A stretch of DNA of 64,000 nucleotides, taken from contig NC_020126.1 in assembly GCF_000331735.1 (NCBI RefSeq), forward strand, positions 5,908,501 to 5,972,500, given 5' to 3'. Below, in pieces: positions 1-64,000 of this stretch. A program made the position numbers and the translations under genes. This stretch comes from Myxococcus stipitatus DSM 14675 (GTDB lineage: Bacteria > Myxococcota > Myxococcia > Myxococcales > Myxococcaceae). The first letter of the stretch is position 1. The number at the start of each line of letters is the position of its first letter. The notes below the pieces were generated by a model, which saw only the letters and a program-made list of their open reading frames with translations, was not told the DNA's origin and searched no databases.

Positions 1-1479
1 GCGCACGGCGGTGTTCCGCAGATGCTACGCACCGACCAGGACCTCCCCATCACCGTGGTGCTGGTGGGCAGCGCGCTGCTGGTGCTGGCCATCTGGCTGG
101 CCCCGCCGCTGCAGGTCAACTTCATGTCGGCCCTGCTCATCATCGTCTTCGGCTTCTTCTTCGTGACGGTGAGCGCGCGCATCACGGGTGAGATTGGCAG
201 TTCCTCCAACCCCATCTCCGGCATGGTGGTGGCGACGCTGCTGGTCACCTGCCTCGTGTACCTGCTGATGGGCTGGACGAGCTCCGAGGACCGCTTCATG
301 GCCCTCACCACGGCGGCCATCGTCGGCATCGCCGCGTCCAACGGTGGCACCACCGCTCAGGACCTGAAGACCGCCTTCATCGTCGGCGGTACTCCCAAGC
401 GCCAGCAGATCGCCCTCTTCGTGGGCGTGCTCACCAGCGCCATGTTCATCGGCCTGGTGCTGGTGACGCTCAACCGTGGCGCCACCGTGACGATTCCGGA
501 GCCGCACCCCGGCGTGACGGTGACGGAGATGACGCAGGAGACGCGCACCCAGTACACCTTCCCGTGGGCGGTGTCCGCGGACGCGCTGGCTTCTCGCGGC
601 CTGGACGAAGCGGCGCTGCGCAAGGCAGCGTGGGCCCAGGGTTATGACCTGGCCTCGAACGGCGGCGCGATGGAGCTGCGCAGCTGGCGGCAGGTGAGCG
701 CGCAGGACGTGGGCGCGGTGACGTTGAGCCCCACGGGCGGCTCGCAGGTGAAGGTCGCGGACCTGGGCGGCGTGACGCAGGGCCCGGAGCGCACCTTCAA
801 GGAAGGCTTCGTGCGCGGCGCGGACACCCCGGTGCCCGCGGGCAAGTACCTGGTCGATGACGCGGGCAGCATCCAGTACGTCGTGGACCCGGGCATCGGC
901 GGCCGCATCAGCACCTACGAGGGCCAGGCGCTCACGCGCTACGCGGCGCCCAAGGCGCAGCTCTTCTCGCTCATCATCGACGGCATCCTCACGCAGCGGC
1001 TGCCCTGGGACCTGGTGCTCCTGGGCGTGTTCATCGCGCTGATGCTGGAGCTGTGCGGCGTGTCCTCGCTGCCCTTCGCGGTGGGCGTGTACCTGCCCAT
1101 CAGCAGCAGCGCGCCGCTCTTCGTGGGCGGCATGGTGCGCTACTTCGTCGACCGCGTGCGCGGCGGCGAGTCCGACTTCTCGCCGGGCACCCTGCTGTCC
1201 TCCGGCTACATCGCCGGCGGCTCCATCGCGGGCGTGCTCATCGCCTTCCTCGAAATCGTCACGGACGGCGCCGGCTCTCGCGCCATCAACCTGCCGGCGC
1301 TGCTGGGTCACGAGGGAGTCATCGGCGGCTTCTTGAACACGGTGGGCGAGAGCGAGCTGGCGCACCCGGTCTGGTCCAACATCTGGGGTCTGCTCTTCTT
1401 CGCGGGCATCACCCTGTTCCTGCTGCGCTCCGCGCTCAAGGGACAGAGCGCCGCGCCGTCGACGCCCCACGGGAAGTAA
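1..1479 (+). CDS. OPT-family oligopeptide transporter, C-terminal part (5' truncated by window edge)
   Basis: The frame is open through the left edge (AHGGVPQ precedes the first Met at 22), so the N-terminal part lies outside the window. The visible part is an integral membrane carrier of the OPT superfamily, which moves oligopeptides or metal chelates across the inner membrane. Family-like signatures are SSSNPISGM and NGGTTAQDLKTAFIVGG in the first 130 residues, between strongly hydrophobic segments. A roughly 160-residue polar region with a GKYLVDDAGSIQYVVDPGIGGR stretch follows. It is then followed by further membrane segments and the cytoplasmic tail QSAAPSTPHGK. The polar insert between membrane bundles is typical of bacterial OPT proteins. 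Substrate cannot be told from sequence. A hairpin 12 bp after the stop probably terminates it. Confidence 0.85.
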   Translation, partial: AHGGVPQMLRTDQDLPITVVLVGSALLVLAIWLAPPLQVNFMSALLIIVFGFFFVTVSARITGEIGSSSNPISGMVVATLLVTCLVYLLMGWTSSEDRFMALTTAAIVGIAASNGGTTAQDLKTAFIVGGTPKRQQIALFVGVLTSAMFIGLVLVTLNRGATVTIPEPHPGVTVTEMTQETRTQYTFPWAVSADALASRGLDEAALRKAAWAQGYDLASNGGAMELRSWRQVSAQDVGAVTLSPTGGSQVKVADLGGVTQGPERTFKEGFVRGADTPVPAGKYLVDDAGSIQYVVDPGIGGRISTYEGQALTRYAAPKAQLFSLIIDGILTQRLPWDLVLLGVFIALMLELCGVSSLPFAVGVYLPISSSAPLFVGGMVRYFVDRVRGGESDFSPGTLLSSGYIAGGSIAGVLIAFLEIVTDGAGSRAINLPALLGHEGVIGGFLNTVGESELAHPVWSNIWGLLFFAGITLFLLRSALKGQSAAPSTPHGK

Positions 1480-1490
1480 CGCGACACCGG

Positions 1491-1513
1491 ACGGCGCTCC
1501 CCAGGGGCGCCGT
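1491..1513 (+). terminator. Hairpin terminator after the OPT gene
   Basis: Inverted repeat ACGGCGC/GCGCCGT extended by T-G and C-G pairs to about 10 bp with a very small loop. It lies 12 bp after the transporter stop and is followed by TTCTC. There is no real T run, so assignment rests on structure and position. Confidence 0.5.
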
Positions 1514-1531
1514 TCTCACCTGGATGTCATC

Positions 1532-1560
1532 GAGGCGGCGTGGGGCAACCCCGCCGCCTC
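1532..1560 (-). terminator. Hairpin terminator after the Bor-like lipoprotein gene
   Basis: Perfect 9-bp stem GAGGCGGCG/CGCCGCCTC with a short loop, 30 bp beyond the stop of the minus-strand lipoprotein gene. It is the second of two hairpins in this convergent gap and could act on both strands. Confidence 0.45.
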
Positions 1561-1589
1561 GCTGTTCTTCCACCCGCAACGCCGCCCGC

Positions 1590-1919
1590 TCAGAGCGGGG
1601 CAATGGAAGCGGGCACCTGCTGCTCCGGGCTGACGCCACGCGGCATCTCCGCGCACACGTACTCGGTGCGCAGCGGCATGACGAGGCCCACCGTCGCCAC
1701 GGTGACGAGCGCCCCCCACCACGGCGAGAACACGTCCACCCGGGAGACACCGTGGCGGCACTCGGATGCCGTCACATGGGGCGTCGTCAGCCCGAAGAAC
1801 AGGCTCATCCCGGTGCGAGTCTCGGGCAGGCCATCCCGGGGGGCCCCTGTCCTCACACTCGTCCGAAAGCACCCCGACAACCCCACCACCAACATCCCAC
1901 AGGCCATGACTCGCAGCAT
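1590..1919 (-). CDS. Bor-like small lipoprotein
   Basis: A 109-aa predicted lipoprotein. The start at 1919 gives the signal MLRVMACGMLVVGLSGC with lipobox LSGC; a start further upstream would bury this signal. The mature part follows the layout of the Bor family (phage lambda Bor / TraT-like serum-resistance lipoprotein): a FFGL segment, a conserved Cys (SEC), then a W-G-V-T-GLVMPL-Y-C ending. Bor proteins sit in the outer membrane and have been linked to serum survival; a role in a soil myxobacterium is unknown. The family match comes from pattern similarity by eye, so another short lipoprotein family is possible. The gene stands alone, divergent from the HEAT-repeat gene and convergent with the transporter. 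Confidence 0.6.
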   Translation of the reverse strand: MLRVMACGMLVVGLSGCFRTSVRTGAPRDGLPETRTGMSLFFGLTTPHVTASECRHGVSRVDVFSPWWGALVTVATVGLVMPLRTEYVCAEMPRGVSPEQQVPASIAPL

Positions 1920-2097
1920 GGGCTCCACGCTCCTCGCGATACACCAGCCCGTGAAACATACCTGGGAAATCCTGGACGACCGTGTCGTGCTGGCCCCAGG
2001 TCCTCCAAGCGCGCGGAGTTCCACGTGTCACCGGCTGGGGTGCGAGAGGAAATCGCGGTAGGCTGGTGCTACCGCCCGAGCGGAGTGTTGCAAACGC

Positions 2098-3861
2098 ATG
2101 GCCCAGCCCCAAAAGACCCAGGATGCGAGCACGGAGGCGGAGCAGTCTCCGGAGGTCCGCGAGAAGGTGGAGATGGCGCGCACGTTCGCCTTCCATCTGC
2201 TCAAGGGCATCAAGCAGATTGGCATGTACCGCCACAACGAAGCGCGCTTCCCGGAGTTCCTCGGCAAGGCCCTGGAGTCCATCGCCCAGTTCACGGAGAA
2301 GTTCGGCCCCCTGTCGCTGAAGGTGGAGCAGCAGAACCTGATGCTCCACGGCGAGACGCTCTTCTCCGAGGACACGCCGCTCCCCTACAAGTTCTACCGC
2401 GACGGCATCCGCCAGCTCATCTTCCGCACCGGCCTCACGGTGGAGGAACTGGTGACCTTGACGCTCATCGCCCTGTCGGAGCCCGAGCGCGGCGCCGACG
2501 ACGTGCTGGCCCAGTTGTGGCGCGCGGGCATGGAGCACGTCGAGTACGTCGTGGTGGAAGGCTTCTCGATGGACAACGCCAGCGAGGAGGAGGTGCAGGT
2601 CGAGGTCGACAAGGTGGTCGGCTATCTCTACTCGCGGCTGCAGACGAACTCGGATGACTACCTGCGCTTCGCGCGTGTGTCCGCGGAGGACCTGGACTCG
2701 AAGCTGGAAGGCGTGGAGCAGATTCGCGGCCTCGTCGTCTCCGGGCGCCACGCCTCGGATGAGCTGAAGGCGAAGCTCCAGCGCGAGGTGATGGAGGAGG
2801 AAGGCTCTCGGCTGTTCCCCAAGCTGGTGAGCGCCGTCTTCCAGGTGGTGGAAGGTGGCGTGGAGGACGGCACGCTGCTCGAGGAGATCTTCGTGCAGCT
2901 CCTGGACATGCTCCTGCTCCAGGACGACTTCGGCACCGTCAACCAGATTGTCCTGAAGCTGCGCGCGCTCTCCCAGAAGGAGGCAGGTGCGTCGCTCTCC
3001 AAGCTGCTCGACTCCTTCCTCCACAGGATGGGCGAGGAGCAGCGACTGATGCGCCTGGGCGAATCGCTCAAGGGGGCTCGGCCCAAGCACCCCGCGGACG
3101 TGACGCGCTATCTCCAGGCTCTGAGCCGGGACTCCATCATCCCGCTGCTCACCGTGCTGGAGACGCTCGAGATTCCCGAGAACCGCGCGCTCTTGTGCGA
3201 CGTGCTGGCCACCTTCGCGCGAGACATGCCGGAGCCCTTCGTGGCGAGGCTGACGTCGGAGCGTCCACAGACAGTGCGCGACATGGTGTACGTGCTCGAG
3301 AAGAGCAACCACCCCGAGCGCATCAAGATGTTCGGCCAGGTGCTCAAGAGCCCCAACCTCGTCGTGAAGCTGGAGGTGCTGGGCATCATCGGCCGCGGGC
3401 GTACGGGCGAAGCGCGCCGGCTCGTCACCGAGGCCCTGACGGATACCGTCTCCCAGGTGCGCATGCTGGCGGCTCGGCTGCTGCCGGAGTTCGACCGGGA
3501 CAAGGCCTTCTCGGACCTGATGCGAATCGTCCGCGAGCCGGGCTTCGAGAAGCGCACGCCCGATGAGCGCGCGGCGTTCTACACGGCGGTGGGCGCCACC
3601 GGGACTCCCGGGGCGCTCTCACACATGCAGCAACTGCTGACGGTGAAGCCGTCCCTGCTCAACCGGAAGCGGGTGCTGGATGACAAGCTGCTGGCCGTCG
3701 CGGGCCTGGCCGGCGCGTGCTCCATCCAGAGCTACAAGATGTTGCAGGTCCTCATCGAGGACCGCACCCAGCCAGTGGACCTGCTCACCGCGGCGCGCAA
3801 GGCGATGTACCAGACGCGCAAGACGCTGTTCGGCGATTCGGCGCTCCCCGAGGAGGCGTAG
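2098..3861 (+). CDS. HEAT-repeat protein with a conserved N-terminal domain
   Basis: A 587-aa soluble protein with no signal peptide or membrane segment. The N-terminal ~130 residues (LLKGIKQIGMYRHNEARF...GPLSLKVEQQNLMLHGETLF) resemble the N-terminus of the next gene product, so the two share a domain. Residues ~330-560 are alpha-helical repeats of HEAT type (for example KLEVLGIIGRGRTGEARRLV, then TDTVSQVRMLAARLL), usually protein-binding scaffolds. The start ATG has only a weak GGAG upstream. The stop is 3 bp before the next ATG, which indicates translational coupling. Function is unknown; a scaffold or regulator working with its HD-domain partner is inferred from the pairing. Confidence 0.75.
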   Translation: MAQPQKTQDASTEAEQSPEVREKVEMARTFAFHLLKGIKQIGMYRHNEARFPEFLGKALESIAQFTEKFGPLSLKVEQQNLMLHGETLFSEDTPLPYKFYRDGIRQLIFRTGLTVEELVTLTLIALSEPERGADDVLAQLWRAGMEHVEYVVVEGFSMDNASEEEVQVEVDKVVGYLYSRLQTNSDDYLRFARVSAEDLDSKLEGVEQIRGLVVSGRHASDELKAKLQREVMEEEGSRLFPKLVSAVFQVVEGGVEDGTLLEEIFVQLLDMLLLQDDFGTVNQIVLKLRALSQKEAGASLSKLLDSFLHRMGEEQRLMRLGESLKGARPKHPADVTRYLQALSRDSIIPLLTVLETLEIPENRALLCDVLATFARDMPEPFVARLTSERPQTVRDMVYVLEKSNHPERIKMFGQVLKSPNLVVKLEVLGIIGRGRTGEARRLVTEALTDTVSQVRMLAARLLPEFDRDKAFSDLMRIVREPGFEKRTPDERAAFYTAVGATGTPGALSHMQQLLTVKPSLLNRKRVLDDKLLAVAGLAGACSIQSYKMLQVLIEDRTQPVDLLTAARKAMYQTRKTLFGDSALPEEA

Positions 3862-3864
3862 TCC

Positions 3865-5175
3865 ATGGCCGACAACCTGAAGGTCACCCAGAGCCAGGAC
3901 GAGAACACCAACGAGTTCGGGCGAGAGCACAACGAGAAGCTGCAAGCGCTCTCGCGCTCCATGGTGGCCGGCCTCTACATGCTGGTGCGCTCCGTGAAGA
4001 TGTATGACCCGGAGAACGCCGTCTTCCAGAAGCCGCTGCACCAGCTCCAGGACATCATCAATCAAATCATCGGCAAGGAAGGTCGACTGGAGCTGGTGGG
4101 CGTCAAGGACTCCTTCTACCTGAACAGCATGCTGGTGAAGGTGGACCTGAACTCCATCGAGAACCAGCGCTACCTCCTGACGGAGATGCGCGCCAAGGAC
4201 GTGGGCGGCTTCACGCTCACCAAGCCAGTGACGGTGCCGGAGCTGAAGAACTTCGTCTGGATCTTCAGCAAGGAACAGTCGACGACCACCGAAGAAGACG
4301 GGCTGGCGGGTCGCAAGCTGCTCAACATGCGCGTGGCCAAGTTCTCCAAGCTCAAGGAGAAGTTGGACAAGGACATGAACGACCCGGGCGACCTCAAGGT
4401 GGATCGCAAGAAGTACGCGATGACCATCTACGCCCGCTCGGTCTTCTTCCTTACGAAGTACCTGGAGTCGGTGCGCGCCGGGAAGCCCATCAACGCCTCC
4501 AAGGCGCTGCGGCTGGTCCAGGACTTCGTGGACATCAGCTACGAGCAGCGCACGCACTTCCTGGGCATGACGACGATGCGGCGCGAGGACGACTACCTCG
4601 TCTACCACCAGGTCAACGTCGCCCTGATGTGCATCGTCTTCGGCGCGGAGCTGGGGCTGACGAAGCCGCAGCTTCGGGACCTGGGCTACATCGCCCTCTT
4701 CCACGACGCGGGCATGACGACGCTGCCGGAGGAGCTGGCCACCAAGCGTGGGGCGCTGACGCCGGAGGAGCGCGTGGCGGTGCAGCGCGCGCCGCTCATC
4801 TCCGTACGGAACATCCTCATGGAGAAGGGCTTCAGCCGCTCCACCCTGCTGCGCGTGGTGACGACCTTCGAGCACAAGACGGACTTCGGTACCGCCGTGC
4901 GCGACTCTCGCGGCAACATCCAGATGATCATCCCCAAGACGAACCTGGGGGTGTACGCGAAGGTCATCGCCATCTGTGACGCGTACGACGCGCTCACGTC
5001 CAAGCGGCCGTACCGTGACGCCTACGGTCCGGAAGTGGCGCTGATGCTGATGTGGACGGAGATGCGCAACAAGTTCGACCCCGAGCTGCTCGAGGTCTTC
5101 ATGCGTGTCATGGCCATCCAGCCCATCAAGGTGCTGTCCAAGCGACAGCAGTCACTCAGCGTTTCCGGGCTATAG
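3865..5175 (+). CDS. HD-GYP-like domain protein, degenerate active site
   Basis: A 436-aa soluble protein. Residues ~30-135 repeat the N-terminal region of the preceding HEAT protein (LVRSVKMYDPENAVF...GRLELVGVKDSFYLNSML). Residues ~240-430 form an HD-GYP-type phosphohydrolase fold: H248, the H280-D281 doublet, H337, and the well-kept ICDAYDALTSKRPYRDA block. HD-GYP proteins cleave cyclic-di-GMP. Here the usual HDIGK reads HDAGM, the following conserved His position reads QRAP, and the GYP motif after H337 is replaced by DFGTAVRDSRG. Catalysis is therefore doubtful, and it may bind rather than cut nucleotide. Its ribosome site (GAGGAGG) lies inside the end of the upstream gene, which supports coupled expression. 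Confidence 0.8.
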   Translation: MADNLKVTQSQDENTNEFGREHNEKLQALSRSMVAGLYMLVRSVKMYDPENAVFQKPLHQLQDIINQIIGKEGRLELVGVKDSFYLNSMLVKVDLNSIENQRYLLTEMRAKDVGGFTLTKPVTVPELKNFVWIFSKEQSTTTEEDGLAGRKLLNMRVAKFSKLKEKLDKDMNDPGDLKVDRKKYAMTIYARSVFFLTKYLESVRAGKPINASKALRLVQDFVDISYEQRTHFLGMTTMRREDDYLVYHQVNVALMCIVFGAELGLTKPQLRDLGYIALFHDAGMTTLPEELATKRGALTPEERVAVQRAPLISVRNILMEKGFSRSTLLRVVTTFEHKTDFGTAVRDSRGNIQMIIPKTNLGVYAKVIAICDAYDALTSKRPYRDAYGPEVALMLMWTEMRNKFDPELLEVFMRVMAIQPIKVLSKRQQSLSVSGL

Positions 5176-5187
5176 CCATCCTCGCGG

Positions 5188-5314
5188 AGGGCCGCGCCTT
5201 CGCGCCGGCCACTACTCCCGAGGCCGAGCCTTCGCCGTAGCGGCCTCTACTTCCAAGGCGGCGCCTTCGCTGCGCCCTCTTCGTCCAAGGCCGCTCTTTC
5301 ACTTGCGGCCTCTA
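5188..5314 (-). repeat. Degenerate repeats spanning and following the rluD stop
   Basis: On the minus strand the sequence around the stop (GGAGTAGAGGCCGC) recurs twice downstream as GGAAGTAGAGGCCGCTACGG and GGGAGTAGTGGCCGGCG. Each copy is followed by GCGAAGG/GGCCTTGG-like sequence. The 136-bp gap between the HD-GYP-like gene and rluD is almost wholly made of this repeated material. Confidence 0.55.
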
Positions 5315-6403
5315 CTCCGAAGCGGCCTTCTTCGAGACGGGCTTCTTCGCGGAAGCCTTCTTCGCGGCGGCCTTCTTCGAGACGGGCTTCTTCGCGGAAG
5401 CCTTCTTCCCAGCGGCCTTCTTCCTCGCGGGAGCCGTCGGCGGTGTCACGGACAGGGCATCGGGGCCTCGCAGCAACGCGAGCGCGGCGTTGAAGTCGTC
5501 GGGCACAGGGGCTTCCAGCGCGAGGTGCTTGCCCGTGCGCGGATGCGCGAACGCCAGACGCCACGCATGCAGGGCCTGCCGTCCCAATCGCTCCTGTGCG
5601 GCGCCCGCCTCGCCCTTGGGCTTTCGGCCCACCCCGTAGAGCGTGTCGCCCAGCAACGGATGACCCGACTCAGCCAGGTGCACGCGAATCTGGTGCGTGC
5701 GGCCCGTGAGCAGGTCCACCTCCACCAGCGCGGCGCCGTCGAAGGACTCGAGCACACGGAAGAGCGTGATGGCGGGCTTGCCCTCGCGCACCTTGCCGGT
5801 GAAGCGCTGGCGGTGCACGGGGTGGCGGCCATAGAGCGTCTCGATGCGCCCTTCCGCCGGAGGCGAGCCATGAACCACGGCGAGGTACGTCTTGGTCACC
5901 TCGCGACCCTTGAAGGACTTCTGGAGCGCGACGAGGGCCTGCTCGTTCTTCGCCACCACGAGACAGCCCGTGGTGTCCTTGTCCAGCCGATGGACGATGC
6001 CGGGGCGAAGCTCTCCGCCGACCCCCGCCAGGTCCTTCACCCGGTGCAACAGGGCGTTGACCAGCGTCCCCGACGCATGACCCGCGCCTGGGTGCACCAC
6101 CATGCCCGCCGCCTTGTCCACGACCACGAGGTCCTTGTCCTCGTGGAGCACGGCGAGCGGAAGCTCCTCGGCCACCGGAACAGCGGCCACAGGCGCAGGG
6201 ACATGGAGGGTGAGGGATTCTCCACCGCGCACGCGCATGGCCGCCTTCACGGACCTGCCGTCGACGAGCACATGCCCATCGTCGATGAGGCCGCGAATGC
6301 GGGAACGCGTCAGGTCGGTGAAGACGCCTGCGAGATACTGGTCGATGCGCTCACCGCGGGCTTCCGGCGGGGCGCGATGCTCTCGGGTGTCGGGCGCTGC
6401 CAC
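5312..6403 (-). CDS. rluD: RluD/RluA-family 23S rRNA pseudouridine synthase with Lys/Ala repeat tail
   Basis: A 363-aa RNA pseudouridine synthase of the RluA/RluD group, which isomerises uridines in 23S rRNA. Residues ~15-70 form an S4-like RNA-binding domain (ERIDQYLAGVFTDLTRSRIRGLI). The catalytic domain carries GIVHRLDKDTTG, with catalytic Asp141, and RTHQIRVHLAESGHPLLGD. The fold ends near residue 325. The remainder is a low-complexity basic tail built from a 15-residue unit (KKAA-G/A-KKASAKKPVS) present twice plus a partial copy, unusual for the family. It starts with GTG, 9 bp after the stop of the 87-aa upstream gene, so it is probably last in the MinD-HTH-87aa-rluD series. RluD rather than RluC is judged from the motif pattern. 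Confidence 0.9.
   Translation of the reverse strand: MAAPDTREHRAPPEARGERIDQYLAGVFTDLTRSRIRGLIDDGHVLVDGRSVKAAMRVRGGESLTLHVPAPVAAVPVAEELPLAVLHEDKDLVVVDKAAGMVVHPGAGHASGTLVNALLHRVKDLAGVGGELRPGIVHRLDKDTTGCLVVAKNEQALVALQKSFKGREVTKTYLAVVHGSPPAEGRIETLYGRHPVHRQRFTGKVREGKPAITLFRVLESFDGAALVEVDLLTGRTHQIRVHLAESGHPLLGDTLYGVGRKPKGEAGAAQERLGRQALHAWRLAFAHPRTGKHLALEAPVPDDFNAALALLRGPDALSVTPPTAPARKKAAGKKASAKKPVSKKAAAKKASAKKPVSKKAASE
5322..5411 (-). repeat. 45-bp tandem repeat encoding the rluD tail
   Basis: Two consecutive 45-bp units (5322-5366 and 5367-5411) match in at least 42 positions and encode the 15-residue basic unit of the RluD tail. The near-identity at DNA level suggests recent expansion by slippage. 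Confidence 0.85.
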
Positions 6404-6412
6404 GTGGGCGGA

Positions 6413-6676
6413 CTACCAGATCTTCGACTTCACGTGCGCCTTGGAGCGCAACACGATGTCGTTGACGGCGCGCTCGAAGAAGTTCGCCGTCGTGTAGACT
6501 TCCTGGCTGACGCGGCTCTTGTAGAGCTCACGGCCCTCCTCGAGTTCCTCCTTGAGGACCTCGAAGAGGTTGTCCTGCTCGATGCCCTTGATGATCTTCT
6601 GCTCGTTGTAGAGCGAGATATCCGAGGCAATCGCACGGGCGAGCCGCATCGCCTTGATCTTTTCCTCGTCCGTCAT
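6413..6676 (-). CDS. Conserved small protein, function unknown
   Basis: An 87-aa protein rich in charged helices (KIKAMRLARAIASDISLYNEQ, then LFEVLKEELEEGRELYKSRV), with no signal peptide or membrane segment. A strong ribosome site, GGGAGGACG, precedes the ATG. I do not recognise a family. Its position between the HTH protein and rluD, 9 bp before rluD, suggests co-transcription. The helical, acidic-basic pattern could suit a protein-protein or RNA contact, but nothing more can be claimed. Confidence 0.75.
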   Translation of the reverse strand: MTDEEKIKAMRLARAIASDISLYNEQKIIKGIEQDNLFEVLKEELEEGRELYKSRVSQEVYTTANFFERAVNDIVLRSKAHVKSKIW

Positions 6677-6760
6677 CGTCCTCCCTACATAGGCACCGCT
6701 CGGAGGGGAGTCAACTTTCCTTGTGGTGTGAGCGTCGGCCGACAGCCCGCCGGGGCGCCT

Positions 6761-8365
6761 TTAGCGCTTGCCTGACTTCTCAGAAGCCAAGGCCAGATAG
6801 CTCTTGGACACCCGGAGCGGATCCAGCCCCAGCTCTCGCGCCAGGTTCATGAGGATGCCGCGCAAGTAGACCTGCGCGGGGAGCGCCGTGTAGCGGTCCG
6901 CTTCGACGTTCTCCAGATGACGCGATGAGATACGGGTCCGGTCGGCCACCTGATGCAGCGTGTAGCCCCGGGCTTCGCGGACCCGGCGCAGCAGCTCGCC
7001 ATTGAACTCGGCGTCGGAGGGAATGTCCGGGAGGCGGGGACGAACGTCACGTGTCCGCGCCGCGACCTGCCCCGTCGCGGGCTCCGCCGAGGAGAGACCT
7101 GCCTCACCCGAACGCGCTTGAGCGGCGGTGCTCGAACCGCGCTCTGGCGTCGAGGCGACGACGATGGACGTGGAGGGCTCCGTGGGCGCGGGCCCACGCG
7201 CGGCGCTGGCGGTGGAGGGGCTCGCCGCCACCGAGGGCTTCTGCGCTTCTGCGACCACGGGCGCGGCGGGGCTCTCGACAATGGGGGACGAAGGGGTGGC
7301 GCTGGTCGGCGCGGCCTCCGGGGACTTCGGCGTCTCGGCGACCTGGCTCGAGGGCGCGGCGCCCGTGGGACTCGCGACCGCCGTTTCCGCGGGGGTCGCG
7401 CTCACCGACGCCACGTCCGACGACTTCGCCGGCTCCGTCGCGAGGGGCGCACTGCCCTTCCCCTCCGTCGCCACGTCCAACGACTTCGGCACTTCGGCGG
7501 CGGGAGCCTCACTCCCCTTCCCCTCCGTCACCGCGTCCGACGGCTTCGCCAGCTCGGTCGCGAGGGGGGCACTGCCCTTCCCCGCCACCACGCCCGATGA
7601 CCTGGGCGCCTCGGTCGCAAGGGGCTCTCTGCTCTTCCCCTCCGCCACCTCGTCCGACGACTTCGCCCCCTCGGTCGTGAGGGGGGCACTGTCCTTCCCC
7701 GCCACCACGCCCGATGACTTGGGCGCCTCGGTCGCAAGGGGCGCACTGGCCTTCCCCTCCGCCACCACATCACTCGCGGCGGCGGACTCCACGGGAGGCG
7801 CTTCGACGGGCGCCTCGCGCTTCGAGGGAGCCTCGGCCGGCGTCGTCACCTCGGGGCTCGGCTCACTCGGAGCCTTGGCCACGGGGGACGCCTCGGGCCG
7901 CACCAGCGCGGCCGGCACATCCACGAGCCCTCCGCCAAGCGGCGCGACCTGCAGGGAGCTGGTCACGTACGACAGCGAATAGCCGCTGACGAAGCTCGCG
8001 CGGAACGCCTCGGGCCCGGTCAACACGGGCGCTTCGGCGGCCTTCTTCGCTTCCTTCGCCGAGACCTCGGAGGCCCCCGCCGCGCTCGCCAGGGCCTCGG
8101 CCGCGCGGGCCGTGGGGCTCGGCGCGATTCCCAGGTCCTTGTCGTACTCGACGCGCAGGTCGCTGTCCGTGAGGATTTCCATCGCCTCGGTCATCCGGGC
8201 GCGGAGCGCATCCACCTGATCCGACTCCACCAGCGCATACACCGCGATGGAGTCTGGAGCATACAGCTCCATCAGCCGCGCATATGCGGCGCGGATCTCC
8301 TCCATCTGAGCGGTGACTGGGACCTCCAGGAGTTCGTAATAGGTCTGCTGCGCGAAGGGCTTCAT
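6761..8365 (-). CDS. J-domain-like / RodZ-type HTH protein with repetitive linker
   Basis: A 534-aa protein in three parts. Residues ~7-78 look like a DnaJ-type helical domain (YYELLEVPVTAQMEEIRAAY ... LRVEYDKDL) but lack the HPD triplet that stimulates Hsp70, so a true co-chaperone role is unlikely. Residues ~85-440 form a long Ala/Pro/Ser/Glu-rich linker that includes six copies of a ~20-residue unit (GKGSAPLATEPAKSSDVA type) at residues ~203-320. Residues ~455-530 are a HTH of the Cro/RodZ kind (LLRRVREARGYTLHQVADRT ... ISSRHLENVEADRYTALP). No membrane segment is seen, unlike RodZ. The ATG overlaps the stop of the upstream MinD-like gene (ATGA), so the two are coupled. A cytoskeletal or positioning adaptor is inferred only. 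Confidence 0.7.
   Translation of the reverse strand: MKPFAQQTYYELLEVPVTAQMEEIRAAYARLMELYAPDSIAVYALVESDQVDALRARMTEAMEILTDSDLRVEYDKDLGIAPSPTARAAEALASAAGASEVSAKEAKKAAEAPVLTGPEAFRASFVSGYSLSYVTSSLQVAPLGGGLVDVPAALVRPEASPVAKAPSEPSPEVTTPAEAPSKREAPVEAPPVESAAASDVVAEGKASAPLATEAPKSSGVVAGKDSAPLTTEGAKSSDEVAEGKSREPLATEAPRSSGVVAGKGSAPLATELAKPSDAVTEGKGSEAPAAEVPKSLDVATEGKGSAPLATEPAKSSDVASVSATPAETAVASPTGAAPSSQVAETPKSPEAAPTSATPSSPIVESPAAPVVAEAQKPSVAASPSTASAARGPAPTEPSTSIVVASTPERGSSTAAQARSGEAGLSSAEPATGQVAARTRDVRPRLPDIPSDAEFNGELLRRVREARGYTLHQVADRTRISSRHLENVEADRYTALPAQVYLRGILMNLARELGLDPLRVSKSYLALASEKSGKR
7406..7759 (-). repeat. ~57-60-bp tandem repeats inside the HTH-protein linker
   Basis: About six imperfect units encode GK-x-S-x-PLATE-x-(P/A)-K-S-S-D-x-V-type segments. 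Two longer blocks (around 7559-7640 and 7676-7760) are nearly identical, indicating duplication of a two-unit block. Confidence 0.75.
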
Positions 8366-9390
8366 GGGGAAGAGGGGTCGGGTATTCCGTCGAGTGCGAG
8401 CAAGCGCGAGGCGATGCGCTGAATGGCGGTGGCGGCCGGGGAGTCGGGCCGTTCAATCAACACGGGGCGCCGCTTACGCACCGCGCGCCACGCCTCATCG
8501 TCATACCGGATGGCCCCCAGGTCATCCATGTCGATCCCAAAGAACTTCTTCCACGCCGCCGCGACGGCTGCTCCCACGTTCAGGTCCGCGTCCGTCCGAG
8601 CCTGGTTCACCACCAACCGGATGCGGAAAGCAGCCAGCGCTCCTTCGAGTCGCTGCGCACCCACTGGGTCCTTCCGCCGCACCTGCTCGAGCACATCGTG
8701 CAGCGTGCGCAGCGAGCCCTCCCGCGTCGTGAGCGCGCTGTCCACCATGTCCTGGAGGCCATACTCCGCCTCCATCTGCTGGAGCCTGCGGAAGAAGGCC
8801 GCCTTCGCGAAGCGGTACGCGTTCTCCACCGACGTGGGCTCGGGCAGCACCACCAGGAGCCCGTGGTCCGCCATGATGAAGAAGTCGATGGTGTTGAAGC
8901 TCGTCCCCGCGCCCAGGTCCAGGATGAGGTAGTCGGCGGACGCGCCCATCAACGTCTTCAGCAGCTTCTGCTTCTGGGCGTACTTGAGGTTCGCGGCGTC
9001 CAGCGCATCCTGCGCGCCGGCGATGAGCGACAGGCGCGGCACGCCCGTGGGGACAATCACATCCTCCAACCGAGCCTTGTTGCGCCGCAGGAAGTCGGAC
9101 AGCGTCGCCTCCGGCTGTCCCACGCCCAGGCAGGTGTGCAGGTTCGCACCGCCCAGGTCCGCGTCCACCAACAACACGTTCGCTCCGGACTGAGCCAGCG
9201 CGACGCCCAGATTGGCGGACACCATCGACTTGCCGATGCCCCCCTTGCCGCCCCCCACCGCGATGATGCGGCGGGGTCTTGCGCGGCGGCCCAACCCTGG
9301 AGGCCCTGGGACCACTGGCTCAGGAGTGGTTCCCAGGGCACGGGCATCTGCCTGGGGCGTTCGCGTCGGCTTGGACATGGGCAGTCGCAT
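8362..9390 (-). CDS. MinD/ParA-family P-loop ATPase
   Basis: A 342-aa deviant-Walker ATPase. Motifs: GGGKGGIGKSM (Walker A'), DADLGGANLHTCLG (A'-linked loop) and LILDLGAGTSFNTIDFF (Walker B region). The closest general pattern is the MinD/FlhG group, which places division sites, flagella or polar proteins by ATP-dependent dimerisation on membranes or DNA. I chose the ATG at 9390 because an AGGA site lies about 8 bp upstream; a longer GTG-started frame to 9519 would overlap the preceding gene by 80 bp. A Met four codons downstream is an alternative. The stop overlaps the start of the HTH/J-like gene, so the pair is coupled and probably acts together. Confidence 0.85.
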   Translation of the reverse strand: MRLPMSKPTRTPQADARALGTTPEPVVPGPPGLGRRARPRRIIAVGGGKGGIGKSMVSANLGVALAQSGANVLLVDADLGGANLHTCLGVGQPEATLSDFLRRNKARLEDVIVPTGVPRLSLIAGAQDALDAANLKYAQKQKLLKTLMGASADYLILDLGAGTSFNTIDFFIMADHGLLVVLPEPTSVENAYRFAKAAFFRRLQQMEAEYGLQDMVDSALTTREGSLRTLHDVLEQVRRKDPVGAQRLEGALAAFRIRLVVNQARTDADLNVGAAVAAAWKKFFGIDMDDLGAIRYDDEAWRAVRKRRPVLIERPDSPAATAIQRIASRLLALDGIPDPSSP

Positions 9391-9439
9391 CAAAGCCCGT
9401 CCTACTGCCCGAGTCGACTCCCCGCCAATCCGCGGCCGG

Positions 9440-11101
9440 TCAGCCGATAATCCCCACACACGCGCAGGACTGGCTGCCGTCACACGCCGCGCCGGCCTCC
9501 GTCTCACACCGGCTGTCACCGCAGCATCGGACCGCCGGCGAGCACGCCTGCCCCATCGCCGAGCAAGTCGCTCCCGACAGGCACGTTCCAGACGTACTTC
9601 CTCCCGGGATGTTGCAGCTCAACCCGATGCAACAATCCGCCGCGGATGTGCACACACTCCCCTGCGGCTGACACGACTGCGGCGCCTGGCAGCTCCCTCC
9701 CGAACAAACTCCAGAGCAACACGACGTCCCAGAACTACAGGACCGCCCGTTGGGAACACAGACCGGGCCCGCGTCGGAACCACCGGAGCCCGTATCGGTG
9801 CCGCCATCCGAGCCCCCGACGCCACCATCCGGCGTCCCCGGCCTGACGACACACGCGAAGGTCAGCTCTCCCACCGCGAGACACTGCGTGCCCGCGCAGC
9901 ACCGGGGCTGCTCCGGGTCGCACTGCGTGCCCACGGGCTCGCAGGCGGTCGGGTGCTGACAGGTGAAGCCCCCATCTCCGGGCAGACACAGGTTGCCGCC
10001 GCAGCACTGGTCGCTGAACTGGCACGTCGTGCCCTCCGCGATGCAGCACCCTTCCTCACCGGTGTAGCCCGTGGGGCATTGCGCCGGGCACGTCCCGCCG
10101 GGGCAGCCGCCGAAGCACCGAGGCACCCCCGACGAGTCCACCTTGCACACCGCCTTCTGTCCATCACAGCAGGCCTGGCGAGCGTTGACGTCGATGACAC
10201 CGCCGTCGGGCAACATGCCATCTCCACAGATGTTGCCCACCGGGTTGCAGCCATTGGGCTTGTCACAGCGGTTCTCGCGACAGTCCACCGCGTTGGCCAC
10301 CTTCTCGCCGCCGCAGCACGCGCCATCACTGGAGCAGTAATCCCCCGTGGGGCGGCAGCCGCTCACGGGCTGACACACCGTGGCGCCATAGCCCAGGTCC
10401 ACGCAGGTGCGCGTGCAGCAGTTGCTGTCGCTCGCACAAGGATTGCCGTCCTGGACGCAATTGCCAGCACCACCACCGCCCACGGCCACGCATCGCCCCG
10501 GAGTACCCGTGCCATCCTGCGAGCACACGCCGCCGCAGCAGTCCTCGTTGCGCAGGCACAAATCATCATTGGCCTGGCAGGAATACGCGGGCTTGCAGAT
10601 GCCCGCCTGGCAGTTGGTGGAGCAGCACTCCGCGCCGGAAGCACATGCCTGTCCGGGCACCTTGCACGACGAGGTTCCCGCGGGAAGCACCGCGCACTTG
10701 CCGTCACCACCGCACAGCTTCGTGCAGCACTCCTCCGCCTTGGAGCAGGCACCGCCCACGTCCAGACATTGGAGCGAGGAGCACGTGCCGCCCAGACAAC
10801 TCTGGGTGCAGCAGTCGATGCCGCTGGTGCAGGACTCGCCCGCGGGGATGCACTGCTCGCTGGAGACAGGACACGTCCCCGCTTCCGTGCAGGCCCCCGT
10901 GCAACAGGAGGCGCCGCCGGTGCGACTGCAGGCCACTCCGACGTCGAGACATTGCGAGCCCGGCCCCCCATCGGGAGGAGAGGTCCCCGCGTCTACGCCA
11001 GGCCCCTCGGGCTTGCGCGGCGGCCCGTCGTTCTCGGTACAGCCCGCCACGGACAAAGCCATGGCCATGCCCACCAGCATCAGCCAGCGGTACGCATTCA
11101 T
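9440..11101 (-). CDS. Lipoprotein with ~13 disulfide-rich CC repeats
   Basis: A 553-aa predicted lipoprotein: signal MNAYRWLMLVGMAMALSVAGC followed by an acidic/Pro/Gly linker. The rest is about 13 repeats of roughly 30-45 residues with the pattern C-x(4-6)-C-x(5)-CC-x(3-4)-C-x(n)-C, for example QCLDVGGACSKAEECC with TKLCGGDGKC, and SCQPQGSVCTSAADCC. This spacing resembles knottin or Dickkopf-type disulfide modules, seen in many large myxobacterial surface proteins. No enzyme domain is seen. It is likely anchored to the outer membrane and surface exposed, with a binding or structural role inferred. The start has a GGGAGA ribosome site 8 bp upstream. Confidence 0.75.
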   Translation of the reverse strand: MNAYRWLMLVGMAMALSVAGCTENDGPPRKPEGPGVDAGTSPPDGGPGSQCLDVGVACSRTGGASCCTGACTEAGTCPVSSEQCIPAGESCTSGIDCCTQSCLGGTCSSLQCLDVGGACSKAEECCTKLCGGDGKCAVLPAGTSSCKVPGQACASGAECCSTNCQAGICKPAYSCQANDDLCLRNEDCCGGVCSQDGTGTPGRCVAVGGGGAGNCVQDGNPCASDSNCCTRTCVDLGYGATVCQPVSGCRPTGDYCSSDGACCGGEKVANAVDCRENRCDKPNGCNPVGNICGDGMLPDGGVIDVNARQACCDGQKAVCKVDSSGVPRCFGGCPGGTCPAQCPTGYTGEEGCCIAEGTTCQFSDQCCGGNLCLPGDGGFTCQHPTACEPVGTQCDPEQPRCCAGTQCLAVGELTFACVVRPGTPDGGVGGSDGGTDTGSGGSDAGPVCVPNGRSCSSGTSCCSGVCSGGSCQAPQSCQPQGSVCTSAADCCIGLSCNIPGGSTSGTCLSGATCSAMGQACSPAVRCCGDSRCETEAGAACDGSQSCACVGIIG

Positions 11102-11260
11102 GTGGAGTCTCCCTGCCGGACCGGTGCCTTATCCATCCGGGGGAGGGGCAGACCGGCCACGAGTCAGCGCGTGTGCTCGTCGCGCACGACGGAAGGACCC
11201 GGTGGCGCGCCTGGCGGCCACGCGTCGGGTGTCATGACTCCGGCAGTGAGGCTCCGCGCC

Positions 11261-11854
11261 CTACTCGTCCAGCAATTCCACGTTCCAGTACGACGCGTCC
11301 GCCAGGTGCAGGAAGGGCAACCACTCCTGATACGTCACCTTGCGCGTGGCGCCTCGGAACAGCGGCGTCCAGCGAGGCCTCACGGGCTTCTTGAGCAGCC
11401 TCATGTCGGCCTGCTCCGGCGTGCGGCCCCCCTTCTTCAGGTTGCACGGGACACAGGAGCACACGACGTTCTCCCACGTCGTCTTGCCCCCCTGCGTGCG
11501 AGGCATCACATGGTCCAGGTTCAGCTCGCTGCGCGGCAGGTTCTTCCCGCAGTACTGACAGGTGTCCGCGTCGCGCGCGTAGATGTTGAGCCGGGAGAAG
11601 CGCACCCGTCCCCTGGGGAGATGGTCATACGCGCTGAGCACCAGCACCCGGGGAACGCGGATGGTCCGGTTGATGGTGGTGATGCAGTCATTGGTGGCGC
11701 TCAGCGCCGCCCAATCGTCGAACTCATAGAGCCGGTACTGCGCGTCGATGGCCTTGGCGACGCCCTGATACAGCAGCGAGAAAGCCCGCTTCACCGACGT
11801 GACGTGCACCGGTTGGTAATACCGGTTGAGGACGAGGACGGCGCTGTTGATCAT
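11261..11854 (-). CDS. HNH endonuclease family protein
   Basis: A 197-aa protein with a compact HNH motif in its C-terminal half: CQYCGKNLPRSELNLDHVMP ... RTQGGKTTWENVVCSCVPCN, with two Cys pairs for zinc and the DH catalytic pair. The N-terminal segment MINSAVLVLNRYYQPVHVTS is typical of a widespread bacterial HNH group, usually chromosomal and of unknown substrate. The ATG at 11854 overlaps the stop of selA (ATGA); the longer frame to 12031 would lie deep inside selA and is rejected. Translation coupling to selA may just reflect compact packing. It could act on DNA, but no partner methylase or phage context is present. Confidence 0.85.
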   Translation of the reverse strand: MINSAVLVLNRYYQPVHVTSVKRAFSLLYQGVAKAIDAQYRLYEFDDWAALSATNDCITTINRTIRVPRVLVLSAYDHLPRGRVRFSRLNIYARDADTCQYCGKNLPRSELNLDHVMPRTQGGKTTWENVVCSCVPCNLKKGGRTPEQADMRLLKKPVRPRWTPLFRGATRKVTYQEWLPFLHLADASYWNVELLDE

Positions 11855-13248
11855 GGTGGTTTCCCGGGACTTGCGGCCGCCACCGCTTCGGCGACCGACC
11901 TGAGCTCCTCCTCCGCGAGACACCGGACGTCGAGAACCACCTCGCCATCCGCTATCCTGCCAATAACCGGCGTTCCTCCGCCGCGCAGGCGTTCGAGGAA
12001 TACTTCCGGCGCACCTACGTTGAGGATGCACGCGAAGGAAGGCAATCGGGCCAGCGGCATGGAGCCCCCGCCCACCTGTCCCACCACCCCGTCCACTCGG
12101 GCACTCACACCCTGCTCGGTCAACAAGCCCTGGAGCCGCCGCGCGCGAGCGCGCAGCTCCTCTGGCGTCTGGACGAGCAGCCTGTACGTGGGGACGGCGT
12201 CTGGCCTGCCATCCCGATACAGCTCCAACGTGGCCTCCAGCGCGGCCACTGTCATCTTGTCGACTCGCAGCGCCCGCATGAACGGATGCGCCTTGATGCG
12301 CGACACCAGCGCCGCGCGCCCCACCACCACTCCCGCTTGAGGGCCTCCCAGGAGCTTGTCCCCGGAGAAGGCCACCACGTCCGCCCCGGCCGCCACCACC
12401 TGGCGCACCGTGGGCTCATCCCCCAGTCCCTCGCCCGTCAGCGGCACCAGCGCCCCCGAGCCCAGGTCCTGGAACACCGGCACCCCTCGCTTCAACCCCA
12501 GCCCGGCCAACTCCGCCACGCTGGCTTCCTCCGTGAATCCCACCACCGCGAAGTTGGAGCGGTGCACCTTCACGAGCAGCCCCGTGTCCGCGCCAATCAC
12601 TCCCGCATAGTCCGCGAGCCGCGTGCGGTTGGTGGTGCCCACCTCCACCAGCTTCGCTCCCGACTGGCGCATGACGTCCGGCACCCGGAAGCCCCCGCCA
12701 ATCTCCACCAGCTCTCCGCGCGAGACGACACACTCGCGCCCCGACGCCAACGCGGCCAGCACCAGCAACACGGCCCCGGCGCAGTTGTTGACGACCAGCG
12801 CGTCCTCCGCGCCCGTGAGCCGCCGCAGCAAATCCACCAGGGGGGCATACCTGCTGCCGCGCTCCCCTTCGTCCAGGTCGTACTCGAGGTTGGAGTAGCC
12901 CCGAGCCACCTCCACCACCCGAGCCATCGCCTCCGGCGCCAGCGGCGCACGCCCCAGGTTGGTGTGCAGCACCACCCCCGTGGCGTTCAGCACCGAGCGA
13001 AGCCCGGGCGTCGCCAACGTGCGCAGGGCCTCCCCGACGTCCGAGTCCTCGAAGGAGCGAGCGTCCCCTTCGAGCAAGCGGGCGCGCACCCGGTCCACCG
13101 CCAGCCGGAGCGCGGAGACCGCTCGGGCCCGCGGGACGCCCGCGAGAAGCGGCTCCAGCGACGGCCGCCGCAGGAGCTGCTCGATGGAGGGGAGTGCGCG
13201 CAGCAGCGCGTTCTTCCCGCCGTCTACGTTGTTCGACGGTGGGCCCAC
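11851..13248 (-). CDS. selA: L-seryl-tRNA(Sec) selenium transferase
   Basis: A 465-aa PLP enzyme of the SelA family, which converts seryl-tRNA(Sec) to selenocysteinyl-tRNA(Sec) using selenophosphate. The N-terminus has the family's LLRALPSIEQLL motif. LNATGVVLHTNLGRAPL, the NNCAGAVLL segment and SGDKLLGGPQAG with the PLP lysine (K298) are all present and the length matches the family. The start is GTG at 13248 without a clear ribosome site. No selB, selC or selD is visible in the window, so the rest of the selenocysteine system must be elsewhere if the pathway works. The downstream HNH gene overlaps its stop by 4 bp. Confidence 0.92.
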   Translation of the reverse strand: MGPPSNNVDGGKNALLRALPSIEQLLRRPSLEPLLAGVPRARAVSALRLAVDRVRARLLEGDARSFEDSDVGEALRTLATPGLRSVLNATGVVLHTNLGRAPLAPEAMARVVEVARGYSNLEYDLDEGERGSRYAPLVDLLRRLTGAEDALVVNNCAGAVLLVLAALASGRECVVSRGELVEIGGGFRVPDVMRQSGAKLVEVGTTNRTRLADYAGVIGADTGLLVKVHRSNFAVVGFTEEASVAELAGLGLKRGVPVFQDLGSGALVPLTGEGLGDEPTVRQVVAAGADVVAFSGDKLLGGPQAGVVVGRAALVSRIKAHPFMRALRVDKMTVAALEATLELYRDGRPDAVPTYRLLVQTPEELRARARRLQGLLTEQGVSARVDGVVGQVGGGSMPLARLPSFACILNVGAPEVFLERLRGGGTPVIGRIADGEVVLDVRCLAEEELRSVAEAVAAASPGKPP

Positions 13249-13352
13249 GCCGGCGAGTCTAGGAGACCCGCCCCCTGATATCCAAGCGAGGGGGCGGTGT
13301 CAGACAGGTGACGACCGCCTCACGCTCGCGGGCATTCTGCTTGAGTCCGCGC

Positions 13353-13862
13353 TCACTCTCGCGTCAGGAAGAGGCTGATCTCCTCGGTGGCCCCGGGCAT
13401 GACGATGTGTCGCTCGAACTGGAACCCCAGCTTCTCCAGCACCTTGATGGAGGCGGCGTTGTCATTCGAGACGATGGCCGCGATGCGCTTCAGCCCGTAG
13501 TCCCGCCGCCCCTGCGACAGCACCGCCGACACCATCTCCAGGGCATAGCCCTGTCCCCAGAACGCGGGCATCAGCGCATAGCCGATGTCCACGTGCTCCA
13601 GCGAGTCGCGCTTGAGCAGTCCACTCATCCCCAGGGGCACGCCGTCCGACTTGCGCTCCACCAGATAGAGCCCGAAGCCGTGGCGCGCGTACTGCGCCTG
13701 AGGGACGTTGGTGATGTAGTCCTCGGCGCCCTCGAGCGTCCGCACACCCCGGTCCCCGATGAAGCGCAGCCACGACGGCTCGTTCAACAACCCAAGGATG
13801 AAGGGCGCATCCTCCCGCACGATCTTGCGCAGGACGAGCCGCTCCGTCTCCAGGACTTTCAT
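13353..13862 (-). CDS. GNAT-family N-acetyltransferase (RimJ/RimL-like)
   Basis: A 169-aa acetyl-CoA-dependent acetyltransferase. It opens with LETERLVLRKIVREDAPFIL and carries YALMPAFWGQGYALEMVSAV (acetyl-CoA binding, Q/R-x-x-G-x-A-like) and NDNAASIKVLEKLGF, all typical of the RimJ/RimL subgroup that acetylates protein N-termini or small molecules. The start at 13862 has GGAGA 7 bp upstream; a longer frame to 13982 lacks such a site. Substrate cannot be told. It stands alone between selA and a small beta-rich protein gene on the same strand. Confidence 0.85.
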   Translation of the reverse strand: MKVLETERLVLRKIVREDAPFILGLLNEPSWLRFIGDRGVRTLEGAEDYITNVPQAQYARHGFGLYLVERKSDGVPLGMSGLLKRDSLEHVDIGYALMPAFWGQGYALEMVSAVLSQGRRDYGLKRIAAIVSNDNAASIKVLEKLGFQFERHIVMPGATEEISLFLTRE

Positions 13863-13992
13863 GTGAAGGTCTCCCCGGAAAGCTCGCGGCTCCAATGAAC
13901 GGAAGCGTCCAGGCAGTCGCGCCACGAGCCACCGCGGGGGATGTAACACGCGCCCTTCTCCCGCGCGGCGGTGAGTGGACACGTCATGCGAC

Positions 13993-14021
13993 TGGCGCCG
14001 GGAGCCTCACTCCCAGCGCCA
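13993..14021 (-). terminator. Hairpin after the beta-rich small protein gene
   Basis: Imperfect stem TGGCGC-x-GGGAG / CTCCC-x-GCGCCA, 11 bp with one mismatch, 11 bp beyond the stop of the minus-strand gene ending at 14032. No T run follows, so this rests on structure and position only. Confidence 0.45.
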
Positions 14022-14031
14022 GATACTTCGA

Positions 14032-14571
14032 CTAAGCGTCGGCCTCTTCGATTTCCAGCTCACTGCCCGCGCCGCTCAACAGCTCGAGCAGCTCGTCCAC
14101 GCCGCCCTCGCTGTCCTGCAGGGACTTGAGCTTGCCGCCTCCGAGGAACTGCATGATGAACTGGTCCTTCATCTCGAACCGGCCCCCCTGGACCTCGCCC
14201 AGGACGGTCAGCGTGTGCGGCTCGCCGTGGCCCACCAGGCGGTCGGCGACCTCGCAGTTGCCCAGCACCAGCACGCTCGAGTGAAGCTCGGCCGACTTCA
14301 CCACCAGGTCTCCCAGGACGAGCAGCCCACCGGGCCCCTTCACCTCCAGGGTCTCCACCTCGACATCACCCGTGACGACAACACTCTCGCGCGAGGAGAT
14401 CGTCAACTGGGAGTCCTTCACCTTCTCGTGCAGCACGATGCCGTTGCGCATGAGGGAGGAGATGTCGACGGGCGCGGCCAGCAGGCCGTCGTCATCCAAT
14501 GCGGTCAGTCTCTCATCCGCGGCCTCGAGTTCTTCCGCGTGCTTCTGGAGCTTCGTGGGGAGCTGAATCAT
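14032..14571 (-). CDS. Acidic beta-rich protein, possibly bactofilin-like; function unknown
   Basis: A 179-aa acidic protein without a signal peptide. After a helical N-terminus (KLQKHAEELEAADERLTALD) residues ~45-130 alternate short hydrophobic strands with Gly/Asp turns (VVVTGDVEVETLEVKGPGG, LLVLGDLVVKSAELHSSVLV). This is the rhythm of a right-handed beta-solenoid such as bactofilins or polymer-forming proteins. I cannot assign a family with certainty. The Met at 14571 has AAGG 8 bp upstream; a frame extended to 14622 is possible. A polymer-forming role is inferred only. Confidence 0.6.
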   Translation of the reverse strand: MIQLPTKLQKHAEELEAADERLTALDDDGLLAAPVDISSLMRNGIVLHEKVKDSQLTISSRESVVVTGDVEVETLEVKGPGGLLVLGDLVVKSAELHSSVLVLGNCEVADRLVGHGEPHTLTVLGEVQGGRFEMKDQFIMQFLGGGKLKSLQDSEGGVDELLELLSGAGSELEIEEADA

Positions 14572-14653
14572 GTCTGCCTTCGTCCATACACCGCGATGCA
14601 GGCCCCCGGAAGCGTCATCCACCAGGGGCCGGACCGAGGCGCAATCACCCCAG

Positions 14654-17600
14654 CTAGGGGCGGAGCTTCAGGTGCAGCACGTCCGCGCGGCGCGACGTGG
14701 GCGTGTACCAGGTGCCATCCAGCTCGAAGGGGTTCGCCAGGTCGCCCGCCGCGATGATGCCGCCCTCCACGGGGGCCAGGTGAAGGCCCGAGTGGAGCGG
14801 CTCCAGCACGCGGACCCAGCGCGTCTCCAGGGAGGACTCGAAGGACGCGAGGGTCGGTCGGTTCGGTGCCTGCCCCTCGGGCAACCCCACGGGCCCCAGG
14901 CCCAGGAGGTCCGCCCAGCCCGCCTGCGACGTCACGATGCGCCCGGTCTCATCCACCGCCAGGCCCTGGAAGGACAGGCTCACCGAGGCGTCCGACTGGA
15001 AGTGCCGCAGCCCCTCCTCCGTGCCCAGGGGCCCCAGCCGTCCCAGCACCGCATCCCGAGGCCCATCCCCCGCGTCGTTCGGCTCCCGGCTCGAGTACGT
15101 GTGTCCCGCGAAGGTGAGGTTTCCGTCAAAGGCCCCCACGAACACCACGCCACCGTCCGGCAGCGTCCGCACCCCATGGAGGTCCCCATGGCTCACGGGG
15201 AAGACGCGAGACCACAGCAGGTTGCCGCTCACGCCCCACCTGGCGGCGAACAGCCCATTCATGAACGTGGGCCCCACGCCGAAATCCGTGTCGCGTCCGA
15301 CCCAGCCCCCCACCGAGATGTTCTCCTCCGAATCCACCGCGACGGACGACGCCTTCGTCCCCCGCGCCGTGGACGCCACCAGCAGCCGAGACCACCGCAG
15401 GCGCCCATCCGAATCGAGCTTCAGGAGGAAGGAGTTGGGAGACTGTCCCTCCGTCGGGAAGCTCTTGCCGGAGTACACGACCCCCGCGCCGAAGTTCGTG
15501 TAGCCCCAGAAGGTGCCCACCAGCACCGCGCTGCCATGGGCATCCGTCGCGAGGTCGAGCACCTCCATGGGGTTCTCATAGAAGACGTTGGGGGTCTCGA
15601 ACCAGGCGATGTACCCCTGAGTCCACTCCACCTTGCCTGACGTGCCCAGCCGCGCCACGAACATCCCGCGCCCCCAGGGCAGCGGGCCCTTCCCCAGGTT
15701 CGGCGCCCCGAAGTACTCGCCCGCGGCGAGCACCTGGCCGTCGCTCGTCACCGCCACCTTCCGGAACTCCACACCCGCCTGGGCGAACTCACGCGACCAC
15801 ACGGAGGCCCCGTCCGCGCCGTGGAGCGTGACGACATCCACCTGCTCGAACGACGAAGGAGCGGCCTGCAGCGGCTCCACCGCGCTCAGGGAGACGTAGC
15901 CCCCCTCCCGCCCGGACGCGACATGGCGCGTGCGCTCCGCCGGAAGACCTCCGGACTGGGTCACCCAGGCGACCGTGCCCGAAGGGCGTGGGCCGCCTCG
16001 GTAGGAACAGAACGACTCACTCTCCGAGAGCACGAGCAGCTGCGGCGCGACGGCGAGGATGCCGCGCTTCTGCGCCTCCAAGGATGCGAAGCGCAGGTCC
16101 TCCTGTGCATCCGGATGAAGCGCGAAGGCATGGCGTCCCGAGGTCGTCACGACGGACGTCACATCGAACTCCACCCACTGGTCCCGGCTCACCGCGCCCA
16201 GGTCCCCCAGGACGGTGGCGGAGATGGCCGGGCGGTGGTTCCAGTCCGTCGTCGCCCCCTCGAAGGACTGGGCCTTGAACAGCCGAGGGCCATTCCCCGA
16301 GGCGTCCAGGGCATACAGCCGCAGCAACACCCGACGCACCGGCCGGCTCCCCAGCTGTACGTCGAAATCCAGATAGCTCTCCGCCTGAGGCCAGCCATCC
16401 ACCGAGAGCGACGCTGCTCGATGAAACACCGTCGTGGGCGACGACTGAACGACCGACGTGTCGTGAAGTGGAACGAAGGTCCGGGACAACAGCTCCTGGC
16501 GTGTCATGCACGCATCAGGGGGCTCGCTCCGGGACGCCCCCGTCCACACGAGGAGCTCCGGACGCTGCGTGCTCACCTCGCGCGAGTGGAACCCCACCTC
16601 GTCCGTCGAGTTGCCGTACAGGCCCAGCGACACCTCGCCATTGCCCCTCACGAGGTTCGTCACGTCGTAGTCGACGAAGCCAGACGGGGTGAGCACCGGC
16701 ACCCGGTCCACGGCGCTCCCCACCCGCGCGGGACGGGAGTTCCAGGTGACACTCCCCTCGGTCCAGGCGCCTCGGGTCTCGAAGACGGAGGGCCCGTTGG
16801 CCGAGCCATCATTGCCGACCTTCAGCCGGAGGACCGCGCGCTGCACCGTCTCCGTCAGCCCCTGGAGGAAGAAGCGCAGGTGGACCTCGCGCTGAGGGGT
16901 GTTCCCCACCCGAAGGAGCACGGACGCACCTCCGGACGGAGTCCCCGGCGCATCCGCCGAGACAAACGCATCCGCGCTCGGCGCGAAGGCCACGGGGGCG
17001 CCCGAGACAGGAAGCGGCGGGATGGACGGAGGCGGGTGGTCCTGGGCGGACTCGATGGTGAGCACGAGCCGGGGGCGCAGCGTGGGGTCCTCGTGCTCGC
17101 TCGAGGCGAACATCACGCCGTCCGGGTCATCCGCCTTCAAGAAGACATCGACCGTGTTGCGCTGGAGGTTGATGGCCTCCGTGACATCCCATTCCACCCA
17201 GGTGCCACGAAGGACGGGCCCCACGTCGGCGACCACCCAGGAGCCCGACCACAGGGGCCGCGTGTTCCACGTCGTCAGCTCACTCCAATTCCAGACACCG
17301 GGCGGGTTGCGCACCGACGGTCCATCCATGGAGCTGTCCAGCGCATGGAGGCGCAGTCGCGCGGTCGTCAGCGTCCCCGCGAAGGGAGGAATCGCGAAGC
17401 GGAGGTACGCCTCGGCCTGGGGAGAGCCATCCACCTCCAGGGTCGTCAGGGCGCCGTAGCTCGTCGTGGGCGACCCCTCCATGACGTGGGTGTCCGCCAC
17501 CGGGTACAGCGTCTCATTCCGGGTGATGAGCGCGTCGCCGCGTGAGCCTCTCTTTGTGGAAGTCGAGGCCCCCGTCTGAGAAGGCCCACACCCACTCGCG

Positions 17601-17677
17601 AGCCCCAGCAACACCCCCAGCCCCCACCCCACCACCCTCTTCGCTCCATGTCTCACGCCGCGCCCCCCTCGGTTCAA
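14654..17677 (-). CDS. Large DNRLRE-domain lipoprotein with C-terminal propeller-like repeats
   Basis: A 1007-aa predicted lipoprotein (signal ending GLASGC at residue 30). Three DNRLRE-type modules follow at about 50-215, 230-385 and 390-560. Each opens with ADTHV/ADAFV/HDTSV-type text, a YLRFAIPPF-like strand, an ARLRLHALD core and a WVEWDVTEAI-like segment. Such modules occur in secreted, often surface-displayed proteins. Residues ~570-1007 are bladed repeats with the sequence pattern of a beta-propeller, each with GGxF/GxFxG and 'LDSDGRLRWSR'-like ends. No catalytic motif is seen. It is probably an outer-surface structural or binding protein. The hairpin-bearing gap after it leads to mltG. 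Confidence 0.75.
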   Translation of the reverse strand: MNRGGRGVRHGAKRVVGWGLGVLLGLASGCGPSQTGASTSTKRGSRGDALITRNETLYPVADTHVMEGSPTTSYGALTTLEVDGSPQAEAYLRFAIPPFAGTLTTARLRLHALDSSMDGPSVRNPPGVWNWSELTTWNTRPLWSGSWVVADVGPVLRGTWVEWDVTEAINLQRNTVDVFLKADDPDGVMFASSEHEDPTLRPRLVLTIESAQDHPPPSIPPLPVSGAPVAFAPSADAFVSADAPGTPSGGASVLLRVGNTPQREVHLRFFLQGLTETVQRAVLRLKVGNDGSANGPSVFETRGAWTEGSVTWNSRPARVGSAVDRVPVLTPSGFVDYDVTNLVRGNGEVSLGLYGNSTDEVGFHSREVSTQRPELLVWTGASRSEPPDACMTRQELLSRTFVPLHDTSVVQSSPTTVFHRAASLSVDGWPQAESYLDFDVQLGSRPVRRVLLRLYALDASGNGPRLFKAQSFEGATTDWNHRPAISATVLGDLGAVSRDQWVEFDVTSVVTTSGRHAFALHPDAQEDLRFASLEAQKRGILAVAPQLLVLSESESFCSYRGGPRPSGTVAWVTQSGGLPAERTRHVASGREGGYVSLSAVEPLQAAPSSFEQVDVVTLHGADGASVWSREFAQAGVEFRKVAVTSDGQVLAAGEYFGAPNLGKGPLPWGRGMFVARLGTSGKVEWTQGYIAWFETPNVFYENPMEVLDLATDAHGSAVLVGTFWGYTNFGAGVVYSGKSFPTEGQSPNSFLLKLDSDGRLRWSRLLVASTARGTKASSVAVDSEENISVGGWVGRDTDFGVGPTFMNGLFAARWGVSGNLLWSRVFPVSHGDLHGVRTLPDGGVVFVGAFDGNLTFAGHTYSSREPNDAGDGPRDAVLGRLGPLGTEEGLRHFQSDASVSLSFQGLAVDETGRIVTSQAGWADLLGLGPVGLPEGQAPNRPTLASFESSLETRWVRVLEPLHSGLHLAPVEGGIIAAGDLANPFELDGTWYTPTSRRADVLHLKLRP

Positions 17678-17724
17678 CGAGGGAGGTCATCGAGCAACAG
17701 ACGCGCCATGAAACAACAGAGGGG

Positions 17725-17748
17725 GTTGTCTCGGTACTTCAAGACAAC
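17725..17748 (-). terminator. Hairpin after mltG
   Basis: Perfect 7-bp stem GTTGTCT/AGACAAC with a 10-nt loop, about 20 bp beyond the mltG stop on the minus strand. Downstream sequence is C-rich, then TCTGTTGTTTC; no continuous T run. Confidence 0.45.
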
Positions 17749-17768
17749 TCGAGGGGGGCGCCGCGCGC

Positions 17769-18788
17769 TCAATACACGTTGTACTTGCGGCGCAGCGCCT
17801 CGTGCTCCTCCGCGTTGCGCGAAGGGTGCAGCTTCTTCTCGGCGTCGTGCAGGTAGTACCAGAACTCGCTCGACTTGGGCGCCATGGCGGCCTGGAGCGA
17901 CTCCACGGTGGGCGCGCCGATGGGGCCCGGCGGCAGGCCCTTGCGGTGGCGCGTGTTGTACGGGTCCTCGGGGTCTCGCAGGCGCTTGAGGAACTCGCGG
18001 CGGTCATTCCACTGCGCCAGCGCGTAGCGCGACGTCGCGTCCACGCCCAGGGGGAACCCCTTGTCCACGCGCTTCCAGAGGATGCCCGCCACCAGCGGAC
18101 GCTGGTCCGGCACCGGCTCCTCGCGCTCGAGCATCGACGCCATCACCACCACCTCGTGGAGGGAGCGGCCGCTCTTCTCAATGGCGTCGCGGTTGGGCTT
18201 GAAGAAGCGCTCCGCGAAGGCATCAATCTGACGCTGGATGAGGTCCTCGACGTCCAGCTTCCCCGGAATCACCCCGTAGGTCTCCGGGTAGAGGTAGCCC
18301 TCCAGGCTGCCTCCGGTGGGCAGCGGGAAGGGCGCGGTGTAGCGGCGGGTGTCGCTGGCCGCGGCGATGTACGCCCCGGCGGTGATGAAGCCCGCGGCGG
18401 TGAGCGCCGCGTCGGTGTCGCGCAGACGCCAGCCCTCCACCACGACGAAGGGCACATCGTCCGGAAGGGGATTGTCCTCCAGCGCCGAGGCCAGCTCCGC
18501 CACCGTCATGGACGGGCTCACCGGGTGGCGGCCCGCCTTGGGGGAGAACTTGCCTCGGCGGAAGAGGTGCCAGCGCCACACGCGCGCATCCCGGATGAGC
18601 CCCTGGGTGGCGAGCAACGCCCCCAAACCCCTGCCCGAGGAGCCCTTGGGGACGGTGAACTCCACCGTCGGCGCGCCGGGGGCGGCCACGGCTTGATTCG
18701 CCGCCTGCTCCACCCACCAGAAGGCGCCCGCTCCCACCACCGCCAACAGCACGAAGACCGCAGCCAGACCCACGAGAATCTTCTTCAT
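17769..18788 (-). CDS. mltG: Endolytic murein transglycosylase
   Basis: A 339-aa YceG/MltG-family enzyme that cuts nascent glycan strands inside the chain and so sets their length during peptidoglycan synthesis. Residues 1-24 (MKKILVGLAAVFVLLAVVGA) are a membrane anchor. The periplasmic part has the family's YLYPETYGV, the catalytic-Glu segment VVMASMLEREEP and the PYNTRHRKGLPPGPIGAPT ending. I chose MKKIL as the start; a GTG six codons upstream has a better-spaced GGGGG and is possible. The next gene upstream is divergent, so it is probably the sole or first gene of its unit. Confidence 0.92.
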   Translation of the reverse strand: MKKILVGLAAVFVLLAVVGAGAFWWVEQAANQAVAAPGAPTVEFTVPKGSSGRGLGALLATQGLIRDARVWRWHLFRRGKFSPKAGRHPVSPSMTVAELASALEDNPLPDDVPFVVVEGWRLRDTDAALTAAGFITAGAYIAAASDTRRYTAPFPLPTGGSLEGYLYPETYGVIPGKLDVEDLIQRQIDAFAERFFKPNRDAIEKSGRSLHEVVVMASMLEREEPVPDQRPLVAGILWKRVDKGFPLGVDATSRYALAQWNDRREFLKRLRDPEDPYNTRHRKGLPPGPIGAPTVESLQAAMAPKSSEFWYYLHDAEKKLHPSRNAEEHEALRRKYNVY

Positions 18789-19028
18789 CGCGGCGCACCG
18801 TAGCACCGACGCCCCCTCATGCCTCCTTCCGAGTCACCGGATGTCCGCTCCCGGGTGCCGCCTCTCCGGCCGGCCGGGCGGCGGGGGCGCCCTGCCCCAC
18901 TCCGCGCCTCGGACAGCCTTTCGTCCACGCCCGTGGTCTCCCGACTCCGCGTGCACTGGCGGCCCCCGGCCCTCGTTCTCATCTTCGAGGCCGTCAGCCC
19001 TTTCCCCTCTGTCCCGCGAGGAACGCCC

Positions 19029-19874
19029 ATGCCCAGCCCGCTCTCAAGCGATCAGCTCACCACCCGCGATGGCACCCGCATCTACTTCAAGGACTGGGGC
19101 CCTCGGGACGGTCAACCCGTCGTCTTCTCGCACGGCTGGCCTCTCACCGCCGACGCCTGGGAGGACCAGATGATGTTCCTGTCCGAACGGGGCTTCCGCA
19201 CCATCGCCCATGACCGCCGCGGCAATGGCCGCTCCTCCCAGCCCTGGGACGGACATGACATGGACCACTTCGCGGATGACCTGGCGGAGCTGACCTCCGC
19301 GCTGGACCTGCGCAAGGCCGTCCACGTCGGGCACTCGACGGGAGGGGGCGAGGTGGCGCGCTACATCGGACGTCATGGCACCGGGCGCGTCGCGAAGGCG
19401 GTGCTCATCGGCGCCGTGCCGCCCATCATGCTCAAGACGGACTGGCACCCGAATGGACTGCCTCGCGAGGTCTTCGACGGCATCCGCGAAGGCGTGCGCA
19501 AGGACCGCGCCTCCTTCTTCAAGGAGCTGACGCTCGCGTTCTTCGGCTTCAACCGCCCCGGCGCGAAGGTCTCCGAGGGACTGCGCGAGAGCTTCGTCCT
19601 CCAGGGCTTGATGGGCTCGCTGAAGGCGGAATACGACACCGTGAAGGCCTTCTCGGAGACGGACTTCCGCGCGGACCTGGCGAAGTTCGACGTGCCCACC
19701 CTGGTCATGCACGGGGACGACGACCAGATTGTCCCCTTCGAGGGCGCCGGAAAGCTCACGGCCACCCTGGTGAAGGGCGCGAAGCTGAAGGTCTACCCGG
19801 GCTTCGGCCACGGGCTGTGCTCGGTCAACAAGGACGTCATCAACGAGGACCTGCTCGCCTTCATCCGAGGCTGA
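19029..19874 (+). CDS. Alpha/beta hydrolase, non-heme haloperoxidase type
   Basis: A 281-aa alpha/beta hydrolase close to bacterial non-heme chloro/bromoperoxidases (perhydrolases). The oxyanion-loop [10 protein letters not shown], nucleophile elbow GHSTGGG, acid residue in [11 protein letters not shown] and C-terminal His in [11 protein letters not shown] complete the Ser-Asp-His triad. A GAGGA site lies about 7 bp before the ATG at 19029, so longer upstream frames are set aside. Such enzymes form peracids from carboxylates and peroxide and can hydrolyse esters; the physiological substrate is unknown. It is convergent with the VOC gene, 15 bp away. Confidence 0.88.
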
Positions 19875-19889
19875 GCAGACACGTCCGAG

Positions 19890-20354
19890 TCAACCGCCGA
19901 CGAGCTGCTGGAAGCGCCGCTGCAGCTCCTCGGGCGAGAGATGCTCGAGGCGTTTGGAGAGTGCCCAGCGGTGGCCGAAGGGGTCCCGCAGGTGCGCCAC
20001 GCGGTCGCCGTAGAACTCATCCGTGATGGGCCGCTCGAGGATTGCGCCCGCGGCGATGGCGCGCTGGGCCAGGCCGTCCACGTCATCGACGGACAGGTTG
20101 AGCAGGCTCGTGGCCCCACCTCGGCTCTGGGGCCCCAGGATGTCCAGCTCCGGGTACTCGTCCGCGATGGCCAGCGTGACGCCCCCCAGTGACAGCTCCG
20201 CATGGCCCAGCCGCCCCGAGGGCTCCACGAGCCTGAACAGCTCCTGGGCGCCGAGGACTTCCGTGTAGAACTTCAACGCCGCCATCGCGTTCTTCATCAC
20301 GAGCTGGATGCCCAGCCGAGGGCCCTGCCCGGACACCGCGGAAGTGTTCGTCAT
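19890..20354 (-). CDS. VOC-family protein (glyoxalase/dioxygenase superfamily)
   Basis: A 154-aa protein with the two-module beta-alpha-beta-beta-beta layout of the vicinal-oxygen-chelate fold. MAALKFYTEVLGAQELFRL and DPFGHRWALSKRLEHLSPEE match the PhnB-like subgroup. Members include glyoxalases, dioxygenases and antibiotic-binding proteins; metal ligands cannot be fixed here. The start at 20354 is set by AAGGGGA upstream. Its gene follows the Slt gene by 28 bp on the same strand, so the two may be co-transcribed, though no functional link is evident. Confidence 0.8.
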   Translation of the reverse strand: MTNTSAVSGQGPRLGIQLVMKNAMAALKFYTEVLGAQELFRLVEPSGRLGHAELSLGGVTLAIADEYPELDILGPQSRGGATSLLNLSVDDVDGLAQRAIAAGAILERPITDEFYGDRVAHLRDPFGHRWALSKRLEHLSPEELQRRFQQLVGG

Positions 20355-20382
20355 CGGATTCCCCTTGGAAGTGAGGCGGGAC

Positions 20383-22779
20383 TCAGCGCGACGCGGACTT
20401 GATGACCGGCAGCTTGGGCGCCCGGCCGTAGAGCAACTGGTAGGTGTTGTACGAACGCAACACGCGCTTGATGTAGCCACGCGTCTCGGAGATGGGAATC
20501 TCCTCCACCCACGCGTCGAGCGGCAGGTCCGGCTTGTCCGCGCGCCAGCGATTCACGGCGCCGGGCCCCGCGTTGTAGCTGCCCACCGCGTAGGGCGTGT
20601 GGCCCCCGAAGCGCTTCAACAGGCCCCCGAGGTAGTGCGCCCCCATGCGGATGTTGAGGTCGGGCTGGAGCAACTGCTCCACCGTGAAGCGCTTGAGCTT
20701 CAGCTCTCGCGCCACGCTCTTCGCGGTGGAGGGCATCAGCTGGGTGAGCCCCAGCGCTCCGGCCCACGAGAGCGCCTTCGGGTCCAACGCGCTCTCCTCG
20801 CGCATCAGCGCCTGGAGCAGGTCGGCCTCCACGCCCGCCGTGGACGTGTGCTTCTCGATGAGCTCGCGGAACGCATTGGGATAGGCCACCTCCCACACCA
20901 CCCGCGTCTCCTTCGTGATGCGGCCACTCAAGTCCTTGCGCAGCGCCAGCCGCGCCACCGCGTGAGCGGCACGCTCATCACCCGCCTCGTGCAGCACCAG
21001 CACCAACAAGCGGATGGCCTCCGCCGGCTGGTTCGCCCGGCTCACCGCGAGCAGCTCCGAGGACACGGCCTCCGGGAAGCCCAGACGCAACAGCTCGATG
21101 CCCGCGCGGAAGTGAGGGTCCTCCCCCATGGGCCCCGCGAACAGTGGCCACGGGCTCGCGGCCTCCGGCACCGCGAAGATGTCCGGGGTGATGCGCTCCA
21201 GCCGGGCCGGGTCCAACGTGGCGATTTGCGAGCGCGCCATCAGCCCGTAGTACGTCGCGGGGTGGTCCACGGCGATCTTCTCGAACAGGTCCGCCGCGCC
21301 CTGGATGTTGCCCTGGTCCTGGTACGTCCGCGCCCGCCAGTAGCGCGCGCGCTCCACGTCATAGCTCTCGTCCGACTGCGCGAAGCGCTGCTCGATGCGG
21401 TCCAGGAAGGACAGCCCCGCGTCCTCCACCTTGCTGGTGCGCGCAATCCAGTACGCCTTGAAGAGCGCCTCGCCCAGGAAGTCGCCCTGCGGATACAGTC
21501 GCGCCAGCTCGTCCAGCCGAGCCATCGCCTCCTGGGGGCGGTCTGTCTTCACATACAGGTCCGCCGCGTAGAACAGCGCGTCGTCCGCGAAGCTGTGGTC
21601 CGGGAACTCGCGAGCCAGCCGCTCGTACGTGTCCGTTCCGCGCGAGGAGTCGACGATCGAGCGCGACGAGCCCAGCACATACAGCGCCCGCGCCAGCAGG
21701 TCGCGGTCCGTGCACTTCGCCACCACCTGCGACAGGACCTCGATGGCGCGCGTGTGCTGGCGCTCCTTGCGCAGGCCCTTGCCGTAGGCGAAGTGCGCAC
21801 GGCACGCGAGCGCCTCCGGGAGGACCAGCTTCGGCAGCAGCGGCTCCAGCTGCGTGAGGCCCTGCTTGTTGCGGTGCAGCTCCACCAGTTGCTCACCCCG
21901 AGCCACCTTCGCGTCGACGGGCGGCGTCTGCCCCTTGAGCCGCCGCTCGGCCTGCAGCGCCAACGGAGACAGGGGATGTGAGCCCCACAGCCGCCACAGC
22001 GCGGTGCGCTCGGCGGCGCGGTCCTTCTTCTCCGCGGCGATGTCGGCGATGGCCATCAGCGCCTCGGCGCCCACGTTGCGTCCCCAGCTGGGCGCGGCGC
22101 GCGAGGTGAGCGGCTCCAGCGCGGCCATCGCTCCCGCCGCGTCCTTCTTCTTGCGCAGCACCCGCGACAGCGCCAGCCGGGCATCCACGTACAGCCGCGA
22201 CTCCGGAGGCACCTGCGCGAGCAGCACCGCGGACTCATCGAAGCGGCGCAGGCCCTCCAGCGCCACCCCCGCATGCGTGAGGCACCTGTCCCTCAGCGCG
22301 GGGTAGTCGGGCGCCAGCGCGGCCAGCTCCTTCGCGGCCGTCTCTTCATCGCCCGAGCGCAGCGCGGACAGGGCCCGCAGGTAGCGCACCGGGGGCGCGT
22401 CCCCTTCCGTCTTGAGCAGCTCACGGGCCCGGCTGAACTGGCCCTTGTCGAAGGCCACGCGGGCCTCCTTCTTCTTCCCCTCGCCGAAGTACGGCGACAG
22501 GTCCTCCAGCGCGTAGCGGCGGCCTCGGTGGACGACGGGCGCGGGGGGCGCGGCGTTGGGGAACGCGGGGTTGAGGACCTCCACGAAGCCCTCGGGCAGC
22601 GGGGCCTTCTCCGCGTCCGGCGGCGGCGACAGCTGCGCCTCCGGGGGCGCGTTCTCCGTGTGGGGCGTGGGGGCTTCGGAGGGCACCGCCTCCGAGGCGG
22701 GGACCTGGGGAGCGGGAGCCTGCGCGGACAGGAGGACCGAGGAAGCGACGACGGCGAGCTTGGAGAAGAAGAGCTTCAT
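20383..22779 (-). CDS. Soluble lytic murein transglycosylase with TPR-like superhelix
   Basis: A 798-aa exported Slt70-type enzyme that cleaves MurNAc-GlcNAc bonds to 1,6-anhydro ends. Residues 1-20 form a signal peptide (KLFFSKLAVVASSVLLSAQA). A Pro/Glu-rich linker follows. A long helical TPR-like region runs to about 640. The C-terminal SLT domain has LMREESALDPKALSWAGALG with the catalytic Glu, then LTQLMPSTAK, NIRMGAHYLGGLL and AVGSYNAGPGAVNRW. The start at MKLFF is chosen because only it gives a signal peptide; a longer frame runs to 22920. MltG lies 1.6 kb away. It is divergent from the histidine kinase. Confidence 0.9.
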   Translation of the reverse strand: MKLFFSKLAVVASSVLLSAQAPAPQVPASEAVPSEAPTPHTENAPPEAQLSPPPDAEKAPLPEGFVEVLNPAFPNAAPPAPVVHRGRRYALEDLSPYFGEGKKKEARVAFDKGQFSRARELLKTEGDAPPVRYLRALSALRSGDEETAAKELAALAPDYPALRDRCLTHAGVALEGLRRFDESAVLLAQVPPESRLYVDARLALSRVLRKKKDAAGAMAALEPLTSRAAPSWGRNVGAEALMAIADIAAEKKDRAAERTALWRLWGSHPLSPLALQAERRLKGQTPPVDAKVARGEQLVELHRNKQGLTQLEPLLPKLVLPEALACRAHFAYGKGLRKERQHTRAIEVLSQVVAKCTDRDLLARALYVLGSSRSIVDSSRGTDTYERLAREFPDHSFADDALFYAADLYVKTDRPQEAMARLDELARLYPQGDFLGEALFKAYWIARTSKVEDAGLSFLDRIEQRFAQSDESYDVERARYWRARTYQDQGNIQGAADLFEKIAVDHPATYYGLMARSQIATLDPARLERITPDIFAVPEAASPWPLFAGPMGEDPHFRAGIELLRLGFPEAVSSELLAVSRANQPAEAIRLLVLVLHEAGDERAAHAVARLALRKDLSGRITKETRVVWEVAYPNAFRELIEKHTSTAGVEADLLQALMREESALDPKALSWAGALGLTQLMPSTAKSVARELKLKRFTVEQLLQPDLNIRMGAHYLGGLLKRFGGHTPYAVGSYNAGPGAVNRWRADKPDLPLDAWVEEIPISETRGYIKRVLRSYNTYQLLYGRAPKLPVIKSASR

Positions 22780-22886
22780 ACGAAGGGCTGGGGACCCTGG
22801 GAGGTGGGCGCGGGCTCGCCCCATGACAACCGGGGGTGCATGGAAAATTTCCGGAGACGGACACAGGTTAGACTGTCCGCGCTCCC

Positions 22887-25133
22887 ATGGACATCCGGAC
22901 ACAGAGTGCCCTGCTGGCATCCATCATCGGCCTCGCCCTGGGCGTGTCCATGTTGCTGCGGCCGGGCCGGCCCAAGGTCCTCACCCTGTACTCCGTCTTC
23001 GCCCTGACGGTGGCCGGGTACTACCTCTCGTTCTTCTTCCACAGCCTCTTCCCCCCCGACGCGTACCCCTGGGCGTACCGCATCTCCCTGGGCATCACCA
23101 TCCTGGTCGCCTCGCTCGTGCCGGGCGCCGCCGTGGGGTTCTTCCTCGAGTTCTTGGATGTCAGCAAGGGAACACACCTGGCAGGTCGGCGGCTCGCCAT
23201 CCTGTCGGTCTTCCTGGGCCTCACCGTGGCCGTCACCCCCTTGGCCGACAAGGTGTGGGCCCGAGTGGCCATGGGCGTCTGGGTGCTCGGCTCCCTGCTC
23301 GCCTCGGTGTCGTTGCTCCTCCACCGGGTTCGCAGCAACGAGTCCCGCATCGAGCAGCTGAGGTTGATGTACCTGGCCATTGGCGCGGGCGCGGGCATCT
23401 TCTTCTCGGCGCTCGACTTCCTGAGCAGCGTCATTCCGATTCCGACGCTCGGCCCGGTCTTCACCACGCTGTACCTGTTCTTCCTCGCGCAGACGCTGCT
23501 GCGACTGAGGCTGATGGACCTGCACGAGCTGCTGGGGAAGATTGCCTCGCAGACGGTGCTGGCCGTCATCCTCGCGGCCGTCTTCACGGTGTTGACGGCG
23601 TGGGTGGGTGAGGATGCGGGGCTGTTCGTCTTCAACACGGTGGTGGCGGCTTTCGTGGTCCTCATCCTGTTGGACCCGCTGCGCACCAAGGTCGACGAGA
23701 TGGTGGTGCGCATCTTCTTCCGTGAGCGGTTCGCGTTGCTCGACGCGCTGGGGACGTTGCGCGCGCGCATGGCCAACGTGATTGAGATCTCGGAGCTGGC
23801 GACGCTGGTGCTCGACACGCTCCACGAGACGGGCCGCGTGACACACTCGTCGGTGTACCTGCTCGCCGAGGACCGGCCCGGTTACCGGCTGTTGGACTCG
23901 CGAGGCCCCCTGCCCGTTCCGTTCCTGGACACGGCGGCGGCGCGCGGGTTGTTGTTCGCGGTGGCCAGCGGACAGAAGGCGGTGCTGCTGGAGAACGTGG
24001 AGCGGCGCGGCGCGACGATGCGGCTCCAGTCGGTGGAAGGTCGGCGCTACCGGGACGAGCTCAAGCGGTTGAACGACACGCGCGCCGCGCTGGTGCAGAT
24101 GCGGGCAGGCATCAGCGTGCCGCTGGTGGGCAATGACCGCGTCATCGGCTTCTTGAATCTGTGGGATGAGCGCGTGCCGGAGGCGTACGCGTCCGACGAG
24201 ATTGCCCTCATCCTGGAGGTGGCGGAGAAGCTGACGACGGTCCTGGAGAACTCGAAGCTGTACGAGAAGATCCGGGAGAGAGATCGCCTCGCGGCGCTGG
24301 GTGAGATGGCGGCGGGTCTCGCGCACGAGATTCGCAATCCGCTGGGCGCCATCAAGGGCGCGGCGCAGTGCCTGGACCCTCGACAGCTTCCGGGCGAGGA
24401 CGGCGAGTTCCTGGAGGTCATCGTCGAGGAGGTCAACCGCCTCAACGGCGTGGTGACGGCGTTCCTCGACTACGCGCGGCCCATGAAGCAGAGCTTCGGC
24501 CCCACGGACCTGAACGAAGTCGTCACGCGCACGATGCGGCTCATCCAGAACGACGTGCCGGGCAACGTGTCGCTGGCGGTGGAGCTGGACCTGCTGCTGC
24601 CTCGCGTGGACGGGGACGCGGAGCAGCTCAAGCAGGTGCTCATCAACCTGGTGCAGAACGCGGTGCAGGCGCTGGACACGCGCGAGGGCCGCATCACCGT
24701 GCGCACGGAGCGCCCCGAGCGCTTCGGCGAGTTCCGCAACGCGGGCGGCGAGGTCATGGAGGTGCGCGTCTCCGACAACGGGCCGGGCATTCCCTCCGAC
24801 CAGCAGCCGCACATCTTCGTGCCCTTCTTCACGACGAAGCAGAAGGGCACCGGGCTGGGGCTCGCCATCTGCCAGCGCATCGTGAAGAACCACGGCGGCA
24901 GCATCTCCGTGCAGAGCAAGGCGGGCGAAGGGACCACCTTCATCATCCGCATGCCCACGCTCCCACCGGAGAAGCCCGAGGAAGGACTCGTCGCGGAGGG
25001 TGCCAGCACCACCGCTCCCACGGCGCGGCGCATCTCCCAGTCCTTCCCCATGCCGGACGAGCTGCGCGAGCCCCCCTCGCCTCCCGCCGACGAGCCGAAG
25101 CCCAAGCGCGAACGGCGACGCAAGGCGAGCTGA
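22887..25133 (+). CDS. Membrane sensor histidine kinase with GAF domain
   Basis: A 748-aa sensor kinase. About seven hydrophobic segments occupy residues 1-250, resembling 7TM or histidine-kinase N-terminal sensor modules. Residues ~270-455 form a GAF domain. HisKA carries AAGLAHEIRNPLG with the phospho-acceptor His480. The HATPase region has NLVQNAVQAL (N box), DNGPGIP (G1), FFTTKQKGTGLGL (F/G2). The C-terminal tail is Pro/Lys/Arg-rich. No response regulator is adjacent, as is common for orphan kinases in myxobacteria, so the partner is unknown. Its last ~159 bp are contained in a perfect 410-bp tandem duplication that follows it. Confidence 0.9.
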   Translation: MDIRTQSALLASIIGLALGVSMLLRPGRPKVLTLYSVFALTVAGYYLSFFFHSLFPPDAYPWAYRISLGITILVASLVPGAAVGFFLEFLDVSKGTHLAGRRLAILSVFLGLTVAVTPLADKVWARVAMGVWVLGSLLASVSLLLHRVRSNESRIEQLRLMYLAIGAGAGIFFSALDFLSSVIPIPTLGPVFTTLYLFFLAQTLLRLRLMDLHELLGKIASQTVLAVILAAVFTVLTAWVGEDAGLFVFNTVVAAFVVLILLDPLRTKVDEMVVRIFFRERFALLDALGTLRARMANVIEISELATLVLDTLHETGRVTHSSVYLLAEDRPGYRLLDSRGPLPVPFLDTAAARGLLFAVASGQKAVLLENVERRGATMRLQSVEGRRYRDELKRLNDTRAALVQMRAGISVPLVGNDRVIGFLNLWDERVPEAYASDEIALILEVAEKLTTVLENSKLYEKIRERDRLAALGEMAAGLAHEIRNPLGAIKGAAQCLDPRQLPGEDGEFLEVIVEEVNRLNGVVTAFLDYARPMKQSFGPTDLNEVVTRTMRLIQNDVPGNVSLAVELDLLLPRVDGDAEQLKQVLINLVQNAVQALDTREGRITVRTERPERFGEFRNAGGEVMEVRVSDNGPGIPSDQQPHIFVPFFTTKQKGTGLGLAICQRIVKNHGGSISVQSKAGEGTTFIIRMPTLPPEKPEEGLVAEGASTTAPTARRISQSFPMPDELREPPSPPADEPKPKRERRRKAS

Positions 25134-25137
25134 CGAC

Positions 25138-25166
25138 GGGGCTGGGTCTCACGAACACCCAGCCCC
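25138..25166. terminator. Bidirectional hairpin terminator (copy 1)
   Basis: Perfect 10-bp stem GGGGCTGGGT/ACCCAGCCCC with a 9-nt loop, 4 bp beyond the histidine-kinase stop and between two convergent 3' ends. No T run. It recurs in copy 2 of the duplication. Confidence 0.55.
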
Positions 25167-25177
25167 GCCTGTCTCTC

Positions 25178-25384
25178 TCAGGGGAGGCACACGTTCAGCA
25201 TCAGCGTGGCGCTCTTCGCTTCGGTGTCGGTGAAGGCGAGGTCCGTGAGCCCATCTCCGTTCCAATCCGCGACCAGCGCGTCCTGGACCGCCGAGCCCCA
25301 GGAAGGCAGTCGCGCGGGACTGAAGGCACCACCGGACTGCTGGAGCCACAGCTTCGGGGCATAGGAGCTGTTCGAGAACACATC
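25178..25384 (-). pseudogene. Orphan 3' fragment of the FN3/FG-GAP gene
   Basis: The minus-strand sequence is identical to the last ~207 bp of the FG-GAP gene (the ADWNGDGLTDLAFTD repeat and stop). It is separated from the gene body by the duplication junction at 25385, so it lacks a start and the upstream coding part. It is a by-product of the tandem duplication and should not be counted as a gene. Confidence 0.9.
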
Positions 25385-25543
25385 CCCGAGGAAGGACTCG
25401 TCGCGGAGGGTGCCAGCACCACCGCTCCCACGGCGCGGCGCATCTCCCAGTCCTTCCCCATGCCGGACGAGCTGCGCGAGCCCCCCTCGCCTCCCGCCGA
25501 CGAGCCGAAGCCCAAGCGCGAACGGCGACGCAAGGCGAGCTGA
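25385..25543 (+). pseudogene. Orphan 3' fragment of the histidine-kinase gene
   Basis: An exact copy of the last ~159 bp of the kinase gene (tail EEGLVAEGASTTAPTARR onwards, with stop), cut at the duplication junction. It has no start or domain of its own. Confidence 0.9.
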
Positions 25544-25547
25544 CGAC

Positions 25548-25576
25548 GGGGCTGGGTCTCACGAACACCCAGCCCC
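25548..25576. terminator. Bidirectional hairpin terminator (copy 2)
   Basis: Duplicate of the 10-bp hairpin at 25138-25166, here 12 bp beyond the stop of the intact FN3/FG-GAP gene. Confidence 0.55.
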
Positions 25577-25587
25577 GCCTGTCTCTC

Positions 25588-28500
25588 TCAGGGGAGGCAC
25601 ACGTTCAGCATCAGCGTGGCGCTCTTCGCTTCGGTGTCGGTGAAGGCGAGGTCCGTGAGCCCATCTCCGTTCCAATCCGCGACCAGCGCGTCCTGGACCG
25701 CCGAGCCCCAGGAAGGCAGTCGCGCGGGACTGAAGGCACCACCGGACTGCTGGAGCCACAGCTTCGGGGCATAGGAGCTGTTCGAGAACACATCCGTGCG
25801 GCCGTCGCTGTTGAAGTCCTCGGCGATGAGGCCCAGGCCCGCGCCATCTTGCGAGTCGAACCGGAGGGTGAGCACGGGCTGCCGGGCGGCGTCAAAGGTG
25901 AGGAAGCCCATCTCCCCGTTGTCCACCACGAGCCCGACGAGCCCCTGCCCGTCCAGGTCCGCGCGGCCCATGTTCCGCATGTACGGCGTTCCGGTGAACG
26001 TCGTCGTTCCGGCGAAGCCTCCCGCCCCGTTGCCCCAGAGGACATGGACCAGGCCTGGCGCGACGATGGGCTGACCACCACGCAAGAGGGCCAGGTCCAT
26101 GTGGCCATCCCGGTCCAGGTCCGCGGCCACGAGTCCGGAGGTGCCGCGCTCGGAGGAGAGGGCATATCGAGGCTGGGCCGCGAACCGTCCGTTGCCCTGG
26201 TTGAGCCAGATGCCCAGGGAGTCCTTGTCGAACAACCAGGAGCTCAGCGTCACCAGGTCGAACCGGCCATCCTCGTTGAGGTCCACCTTGATGAGCTCGT
26301 AGACGGTGTTGTCCTCCGGGTAGCGCACGGCCAGGTCGAACTCGCCGCTCGGCAGCCGCTTGAAGACCACCAGTTGGTTGCTCGCCGTGCTGCTCTGCAC
26401 GGTGGTGATGGCCGCGAGGTCCTCTTGGCCGTCTTCATCCAGGTCTCCCGCGACGAGGTCGCGCACGCCGCCCGTCACGGTGCTCCCCGTCGGAGGAACG
26501 TAGACCGGCGACAGCATCGCCCGGCCGCGCGAGGCACCGCCCGACAACGACAAATGGATGGCGTTCTTCGCGATGCTTCCCGCCGCGAGGTCCGCTGAGC
26601 CATCCCGGTTGAAGTCCCCCTGGGCCAGCCCTCCCGGAGCCCCTTCGAGTGGCAGACTCTCGGGCATCAGCGGACCACCCCAGAACACACGCATGTCCAT
26701 GAAGTCGCCCGTGAGCACGACGTCCATCCGCCCATCTCCGTCGAAGTCTCCCGCGGCGGGTGTGTACGCCTCACCGCTGAAGCCATAGGTCAGCAGCGGC
26801 GCGAACGGAGGCGCGGTCGTGCTCCCGGGCAGGACATGCAGGTGCCTGTCGTAGTTGGTGGACCAGAGGAGGTCACTCACCGCGTCGCCGTCCAGGTCCA
26901 CGGCGATGGGAATCGCGGTGGGGATGCCCCCCTCGTCCGGGAGGATGGTTTCTCCCAGCAAGGACAGTGTTCCGCTCGGCGTGTTGAAGACGCGGACCCT
27001 GTCGCGGCCGATGATGGCCACGTCATCTCGCGCGCCATCCTTGTCGAAGTCACCCACCACCGCTTCGCCGCCGCAGGTGGTGCACGGGACATAGCTGGGG
27101 GTCTTGAAGGTGCCGGTCCCCGTGCCGTTCGCCTGGACGATGCGGTTGTTGGCGCCATCGATGCGGGCGTAGTCCAGGAAGCCATCGCGATTGAAGTCCG
27201 CGACGATGGGGCAGTAGCCCGAGGACGACACAATCGTCGTCGGAGACGCGAACGACCCATTGCCCAGTCCTCGGTAGAGGACGATTTGATTCCCCGTCGT
27301 GTGCGCGAGCACGTCCGGCGTCCCGTCGGAGTTGAAGTCTCCGGACGCCATGCAGTTGAGGGTGGTGTTCAGGGCCGTGTTCGTGGTGATGGGCGCCAGG
27401 AACGTCCCGTCGCCATTGCCCGGATAGAGGACGAAACCGCCCTTGTGCGTGCTGTCGGCGAACAGGATGGCGGCCACGTCCAGCTTCCCGTCCTTGTTGA
27501 AGTCCGCCACCACGGGCGGCAAGTCGAGGAACGTCGCCTGCGCGGACGCGGAGAGCTCTCGCCGAGAGAAGGAGCGACGGCCCTCGTTGGCCATGACAGC
27601 GACGCGGTACGTCGCGCCCACGACGACATCCGGCTGCCCGTCCCCGGTGAAGTCACCCGCGCCCACGAAGTTGAGCGGCGAGCCATAGGAGTGCCCGGAG
27701 ATGGGCGCGAACGATGGCGTCTCACAGGCCAGCGGCGTGACATGCCGATGGAAGACAGGTGCGGAAGGCCGCCCCCGTCCCGCCGAGTTCCGAGCCGTCA
27801 CATGGAATCGCGCCTGTGTCCCGGAGGGCAGGCCCGTCACGGTGGCCACGAGGGTGTCACCCGCGACAGTCACGGGCACGCCGCCCGGAGACGCGGTGAC
27901 GAGATACTCGGTGACGGGGTCGCCCTCTGGCGCGGTGGCCTGGTTCCAGCGCACGACGACTCCGTCCACCGTGGAGGTGACGCGGACATCGGTCGGTGCC
28001 TTGGGCTGCGGGCGCGTGAGGATGGGCGCCGACGAGACGGACGGCCCCTCTCCCACCGCGTTCACCGCGACCAGGGTGAACGTATAGGAGACATCGAGCG
28101 CGAGCCCGGTGATGGAGACCACCGTGGGCGTCGTGGGAAGTGACCGCTCCGCGCCGGCGGGCGACGACGTGAGCTTGTAGCCCGTGAGAGCGCTGCGTCC
28201 GTCCGAGACAGGCGGGAGCCAGTCCAGCTCGACACGGCCTTGAGAGAAGACACCGGTGAGGTTGACGGGAGCGGAGGGGATATCCGGGAGCGTCACCTCG
28301 GTGCTCGTCGTCGCGGGGCCCGTCCCCGTCGAGTTCTGCGCGGCCACGCTGAACGTATAGACGCCGCCATTGACCAGTCCGGAGAGAGTCGCGCTGGTCG
28401 CGGTGCCGCTCACGGTCTGCGTCATTCCTCCCGGCTGCGTGGTGATGACGTATCCGGAGAGAGTCCCGCCTCCTGTGCTCGCAGGGGGCGCCCAGTACAC

Positions 28501-29358
28501 CGTCGCGGCGCGGAGGAGCGGCGCCGCACTCACTCGCACGGGCGCGCTCGGCAGTGCCGTGGGCACCAACGCGCTCAGCGTGGCCGCGGAGGAGCTGCCC
28601 ACCGCGTTGATGGCCACCACGCTGACGCCGTAGGTCGCTCCATTCGTCAGCCCCGTGAGCGTGACGGTGGTCTCCGTCGTGGTGAGCGGCTGCCCACCGG
28701 GGCTCAGCGTCACGGAGTAGCCCTGGATGGGCTGTCCTCCATCCGAGGGGACTCGCCAGTTCAGCGTCACCTGCTGGTCTCCTGTCTTCCAGGATGACCA
28801 CGAGGGCGCACCGGGCACGCTGGAGGTTCGCACCGACGAGGACACGCTCGAGACCTTGCGCGAGCCATCCGCGTACACCGCCGTGACGGTGAACGTGTAG
28901 CTCGTGCCGTTCGCCAGCCCGGTGACCTGCGCGGAGCGAGCCGTGGGCACCGCCGAGACCAGTACTCCTCCAGGAGAAGCCTTCACCTCGAAGGCGGTGA
29001 GCACACCCGTCGGCTGGGTCGGAGAGAGTCCCCAGGAGACCTCCGCGGACCGGATGCCCGGCACGGCCTTGACGTTGATGGGAGTCGACAACACCAACGC
29101 ACCGCTCACCGCGCCGGCATCTCGCCCTCCCGCATCGGGCGGTCCCCCATCCCCGCTGCCCGCATCTTCGGAGGAGCCCGCGTCACCCGGGCCGCCATCC
29201 CCGCCGGGGTTCGCGAGAAAGGACTCACAGCCCTCCGAGGAGCACTCGCCAGAGCGGCACTGCGACTCGGAACAAGACGTCGCGTCGTTGGATTTCTCTC
29301 CACAGCCAGCCGTCGCCAGTGCCGTGAAGGCCACCAGGATGCACCAGACACTTCGCAT
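25588..29358 (-). CDS. Giant lipoprotein with five FN3 and about fourteen FG-GAP/VCBS repeats
   Basis: A 1256-aa predicted lipoprotein: signal MRSVWCILVAFTALATAGC, then a Cys-rich segment and an acidic Gly/Asp/Pro linker. About five fibronectin-III modules follow (each with an AP-x-V opening, W strand and ASPGG-type turn). The C-terminal ~700 residues hold about 14 calcium-loop repeats such as GDFTGDGQPDVVVGA, ADFNKDGKLDVAAIL and ADWNGDGLTDLAFTD, the FG-GAP/VCBS pattern of beta-propellers. No enzyme motif is seen; it likely binds ligands or matrix at the cell surface. The start at 29358 has GAGGG upstream and gives the lipobox. Its 3' end lies in copy 2 of the tandem duplication but the frame is intact. 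Confidence 0.85.
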   Translation of the reverse strand: MRSVWCILVAFTALATAGCGEKSNDATSCSESQCRSGECSSEGCESFLANPGGDGGPGDAGSSEDAGSGDGGPPDAGGRDAGAVSGALVLSTPINVKAVPGIRSAEVSWGLSPTQPTGVLTAFEVKASPGGVLVSAVPTARSAQVTGLANGTSYTFTVTAVYADGSRKVSSVSSSVRTSSVPGAPSWSSWKTGDQQVTLNWRVPSDGGQPIQGYSVTLSPGGQPLTTTETTVTLTGLTNGATYGVSVVAINAVGSSSAATLSALVPTALPSAPVRVSAAPLLRAATVYWAPPASTGGGTLSGYVITTQPGGMTQTVSGTATSATLSGLVNGGVYTFSVAAQNSTGTGPATTSTEVTLPDIPSAPVNLTGVFSQGRVELDWLPPVSDGRSALTGYKLTSSPAGAERSLPTTPTVVSITGLALDVSYTFTLVAVNAVGEGPSVSSAPILTRPQPKAPTDVRVTSTVDGVVVRWNQATAPEGDPVTEYLVTASPGGVPVTVAGDTLVATVTGLPSGTQARFHVTARNSAGRGRPSAPVFHRHVTPLACETPSFAPISGHSYGSPLNFVGAGDFTGDGQPDVVVGATYRVAVMANEGRRSFSRRELSASAQATFLDLPPVVADFNKDGKLDVAAILFADSTHKGGFVLYPGNGDGTFLAPITTNTALNTTLNCMASGDFNSDGTPDVLAHTTGNQIVLYRGLGNGSFASPTTIVSSSGYCPIVADFNRDGFLDYARIDGANNRIVQANGTGTGTFKTPSYVPCTTCGGEAVVGDFDKDGARDDVAIIGRDRVRVFNTPSGTLSLLGETILPDEGGIPTAIPIAVDLDGDAVSDLLWSTNYDRHLHVLPGSTTAPPFAPLLTYGFSGEAYTPAAGDFDGDGRMDVVLTGDFMDMRVFWGGPLMPESLPLEGAPGGLAQGDFNRDGSADLAAGSIAKNAIHLSLSGGASRGRAMLSPVYVPPTGSTVTGGVRDLVAGDLDEDGQEDLAAITTVQSSTASNQLVVFKRLPSGEFDLAVRYPEDNTVYELIKVDLNEDGRFDLVTLSSWLFDKDSLGIWLNQGNGRFAAQPRYALSSERGTSGLVAADLDRDGHMDLALLRGGQPIVAPGLVHVLWGNGAGGFAGTTTFTGTPYMRNMGRADLDGQGLVGLVVDNGEMGFLTFDAARQPVLTLRFDSQDGAGLGLIAEDFNSDGRTDVFSNSSYAPKLWLQQSGGAFSPARLPSWGSAVQDALVADWNGDGLTDLAFTDTEAKSATLMLNVCLP

Positions 29359-29528
29359 ATCGCCCTCGGTCCCCGTGCCCCTGGAGGTCGCTTCGTGCGC
29401 GACGTCGAGAGGTCCCTGAGTTCCCCCGTTCAACGACCGTGCTCACGAATTGTCGCGAGCAGGTTGGAACGGGAGGGCGTCCACGCAGGACGTCCCCGGT
29501 TGGGTCGAAAGCGTTCCGCGAGAGTGGT

Positions 29529-31499
29529 TCAGCTCAGCGACGCCGTGGCCTGCGCCAGCTTCTCCTGAGCGGCTTCCCACTGCTCATAGAGCTCCTCGAG
29601 CGTCGACTTGCCCTCGCGGTGCGCGTCCATCAACGGCTTGGCCCGAGCGAAGTCGTTGTAGAGGACGGGGTCCGCCAGCTGACCCTCGCGCTCCTTCTGC
29701 TCGGCCTCCACCTTGGCGATGCGCTCCTCCAGCCGGGCGATCTCCTTCTTGAGGGGACCTTCCACGACGCTCTTGCGCTGACGGGCCTCCGCCTCCAGGC
29801 GCTTGCGCTCCTTCTCCGTCGTGGGACCCGACGCGGACTTCTCGCCCCGCCCCGCCGCCGCTCCACCCGCCGCGGCCTCCGCCTCCAGGCGCTGCTGCTC
29901 CTGGTGGTAGAGGTAGTCGTCGAGGTTGCCTGGATGTGGCGTCAGCTTCCCGTCCGCCACTTCCCACACCTGCGTCGACAGGCCGTTGATGAAGCTGCGG
30001 CTGTGGCTGACGAACAGCAGCGTGCCGCTGTACAGCTTCAGCGCTTCAATCAGCATCTCGGACGAGTCGAGGTCCAGGTGGTTGGTGGGCTCGTCCATCA
30101 GCAGGAAGTTGGAAGGCACCAGCAGGAGCTTGGCCAGCGCGACACGGGCCCGCTCTCCACCACTGAGCACGCCGATGGGCTTCTCCACGTCATCGCCGCT
30201 GAAGAGGAACGCGCCCAGCACGCCGCGCACGTAGCTCTCCGGCTTGTCGGCCGCGAGCGGACGGACCTCCTCGATGATGGTGTTCGTCCGGTCCAGCTTG
30301 TCCGCGTGGTGCTGCGCGTAATAGCCCACCACCACGTTGTGCCCGAGCGTCACCGTGCCCGAGTCCGGCACCAGCTCTCCGGCCACCATCTTCAGGAGCG
30401 TCGTCTTGCCGGCGCCGTTCGCACCCACCACGGCGATGCGCTGACCGCGCTCCACCCGGCCGGAGAGATGGTCATAGACGGTCTGGGCGCCGTAGCGCTT
30501 GGTGATGCCCTCCAGCGTGACCACGTCGCGGCCGCTGCGCTCCACTTCCGGGAAGCGGAACTTCATCGTCGCCCGCTCTTCCAGGACGTGAATCTTCTCC
30601 AGCTTCTCGATCATCTTGGCGCGGCTCTGCGCCTGCTTCGCCTTGGTCGCCTTCGCGCCGAAGCGGTCGATGAAGGACTGGAGCTCCGCGCGCCGGGCCT
30701 CCACCTTCTCCGCCCGGGCCTGGAGGAGCACCTTCTCCTCGGCGCGCAGGCGCTTGTATTCGTCGTAGTTGCCGGCGTACTCGCGCACGCCCTCCAGCTC
30801 CAGCGACACCACCCGGTCAATCTGCCGGTTGAGGAAGTCCTTGTCGTGGGAGATGAGGACCATCGCCTTGTTGGAGCGGCGCAGGAAGCCGTCGAACCAC
30901 GTGAGCGTGGGGACGTCCAGGTGGTTGGTGGGCTCGTCAAGCAGCAGCAGGTCCGGGTCCTGGAGCAGCAGCCCGGCGAGCGCCGCGCGCATCCGCCACC
31001 CTCCCGACAGGGCCGACGTGGGCTTGACCAGGTCGGCGTCCTTGAAGCCCAAGCCCTTGAGGATGCGCTCCGCGTGGTGCTTGCCGAAGCGGTTCTCGAA
31101 GTCGTCCAGCTCCGCGTGGAGGTCCGCCAGGGACTGGGCCAGCTCGAGCTGGTCCTCCTCGTCCGAGGCCTCCGAGAGCGCCGCCTCGGTGTCCTTCAGG
31201 CGGACTTCCAGGGTGTCGCGGCCGGGGACGGTGCTCATCACCGCCTCCACCACCGTGCCCTCCGGAAGTCCCGCGATTTCCTGGGGCAGGTACCCCCAGC
31301 GGGCCCGCCGCCGGTACGTGAGGGACCCCGAGTCCGGCTGGATCACCCCGGCCAGGATCTTCATCAAGGTGCTCTTGCCCGTCCCGTTGGCGCCGACGAG
31401 GCCTACACGGTCCTTGGGGCCGAGGGTGAAGCTGTCACTGTCGAAGAGGACCTTCTTTCCATAGGAGAGACAGAGGTCCTGGGCGATGACGAGGCTCAT
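29529..31499 (-). CDS. ABC-F family ATPase
   Basis: A 656-aa soluble protein with two ABC ATPase domains and no membrane segments: Walker A GANGTGKST and GANGAGKTT, signatures LSGGW and LSGGE, Walker B LLLLDEPTNHLD and FLLMDEPTNHLD. The linker between domains (residues ~240-330, AEEKVLLQARAEKVEARRAE) and a helical C-terminal extension (KKEIARLEERIAKVEAEQKE) match ABC-F proteins such as Uup or YheS, which bind ribosomes and ease stalled translation or confer antibiotic resistance. Which subgroup is uncertain. The start MSLVIAQDL at 31499 fits the family; the longer frame to 31670 would overlap the divergent kinase gene. Confidence 0.92.
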   Translation of the reverse strand: MSLVIAQDLCLSYGKKVLFDSDSFTLGPKDRVGLVGANGTGKSTLMKILAGVIQPDSGSLTYRRRARWGYLPQEIAGLPEGTVVEAVMSTVPGRDTLEVRLKDTEAALSEASDEEDQLELAQSLADLHAELDDFENRFGKHHAERILKGLGFKDADLVKPTSALSGGWRMRAALAGLLLQDPDLLLLDEPTNHLDVPTLTWFDGFLRRSNKAMVLISHDKDFLNRQIDRVVSLELEGVREYAGNYDEYKRLRAEEKVLLQARAEKVEARRAELQSFIDRFGAKATKAKQAQSRAKMIEKLEKIHVLEERATMKFRFPEVERSGRDVVTLEGITKRYGAQTVYDHLSGRVERGQRIAVVGANGAGKTTLLKMVAGELVPDSGTVTLGHNVVVGYYAQHHADKLDRTNTIIEEVRPLAADKPESYVRGVLGAFLFSGDDVEKPIGVLSGGERARVALAKLLLVPSNFLLMDEPTNHLDLDSSEMLIEALKLYSGTLLFVSHSRSFINGLSTQVWEVADGKLTPHPGNLDDYLYHQEQQRLEAEAAAGGAAAGRGEKSASGPTTEKERKRLEAEARQRKSVVEGPLKKEIARLEERIAKVEAEQKEREGQLADPVLYNDFARAKPLMDAHREGKSTLEELYEQWEAAQEKLAQATASLS

Positions 31500-31622
31500 G
31501 GCGGTGGGGGATGTAACAGCCCCGGGGCCCCTGGGAAATGGCGCAGATGCCCGGCCGGCGAACGAGGAGCCCATCGTCCCCTTTCCGGACCTGCCCAGGG
31601 CCTGCCTATACTCCGCCCCCAC

Positions 31623-33308
31623 ATGGCTGCCCCCTGTCCCCATTGCGGAAGTACCGACGGCATCGACCATCTCTGCGCAGGCCAGAGCCTCCAGCTCATC
31701 GGCCAGGTGCTCGACGGCCGCTACAAGATTGAGAGCGTGCTCGGCCAGGGCGGCATGGGCATGGTGTTCCGCGCCACGCAGACCTCGGTGCAGCGCCCCG
31801 TCGCGGTGAAGACGCTGAACCCGTCACTGGCCGCCGCGCCCCAGTTCTTCGAGCGCTTCCGCCGAGAGGCGGAGATCGCCAGCCGCCTGCGCCACCCGAA
31901 CATCATCACCATCTTCGACTTCGGTCGCGCGCCCGACGGCACCTGCTACTACGTGATGGAGCTGCTCCAGGGCGAGAGCCTCAAGGAGGTCGTCAAGCGC
32001 GAGGGCCCCATGTCCCTTCGCCGCGCCACCAGCCTCATCGAGCAGGCCACCCAGGGCCTCGCCCACGCGCACACCGAGGGCTGCGTCCACCGGGACCTGA
32101 AGCCGCACAACATCATGGTGCAGGACCTGAGCGGCCGGGACTTCGTCAAGGTGCTGGACTTCGGCCTCGTCAAGGCGCTGGAGGCCGACGAGGAGGAGCA
32201 GCTCACGTCCACGGGCCAGGTGCTGGGCACCCCGCAGTACATGCCGCCGGAGCAGGCCGGTGGTGAGTCGGTGGACCAGCGCTCGGACCTGTACTCGATG
32301 GCGGGCGTGCTCTACTTCTGCCTCACGGGCAGCTCGCCGTTCGGGGCGAACACGGTGCGCAAGGCGCTCACCGCGTCCCTCACGCAGCAGGTGCCCCCGG
32401 TCAACAGCAAGCGCCAGGGTGCTCCCGTCCCCGTCGCGCTGGATGCCTTCTTCAAGAAGGCCCTCTCCCCCGAGAAGGACGACCGCTACCAGAACGCGCA
32501 GGAGTTCATCGACGCGATGCTGGACACCGTCGTCGACGCGAGCCCCGAGCAGCTCGACGCGATGCCCAGCGGTGGCGCCAGCTCTGGTGTGAATGAGCGC
32601 GGCAGTGGCAGCCGCCATGGCAGTCGCGCGGGGCGCCCCGGTGGGAGTGGCAGCGGCGTGCGTTCCGCCTCACGCGTGGGCGCAAGCCCGGGCCGAGGCT
32701 CCACGCCATCCAACGTCCAGGTGGCGCGCAGCCAGGTGGGGAACGCGGGCGGCAACACCTCCGCGAGCCGCGTTCGCGCCGCTGCCTCCAAGGCCGCGCC
32801 GCCGCCTCCGCCCCCCGAGCCGGAGGGCATGTCCACCGGCAAGAAGATCGCCATCATCGCGGTGCCGCTCGTGCTGCTCGGCATTGGAGGGGCGGTGGTG
32901 CTGGGTGGCAAGGGTGACGCCAAGGCAACCCCCACGCAGGTGGTCGAGGTCGCTCGGGACAACCCCGACACGAAGCCGAACACCACCGGCCGCGAGGCCC
33001 CGGCCGCGGCACCCCAGACGTTGCGCGTGAAGTTCAACTCCACGCCGCCAGGGGCCGCCATCTTCGAAGGGGATGAGCAGATTGGCACCACGCCCATCGA
33101 GCTGATGCTCCCGCGCGACAAGTCGCACCAGCTCAGCTTCCGGCTCGCGAACCACAAGTCCGAGGAGCGCTCGCTCAACTTCAGCCGCGTGGCGGGAGAC
33201 AGCCAGACGGTGGACGTGACGCTGGAGGCGGTCCGCGCCGCGGCGCCGTCCAGGCCCAAGCCCCCGCGCGCGGGGAACGCGGGCTCGGACATCACGGTGT
33301 TCGAGTAG
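31623..33308 (+). CDS. Serine/threonine protein kinase with zinc-ribbon-like N-terminus and PEGA domain
   Basis: A 561-aa Hanks-type kinase. It begins with a short Cys-rich element, CPHCGSTDGIDHLC. The kinase domain (residues ~34-300) has GQGGMGMVF, the VAVK lysine, HRDLKPHN, DFG and TPQYMPPEQ, so it should be active. A Ser/Gly/Arg-rich linker follows, then one membrane segment (KIAIIAVPLVLLGIGGAVVLG), and a C-terminal PEGA-like module (LRVKFNSTPPGAAIFEGDEQ). Kinase inside and PEGA outside is common in myxobacterial STKs that signal in development. It is divergent from the ABC-F gene with a 123-bp shared upstream region. Its target cannot be read from context. Confidence 0.92.
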   Translation: MAAPCPHCGSTDGIDHLCAGQSLQLIGQVLDGRYKIESVLGQGGMGMVFRATQTSVQRPVAVKTLNPSLAAAPQFFERFRREAEIASRLRHPNIITIFDFGRAPDGTCYYVMELLQGESLKEVVKREGPMSLRRATSLIEQATQGLAHAHTEGCVHRDLKPHNIMVQDLSGRDFVKVLDFGLVKALEADEEEQLTSTGQVLGTPQYMPPEQAGGESVDQRSDLYSMAGVLYFCLTGSSPFGANTVRKALTASLTQQVPPVNSKRQGAPVPVALDAFFKKALSPEKDDRYQNAQEFIDAMLDTVVDASPEQLDAMPSGGASSGVNERGSGSRHGSRAGRPGGSGSGVRSASRVGASPGRGSTPSNVQVARSQVGNAGGNTSASRVRAAASKAAPPPPPPEPEGMSTGKKIAIIAVPLVLLGIGGAVVLGGKGDAKATPTQVVEVARDNPDTKPNTTGREAPAAAPQTLRVKFNSTPPGAAIFEGDEQIGTTPIELMLPRDKSHQLSFRLANHKSEERSLNFSRVAGDSQTVDVTLEAVRAAAPSRPKPPRAGNAGSDITVFE

Positions 33309-33319
33309 GGCTGTTGGGA

Positions 33320-33347
33320 GGGCGCCTCCGTCTCACACGAGGCGCCC
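33320..33347. terminator. Bidirectional hairpin terminator between kinase and sirtuin genes
   Basis: Perfect 9-bp stem GGGCGCCTC/GAGGCGCCC with a 10-nt loop, overlapping the sirtuin stop and 11 bp after the kinase stop. It suits both convergent transcripts; no T run. Confidence 0.6.
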
Positions 33348-34076
33348 CAGCTTCGGGAGCACTTCGCCACTCTTGCCCTGGATGAAGTGCTTGAAGCGCA
33401 GGGCGCTCTCGGTGGTCTCCAGGTTGACGAGCCACGTCTCACCGCCCATCGCGCGGGCCTGGTCGACCATGCCGGACGCCGGGTAGACGACGCCCGAGGT
33501 GCCGGCCGCCAGGAAGACCAGGCGCCCGCCCGCCTTCACCGCCCGCTGCGCGAAGCCCTGGATGGTCTCCAGGTCCACGGGGTCCAGGTACTCGCCGAAC
33601 CAGACGATGTGGGGCCGGAGCAAGGAGCCGCAGTCCTTGCAGCCCGGCACGGTGCCATCGGGATACACCGTGGTGTCCGGGAAGGGCGCGCGCTTGCAGT
33701 CGACGTTGCTGCACCGGGTCGTGAAGAGGTTGCCATGCATCTCCACGATGCGTTGGCTGCCCGCGCGGCGGTGCAGTCCGTCCACGTTCTGCGTGGCCAG
33801 GAGGAAGCGGTCTCCCAGGTGGCGCTCCCACTCCACCAGCGCCGTGTGGCCGGGATTGGGTGAGACCTCGGCCGCGCCCGCGCGCCGCTGCGAATAGAAG
33901 CGCCAGACGCGCAGCGGGTCCTTGGCGAAGCCCTCCGGGGAGGCCACGGACTCGACGGGCTGTCCCTCCCAGAGTCCGTTGAGGCCTCGGAAGGTGGGGA
34001 CTCCGCTCTCGGCGGAGACCCCCGCGCCCGTGAGGACCAGCAGCCAGGTTTTCGAGTCGAGAAGGAGCGTTTCCAT
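33333..34076 (-). CDS. cobB: NAD-dependent protein deacylase (sirtuin)
   Basis: A 247-aa Sir2-family enzyme that removes acyl groups from lysines using NAD. Motifs: LTGAGVSAESGVPTFRG, TQNVDGLH, catalytic H114 in EMHGNL, and zinc ligands C122, C127, C146 and C149. FYSQRR places Y61 and R64 in the Y-x-x-R arrangement that in class III sirtuins and E. coli CobB favours succinyl-lysine, so desuccinylase activity is likely besides deacetylation. The start is well placed, beginning METLLLDSK. The adjacent convergent kinase and the following Met-sulfoxide reductase give no clear pathway. Confidence 0.9.
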   Translation of the reverse strand: METLLLDSKTWLLVLTGAGVSAESGVPTFRGLNGLWEGQPVESVASPEGFAKDPLRVWRFYSQRRAGAAEVSPNPGHTALVEWERHLGDRFLLATQNVDGLHRRAGSQRIVEMHGNLFTTRCSNVDCKRAPFPDTTVYPDGTVPGCKDCGSLLRPHIVWFGEYLDPVDLETIQGFAQRAVKAGGRLVFLAAGTSGVVYPASGMVDQARAMGGETWLVNLETTESALRFKHFIQGKSGEVLPKLGRLV

Positions 34077-34178
34077 GGGGTCTCCTGCGGGGCGATGGAT
34101 TCAGGTTATGAATCGGGGGACGGCCTCCGCGCCTGTCGCTGACAGTGAAGCGCGGCCCCCTGGCTCGAGGAGCCCATC

Positions 34179-34664
34179 ATGGCGGAAGTCACCCTGGACC
34201 TGCGCGAGCTGCCCAAGGCGCAGGCGTACGCGGAGCTGCATCAACACGTTCAGGCGGTGCTCGAGGGCATCGACGACCCCATCGCCGGCATGGCGACGAT
34301 GAGCTGTCTGCTACACAACGCCTTCGGTCACCTGTGGACGGGGTTCTACCGGGTGGTGACGCCGGGGCAGTTGCTTCGGGTCGGGCCCTATCAGGGGACG
34401 CTCGGATGCCTGGAGATCAAGTTCGGCAAGGGCGTCTGCGGAACGGCCGCCGCGAAGGGTGAGACCCAAGTGGTGGCGGACGTGCACGCCTTCCCGGGCC
34501 ACATCAGCTGCGACTCCCGCTCCGCGTCTGAAATCGTGGTGCCGGTGTACGGCAAGAACCGCGAGCTCATCGCGGTGCTGGACATCGACTCTTCCAGCAA
34601 GGGCACCTTCGACGAGGTGGACCGGCGCGAGCTGGAGACGATGATGCGCTGGTTCCAGCAGTAG
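34179..34664 (+). CDS. msrC: Free methionine-(R)-sulfoxide reductase (GAF-fold)
   Basis: A 161-aa single GAF domain of the fRMsr/YebR family, which reduces free methionine-R-sulfoxide with thioredoxin. The three active-site cysteines are at C77 (TLGCLEI), C87 (GKGVCGTA) and C111 (HISCDSRSASE), with the family's FPGHI and VVPVYGKN segments. Length matches the family. A GAGGAG site precedes the ATG by 6-7 bp. It is convergent with psuG and divergent from the sirtuin, so it is probably transcribed alone in an oxidative-damage repair role. Confidence 0.88.
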   Translation: MAEVTLDLRELPKAQAYAELHQHVQAVLEGIDDPIAGMATMSCLLHNAFGHLWTGFYRVVTPGQLLRVGPYQGTLGCLEIKFGKGVCGTAAAKGETQVVADVHAFPGHISCDSRSASEIVVPVYGKNRELIAVLDIDSSSKGTFDEVDRRELETMMRWFQQ

Positions 34665-34687
34665 ACTCGGCGCGACGTGAAGGCCCA

Positions 34688-34724
34688 CCGGGGCGCGGCG
34701 GCACACGAGATGCCCGCGCCCCGG
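34688..34724. terminator. Bidirectional hairpin between msrC and psuG
   Basis: Perfect 10-bp GC stem CCGGGGCGCG/CGCGCCCCGG with a 17-nt loop, between two convergent 3' ends. No T run. Confidence 0.55.
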
Positions 34725-34731
34725 CGTGGAC

Positions 34732-35643
34732 TCAGTCCCCGCGGGCGTAGGCCACGGCGAGCTGGCCGGCGAAGCGGGCGTTGTTCTCGAGGAGCGCCAG
34801 GTTCGCCTTGAGCGTCTTGCCGCCCGAGCGCTGGCCCAGCTCCCTCAGCAGGAAGGGCGTCACGTCCTTGCCGCGAACGCCCTGCTTGTCGGCCTCGGCG
34901 AGCGCGGAGGCAATCTGCAGCTCCACCTCGTGACGAGGCAGCGCCGTCTCCTCGGGAGGCGGCACGGTGTAGAGCACCCCACCCTGCCCCAGCGTCTCGA
35001 AGCGGGCGCGAGCGATGCGCGCCGCGGTCGCCACGTCATTCACGCTGTGTTCCAGGGAGATGCCGGAGTCACGGCTGTGGAACGACGGCAGCTCGCGAGT
35101 GCCCACGCCGATGACGGGGACTCCCGCCGTCTCCAGGAGCTCCATCGTCTTGGGCAGGTCGAGCACGGACTTCGCGCCCGCGCACACCACGGCGACGGGA
35201 AAGCGCGCCAGGGCGGCGATGTCCTGGGAGATGTCCCAGTGCTCCGAGGCGCCCCGGTGGACTCCGCCGATGCCGCCGGTGGAGAAGACTCGGATGCCGG
35301 CCGCGGCGGCCAGCTCACAGGTGGCGCTGACGGTGGTGCCGCCCGTCGCGCGAGTGGCCACGGCGATGGCCAGGTCTCGCGAGCCGAGCTTCAGGAGCGG
35401 CTCCTTGCCCTCCGCGAGCCGCCGCAGCTCCGCGTCCTCCAGGCCGACACACACCACGCCATCCACCACCGCGGTGGCCGCGGGAATGGCCCCCGCCCGG
35501 CGGATGGCCTCCTCACACGCGCGGGCGGCGGCGAGGTTGTGCGGATAGGGCAGCCCCTGGGCCACCACGCTCGTCTCCAGGGCGACAACGGGCTTGCGCG
35601 CGTCGAGGGCCTGGCGCACCTCATCCGAAAAACGTAGGTCCAT
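34732..35643 (-). CDS. psuG: Pseudouridine-5'-phosphate glycosidase
   Basis: A 303-aa protein matching PsuG, which reversibly joins or splits the C-C bond between uracil and ribose-5-phosphate. Signatures: VVALETSVVAQGLPYPHN, FSTGGIGGVHRGA, DISQDIAALA, VVCAGAKSVLDLPKT and SLEHSVNDVA, covering the active-site lysine and Mn-binding region. The length is typical. I chose MDLRFSDEV at 35643; a Met six codons earlier (MAYTRTM) is possible, and neither has a clear ribosome site. The partner kinase PsuK is not adjacent. It is divergent from the EamA gene. Confidence 0.9.
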   Translation of the reverse strand: MDLRFSDEVRQALDARKPVVALETSVVAQGLPYPHNLAAARACEEAIRRAGAIPAATAVVDGVVCVGLEDAELRRLAEGKEPLLKLGSRDLAIAVATRATGGTTVSATCELAAAAGIRVFSTGGIGGVHRGASEHWDISQDIAALARFPVAVVCAGAKSVLDLPKTMELLETAGVPVIGVGTRELPSFHSRDSGISLEHSVNDVATAARIARARFETLGQGGVLYTVPPPEETALPRHEVELQIASALAEADKQGVRGKDVTPFLLRELGQRSGGKTLKANLALLENNARFAGQLAVAYARGD

Positions 35644-35743
35644 GGTGCGCGTATAAGCCATGCCGGGGCAGGTGGCACAAGCCAGGCGAGGGCAAACGTC
35701 GGGTTGCAGGAAAGCCCCCTGGGCCTTATTCCCTCCGCGCGCC

Positions 35744-36652
35744 GTGTCGACCTCCGCCGCTACTGCTCCCGCCGCACAGCCCCGAGCCCTCTCGGCATCC
35801 GACCTGGCCATGCTCGGGGTCGTCGTTGCCTGGGGTACCAACTACACAGTGGTGAAGGAGGTCGTGGGCGTGATGCCGCCCTTGGCCTTCATGTCGGTGC
35901 GCTTCGCCATCGCCTCGGTGGCGATGCTCGCGCTGTTGCTCGTGGTCGAAGGCTGGAAGCCGCTGCGGCTCGGCGTGTTCCTCAAGCTCGCAGGCCTGGG
36001 GTTGGTCGGCAACACGCTGTACCAGCTCTGCTTCGTGCTGGGCGTGGCGAACACGACGGCGGCGAACAGCGGGCTCCTGACGGCGGCGACGCCCGTCATG
36101 GTGGCGGCGCTGGGGGCGGTGTTGGGCGTGGAGCGGCTCACCCGGCCGCTGGTGATGGGCTTGTCGCTGGCGGTGGTGGGCATGGTGCTGGTGGTCGCGG
36201 CACGAGGGCCGGCCATGGGCGCCAACACGAGGCTGGGTGATGTGCTCATCCTGGGCGCCTGTGCCTGCTGGGCCATCTACACCGTCGGCATCCGCTCGCT
36301 GGGCAACGAGGTGTCGGCGCTTCAAATCACCGCCGTCACCATGCTGACGGGAGCACCCGGGGTGATTCTGGCGGGACTGCCCGCCGTGCTGGAATTGAGT
36401 CCAGGGAGCGTCCACGGCGGAGCGTGGGTGGGCATGGTGTACACCGCGCTGATTCCCCTGGTGCTGGGCTACTTCATCTGGGGCCGCACGGTGCAGCAGG
36501 TGGGCAGTGCTCGTGCGGCGCTCTACAACACGGGAGTCCCCGTCGTCGCGGCCCTCACGGCCTGGGCGGTGCGCGGTGAGCGGCCCACGCCGTTCCAGGC
36601 ATTGGGCGCCGCGTTCATCCTCGGTGGCGTGGTGCTCAGCCGCAGGAAGTAG
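35744..36652 (+). CDS. EamA/DMT-family transporter
   Basis: A 302-aa membrane protein with about ten hydrophobic helices in two homologous EamA halves (SDLAMLGVVVAWGTNYTVVK at the start of the first, RLGDVLILGACACWAIYTVG at the second). It is of the drug/metabolite exporter superfamily (RhaT/PecM-like). Substrates of the family are amino acids, nucleotides or drugs; here it is unknown. The start is uncertain: GTG at 35744 fits the domain, while an open frame to 35660 and an ATG at 35810 also exist. The gene ends 7 bp before the convergent FHA gene. Confidence 0.82.
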   Translation: MSTSAATAPAAQPRALSASDLAMLGVVVAWGTNYTVVKEVVGVMPPLAFMSVRFAIASVAMLALLLVVEGWKPLRLGVFLKLAGLGLVGNTLYQLCFVLGVANTTAANSGLLTAATPVMVAALGAVLGVERLTRPLVMGLSLAVVGMVLVVAARGPAMGANTRLGDVLILGACACWAIYTVGIRSLGNEVSALQITAVTMLTGAPGVILAGLPAVLELSPGSVHGGAWVGMVYTALIPLVLGYFIWGRTVQQVGSARAALYNTGVPVVAALTAWAVRGERPTPFQALGAAFILGGVVLSRRK

Positions 36653-36659
36653 CGAGCCG

Positions 36660-38372
36660 TCAGCGCCCTTCCTCGCCTCGGCGCCCTCGCGCTACCGCGA
36701 GGCCGTACTCCCCAATCTTCTTGTCCAACGTGGGTCGACTGATGCCGAGCAGCGCGGCGGCTCGGACCTTCTTCCCTCCGGACTCCCGGAGTGCCTCCGC
36801 GATGGCATCACGCTCCAGGCGGCCCACGCGGGCCTGGAGTGTCTGCGCGTCGATGGCGGTGCTTCCCTGCTGGACCTCGGGCGGCAGATGCAATGCACCG
36901 ACCCGCCCTCCGGCGTAGAGCAACCCCAGGCGCTCCGCCACGAGCTCCAGCTCCCGCACGTTCTGCGGCCACGAATAGTCGGCCAACAGGCGCTTGGCCT
37001 CCGGCCCCAAGGTGGGCGGCTCGCGCCGGACCCGCCGTGCCGCACGCGCCACGAAGCGCTCGAGGAGCACCAGGACATCCTGCCGCCGGTCGCGCAGAGG
37101 CGGCACCTCCAGCTCGAAGCCCATCAGCGCACGGGCCAGCGAAGCCTCCACCTCACCTCGAGTCCCCTGCAAGGCCACCGGCGCCACCGAGGTGACGAGC
37201 AGCCGCACATCCACGGGCTCCTCGCCTCCTTGCCGCGCGGGAGCCACCCGACGGGCCATCAAGCGAGCCAACCGCTCGGCGGCGCCCCGCGAGAGCGCGT
37301 CAACGTGCTGAAGGAGCAGTGAGCCCTGGTCCGCGCGGAGCAGTGCGGAGGCCACCGGAGGCCGTCCCGGCGCGCTGGCTCGGCCGAAGAGGGCCTCCTC
37401 GACAGCGTCCGCGGGCTGACGGCAATCCACCACCACCAGCGGCTCCAGCGCCCGAGGCGAGCGCGCATGGATGACGCGAGCAAGCTGAGTCTTGCCTGTC
37501 CCCGGCTCGCCATGAAGCACCACGGGCGCGGCGCTGTTGGCGGCACGGCGAGCCGCCTCCCCCAGTGCCCGCATCACCCGCGAGGCGCCCAGCAGCACCG
37601 GCGAGGTCCTCCGGCTCCATCCGCGAGCGCACCGCCGTGTACGCCTCCCCCCCAGCCGCCCCAGCGCGGCGAGGAGCTGCCCCTCGCCTCCCGTGAAGGC
37701 CGAGTCCGCGCGAGTCGCATACAGCACCCCGAACGGCATGCCACCGGACGCCACGAGCGGAGCGCACATCTCGGACTCGGCCTGGACCAGTTCCTTGCGC
37801 TCCAGCGCCACCTGCGCGAGCGAGCGCGGCACGGCCATGGCCTCCGCGCCCGACACCGCCGCCGTCAGGAGGCCCGTGTTGGTGCCCAGCAGCGCCGCGG
37901 CCCGGTCCGCGCTGAGCGCGCGAGCCACTTCATCCGCCAGCCGCCTCAACACCATGGCCTCGCTCGTGGCCCCCAGGAGCGCCGTGCCGGCCGAGTACAG
38001 CGCCGCGGCCGCGCCGACATGAGGCAGCACCTCTTCGATGGGAACGTGCCCAGGAGACGTCGGGCCCCCCTCCACCAGCGTCACGGGAGGAGGCTCGAAG
38101 ACGGCCATCGTCGAGCCCACGAGGACGCGGTCTCCCGGGTACAGCACCACCTCGTTGCTGATGCGCGCGCCGTTGACCAGCGTCCCGTTGCGCGAGTCCA
38201 GGTCCGCCAACCGGACCTGCCCCTCGCTCACCGTCAACTGGGCGTGCTTGCGCGAGACCTGGTCATCCCGCAGGGGGATTTCGCAGGACGGACTGCGGCC
38301 AATGGCCATATCCGAGAGCACCTCATAGCGGAGCCCCGCGGATGGCCCAGTGAGCAGCAGGAGTGCGGGCAT
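36660..38372 (-). CDS. FHA-GAF-AAA(sigma54-activator-like)-Fis protein, degenerate
   Basis: A 570-aa protein laid out as FHA (residues ~5-95, with GRSPSC, SRKHAQL, NG), GAF-like (~120-235), a sigma54-activator AAA domain (~255-470) and Fis-type HTH (~520-560, VRAAALLGISRPTLDKKIGE). FHA-linked activators typically read phosphothreonine and drive sigma54 promoters. Here Walker A (GEPGTGKT) is present, but the GAFTGA loop that contacts sigma54 is absent after LFG, and the usual Walker B LFLDEI reads LLLQHVD. Residues ~245-260 are also out of phase (see finding at 37600). It may regulate without opening sigma54 promoters. It follows the DUF2314-like gene by 54 bp and may share its transcript. Confidence 0.8.
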   Translation of the reverse strand: MPALLLLTGPSAGLRYEVLSDMAIGRSPSCEIPLRDDQVSRKHAQLTVSEGQVRLADLDSRNGTLVNGARISNEVVLYPGDRVLVGSTMAVFEPPPVTLVEGGPTSPGHVPIEEVLPHVGAAAALYSAGTALLGATSEAMVLRRLADEVARALSADRAAALLGTNTGLLTAAVSGAEAMAVPRSLAQVALERKELVQAESEMCAPLVASGGMPFGVLYATRADSAFTGGEGQLLAALGRLGGRRTRRCARGWSRRTSPVLLGASRVMRALGEAARRAANSAAPVVLHGEPGTGKTQLARVIHARSPRALEPLVVVDCRQPADAVEEALFGRASAPGRPPVASALLRADQGSLLLQHVDALSRGAAERLARLMARRVAPARQGGEEPVDVRLLVTSVAPVALQGTRGEVEASLARALMGFELEVPPLRDRRQDVLVLLERFVARAARRVRREPPTLGPEAKRLLADYSWPQNVRELELVAERLGLLYAGGRVGALHLPPEVQQGSTAIDAQTLQARVGRLERDAIAEALRESGGKKVRAAALLGISRPTLDKKIGEYGLAVARGRRGEEGR

Positions 38373-38426
38373 GTCGCGGCGAAGCCTAGCGCCCCAGGAG
38401 GCGTGAGCAAGCGCCGCCGCGTCGCA

Positions 38427-39599
38427 CTACATCGGTCGCTCGGCGTTCAACAACGCCCGGATCTCCGCCTCATCCAGGGCCCGCCCCTCCCGGCTGAGGG
38501 CCAGCGCGTTGACCTGGGTCTCCTCGACCTCCACGTGGGCCCCCTTGCGCCACTCCGTGGTGTGCACCGCGCCATCCACCAGCTTGCCCACGAGGCTCCC
38601 GTCATCCCGGGCCATGAGCTCCAGCCAGAGGTTCTCCACCACCTTGTTGCCGTCCGGGTGGGTATCGAACGGGGCGCGGACCAGGAACGTGAGCGGCTCC
38701 ATCAGCCCCCGGCGCTGGAAGCGCGCCAGGAAGGCGGGCAGCAGGGCCTGGGCCTCACGGCGCATGGACTCCGTCTGCTCCTCCGGCTCCTGCGAGAAGC
38801 GCTCGCGATACGGCACCAGGAGCTGGGACGTGTTGTGGCGCCCCAGCGGGGACACCACCGTGAGGAACAAGCCCTCATGCCCCTCGAAGGTCTCCAGCGG
38901 CACGCCGAGCAGGTTGGCGCGCGCCTCCTCCGACGGCACCACCATGAACGCCTGCCCCTCGCTGGTGCCCACCTGGGAGCGCAGCGCCGGGCCCTGCCCG
39001 AAGGCGAGGTCCGTGCACAGCTCGTGCAGGAAGCTCTCGGCGGGCAACAGGTCCTGCTCCGCCAGGTGGAAGATCTCCAAGTCCCTGGCGCCGAACTTCT
39101 CCATCCCGTGCGAGTGGACCCACAGCGGCGTGTCGCCCTCCGTCACCTCCACCGCGTGCAGGTGGACATGGTCTCGGATGTCGAAGTCCAGCTCGGTGAT
39201 TTCGACGACGTCCTCGGGCTCGTGCAGCTTGAACGCCGCCAGGTCCACCAGCACCCCTGGCACATGCTCCAGCAGCGTGCGCACGGCCCAGAGCGCCTCG
39301 AACACGGGGAGCGTCGGCTGCGCCCCACCCGGCTCCAGCGACAGGTGGTAGTAGGCCTTCGCCTTGCCCAGGCGCTCGAAGGCCTCGGGGCTCCCGCTGT
39401 ACGCCGCCTTGTTGAAGCGAGGCAGCCCTTCGGCCCCCACCGTCAACCGGACGTGCACCTCCGAGCTGTCCGCCCGGAGCACGAACCCCTGCCCGTCCTC
39501 GGCCGGTGTGAACTCCACCTCGTCCGTCGCGAACGACGCCCGCAACGCGTCGAGCGGCACCGGACCGTCCTGCTCGGTCGCCAGGAGGTAGACCTCCAT
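38427..39599 (-). CDS. DUF2314-like protein
   Basis: A 390-aa acidic soluble protein with no signal peptide. The C-terminal ~70 residues (ENLWLELMARDDGSLVGKLV, DGAVHTTEWRKGAHVEVEET) have the pattern of DUF2314, a domain of unknown function usually given to small cytoplasmic proteins. The N-terminal ~300 residues are not recognised. The ATG overlaps the stop of the deoxynucleoside-kinase gene by one base (TGATG), so translation is coupled. No function is claimed. Confidence 0.65.
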   Translation of the reverse strand: MEVYLLATEQDGPVPLDALRASFATDEVEFTPAEDGQGFVLRADSSEVHVRLTVGAEGLPRFNKAAYSGSPEAFERLGKAKAYYHLSLEPGGAQPTLPVFEALWAVRTLLEHVPGVLVDLAAFKLHEPEDVVEITELDFDIRDHVHLHAVEVTEGDTPLWVHSHGMEKFGARDLEIFHLAEQDLLPAESFLHELCTDLAFGQGPALRSQVGTSEGQAFMVVPSEEARANLLGVPLETFEGHEGLFLTVVSPLGRHNTSQLLVPYRERFSQEPEEQTESMRREAQALLPAFLARFQRRGLMEPLTFLVRAPFDTHPDGNKVVENLWLELMARDDGSLVGKLVDGAVHTTEWRKGAHVEVEETQVNALALSREGRALDEAEIRALLNAERPM

Positions 39600-40213
39600 C
39601 ACAGGTGCTTCTCGATTTGCCGAAAGAGGTCCACGCGGTCCACCAGGTTGGTCAGGTAGTCGAGCTTGTCGGTGGCCAGCACCAGGACTGGAGACAACCG
39701 GTAGGCGCCGAACCATTCCTCGTACAGGGCATTGAGGCGCTGGAGGTAGCGAGTGGGAATGTCCTTCTCCATCGAGCGGCCGCGCAGGCGGATGCGCTCC
39801 TTGAGGGTCTGCACGGGGCAGCGCAGGTAGATCATCAAGTCAGGGGGACGCAGCGACTCGGAGATGGTCTCGTACAGTTCGCAGTACGTCTTCCAGTCTC
39901 GCTTGTCGATGAGCCGCTGACGGTGGAGGTTCTTGGCGAAAATCTCCGCGTCCTCGTAGAGGGTGCGGTCTTGAAGCACGGTGCCGGGCGTGCGCTCCAA
40001 CTCCCGGTGGAGGCGGAACTTGTGCGTGAGGAAGAAGAGCTGTGAGCGGAAGGCCCACGTCTTCATGTCCTTGTAGAAGTCCGCGAGGTAGGGGTTTTGG
40101 TCATTGGGCTCGAAGGACGGCGTCAGCCCGTACTTCCGGCAGAGGAAGGACGTGAGCTCCGTCTTCCCGGCGCCGATGTTGCCCGCGATGGCGATAAACT
40201 TTTTCCTGGCCAC
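39599..40213 (-). CDS. Deoxynucleoside kinase
   Basis: A 204-aa P-loop kinase of the deoxyadenosine/deoxyguanosine kinase (Dck/Dgk-like) family, which phosphorylates deoxynucleosides in salvage. GNIGAGKTEL is Walker A; EPNDQNPYLADFYKDMKTWA fits the substrate loop; QDRTLYEDAEIFA carries the DR(S/T) catalytic region; RIRLRGRSMEKDIPTRYL is the arginine-rich LID. The start is GTG at 40213 with AGGGG about 7 bp upstream. Longer frames to 40291 lack such a site. It leads the DUF2314-like gene by a one-base overlap. Confidence 0.88.
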   Translation of the reverse strand: MARKKFIAIAGNIGAGKTELTSFLCRKYGLTPSFEPNDQNPYLADFYKDMKTWAFRSQLFFLTHKFRLHRELERTPGTVLQDRTLYEDAEIFAKNLHRQRLIDKRDWKTYCELYETISESLRPPDLMIYLRCPVQTLKERIRLRGRSMEKDIPTRYLQRLNALYEEWFGAYRLSPVLVLATDKLDYLTNLVDRVDLFRQIEKHL

Positions 40214-40450
40214 GCAACCCCTGCTTGTAACCCCGCCAAGCGGCGCGCACCAGAAACAAGGTAAGGAAGCCTCGTGGTAGAAGAAGTGCATGCCCCCGCC
40301 CCCTCTCCCTCACCGCGCCCTGGGCGCCGCCCCTGTCCGGGGTGCGGCCACCCGTCCGGCCGTTCGGGACAGGACACCTCGCGGCGGGCCTGCCCTCGGG
40401 GCGAGCCTCTCGCCTGCCCCACGAACCGGCCCCGAGGAGGGGGCTGAGGG

Positions 40451-41239
40451 ATGCGCAAGCTTTTCTGCATTTTAGTCGCTGGGGTGTGGACGTTCGTCTG
40501 CTTCTTCCTGACCCTCTTCACGATGGTGCTGACGGTCAACGCCTCCCGAGGCCTCTGGGTGGTCCGCAGACTGTGGTCCCCCGTGCTGGTGTGGGCGGGC
40601 GGCGGAAAGCTGGAGGTGCTGGGCCAGGAGAACGTGGACCCCGACCGCCCCACCATCTACGTCGCCAACCACCAGTCCACCATCGACATCCCGGCGCACT
40701 TCATGGCCGTGCCCGTGCCCTTCCGCTACGTGGCCAAGGAGCAGCTCAAGTGGGTGCCGCTCATCGGCTGGTACCTGGCGCTCGGCGGGCACGTCTTCAT
40801 CAACCGGAGCAACCGCTCCAAGGCCATCGCCTCCCTGGACGCGGCGGCGAAGAAGATCCGCGGCGGCACCAGCATCTTCCTGTACCCGGAGGGCACCCGC
40901 TCCGAGGACGGTCGCGTCCTCCCCTTCAAGAAGGGCCCCTTCGCCCTGGCCCTCAAGGCACGTGTCCCTGTCTGTCCCGTCACCATCGAGGGCTCCGGCA
41001 AGCTCATGCCCAAGGACAGCTGGAACATCACCCCGGGCCCCATCCGCGTGAAGATTGGCAAGCCCATCGACACCACCCGGTTCGACGAGGATGACCGCGA
41101 GGGACTGGCCCGCGCCGTGCGTGACGTCATCATCGCGGACAGCCTCTCGATGGGCGGCAAGGGCGGCGACGCCGAAGACGCCGTCGCCTCGACAGGCCAA
41201 GAAGGCATCGGCGCTTCCCGCGCCCACTCCACTCCCTAG
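40451..41239 (+). CDS. plsC: 1-acyl-sn-glycerol-3-phosphate acyltransferase (PlsC family)
   Basis: A 262-aa acyltransferase that converts lysophosphatidate to phosphatidate in membrane lipid synthesis. Residues ~5-27 are a membrane segment. The catalytic HX4D box is NHQSTID (H74, D79), followed by YPEGTRS (acyl-acceptor motif). The C-terminal tail after residue ~220 (GGKGGDAEDAVASTGQEGIG) is a low-complexity extension not needed by the family. The TPR lipoprotein gene begins 10 bp after its stop. A long GC-rich leader (40214-40450) separates it from the divergent kinase gene. Confidence 0.9.
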   Translation: MRKLFCILVAGVWTFVCFFLTLFTMVLTVNASRGLWVVRRLWSPVLVWAGGGKLEVLGQENVDPDRPTIYVANHQSTIDIPAHFMAVPVPFRYVAKEQLKWVPLIGWYLALGGHVFINRSNRSKAIASLDAAAKKIRGGTSIFLYPEGTRSEDGRVLPFKKGPFALALKARVPVCPVTIEGSGKLMPKDSWNITPGPIRVKIGKPIDTTRFDEDDREGLARAVRDVIIADSLSMGGKGGDAEDAVASTGQEGIGASRAHSTP

Positions 41240-41249
41240 AGACGCCTCC

Positions 41250-42638
41250 GTGAAGATGACTCCCGCTCACCGCTTCCGCCCCTGGGCTCGCGCCGCCGTG
41301 CTGGGCCTGGGACTGCTCGCCTCCGGCTGCAGCCACACCAACGCGGCGACGGCCAACGCCGCACGCCCCACCGACGACCGCTCCCGCGCTCGCGCATTCC
41401 TCGACGAGAACCAGCCCCAGAAGGCGCTCATGCTCCTCACGGACCTGCATGCGCGCGGCCCCGAGGACCTGGATGTCGCGCGGATGCTGACGGAAGCCCA
41501 GGTGAAGGCGGGCCGCTCCGACGCGTGGATTGAAGAGCTCCAAGGGCGTCTGCGCTCGGGCGAGCGCGCGGTGGACCAGTACATGCTGGGCCTCGCCCTC
41601 TTCTCCCGAGCCAAGGACGCCGGCGCACCCGCCGTGGCCGCCTTCGAGCGCGCCATCGCCCTGTCCCCGGACACGGCCGAGTACCACTACCGCCTGGGCG
41701 TCGCGCGACTGGAGTCGGAGCAGTACGCGGCCGCGGTGGAGCCCTTGCGCCGCGCCACGACGCTGGCCCCTGACCGCCCCTCGTGGCGTCTGCCGCTGGC
41801 CAAGGCGCTGCACCGCACGGGCGACTCGCCGGGCGCGGTGGAGGCCCTGGGCGTGGTCGTTCGCGGTCGGCCCTCGCCCGCGGACGTGGCCACCGCGCGA
41901 GCGTTGATGGAGCAGGTCAACGACCCCTTCGGAGGCATCCCCAAGGCCGCCGAGGCCAAGCTGGAAGAGGGCCTGCGCTACCTCAACGACTTGGATGCAC
42001 CCCAGCACGCCATCCTCGCGTTCGAGGAAGTCCTCCACGACTACCCGGACCTCTCCGTGCTGCACTCGCTCCTGGGCCTGGCGTACCAGCGCCTGGACGA
42101 CGCGGGGCGCGCGGTGGACGAGTTCAAGCAGGCCATCGAACGCGCTCCGAGGGACGGGAAGAACCACCTCTACCTGGGGGAGCTGTACGCCTCACGCCAA
42201 CGGCCCGACGCGGCGCGTGCCGCCTTCGAGAAGGCCGTGGAGCTCCACCCCTTGTTGGACACGGCCTGGTTCCGACTGGGTGACCTGCACCTCGACCGCC
42301 GAGACCTGCCCGCGGCCCGCGCGGCCTTCACGGTGGCCGTGTCGCTGACGCCCGACTCCATCCCCGCACGGGGCAAGCTCGCGCTCGTGTATCAGCTCGA
42401 GGCCGACTACCCCGCCGCGGAACGCGAGCTCCGCTACGTGGTCGAAAAGGACCCGGAGAATGTGGAGTTCTCGTTGCGCCTGGGGTTGCTCTTCACGGAG
42501 CAGTCGATGAAGTCCTCGAAGCCTCAGGTGAGGAAGTCCGCGGCGGAGGAAGCAGAGCGCTGGCTCTCCAAGGTGCTGGAGGCGCAGCCGGAGAACGCGG
42601 TGGCCTCCCGTGCGCTGCAATCCCTCAAGGGCCAGTAG
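41250..42638 (+). CDS. TPR-repeat lipoprotein
   Basis: A 462-aa predicted lipoprotein: signal with lipobox LLASGC near residue 24, then a helical region built of tetratricopeptide-like repeats, for example AEYHYRLGVARLESEQYAAA, LGLAYQRLDDAGRAVDEFKQ and NHLYLGELYASRQRPDAARA. TPR lipoproteins commonly assemble outer-membrane or export machines. No specific partner is visible. The start is GTG at 41250 (VKMTPAHRF) or the ATG two codons on. It follows plsC by 10 bp on the same strand and may share its transcript. Confidence 0.82.
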   Translation: MKMTPAHRFRPWARAAVLGLGLLASGCSHTNAATANAARPTDDRSRARAFLDENQPQKALMLLTDLHARGPEDLDVARMLTEAQVKAGRSDAWIEELQGRLRSGERAVDQYMLGLALFSRAKDAGAPAVAAFERAIALSPDTAEYHYRLGVARLESEQYAAAVEPLRRATTLAPDRPSWRLPLAKALHRTGDSPGAVEALGVVVRGRPSPADVATARALMEQVNDPFGGIPKAAEAKLEEGLRYLNDLDAPQHAILAFEEVLHDYPDLSVLHSLLGLAYQRLDDAGRAVDEFKQAIERAPRDGKNHLYLGELYASRQRPDAARAAFEKAVELHPLLDTAWFRLGDLHLDRRDLPAARAAFTVAVSLTPDSIPARGKLALVYQLEADYPAAERELRYVVEKDPENVEFSLRLGLLFTEQSMKSSKPQVRKSAAEEAERWLSKVLEAQPENAVASRALQSLKGQ

Positions 42639-42674
42639 CCACCAACGGGCCACGCCCTTTACACTTCGTCCTTG

Positions 42675-43331
42675 ATGAGCGACGGCCGCAAGTCTCCGCG
42701 CACGACTTCCAATCCAGGCACGCAGCCCCGGACTCCCACGAGCCCGGGCATGCCGCGCGCGCCGACCAATCCCGGCATGCGGGTGATGTCGGCCGCGCGC
42801 ACCGCGCCGCTCGAGAAGAGCGAACAGTCCGGCCCGCTGAGCAAGCGGCTCGCGGGTGAGGCGTCCAATCAGGCCCTCAACGCGCTCTCCATCGCGAAGG
42901 AGATGGTGGGCGACTTCCGGCAGAGTGACCGGTTCTTCAAGTACAAGGCCGGCATCGTCGCGACCTGGCTCGTGCTGACGGCGGGGAGCTTCGCCATCGC
43001 CTGTCCGGGCAGCTCCATGCGGACGGGCGACATGGACGCGCGGCTGGTGCTCAGCGACAAGCTGGACCGGCCCTCCGTCACCATCTGGAACGAGAGCAAG
43101 GCGCCGTGGAAGGACGTCACGCTCATCGTCAACGGGCAGTACCGCGCGGCGGTGCCCTCCGTCGCGGCTGGGGAGTTCATCACCATCACCCCCAAGCAGC
43201 TCATGGGCAACAGCGGAGCGGCGCCCGCGGACCTGCGCTTCGAATCGCTGGAGATGCGCAGCAGCGACGACAGCGCCAACCTCACCGAGGACCTGCGCAA
43301 CGAGTGGAAGCGCCTCCTCGGGCCCAAGTAG
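42675..43331 (+). CDS. Small protein with one membrane segment, function unknown
   Basis: A 218-aa protein. The first ~50 residues are Pro/Arg/Thr/Ser-rich and disordered, residues ~65-85 are amphipathic, and one hydrophobic segment (AGIVATWLVLTAGSFAIAC) lies near residue 95. A ~120-residue globular domain follows (RLVLSDKLDRPSVTIWNESK, then VNGQYRAAVPSVAAGEFITI). The layout suggests a cytoplasmic tail, an anchor and a periplasmic part. I recognise no family. No ribosome site is visible before the ATG. It is convergent with rplQ and ends before the shared terminator. Confidence 0.65.
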   Translation: MSDGRKSPRTTSNPGTQPRTPTSPGMPRAPTNPGMRVMSAARTAPLEKSEQSGPLSKRLAGEASNQALNALSIAKEMVGDFRQSDRFFKYKAGIVATWLVLTAGSFAIACPGSSMRTGDMDARLVLSDKLDRPSVTIWNESKAPWKDVTLIVNGQYRAAVPSVAAGEFITITPKQLMGNSGAAPADLRFESLEMRSSDDSANLTEDLRNEWKRLLGPK

Positions 43332-43346
43332 ACCCCTGAAACACGA

Positions 43347-43377
43347 AGGGCGCCCTCCCCTTCGGGAAGAGCGCCCT
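43347..43377. terminator. Terminator shared by the membrane protein gene and rplQ
   Basis: 31-nt hairpin: AGGGCG/CGCCCT closing stem with further pairs and a CCC-TTC-GGG tip. It lies between two convergent stops (43331 and 43424) and is the only strong structure in the gap. No long T run. Confidence 0.6.
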
Positions 43378-43423
43378 CGCGTTGCCACCGGCTCCTCCTC
43401 ACGAAGGAGCGCGGCAGGCGGCC

Positions 43424-43840
43424 TTACTCGGCCTTGGTCTCTTCGGCAGCGGGAGCCTCGGCGGCGGGCGCGGCCTTCTTCTCCGGCCGATCCACCAGCT
43501 CCAGCAGGGCCATCTCCGCGGCATCACCCCGGCGGAAGCCGAGGCGGATGATGCGGGTGTAGCCGCCGGGACGCGTGGCGTACCGGTCCTTGTACTCGCT
43601 GAAGACCTTCTTCAGCACGTCACGGTCCTTCACCGTCCGGGCCGCCAGGCGCACGTTGGAGAGACCACCACGCTTACCCAGCGTGATGATGCGCTCCGCC
43701 AGCTTCCGGGCCTCCTTGGCCTTGGGCAGCGTGGTGCGGATGGCCTGGTGCTCGAGCAGCGAGGTGACCATGTTGTTCAACATCGCGAGCCGGTGGCTCG
43801 TGGTGCGGTGCAGCTTCCTCTGTCCAACCTTGTGGCGCAT
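43424..43840 (-). CDS. rplQ: Ribosomal protein L17
   Basis: A 138-aa bL17 with the family core [20 protein letters not shown] and a C-terminal Ala/Glu extension ([18 protein letters not shown]) longer than in E. coli. It is the last gene of the cluster; a 180-bp gap with three hairpins separates it from rpoA. Confidence 0.98.
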
Positions 43841-43851
43841 CGTCCTGCTCC

Positions 43852-43962
43852 GGGCCCCCGGAGGGGCCCACCACTCCGGCCGTATCAGGTACCGGGTGGG
43901 AAGGGCGGACCCGACACGGGGCCCGCCACTGCTGATTGGACCAGGTGGGTCTCACCAGGTCC
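43852..43962 (-). other. Three consecutive RNA hairpins in the rpoA-rplQ gap
   Basis: Inverted repeats at 43852-43869 (7-bp perfect stem GGGCCCC/GGGGCCC), 43904-43927 (9 bp with one wobble on the transcribed strand, GGCGGACCC/GGGCCCGCC) and 43938-43962 (9 of 10 bp, GGACC...GGTCC). They fill most of the 180-bp gap upstream of rplQ. A T run is absent, so a role in RNA processing or stability is as likely as termination. Confidence 0.6.
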
Positions 43963-44020
43963 CTTCCCTCCGCGCCGCCTGCAACCATGTCGCGGGCACG
44001 GAGGAAAGTACCGCGAGACT

Positions 44021-45043
44021 CTACACCTTCGGAGCGGCCGGGGCCGGCGCCTGCTTCGGCGGCCAGTTCTCCAGCTTCATGCCGAGCGACAGGCCCATCT
44101 CCGCCAGGATCTCCTTGATCTCCTTGAGCGACTTGCGGCCGAAGTTCTTCGTCTTGAGCATCTCGGCCTCGGTGCGCTGCACCAGGTCGCCGATGGTCTT
44201 GATGTTCGCCTGCTGCAGGCAGTTGGCCGAACGAACCGACAGCTCCAGCTCATCCACCGAGCGGAACAGGTTCTCGTTGAGCTTCGCCTCTTCCTTCGGC
44301 GCCTCGGCGATGACCGGCTCCTCGGTCTCGTCGAAGTTCACGAAGACGGTCAGCTGCTCCTTGATGATCTTCGCCGCGTACGCCACCGCGTCCTGAGGCG
44401 ACACGGAGCCGTCCGTCCAGACCTCGAGCGACAGCTTGTCGAAGTCGGTGACCTGACCGACGCGCGCGTTGGTGACCTGGTAGTTCACCTTGCGGGTGGG
44501 CGAGAACAGCGAGTCGATGGGGATGGTCCCGATGGGCGCACCCGCCACCTTGTTGGAGTTGGCCGGGACGTAGCCACGGCCGCGGCGGCACGTCAGCTCC
44601 ATGCGGAGCTTGCCACCCTCGGAGATGGTGCAGATGTGGTGACCGGGGTTGAGGATCTCCACGTCGGCGTCGGCGATGATGTCACCCGCCTTGACCTCCT
44701 TGGGGCCCTCCGCCTCGATGCGCAGCGTCTTCGTCTCGTTCGTGTGCATCCGAAGGAGGACTTCCTTCAGGTTCAGCACGACGTCCGTGACGTCCTCGGA
44801 CACCTCGGGGATGGTGGTGAACTCGTGGTCCACGCCCTCGATCTTCACCGAGGTGATGGCCGCGCCCTGCAGCGACGACAGGAGCACGCGGCGCAGCGAG
44901 TTGCCCAGGGTGGTGCCGAAACCACGCTCCAGCGGCTCCGCCACGAACTTCCCGTAGGTGGGCGTCAGGCTGTCCTGGTCCACTTCCATGCGGCGCGGCT
45001 TGATGAGGTCACGCCAGTTCTTCGCAACGAACGTATCTGCCAT
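44021..45043 (-). CDS. rpoA: RNA polymerase subunit alpha
   Basis: A 340-aa alpha subunit with N-terminal dimerisation domain ([20 protein letters not shown]) and C-terminal domain ([40 protein letters not shown]) that contacts UP elements and activators. Its place between rpsD and rplQ follows the usual alpha operon. It is preceded by a 159-bp gap with a terminator-like hairpin. Confidence 0.98.
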
Positions 45044-45133
45044 GGTGTACGACTCCTCGAGACGTGAACCACCACCGACTTACCCACCAGCGCGGCGGGA
45101 GGATGGACACGTGGGAACTGCGAAAAAGCACGA

Positions 45134-45158
45134 CGCCCCGGCCTCGTCGGCCAGGGCG
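45134..45158 (-). terminator. Terminator-like hairpin / attenuator between rpsD and rpoA
   Basis: On the transcribed strand CGCCC-T-GGCC, loop GACGA, GGCC-G-GGGCG (10 bp with one wobble), then TCGTGCTTTTTCGC. The T5 run begins about seven bases after the stem. Position and shape fit a partial terminator that would lower rpoA-rplQ relative to rpsD. Confidence 0.5.
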
Positions 45159-45202
45159 CGTTGGTACCTCGTCCAGGCGCCTGAGATGGCCTGGCGCGGG
45201 GA

Positions 45203-45829
45203 TTACTTCGAGTAGAGCTCGACGATGAGCTGCTCCTGGATGGGCATCGTCAGGTCCTCGCGGTTCGGAACCGTGCGAACCGTGCCCTTGAACGCCTTCT
45301 TGTCCAGGTCAATCCACTGCGGAACGCCACGGCGGTCCACCGTCTCCAGCGCCTCGGAGATGCGGAGCACCTTGCGGCTCTTCTCCACCACCTCGACGGC
45401 CGTGCCCGGCTTGATGGAGAACGAGGGGATGTTCACCTTGCGGCCATTCACCTGGAAGTGGCCGTGGCGAACCAGCTGGCGCGCCTCGTTGCGGGTGTCC
45501 GCGAAGCCCATGCGGAACACGACGTTGTCCAGGCGGAGCTCCAGCTGCTGCAGGAGGTTCTCACCCGTCTTGCCCTTGGCGGCGGACGCGCGGTGGTAGT
45601 AGCCGCGGAACTGGTTCTCCAGCAGGCCGTACATGCGCTTGACCTTCTGCTTCTCGCGCAGCTGCACGCCGTAGCCAGAGAACTTCACGCGGCCCTGGCC
45701 GTGCTGGCCGGGGGGGTACGGGCGGCGCTCGATGGCACACTTGTCCGTGTAGCAGCGGTCGCCCTTCAGGTACATCTTGAGGTTTTCGCGCCGGCAGATA
45801 CGGCAAGCGCTCGCGGTGTAACGGGCCAC
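45203..45829 (-). CDS. rpsD: Ribosomal protein S4 (zinc-binding form)
   Basis: A 208-aa uS4 that nucleates 30S assembly. The N-terminus keeps four cysteines ([25 protein letters not shown]), the zinc-ligand set of the C+ S4 type. The S4 RNA-binding domain follows ([20 protein letters not shown]). In other bacteria S4 represses its own operon; no matching site was tested here. Confidence 0.98.
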
Positions 45830-45901
45830 AGACTTCTCCTTAAAGATGATCTGGAGCCGCCTCCATGCCCGAGAGCACGAGAGGAGGCCCGGACGAAGGG
45901 G

Positions 45902-46342
45902 TTAGACGCGGCGGCGCTTGGGCTGGCGGCACCCGTTGTGCGGAATGGGCGTCACGTCGCGGATGAGGTTGATCTTCAGACCAGCGGCGGCCAGCGCGCG
46001 CAGCGCCGACTCACGGCCCGCGCCCGGACCCTTCACGAACACGGACACGTTCTTCAGTCCGTGCTCCATCGCCTTCGCGGCGGCATCGCCGGCGGCCACC
46101 TGGGCGGCGAACGGGGTGGACTTGCGGCTTCCCTTGAAGCCACGCGCCCCGGCCGAGGACCAGGAGATCACGTTCCCGGACACGTCCGTGATCGTGATGA
46201 TGGTGTTGTTGAACGTGGACTGGATGTGGACCACGCCGTTGAGAATGCTCTTCTTGCCCTTGCGCTTCGCCTTCTTCGCGGCAGGGGCCTCGCCCTCGGC
46301 ACCCGCGGGCGCCGCAGCCGAAGTATTGGTCTCGTCAGCCAT
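45902..46342 (-). CDS. rpsK: Ribosomal protein S11
   Basis: A 146-aa uS11 with the core [20 protein letters not shown] and C-terminal [11 protein letters not shown]. About 18 extra Ala/Gly-rich residues at the N-terminus exceed the E. coli form. It sits between rpsM and rpsD. Confidence 0.97.
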
Positions 46343-46404
46343 TTGAGTTGCTGCTCCTGAGAGGAGGTGATCGACGCCGGCACCTTACGGGCCGGCGCTG
46401 CGGT

Positions 46405-46788
46405 TTACCGAGCCGGAGCCGCCGGCTTCGCCCGAACGATGCCACGCTTCGGACCCTTGCGGGTACGCGCGTTGGTGTGGGTACGCTGGCCACGAACCGG
46501 CAAGCCCTTGCGGTGACGCAGGCCCCGGTAGCAGCCCAGGTCCATCAGGCGCTTGATGTTCATCGTGACTTCACGCCGGAGGTCACCCTCGACCTTGTAG
46601 CTGGCCTCGATGATCTCACGGATCTTGCGAGCCTGGTCCTCGGTGAGGTCCTTGGTCCGGGTGGTGGGATCGATGCCCGCCGCCTCGATGATGTCGTGCG
46701 CGGACTTGTTGCCGATCCCGTAGATGTACTGGAGCGAGATCACGGCGCGCTTGTTGGGCGGCAGGTCGATGCCGGCGATACGAGCCAT
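46405..46788 (-). CDS. rpsM: Ribosomal protein S13
   Basis: A 127-aa uS13 ([20 protein letters not shown], then [20 protein letters not shown]) that contacts the 30S head and tRNA. It is 54 bp after rpmJ. Confidence 0.98.
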
Positions 46789-46842
46789 CTTCGGTCTTCC
46801 TTCTGGGGTGGAGTTGGTCTGAAGCCAACGGCCTTCTGGCCG

Positions 46843-46959
46843 TTAGCCCTGGCGCTGCTTGTGCCGCGGATTGGAAGCGCAAATCACGCGCACGATGCCC
46901 TTGCGGCGAACAACCTTGCACTTGTCGCAGATCTTCTTGACGGACGCCCGAACCTTCAT
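46843..46959 (-). CDS. rpmJ: Ribosomal protein L36 (zinc form)
   Basis: A 38-aa bL36: [20 protein letters not shown], then [18 protein letters not shown]. The C11-C14, C27, H33 set is the zinc-binding type. It is too short for ordinary ORF calling but the length, stop (TAA) and position between infA and rpsM fit exactly. Confidence 0.95.
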
Positions 46960-47034
46960 GGAGCGAACTTCCTTCCTTCAAACAGATGAAAAGCCAACGG
47001 GCCGCCTGTCCGCAACTCGGAAGGCCGCCCCTTT

Positions 47035-47253
47035 CTACTTCGCCCGGTACGTGATCCGTCCGCGCGTCAGGTCGTACGGAGAAAGCTCGACCTTCACTTT
47101 GTCGCCGGGAAGGATTCGGATGAAGTGCATCCTCATCTTGCCCGAGATGTGCGCGAGAACCTTGTGGCCGTTGTCCAGCACCACGCGGAACATCGCGTTG
47201 GGGAGGGGCTCCATCACCGTCCCCTCAACTTCGATGGAATCATCCTTCGGCAA
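47035..47253 (-). CDS. infA: Translation initiation factor IF-1
   Basis: A 72-aa OB-fold protein ([39 protein letters not shown]) that blocks the A site during initiation. The start is TTG at 47253, since PKDD directly follows it and no ATG fits; TTG starts are rare and may limit output. A sigma70-like promoter lies 46 bp upstream, so it heads its own segment in addition to readthrough from map. Confidence 0.97.
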
Positions 47254-47298
47254 GCGTCAAACCCTCTTCCCGGACCACGAACCTCTTGGAAGCGCGGC

Positions 47299-47327
47299 GG
47301 GATAGCACTTTGGTCCGCAAGTGGCAA
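47299..47327 (-). promoter_or_regulatory. Candidate sigma70 promoter for infA and downstream genes
   Basis: On the minus strand TTGCCA (5 of 6 to the -35 consensus), a 17-bp spacer, then TATCCC (3 of 6 to the -10). It lies in the 150-bp map-infA gap, the right place to start an infA-rpmJ-rpsM-rpsK-rpsD-rpoA-rplQ transcript. No start site is known. Confidence 0.45.
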
Positions 47328-47403
47328 GCGTCCCGCGCAGGAAAACTCGGATTCCTACCAACCTACCGTAACACCCAGGTATTTCACCCACAGTCCCTCT
47401 CCG

Positions 47404-48162
47404 TCAACGCCCTTGGGTGAGTATCTCCGGGCCCCCATCCGTGATGACGATGGTGTGCTCGAAATGCGCGGACAATTTCCGGTCCGCCGTCACAGCCGTC
47501 CAGTCATCGTCCAGGAGCTCCACCTCATGGGTCCCCTGGTTCACCATCGGCTCCACTGCGAGGACCATTCCCGCCCGGAGCTTCATCCCCGCCCCCGCCT
47601 GCCCATGATTGGGCACGTGTGGGTGCTCGTGGAGCTTCCGGCCAATCCCATGGCCGGTGAAGTCCCGAACCACCGAGTAACCACGGGCCTCCACGTGCCG
47701 CTGGACCGCGTACCCGATATCCCCCAGCCGGTTGCCCGGCTTCATGGCCTGGATGGCCTTATGAAGCGATTCGCGGGTGGTGTCCACCAGGGCCTTCGCC
47801 TCGGGTGACACCTTCCCTACTGGCACCGTCCGCGCCGAGTCCCCGAACCAGCCTCGGTAGGAGACCCCGAAGTCGAGCTTCATCAGGTCGCCCTCGGCGA
47901 GCTTCCGCCGCTTGCTTGGGATGCCGTGCACCACCTCGTCGTTGATGGAGGCGCACAGCACACAAGGAAAGCCAAGGTAGCCCTTGAATGCAGGTCTGGC
48001 TCCCCGCTCGGCGGTCAGCTTCTCCGCCAGAGCATCCAGGTCCCATGTAGTGACGCCCGGGGCGACAGCCTTCTCGAGCGCATCGAGGACATCGGCCACG
48101 ATACGGCCGGCCTCGCGCATGAGGAGGATCTCCTCCTTGGACTTGATCTGGACCTGGCTCAT
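47404..48162 (-). CDS. map: Methionine aminopeptidase, type I
   Basis: A 252-aa metalloprotease that removes the initiator Met from nascent proteins. The five metal ligands fall in DFGVSYRGWFGDSART (two Asp), GHGIG (His), EPMVNQGTHEVELL (Glu) and the final FEHTIVI segment (Glu), with substrate His in VVHGIPSKRR. It follows adk by 97 bp. Confidence 0.97.
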   Translation of the reverse strand: MSQVQIKSKEEILLMREAGRIVADVLDALEKAVAPGVTTWDLDALAEKLTAERGARPAFKGYLGFPCVLCASINDEVVHGIPSKRRKLAEGDLMKLDFGVSYRGWFGDSARTVPVGKVSPEAKALVDTTRESLHKAIQAMKPGNRLGDIGYAVQRHVEARGYSVVRDFTGHGIGRKLHEHPHVPNHGQAGAGMKLRAGMVLAVEPMVNQGTHEVELLDDDWTAVTADRKLSAHFEHTIVITDGGPEILTQGR

Positions 48163-48259
48163 CGGCTTTTCGTGCGGTCACCGCCCACACGGGACACGGG
48201 TGGCAAGCGCCATGGAGCACCGCAAGGGCCCAAGGTGCGCTCGCCAGCCCGTCCCGCCC

Positions 48260-48913
48260 TCAAGCCTTGTTCCTGGCCGCGGCGTTCTTGATCTCCGCGT
48301 AGATGCCCTCGGGAGAGCCCACGCCATCCACGCTCTTGAGCACGCCCTTCTTCGCGTAGAAGTCCTTCAGCGGCGACGTCTCCGCATCGTACTTCTGCAG
48401 CCGCTTCTCGATGACGTCCGGCATGTCATCTGGCCGCTGCACCAGCTCGGCACCGCACTTGTCACAGTACCCGGCTCGTTTCGGCGGGCTCTGCGTGACG
48501 TGGTAGACGCTCCCGTCCTTCGGACAGACACGACGGCCGGAGCCACGCTCCACCAGCGTCTTGTGCGGCACCTCGAGCGAGATGACCGCGTCGAGCTTCT
48601 TGCCCAGGCGCCCCAGCATGTGGTCCAGCGCATCGGCCTGGCCAGGAGTGCGCGGAAAGCCGTCCAGGACGAAGCCCTTGGCCACATCCGTCTGCTTCAG
48701 ACGCTCCTCCACGATGCCAATCACGACATCGTCCGGCACGTACTGCCCCGCCGCCATCAACGGCCCCGCTACCCTCCCCAGGTCAGTCCCATCCGCCACT
48801 GCCTTGCGGAGGATGTCTCCCGTGGAGATCTGCGGGATCTGGAAGTCCGCGAACAGCTTCTTTGCCTGGGTGCCCTTCCCCGCGTTCGGCGGCCCCAACA
48901 GGATCAGGTTCAT
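48260..48913 (-). CDS. adk: Adenylate kinase
   Basis: A 217-aa long-form adenylate kinase (ATP + AMP to 2 ADP): P-loop GPPNAGKGTQ, AMP site DGFPRTPGQ, and a Cys-containing LID (RRVCPKDG and YCDKCGAEL) typical of zinc-binding long forms. The secY-adk-map-infA order matches many bacteria. A terminator-like hairpin precedes it. Confidence 0.97.
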   Translation of the reverse strand: MNLILLGPPNAGKGTQAKKLFADFQIPQISTGDILRKAVADGTDLGRVAGPLMAAGQYVPDDVVIGIVEERLKQTDVAKGFVLDGFPRTPGQADALDHMLGRLGKKLDAVISLEVPHKTLVERGSGRRVCPKDGSVYHVTQSPPKRAGYCDKCGAELVQRPDDMPDVIEKRLQKYDAETSPLKDFYAKKGVLKSVDGVGSPEGIYAEIKNAAARNKA

Positions 48914-49024
48914 GTGCTCCTCTCAGCTCCCAAGGAAGGCACGGAAGTCGTCGGCCACCAAACTTCCAAGCGCCCCCCGTGTGCACCACCGAATATCTTG
49001 AACGACTCCGGCCCGGAAAGACGA

Positions 49025-49055
49025 GGCGCCCCTCCCCACGACGGGGAGAGGCGCC
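49025..49055 (-). terminator. Terminator-like hairpin between secY and adk
   Basis: GGCGCC-x-CTCCCC / GGGGAG-x-GGCGCC, 12 bp with one mismatch and a 5-nt loop, 22 bp after the secY stop. Followed on the transcribed strand by TCGTCTTT. It resembles the hairpin after rplQ in sequence. Confidence 0.5.
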
Positions 49056-49076
49056 CGGGACATTCAACGTCGTGAA

Positions 49077-50423
49077 TCAAGCCGCCACGCGCACCCGGCC
49101 GCGGATGCGGGGGCCACGCGGACCAGCGAAGCCTTCGTAGTTGCGGCTGATGAGGTGACCCTCGATCTGCTGCACGGTGTCCAGCGCCACGCCCACGACA
49201 ATCAGGAGCGCGGTGCCGCCGAAGGTGAAGCGCACGTTGAGCAGACCGCTGATGACAGAGGGAATCACGCAGATGACCGCCAGGTACAGCGCGCCACCAA
49301 ACGTGAGGCGGTTGAGCACGCGCTCGATGAACTCCGCCGTCTGACGACCCGGGCGGATACCCGGGATGTAGCCACCCTGCTTCTTGATGTTGTCCGCCAC
49401 GTCATCCGGGCGGAACGTCAGCGCCGTGTAGAAGTAGGCGAAGAAGATGACCAGCAGCACGAAGAGGCCGTTGTAGATCCACAGGTTCCCCTCGATGGCG
49501 CGCTGCGCGTCCTGGAGGAACGGGAACCACGTGCCCAGCGTCGCCGGGAAGGACAGGACCGCGCCCGCGAAGATGGGCGGGATGACACCGGCCGTGTTGA
49601 CCTTCATCGGGAAGTACGTGGCCTGACCCGCGAACATCCGCCGTCCCGCCATTCGCTTGGCGTACTGGATGGGGATGCGGCGCATGCCGCGCTCCACGTA
49701 GACCACCACGGCGATGATGAGGAGCATGAACACCAGCAGCGCCAGGACCTCGGCCACCGCGATGACCTCCTGCTGCGTCATCTCGAGCAGCGTGTTCGCG
49801 CCCGGGAGCACGCCCGCCACGATGCCCGCGAAGATGATGAGGGAGATGCCGTTGCCGATGCCGCGCTCGGTGATGCGCTCACCCAGCCACATGATGAAGG
49901 CCGTGCCAGCCGTCAGGCTGATGACCGTCATGAAGGTGAACCAGACGCTGTCGTCCGGCACCACCACCTGGTTGAAGCCGCTCTGCCCCGCATCCGAGCG
50001 CCCCAGGGACGCCAGCCACCGGGAGATACCAATGCCCTGGATGACGGACAGGACGATGGTGCCGTAGCGCGTGTACTGATTGATCTTCTGGCGGCCCGCG
50101 GCGCCTTCCTTCTGCAGGCGCTCCAGGCTGGGGATGACCACCGCCAGCAGCTGCATGATGATGGAGGCGCTGACGTAAGGCATGATGCCCAATCCGAAGA
50201 TGGACATCTGCTCCAGTGCGCCACCGGAGAAGAGGTTGAACAGCGACACCAGGCCGCCCGACTGCTTCTGGGCGTCCATGAAGGCATTCATCGCCGCCCG
50301 GTCCACTCCTGGCGTGTTGATGAAGATGCCGATGCGGTAAACCGCCAGCAAAGCCAGGGTGTACGCGAGCCGGCTGCGCAGCTCAGCGATACGGAAGACG
50401 TTGGCGAAGGCATTCAGAGCCAC
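49077..50423 (-). CDS. secY: Preprotein translocase subunit SecY
   Basis: A 448-aa polytopic inner-membrane protein (about ten helices) forming the SecYEG channel. Start GTG at 50423 (VALNAFANVFRIAELRSRLA) with GAGGA upstream; a frame to 50465 adds 14 unlikely residues. Family signatures: GIFINTPGVDRAAMNAF, NLFSGGALEQMSIFGLGIMP and the C-terminal LISRNYEGFAGPRGPRIRGR. Confidence 0.97.
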   Translation of the reverse strand: MALNAFANVFRIAELRSRLAYTLALLAVYRIGIFINTPGVDRAAMNAFMDAQKQSGGLVSLFNLFSGGALEQMSIFGLGIMPYVSASIIMQLLAVVIPSLERLQKEGAAGRQKINQYTRYGTIVLSVIQGIGISRWLASLGRSDAGQSGFNQVVVPDDSVWFTFMTVISLTAGTAFIMWLGERITERGIGNGISLIIFAGIVAGVLPGANTLLEMTQQEVIAVAEVLALLVFMLLIIAVVVYVERGMRRIPIQYAKRMAGRRMFAGQATYFPMKVNTAGVIPPIFAGAVLSFPATLGTWFPFLQDAQRAIEGNLWIYNGLFVLLVIFFAYFYTALTFRPDDVADNIKKQGGYIPGIRPGRQTAEFIERVLNRLTFGGALYLAVICVIPSVISGLLNVRFTFGGTALLIVVGVALDTVQQIEGHLISRNYEGFAGPRGPRIRGRVRVAA

Positions 50424-50467
50424 GGGGTAGCCATCCTCTTCGTGAGGGTTCTGCCAGGACGACAAAA

Positions 50468-50497
50468 CGCCCCTGTTCCACGGACGGGAAAGGGGCG
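50468..50497 (-). terminator. Terminator-like hairpin between rplO and secY
   Basis: 7-bp perfect stem CGCCCCT/AGGGGCG with inner TTCC/GGAA pairs, directly followed on the transcribed strand by TTTTG, 45 bp before the secY start. This is the most terminator-like of the internal hairpins after that following rpsG. Confidence 0.55.
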
Positions 50498-50557
50498 CAG
50501 AAGCCTACACAAGCAAACTGGCGCGCACCACCGGCAAGTGCTGCGCGCCGGTCATGC

Positions 50558-51085
50558 TCAGGCCTTGGGCTGCCGGGGGGCCTTGACGCCCTTGCCAGCA
50601 TGGGCCTTCGAAGCCGACTCCGGCTTGTGGGCCATCAGCGGGAGGACATCCACCGCGCCGCCCGCCTTCTCGACCGCCGACTTGGCGGCCTCGGAGGCCT
50701 TGTGCACGCGGATGGTGACCTTCTTGGTCAGACCGCCGCGGGCCAACAGCTTCACGCCGTCGTAGCGGCCCTTGACCAGACCCGCCTTCTTCAGCGTGGC
50801 CTCGTCCACCGTGGCGCCCGCGTCGAAGTGGGAATCCACATCCGACAGGTTCACCACCGCGTAGACCGTGCGGTTGGGCGAGTTGAAGCCGAACTTCGGC
50901 AGGCGGCGCTGCAGCGGGCTCTGACCGCCCTCGAAGCCCTCGAACCGCATGTTACCGGTACGGGCCTTCTGACCCTTGCCACCACGACCGGCCGTCTTGC
51001 CCAGACCGGAACCCTGGCCGCGACCGACCCGCTTCTTGCGGTGCCACGAGCGCGAGGGGCGCTTCAAACCATGAAGAGTGCTCAT
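50558..51085 (-). CDS. rplO: Ribosomal protein L15
   Basis: A 175-aa uL15 ([20 protein letters not shown], then [14 protein letters not shown]-like core). About 30 residues longer than E. coli, mostly a Lys/Ala tail ([20 protein letters not shown]). Confidence 0.97.
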
Positions 51086-51104
51086 TGTCTTGGTCCTCTC
51101 GTGC

Positions 51105-51374
51105 TCAGGCCTTGTCCTGCTTGGCCTGGTGAGCGCGCGCGCGATCCCTGAGGGCGATCTTGCGCGGCTTGCGGCGCTTGGGCGCCGGCGCCTCGGTGCT
51201 CACCGTCTCCGAGGAGACCAGGTGCTTCACCTTGAACGCCATGCCACGAATGGCCGGCGTGTCCTTGAGCAGGCGCTCGTCACCAAACTTCTTCAGACCC
51301 AGGCCACGGATGGTGGCCAGCATGTCCTCGGAAGCGCCCGCGTAGCTCTTCGTCAGCTTCACCTTGAGCGCCAT
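51105..51374 (-). CDS. rpmD: Ribosomal protein L30 with C-terminal extension
   Basis: An 89-aa uL30. The family core (ALKVKLTKSYAGASEDMLAT, LGLKKFGDERLLKDTPAIRG) is normally about 60 residues; here a basic tail of ~30 residues follows (APKRRKPRKIALRDRARAHQ). The tail probably binds rRNA. Confidence 0.95.
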   Translation of the reverse strand: MALKVKLTKSYAGASEDMLATIRGLGLKKFGDERLLKDTPAIRGMAFKVKHLVSSETVSTEAPAPKRRKPRKIALRDRARAHQAKQDKA

Positions 51375-51376
51375 GA

Positions 51377-51898
51377 CTAGCCCCTCTGCTCCCCGGCGAG
51401 CTTCGCCGCCTCGACGTCCTTGCCCCGCAGACGCGACACCTGCGCCGCGCTGCGCAACGACTTCAGGCCCGCGACCGTGGCCTTCAGCACGTTGTGCGGA
51501 TTCCGCGAACCCTGGCTCTTGGTCAGGATGTTGCGGATGCCCGCCGCCTCCAGCACCGCGCGCACCGCGCCACCGGCGATGACGCCCGTACCTTCGCTGG
51601 CCGGCTTCAACAACACCCAGCCGGCGCCGAAGTGCCCGAGCACCTCGTGCGGAATCGTGTGTCCCATGAGCGGAACGCGGAACAGGTTCTTCTTCGCGTT
51701 CTCGCCACCCTTGCGGATGGCCTCGGGGACTTCGTTGGCCTTGCCCAGGCCCACACCCACGTGACCGGCGCCATCACCCACCACCACGAGGGCGGCGAAC
51801 GAGAACCGGCGGCCGCCCTTCACGACCTTGGCCACGCGGTTGATGTTCACCACGCGGTCGGTGAGGTCCAGATCGTTCGGATTGATCGGAGTTGCCAC
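51377..51898 (-). CDS. rpsE: Ribosomal protein S5
   Basis: A 173-aa uS5 with the N-terminal KH-like domain ([20 protein letters not shown]) and [20 protein letters not shown]. It stands 19 bp after rplR and 2 bp before rpmD. Confidence 0.98.
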
Positions 51899-51917
51899 TT
51901 GGAAATCCTTTCGAAAG

Positions 51918-52274
51918 CTAGAACTTCAGCCCGGCCTCGCGCGCGGCGTCAGCCACGGCGGCGATGCGCCCGTGATAGGGGAAGCCGTTGCGGTCGAACA
52001 CCACCGCCTCGACGTTGGCAGCCTTGCACCGCTGCGCGATGAGGGTACCCACCCGCTTCGCATCCGCCTTCTTGTCGCCTTCGTCCTGGCCCTTCAGCTC
52101 CTTGGACAGCGACGAGGCAAACGCGAGGGTGCGACCCGTGGTGTCATCCACCACCTGCGCATAGATGTGCTTGAGGCTCTTGTAGACGGTAAGCCGCGGC
52201 CGCTCGGTGGTACCCGAGAGCTTCTTGCGGATGCGGTTCTTCCTCTTGATACGGGGATCGATCTTCGTCGGCAT
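51918..52274 (-). CDS. rplR: Ribosomal protein L18
   Basis: A 118-aa uL18 that carries 5S rRNA ([20 protein letters not shown], then [20 protein letters not shown]). Start at MPTKID (52274) fits the family; the frame open to 52364 is not used. Confidence 0.97.
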
Positions 52275-52382
52275 GGCTGCTTCCTTGTCCTTCCGGCGGT
52301 GATGCGGACTTCCACCGCCGGATGATGCCGCCGAACCACAAGGGCCCGGCGGGATTGGGAACACTCAGGACAGACTGAACGA

Positions 52383-52949
52383 CTAGGTCGTTCCGGTCTT
52401 GCCCTCCTTACGGCGGATGCGCTCCTCGGCGTACTTGATACCCTTGCCCTTGTAGGGCTCGGGCGGACGCAGCGAGCGGATGTTGACCGCCGTCGCGCCC
52501 AGCACTTCCTTGTCCGCGGAGCGCAGCGTCAGCCCCACGGTGGGGAGGCTGTCCTCGGTACGGGCCTGCTTGTCCACTTCCGCCGTCACACCTTCCGGCA
52601 GGTTGAAGACCACCGGGTGGGAGTAACCCAGCGCGAAGTGGATGGCCTTGCCCTTCACCTCAGCGCGGAAACCGACGCCACGGATGTCCAGCTTCTTCTC
52701 GAAGCCCGTGGACACGCCCTTGGCGGCGTTCGCGAGGATGGTGCGCGTCAGGCCGTGCAGGCTGCGCGCCTCGCGGGACTCGTCCTCGCGCAGCACGTTG
52801 ACCTGGCCGTCCTTGATCTCGACCTTGACCTTCGCGGGCAGCTTCACCGACAGCTTGCCCTTGGGGCCCTCGAAGTTCACCTGCTGGCCGGCGACGATGG
52901 CCTTCGTCTTGTCGCCGAGCTTGATCGCCAGTTTTCCAATCCGACTCAT
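52383..52949 (-). CDS. rplF: Ribosomal protein L6
   Basis: A 188-aa uL6 (SRIGKLAIKLGDKTKAIVAG, GFRAEVKGKAIHFALGYSHP, PEPYKGKGIKYAEERIRRKE). Length is typical. Confidence 0.98.
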   Translation of the reverse strand: MSRIGKLAIKLGDKTKAIVAGQQVNFEGPKGKLSVKLPAKVKVEIKDGQVNVLREDESREARSLHGLTRTILANAAKGVSTGFEKKLDIRGVGFRAEVKGKAIHFALGYSHPVVFNLPEGVTAEVDKQARTEDSLPTVGLTLRSADKEVLGATAVNIRSLRPPEPYKGKGIKYAEERIRRKEGKTGTT

Positions 52950-53013
52950 GATTGCCTCGGTCCTGTATGCCCGGGGTGCGCACTCTCACGAGGCGCTGCC
53001 GCCAGGCCGCTGG

Positions 53014-53418
53014 CTAGTAGACGGTGCAGAGCAGCTCGCCGCCCGCCTTCTGCTTGCGGGCCTCCGAGTCCACCAGGATGCCGCGCGAGGTCGAGAGGAT
53101 GGAGATACCCATGCCACCCAGCACCTGCGGGATGTCGTTCACGCCGGCATAGCGGCGCAGACCCGGCTTCGACACGCGGCGGATGCCGGTGATGGCGGGG
53201 CTGCGGTCCGGGCCGTACTTGAGCTGCACGGTGATCTCGCTCTGAGGGGTACCCTCGAGCGTGTGGACGACGAAGTCACCGATGAAGCCCTCGTCCTTGA
53301 GGACCTTGATGATCTCGAGCTTCAGCTTCGAGTGGGGGATGACGACCTTGTCGTGACGCGCGCGCGAAGCATTGCGCAGGCGGGTCAGCATGTCGCCAAC
53401 GGGATCATTGACCGGCAT
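53014..53418 (-). CDS. rpsH: Ribosomal protein S8
   Basis: A 134-aa uS8 ([20 protein letters not shown], then [20 protein letters not shown]). S8 controls the spc operon in E. coli. Here it is preceded by an unusually long 190-bp gap with two hairpins. Confidence 0.98.
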
Positions 53419-53434
53419 GGGCTACCTTCCAGGC

Positions 53435-53454
53435 GAGACCCCTTTGGGAGTCTC
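53435..53454 (-). other. Small hairpin just before the rpsH ribosome site
   Basis: GAGAC-x-CC/GG-x-GTCTC stem with a TTTG-type tip, immediately 5' of GGAAGG and the rpsH start. It could mask or expose the start region. Confidence 0.4.
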
Positions 53455-53558
53455 GTATTTGTGCTCGTCGCGCCTGCCGGGCCCATCCCGGGGGTTCGCG
53501 CCGACCACCACAGCATCGTTTGAAGCTTCTTTCGGACCCGCTCTTCAATGAGCGCGTC

Positions 53559-53598
53559 CAGGGTGCCAACGAGCCCTCTCGAGCTCTTCGGCACCCTG
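53559..53598 (-). other. Strong 40-nt hairpin in the rpsN-rpsH gap
   Basis: Perfect 9-bp stem CAGGGTGCC/GGCACCCTG with an inner GAGC/GCTC helix, 10 bp after the rpsN stop. No T run; attenuation, RNA processing or an S8 regulatory target are possible. Confidence 0.5.
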
Positions 53599-53608
53599 CC
53601 CTACCGGC

Positions 53609-53794
53609 CTACCAGGACGACTTGGTGACGCCGGTGATCTCGCCGCGCAGCGCACGGTTGCGCAGGCAGATACGGCACATCTTGAACTTGCGCAGGAACG
53701 CGCGCGGACGGCCGCAGAGCGGGCAGCGGTTGTACTGGCGCACCGCGAACTTCGGCTTGCGCTTCGCCTGGGCGATCTTGGAGAGCTTGGCCAT
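53609..53794 (-). CDS. rpsN: Ribosomal protein S14 (zinc form)
   Basis: A 61-aa uS14 of the short zinc type ([20 protein letters not shown] holds the four cysteines). Confidence 0.98.
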
Positions 53795-53820
53795 TGTCGT
53801 GAGGTCCTTGGCTCGAGAGC

Positions 53821-54474
53821 TTACTGGCGGAACGGCATGCCGAAGTGACGCATCAGCGCCAGCCCCTGCTCGTCATTCCGCGCGGTGGTGACGAAGCTGA
53901 TGTTGAGCCCCTTCACCTTCTCGATCTGGTCGTAGTTGATTTCGGGGAAGATGATCTGCTCGCGGACGCCGAGCGTGTAGTTGCCCTTCCCGTCGAACGC
54001 CTTCGGGGACACGCCCTTGAAGTCACGCACGCGCGGCAGCGCCACGGTGATGAGGCGGTCCATGAACTCGAACATGCGGGCGCCGCGCAGCGTGACGGCG
54101 GCACCGATGGCCTGGCCCTGGCGCAGCTTGAAGTTCGCGATGGACTTCCGGGCGCGCGTCACGATGGGCTTCTGGCCCGTGATCGCCGCGAGCTGGTCCA
54201 CCGCCGACTCCAGGATCTTGTTGTTGGCGAGCGCCTCGCCCAGACCCATGTTGACGACGATCTTCTGGAGGCGCGGAACTTCCATCGGATTCTTGAGGCC
54301 CAGCTCCTTCATCAGGGCGGGCACCCCTTCCTTGTGGAAGCGAACCTTCAGGCGCGCCGGCTTGCTCTCGAGGCCTTCCTCGATGTTCGCCGCGAAGCCA
54401 ACCTTCTTGGCCTCTTCCTTCTTGCCGCGCTTCGCCTTCTTTTCCTTCTGCTCGGCCTTCTTCTCGTCAGCCAT
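53821..54474 (-). CDS. rplE: Ribosomal protein L5 with Lys-rich N-terminal extension
   Basis: A 217-aa uL5, which binds 5S rRNA. Residues ~40-217 match the family ([37 protein letters not shown]). The first ~38 residues ([20 protein letters not shown]) are extra and highly charged, unlike the 179-aa E. coli protein. Confidence 0.96.
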
Positions 54475-54554
54475 CGTCGTATCCTCTGCTTCGGGGCGCC
54501 GTCGTGGACCCAGCGCGTCCGATCAGTCCTTCATTTGAAAATCAAAAAGCACCG

Positions 54555-54582
54555 CGAGGACCCGTGAACAACCAGGCCCTCG
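54555..54582 (-). terminator. Terminator-like hairpin between rplX and rplE
   Basis: On the transcribed strand CGAGGGCCTG ... CGGGTCCTCG, a 10-bp stem with wobbles and an 8-nt loop, followed by CGGTGCTTTTTGATTTTC; T5 at 54544-54548. The GTGCTTTTT motif also follows the rpsD-rpoA hairpin. The 180-bp gap is otherwise featureless. Confidence 0.55.
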
Positions 54583-54654
54583 TTGCCTGCACGCCCTCCT
54601 ACCCACCCACCTGGGCGGACAGAAGGGCGCGCATACATGCCCCAACAGGGACTC

Positions 54655-54984
54655 CTAGTCAATCAGCGCCTTGCACTTCTTGCAGAAGCGCTGGTGCTTC
54701 TCACCCTCGGTCTTGATTCCCACCCGGGTCGCCTTGTCGCACTTGGCGCACACGACCTGGAGACTGGCCAGGGCGATGGTGCCGGGCTTCTCGACAATGC
54801 CACCTTCGGGGTTCTGGGGCGTCTTGCGCAGGTGACGCTTGACCAGCCGCAGGCCTTCCACCGTCACGCGGCCTGACTCCCGGTCAATCTTCAACACCTT
54901 GCCGCGCTTCGTCGCGGGGGTCTTCTCGGAGGCCTCGGCACCAGCCTGGACCTGAACCGTGTCTCCCACCTTCAGTTTCTGCAT
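54655..54984 (-). CDS. rplX: Ribosomal protein L24 with zinc-ribbon C-terminus
   Basis: A 109-aa uL24. The KOW domain ([36 protein letters not shown]) is followed by [18 protein letters not shown] and [11 protein letters not shown], two CxxC pairs forming a zinc ribbon. Confidence 0.96.
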
Positions 54985-55027
54985 GGCTTCCTCTCTCTGG
55001 CTGCTCGCCGTCCGGCCTGGGGTCCTC

Positions 55028-55396
55028 TCAGAGGACTTCGGGCGCCAGCGAGATGATCTTCATGAACTTACGGGCGCGGAGCTCACGGGCCACAGGCCCG
55101 AAGATGCGCGTACCAATGGGCTCCATGTCCTTGTTGATGAGGACCGCAGAGTTGCCATCGAACTTGATGAAGCTGCCGTCGGGACGACCCACCTCGCGCT
55201 TGGTGCGGACGATGACGGCCTTGGCCACGTCACCCTTCTTCACCTTGGAGTTGGGCAGCGCCTCGCGAATCGACACGACGATGATGTCGCCGATAGACGC
55301 GTACTTGCGCTTCGAACCGCCGAGCACCTTGATGCAGAACACCTTCTTCGCGCCCGAGTTGTCCGCCACGTCGAGCACGCTCGTCATCTGAATCAT
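55028..55396 (-). CDS. rplN: Ribosomal protein L14
   Basis: A 122-aa uL14, the family's exact length. Start at [20 protein letters not shown] with AGGAGA upstream; a frame to 55444 is rejected. Confidence 0.98.
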
Positions 55397-55462
55397 CTGG
55401 GAATCTCCTATCGCCGGTGACTCCACCGCATCGCCTGGCGGCAACGCTGGCGGAGGTGCGTG

Positions 55463-55777
55463 CTAGACGTTCTTGCTCTTCTCCAGCACCTCAACCACGC
55501 GCCACCGCTTGTCCTTCGAGGCGGGCTTGGTCTCAGCGATCCGGACCCGGTCACCCTCGTTGATCGTGACCTTCTTCGGGTAGTCGTGGTCCTCCACGTG
55601 CGCCTTGTACTTCTCGCGCAGGCTCATGATCTTCCCGTACTTCGGGTGGGGAGCCCGGCGCTGAACGGTGACCACCACCGTCTTCTGCATCTTGTTGGAG
55701 GTGACGATTCCCACGCGCGTCTTGGGACGGCCGCGGGTCGAGGTCTCTGCCTTGGGCGCTTCAGTCGTCTCAGCCAT
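55463..55777 (-). CDS. rpsQ: Ribosomal protein S17
   Basis: A 104-aa uS17 ([40 protein letters not shown]) with ~15 extra N-terminal residues ([17 protein letters not shown]). Confidence 0.97.
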
Positions 55778-55879
55778 CTGTTCTCTCACTGTCTCTCATA
55801 CACCCGGGCGCTCTCGCACTCCGGATGGCCGCACGTACCCGCTTCCGAGCGAGCACGTTTGGAGATTCGCGGCCAGGGT

Positions 55880-56083
55880 CTACGCCTTCGCCGCCTTCTT
55901 CTTCTCGCCGAGCACCATCAGCACCCGAGCCAGGTCACGCCGGTGCAGGGTCCGGTCCGCCGGGTTGTCCAGCGAGCCCGTCCGCCGCTTGAGCTGGTCC
56001 TGGAACAGCGTCTCGCGCAGTTCCGTCGCCCGCCGCTGCAGGTCGTCCGCCGACAGCTCCCTCAGTTCCTTCGCAGTCGCCAT
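55880..56083 (-). CDS. rpmC: Ribosomal protein L29
   Basis: A 67-aa uL29 (ATAKELRELSADDLQRRATE, then RDLARVLMVLGEKKKAAKA). Start at 56083 fits the usual length; a frame to 56113 is not used. Confidence 0.97.
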   Translation of the reverse strand: MATAKELRELSADDLQRRATELRETLFQDQLKRRTGSLDNPADRTLHRRDLARVLMVLGEKKKAAKA

Positions 56084-56138
56084 TGCAATCTCCACTTGCG
56101 TACGGGAGCCCACCCGAGGGCGGCTCCCGCCGCGGTGC

Positions 56139-56558
56139 CTAGAGGCTGAGCTCCGAGCGAGTCACGATCTTCGTCAGCACCGGCAGCTTCGCCTGCGCCA
56201 GCTTCAGCGCCCCAGTGGCCACGTCCTTCGTCATACCCTCCATCTCGTAGAGGATGCGACCAGGCTTCACCACCGCGACGTAGTACTCTACGCCACCCTT
56301 GCCGGTACCCATACGGGTCTCAGCGGGCTTCTTGGTGATGGGCTTGTCCGGGAAGATACGGATCCAGATCTTGCCGCCACGCTTCACGTGACGGGTCATC
56401 GCGATACGGGCCGCCTCGATCTGCCGAGACGTAATCCAACCCGGCTGAAGGCTCATCAGACCGAACTCACCGTAGGTCAAGTCACTGCCACGGTGCGCGG
56501 CGCCGGGCGTGCGGCCCTTGTGCATCTTGCGGTACTTCGTACGTGCAGGCTGAAGCAT
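56139..56558 (-). CDS. rplP: Ribosomal protein L16
   Basis: A 139-aa uL16 ([40 protein letters not shown]), at the A site of the 50S. Confidence 0.98.
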
Positions 56559-56624
56559 CGTCGCTGTCCTTCACTGCCCTGCCCCGGGCACCTTCTCTCG
56601 AAGGTGCCCGACGCGGGAGGGCGA

Positions 56625-57287
<663 letters not shown>

Positions 57288-57327
57288 CGTGAATCTCCTT
57301 GAACGTCCGGGCAGGGCCCGACGGGTC

Positions 57328-57672
57328 CTACTTCTTGGCCTCGGCCAGCACCACGTGGACGTGGGCGGTCTTCTTCTTGATGGGGGTCGCCCGGCCCATG
57401 GCGCGCGGCATGAACCGGCGCTGGGTGGGACCCTGGTCCACCGAGATGGTCTTGACGTAGAGCGTGTCCACGTCGACCTGTCCCTTGGACTTGTCCGTCG
57501 CGTTGGCCACGGCGCTCTTGATGAGCTTCTCCACCGGGAGGGCCGCGGCGCGCGGGGTGAACTTCAGGATGTTGAGGGCCGCCTCGACAGGCTTGCCCCG
57601 GATGAGCGCCGCAACGGTGGACAGCTTGCGGGGGCTCATGCGCAGGAAACGCAGATGTGCAGTCGACTCCAT
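57328..57672 (-). CDS. rplV: Ribosomal protein L22
   Basis: A 114-aa uL22 lining the exit tunnel ([20 protein letters not shown]). GAGGAG abuts an ATG at 57678, too close to serve it, but is spaced 6 bp from the ATG at 57672, which decides the start. Confidence 0.97.
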
Positions 57673-57707
57673 GGTCATCTCCTCAGGCTCTCAGGCAATG
57701 CGCCAGG

Positions 57708-57995
57708 CTACTTGCCCGGGGCCTTGGCGACCTTCTTCTCCGCCGAGTGTCCACCGAACGTACGCGTCGGGGCGAACTCGCCGAGCTTGTGGCCGACCAT
57801 GTTCTCCGTGACGAACACCGGGATGAACTTCTTCCCGTTGTGCACCGCGAAGGTGTGACCCACGAACTCCGGCAGGATGGTGGAGCGGCGGGACCACGTC
57901 TTCACGACAGTCTTCTTGTTCGTCTTGATCATGTCCTCGATTCTCTTCACGAGGAAGTCGTCGACGAACGGACCCTTCTTGATCGAACGAGCCAT
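57708..57995 (-). CDS. rpsS: Ribosomal protein S19
   Basis: A 95-aa uS19 ([40 protein letters not shown]). Confidence 0.98.
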
Positions 57996-58010
57996 GGCTT
58001 GCGAATCCTC

Positions 58011-58856
58011 TTACTGGCTGCGCGCGCCCTGGCGGCGGCCGCTCACAATGAACTTGTCAGTACGCTTGTTGGTACGCGTGGTGAGGCCCTTGGTCTTCTT
58101 GCCCCACGGCGACACCGGGTGCGGGTTACCCTGGCCGGACTTACCCTCACCACCACCGTGCGGGTGGTCCACGGGGTTCATCGCGAGACCACGAACCGTC
58201 GGGCGGATGCCCAGCCACCGGCTCTTACCCGCCTTACCGATGCGGATGATCTCGTGCTCGATGTTACCCACCTGGCCCACGGTGGCGCGGCACTCAATCA
58301 GGACCATGCGGACGGTCCCGGAAGGCATACGCACCTGAGCGTAGCGGCCCTCCTTCGCCATCAACTGGCCAGACGTGCCCGCGGAGCGGATGACCTGGGC
58401 GCCACGGCCCGGCTTCAGCTCCACGTTGTGGATGACCGTACCCACCGGGATGTTCTGCAGCGGCAGGGAGTTGCCCGGACGGATGTCCGCGTTCTCGCCG
58501 GCGAACACCGTGTCGCCCACATTCAGGCCCACCGGGGCCAGGATGTAGCGCTTCTCACCGTCCGCATACGTCAGCAGGGCGATGTTGGCGGTGCGGTTCG
58601 GGTCGTACTCCACCGCGGTGACCTTGGCCGGCACGCCGTCCTTGTCACGACGCTTGAAGTCGATGACGCGGTAGCGGCGCTTGTGACCACCACCCTGGTG
58701 GCGACGGGTGATGTGTCCGTGGACGTTACGGCCACCCGAGCGCTTCAGCGGCTCGGTCAGCTTCTTCTCGGGCGCGTCCTTGGTGATGTCCGCGAAATCG
58801 GACACCGTCATCAGACGGCGGGCGGCGCTTGTCGGCTTGTACTTCTTGATGCCCAT
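58011..58856 (-). CDS. rplB: Ribosomal protein L2
   Basis: A 281-aa uL2 needed for subunit joining and peptidyl transfer ([20 protein letters not shown], then [20 protein letters not shown] with the conserved His). Confidence 0.98.
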
Positions 58857-58891
58857 GGTGTGTTCCTCAGGCTGACCTCAACGCCGTAGCG

Positions 58892-59185
58892 TCAGGCCGC
58901 CCCTCCCTCGAAGAGTTCGATCGAGTCGCCTTCCTTGAGGGTGACGACCGCCTTCTTGAAGTTGGGCCGCTTGCCCATGCTCTTACCGACGCGCTTGATC
59001 TTGCCGCGGACGATGTTGGTGCGAACACCCTCGACCGTGACCTTGAACAGCGTCTCCACGGCGCGACTCACGTCGTGCTTGGTGGCCTTGCGGTCGACGA
59101 TGAACGAGTACTGCCGGAACTTCTCACGGGCCTTGTCCAGCTTCTCGGTGATGAGCGGACCCTTGATGACGTCGCTGAGATTCAT
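58892..59185 (-). CDS. rplW: Ribosomal protein L23
   Basis: A 97-aa uL23 ([20 protein letters not shown]), the exit-port docking site for SRP and trigger factor. Its ATG overlaps the rplD stop (ATGA), so the two are translationally coupled. Confidence 0.98.
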
Positions 59186-59805
59186 GAGAGCGCCCCTTCG
59201 AGGGACTTCGCGGCCGCGGAGGTCAGGACGAGGTGCGAGTGCTTCAGCACGGCCTCGAGGTTGACGCCCTCGGGAGGCAGCACGTCGAACTTCGACAGGT
59301 TCCGAACGCTGCGATGCAGGTTGGTGTTGCCCTTGTCGTCCACCACCAGAGCGTTCTGCAGCTTCAGGCGCTTGGTCAGCACCTCGAAGGCCTGCTTGCT
59401 CTTGGGGGCATCCAGGGAGAACCCGCTCAGGATGATGAGCGTCTTCTCCTTGGCGCGCAGGGACAGCGCGGACTTCAGCGCGCCGCGACGCACCTTGCGG
59501 GGCGGGCGGTAGAAGTAATCACGAGACTTGGGAGCCATCGCCTTGCCGCCGCCCACCCAGTGGGAAGCGCGGATGGAACCCTGGCGGGCGCGACCGGTGC
59601 CCTTCTGCTTCCAGGGCTTCTTGCCGCCGCCGCTGACCAGCGAGGTGTTCTTCACACCCACCGTGCCGCGACGCCGGTTGATCTGCTGCATCTTCGCGAC
59701 CTCGTAAAAGAGGTGCGTGTTCGGCTCGGCGCCGAAGATATCGTCGGAGAGCTCGATCTCCGACACCTTCTTCAAATCCAGGTCGACAACGTCAAACTTC
59801 GCCAT
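59182..59805 (-). CDS. rplD: Ribosomal protein L4
   Basis: A 207-aa uL4 ([40 protein letters not shown]). In E. coli L4 also represses the S10 operon. It directly follows rpsJ: rplC, normally in between, is absent. GAGGAAAG is a good ribosome site. Confidence 0.98.
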
Positions 59806-59858
59806 GGCACTTTCCTCGCGGGGGTCGGAGTGAAACCACTCTAACGCCCACCCGCTTC

Positions 59859-60167
59859 CTAGGACTTGATCTCGACGTCAACGCCGGCCGACAGATCCAG
59901 CTTCATCAACGCATCCAGCGTCTGCTGCGTAGGCTCGAGAATGTCGAGCAGGCGCTTGTGCGTGCGGATCTCAAACTGCTCGCGGCTCTTCTTGTCCACG
60001 TGCGGCGACCGCAGCACCGTGAACTTGTTGATGCGCGTCGGAAGGGGGATCGGACCGGCCACCTTCGCGCCCGTGCGCTTAGCCGTCTCGACGATCTCCC
60101 CCGCGCTCTGGTCCAGGAGCTTCGAGTCGTATGCCTTCAGCCGGATGCGGATCTTCTGTGTCGCCAT
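59859..60167 (-). CDS. rpsJ: Ribosomal protein S10 (NusE)
   Basis: A 102-aa uS10 ([20 protein letters not shown]), also the antitermination factor NusE. Start ATG at 60167; an in-frame codon two earlier is not needed. A 201-bp region with a strong hairpin after tuf precedes it. Confidence 0.98.
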
Positions 60168-60315
60168 TCGCAAGAACCTCTTAGAACGAACCCTATGCCA
60201 TCGCCTTGGTAGGCGTTACGACCGACGTCCCCTGGATGTCACAGAGCCGCTTCTTCAGAACGAAGGGGCGCGGTGATTACCATCCCGCCCCGGTGTATGC
60301 AACTGGATTTCCTCC

Positions 60316-60355
60316 GGCTCTCTGGAAATTCCCCGGAAGGGAGCCCCAGAGAGCC
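60316..60355 (-). terminator. Hairpin terminator after tuf
   Basis: Perfect 10-bp stem GGCTCTCTGG/CCAGAGAGCC with a 20-nt loop, 13 bp beyond the tuf stop. No T run. It separates tuf from the rpsJ leader; a weak TTGCAT-N17-TAATCA element lies just downstream but is not convincing. Confidence 0.55.
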
Positions 60356-60368
60356 TGGAGGCGGTCTG

Positions 60369-61559
<1,191 letters not shown>

Positions 61560-61700
61560 GACACTCCTCACCGGGGGCTGAGCCGGTCAACGACCCGGCG
61601 CGTCTCGAATCCCGCAAAACTCACTGCAAGGTGCTGCGTCCTGCTCCAAACCCGCCACAACGTCAACTGAAATCGCCCGCATGGGGGCCCACCAAGTCGC

Positions 61701-63779
61701 TCAGTACCGATTGAGCGCGCTCTTCGGCGCGGGGGCGTAGTGACTGAACTGCATCGTGTACGTCGCCCTTCCCTGGCTGCGGCTGCGCAGGTCCGTTGAG
61801 TACCCGAACATGGCGGCCAAGGGGACCTGCGCCTGGATGGCTTGAGTGCGCCCCGGCCGAGGCGTCATGCCCAAGACCTTGCCCCTGCGCCCGTTGAGGT
61901 CGCCAATCACGTCGCCCATGAAGTCCTCGGGGGTGACGATTTCGCAGCTCATGATGGGCTCGAGCAGCACGGGCGAGGCCGCGCGCACCGCGTCCTTGAA
62001 CGCCAGGGAGCCCGCGATCTTGAACGCCATCTCGCTGGAGTCCACGTCGTGGATGGAGCCGTCGTAGGCCTCCACCTTCACGTCCACCATCGGATAGCCC
62101 GCCACGGGACCGTTCTGCAGGGCCTCCACGACGCCCTCGCGCACGGCGTCGACGAACTCCTTCGTCACCACGCCGCCCACGACCTTGTTCTCGAACGCGA
62201 AGCCCTTGCCCGGCTCGTTGGGCATCACCCGCAGCCAGATGTGGCCGTACTGTCCCCTGCCCCCCGTCTGACGGATGTACTTGCCCTCCGCCTCCGTCTG
62301 GCTGGTGATGGTCTCCCGGTAGGCCACCTGCGGCTTGCCGATGTTCGCGTCGACCTTGAACTCGCGCAGGAGGCGGTCGACGATGATCTCCAGGTGCAGC
62401 TCGCCCATGCCGGCGATGATGGTCTGCCCCGTCTCCTCGTTCGTCTTCACCCGGAACGAGGGGTCCTCCGCCGCGAGCCGCTGCAGGGACTGGATGATCT
62501 TCTCCTGGTCCGCGGTCGACTTCGGCTCGATGGCGATGTCGATGACCGGCTCGGGGAACTCCATCCGCTCGAGGACGATGGGCTGCTTGTCGTCGCAGAG
62601 CGTGTCGCCCGTGGTGGCGAGCTTCAGCCCCACCACCGCGCAGATGTCACCCGCGTAGCACTCGGTGAGCTCTTCCTTCTTGTCCGCGCGCATCTGCACG
62701 AGCCGGCTGACGCGCTCGCGCTTGCCCTTCACCGAGTTCCACACCGCCGTGCCCGCTTCCAGCTTCCCGGAGTAGACGCGAAGGAACGTCAGCGTCTGCG
62801 ACTGGAACGCCGGGTCGTTCATGATCTTGAACGCAAGCGCGCTGAAGGGCGCGTCGTCGCGGGTCTCGCGCACCGCGTCCTCGCCCTTGGGCGTCTTGCC
62901 GTGAATCGGCGGGATGTCCAGCGGGCTGGGCAGGTAGTCAATCACCGCGTCCAGCAGCGGCTGCACGCCCTTGTGGCGGAACGCCGAGCCGCAGAACACC
63001 GGGAACAGCTTCAGTCCCACGCAGCCCTTGCGGATGGCGGAGCGAATCTCCTGCTCCGTCAGCTCCTGGCCCTCGAGGAACTTCTCCGTCAGCGCGTCGT
63101 CCTGCTCGGCCGCGGCCTCCAGCAGCTCCGCGCGCGCGAGCTCGGCCTCCGCGAGGAGGTCCTCCGGGATGTCCACCACGTCGTACCGGCTGCCCTGCTC
63201 CGAGTCGACGAACACCAGGGCCTTCATGGTGACGAGGTCGATGACACCGCGGTGCTTGTCCTCCGCGCCCAGCGGGAGCTGCATGCGCACGGCGCGGGCC
63301 CCCAGCTTCTCGCGGATGGTTCCCACGGACATCTCGAAGTCGGCGCCCACCCGGTCCATCTTGTTGATGAAGCAGATGCGAGGGACCTTGTACCGGTCGG
63401 CCTGGCGCCAGACTGTCTCCGACTGCGGCTCCACGCCGTTCACCGCATCGAACACGGTGATGGCCCCGTCCAGCACGCGCAGCGACCGCTCCACCTCGAT
63501 GGTGAAGTCGACGTGCCCCGGGGTGTCGATGATGTTGACGCGATAGCGCTGGTCGCCGCGGCTCCAGAACGCGGTGATGGCGGCAGACGTAATCGTGATG
63601 CCGCGCTCGCGCTCCTGCGGCATCCAGTCCGTGGTGGTCGTCCCCTCATGCACCTCGCCCATCCGATGGATGGCGCCGGTGTAGAAGAGGATCCGCTCGG
63701 TCGTGGTCGTCTTGCCGGCATCGATGTGCGCCATGATGCCGATGTTGCGGTAGCGCTCCAGGGGATGCTCGCGAGCCAT
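61701..63779 (-). CDS. fusA: Elongation factor G
   Basis: A 692-aa translocase GTPase: [20 protein letters not shown] (G1), RGITITSAA (G2), DTPGHVDFT (G3), NKMD (G4) and [19 protein letters not shown] (domain IV). Start at [10 protein letters not shown] (63779) with GGAGAGG upstream; the frame to 63830 is not used. Confidence 0.97.
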
Positions 63780-63875
63780 TGCGTCGGTACCTCTCCATGA
63801 GGGCGGGAGGGCTTGCGGGCCCCGTCTCACGTTCCCACCCGGGCGATTTCAGAGAACTTGCTTCACCTAAAGAAA

Positions 63876-63906
63876 CCGCCCGGATGCACCATCTGCACCC
63901 GGGCGG
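63876..63906 (-). terminator. Intrinsic terminator between rpsG and fusA
   Basis: CCGCCCGG-x-TGCA / TGCA-x-CCGGGCGG, 12-13 bp with a 5-nt loop, directly followed by TTTCTTT on the transcribed strand. This is the best intrinsic terminator in the window. It starts 22 bp after the rpsG stop, implying at least partial separation of rpsL-rpsG from fusA. Confidence 0.65.
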
Positions 63907-63927
63907 GACACCGCGAAGCCGTCAGGC

Positions 63928-64000
63928 CTACCAGCGGTAGTGCGCGAAAGCCTTGTTGGCCTCCGCCATCTTGTGCGTGTCTTCACGCTTCTTCACCGCG
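63928..64000 (-). CDS. rpsG: Ribosomal protein S7, C-terminal end (truncated by window edge)
   Basis: The last 24 codons-worth of uS7, ending VKKREDTHKMAEANKAFAHY-RW and TAG. The rest lies beyond the right edge. Identity is secure from the conserved end and from the position before fusA. Confidence 0.92.
   Translation of the reverse strand, partial: AVKKREDTHKMAEANKAFAHYRW

Follow-up and report, generated by a model that had tools for sequence, protein, structure and literature searches.

A perfect 410-bp tandem repeat where a histidine kinase gene converges on an FG-GAP gene in Myxococcus stipitatus DSM 14675: recent duplication or assembly artefact

In the genome assembly of Myxococcus stipitatus DSM 14675, a histidine kinase gene and a convergent Fn3/FG-GAP gene meet at a 410-bp sequence that stands twice in direct succession, raising the question of whether this strain underwent a very recent duplication or whether the repeat was introduced by the assembly. 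The window analyzed here is a stretch of 64,000 nucleotides, in which all positions are numbered. Self-comparison at a lag of 410 bases matched positions 24975-25384 to 25385-25794 at 410 of 410 bases, so that the preliminary description, which had claimed a perfect tandem duplication at the ends of the two genes, holds base for base. Tandem Repeats Finder likewise reported an array at 24975-25795 with a period of 410, 2.0 copies and a 100% match. The unit comprises three parts: the 3' end of the kinase gene (its last 53 codons, stop included), a GC-rich hairpin, and the 3' end of the FG-GAP gene (its last 69 codons). The features of the locus are as follows.

22887..25133, + strand: intact histidine kinase, 748 aa (GAF, HisKA and HATPase_c domains; open reading frame and Pfam)
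24975..25384: 410-bp unit, copy 1 (identical to copy 2), which supplies the 3' end of the intact histidine kinase gene
25137..25167: GC-rich hairpin, copy 1 (fold of -41 kcal/mol over 81 nt, z -3.84)
25178..25384, - strand: orphan FG-GAP 3' fragment, 207 bp, 68 codons plus stop, keeping the frame of its parent (translation)
25384..25386: novel junction ...AACACATC-C-CCGAGG..., with 1-base homology, present in 1 of 27 genus genomes; the sequence crossing the junction (25384/25385) is AACACATCCCCGAGGAAGG
25385..25794: 410-bp unit, copy 2, which supplies the 3' end of the intact FG-GAP gene
25385..25543, + strand: orphan kinase 3' fragment, 159 bp, 52 codons plus stop, keeping the frame of its parent (translation)
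25547..25577: GC-rich hairpin, copy 2, identical in sequence to the copy 1 hairpin
25588..29433, - strand: intact protein, 1281 aa, with five Fn3 and about nine FG-GAP/VCBS-like repeats (open reading frame and Pfam)

Both full genes are intact and two orphan 3' fragments lie between them, as had been described; the kinase stop codon (25131-25133) falls within copy 1 and the FG-GAP stop codon (25588-25590) within copy 2. Because a tandem duplication preserves every old adjacency and adds one junction, the intactness of the outer genes needs no explanation: it is a geometric necessity and no sign of selection. The junction also creates a spurious open reading frame of 391 aa (24368-25543, + strand), which runs from an alternate frame of the kinase gene into the orphan kinase tail and could be called as a gene by automated annotation.

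To place the repeat in its genomic context, we surveyed six blocks, 2.4 Mb in total, of the 10,350,586-bp one-contig genome. Apart from the 410-bp repeat, the longest exact direct repeat at spacings of up to 6 kb in this sample measures 87 bases, which excludes a chance origin of the 410-bp repeat, and perfect tandem repeats with units longer than 60 bp are otherwise absent. The remaining long-period arrays have diverged copies and periods mostly divisible by three; the 410-bp repeat, with 2.0 perfect copies, a period of 410 and a span across two gene ends, therefore does not belong among minisatellites or coding repeat arrays. Membership in a dispersed repeat family was likewise rejected, as the unit has a full-length match in the genome only here and its other matches are pieces of 70-83% identity to the part encoding the kinase domain. 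Separately, M. stipitatus (G000:C1:6033704-6036789) and its relative G009 (G009:C1:5970632-5973587) share an old tandem duplication, its unit being about 1.5 kb long and its match roughly 80%.

G009 is the closest species compared, 95-96% identical in the flanks, and it carries a single copy of the unit. Positions 24500-25385 align to 1026-1910 of the G009 locus (L009) and positions 25385-26300 to 1501-2415 of the same locus; when the flanks are joined, the alignment to G009 runs through in the single-copy arrangement. On either side, G009 aligns collinearly with 7773-25385 (94.7% identity) and with 25385-64000 (96.3% identity), and the duplication is the sole break in about 56 kb of collinearity (between 7773 and 64000). 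Farther out, the alignment to G009 also breaks at 5187-5354 and 7351-7773, at coding repeat arrays (periods of 15-45 and 60/117) that evidently differ between the species. The unit holds two ordinary gene 3' ends and no extra sequence, and with G009 in the single-copy state this led us to reject a mobile element or integration site as its origin. With up to 3 mismatches allowed, the junction sequence is absent from the 26 other genomes of the genus. Judged by these sequence comparisons, the single copy in G009 and the occurrence of the junction in only one of 27 genomes indicate that the duplication is derived and specific to the DSM 14675 assembly. A 400-kb block of G009 searched for comparable perfect tandem repeats had none.

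The FG-GAP gene (25588-29433) is itself accessory, lying between the kinase gene and a gene for an ABC-F-type ATPase. It is full in M. stipitatus, and G009 has the orthologous C-terminal part. In G008 it has been cut to a short remnant, made up of an internal piece and 47 C-terminal residues that are 77% identical, and in G014 it is missing, so that the ATPase and kinase genes directly face each other; the positions concerned are about 1311-1655 of L010 and 1498-1559 of L011. A search of the FG-GAP protein against the genome contigs returned distant FG-GAP proteins only and no close relatives.

The unit differs from its G009 counterpart by 28 substitutions and 6 gap positions, and the two copies differ from each other by none. 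Taking about 28 changes as the full split and setting gene conversion aside, the probability of seeing no difference between the copies is 0.25 for a duplication at 5% of the split, 0.06 at 10% and 0.015 at 15%. Any real duplication event would thus date to the last ~10% of the split between M. stipitatus and G009. Both alternatives named at the outset, a very recent duplication and a faulty assembly, survive the single copy in G009, the contrast of 0 with 28 substitutions, and the hybrid nature of the assembly.

The junction offers little to choose between them. The exact run at a lag of 410 extends over 24975-25385, 411 bases, one base (C) more than the unit, in agreement with the single-base homology originally reported. 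However, 48% of random 410-bp joins in the M. stipitatus genome show at least one base of homology, so a one-base match is uninformative; it is no longer than expected of a random join, and longer homology would have supported a recent duplication without being obligatory for one. In Salmonella, verified spontaneous duplications have junction homologies of at least 11 bp, and short ones are treated as chimaera-like (PMC3411829). Our locus, with 1 bp, is unlike these, which weakens the ordinary route of slippage between short repeats. An end-joining route is conceivable, since a Ku gene is present in the M. stipitatus genome; a search for the LigD_N domain of the end-joining ligase gave no match.

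The way in which the genome was assembled lends weight to the possibility that two sequences with a 410-bp overlap, either two contig ends or a contig plus a finishing read, were placed one after the other and left unmerged, the strain itself being single-copy like G009. The DSM 14675 genome (CP004025) is a hybrid assembly that draws on Newbler and Celera results and combines 454 Titanium reads (8-kb paired-end) with Illumina reads of 100 bp (PMC3622980). From the published figures, (102 x 10.35 Mb - 8.48 M x 100 bp)/466,513 reads, the mean 454 read comes to about 446 bp by our estimate (PMC3622980), so few reads would cover a complete copy and still be anchored at either end, and the 410-bp unit is close to the length of one such read. 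Sequences left unmerged over roughly one read length would produce the same picture, with perfect identity, exactly 2.0 copies and a random-looking junction, and the strong GC-rich hairpin within the unit is a plausible site for a contig break. The uniqueness of the repeat in the 2.4 Mb sampled can be read in both directions: it counts against a real duplication, yet a common kind of faulty join should have left other such repeats. Unlike typical unmerged overlaps in hybrid short-read assemblies, moreover, this one would stand in a genome reported as finished, closed and verified by Sanger sequencing at 102-fold coverage (PMC3622980). We regard an artefact as a serious prospect, if one a little short of even. 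In general, perfect tandem repeats of about read length are more often collapsed by assemblers than invented.

On balance, we lean toward a real event, a single and very recent head-to-tail duplication of 410 bp in the DSM 14675 lineage that is probably neutral. The published closed genome, its coverage and its Sanger verification argue for this reading; the near-read-length unit, the lack of any similar repeat in the sample, and the random-like junction count against it. The locus resembles the simple tandem duplications that arise in bacteria by illegitimate recombination: two perfect copies stand head to tail, a single novel junction with minimal homology lies between them, and the nearest relative is in the single-copy state. 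We infer that the second copy is physically present in the strain and that recombination needing little homology could have created it, for example through a template switch from one sister strand to the other or through end joining.

The hairpin is probably a bidirectional terminator of the kinase and FG-GAP genes, although it lacks a T-run and a scan for canonical intrinsic terminators was negative. Its centre is 27 bp off that of the unit, an offset without significance that we discarded as a clue. The outer copies would leave both genes and both terminating hairpins whole. This second hairpin gives each gene its own copy, and selection might therefore have favored a doubled terminator that insulates the convergent genes, or expression of the orphan 3' fragments. 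We consider such a selected duplication highly improbable: none of the 26 other genus genomes has it, the same gene pair in G009 is served by one hairpin, the intact outer genes follow from geometry, and a scan for sigma-70-type sites found no promoter-like site in 24500-26300. By the same token, it is very doubtful that the duplication is both real and maintained because the doubled bidirectional hairpin betters the transcriptional insulation of the pair in this strain. If the duplication is real, the inner fragments, with no recognizable promoter, would not be expected to be expressed; the duplication would thus most likely be neutral, and unstable. No functional effect is expected, as the products of both genes are unchanged.

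Should the repeat prove to be an artefact, its recognition would be a correction to a reference genome. If it is real, it would provide a fresh tandem duplication whose single-copy counterpart is known from a sister species, and a small case in which a segment of a high-GC genome was duplicated with little homology.
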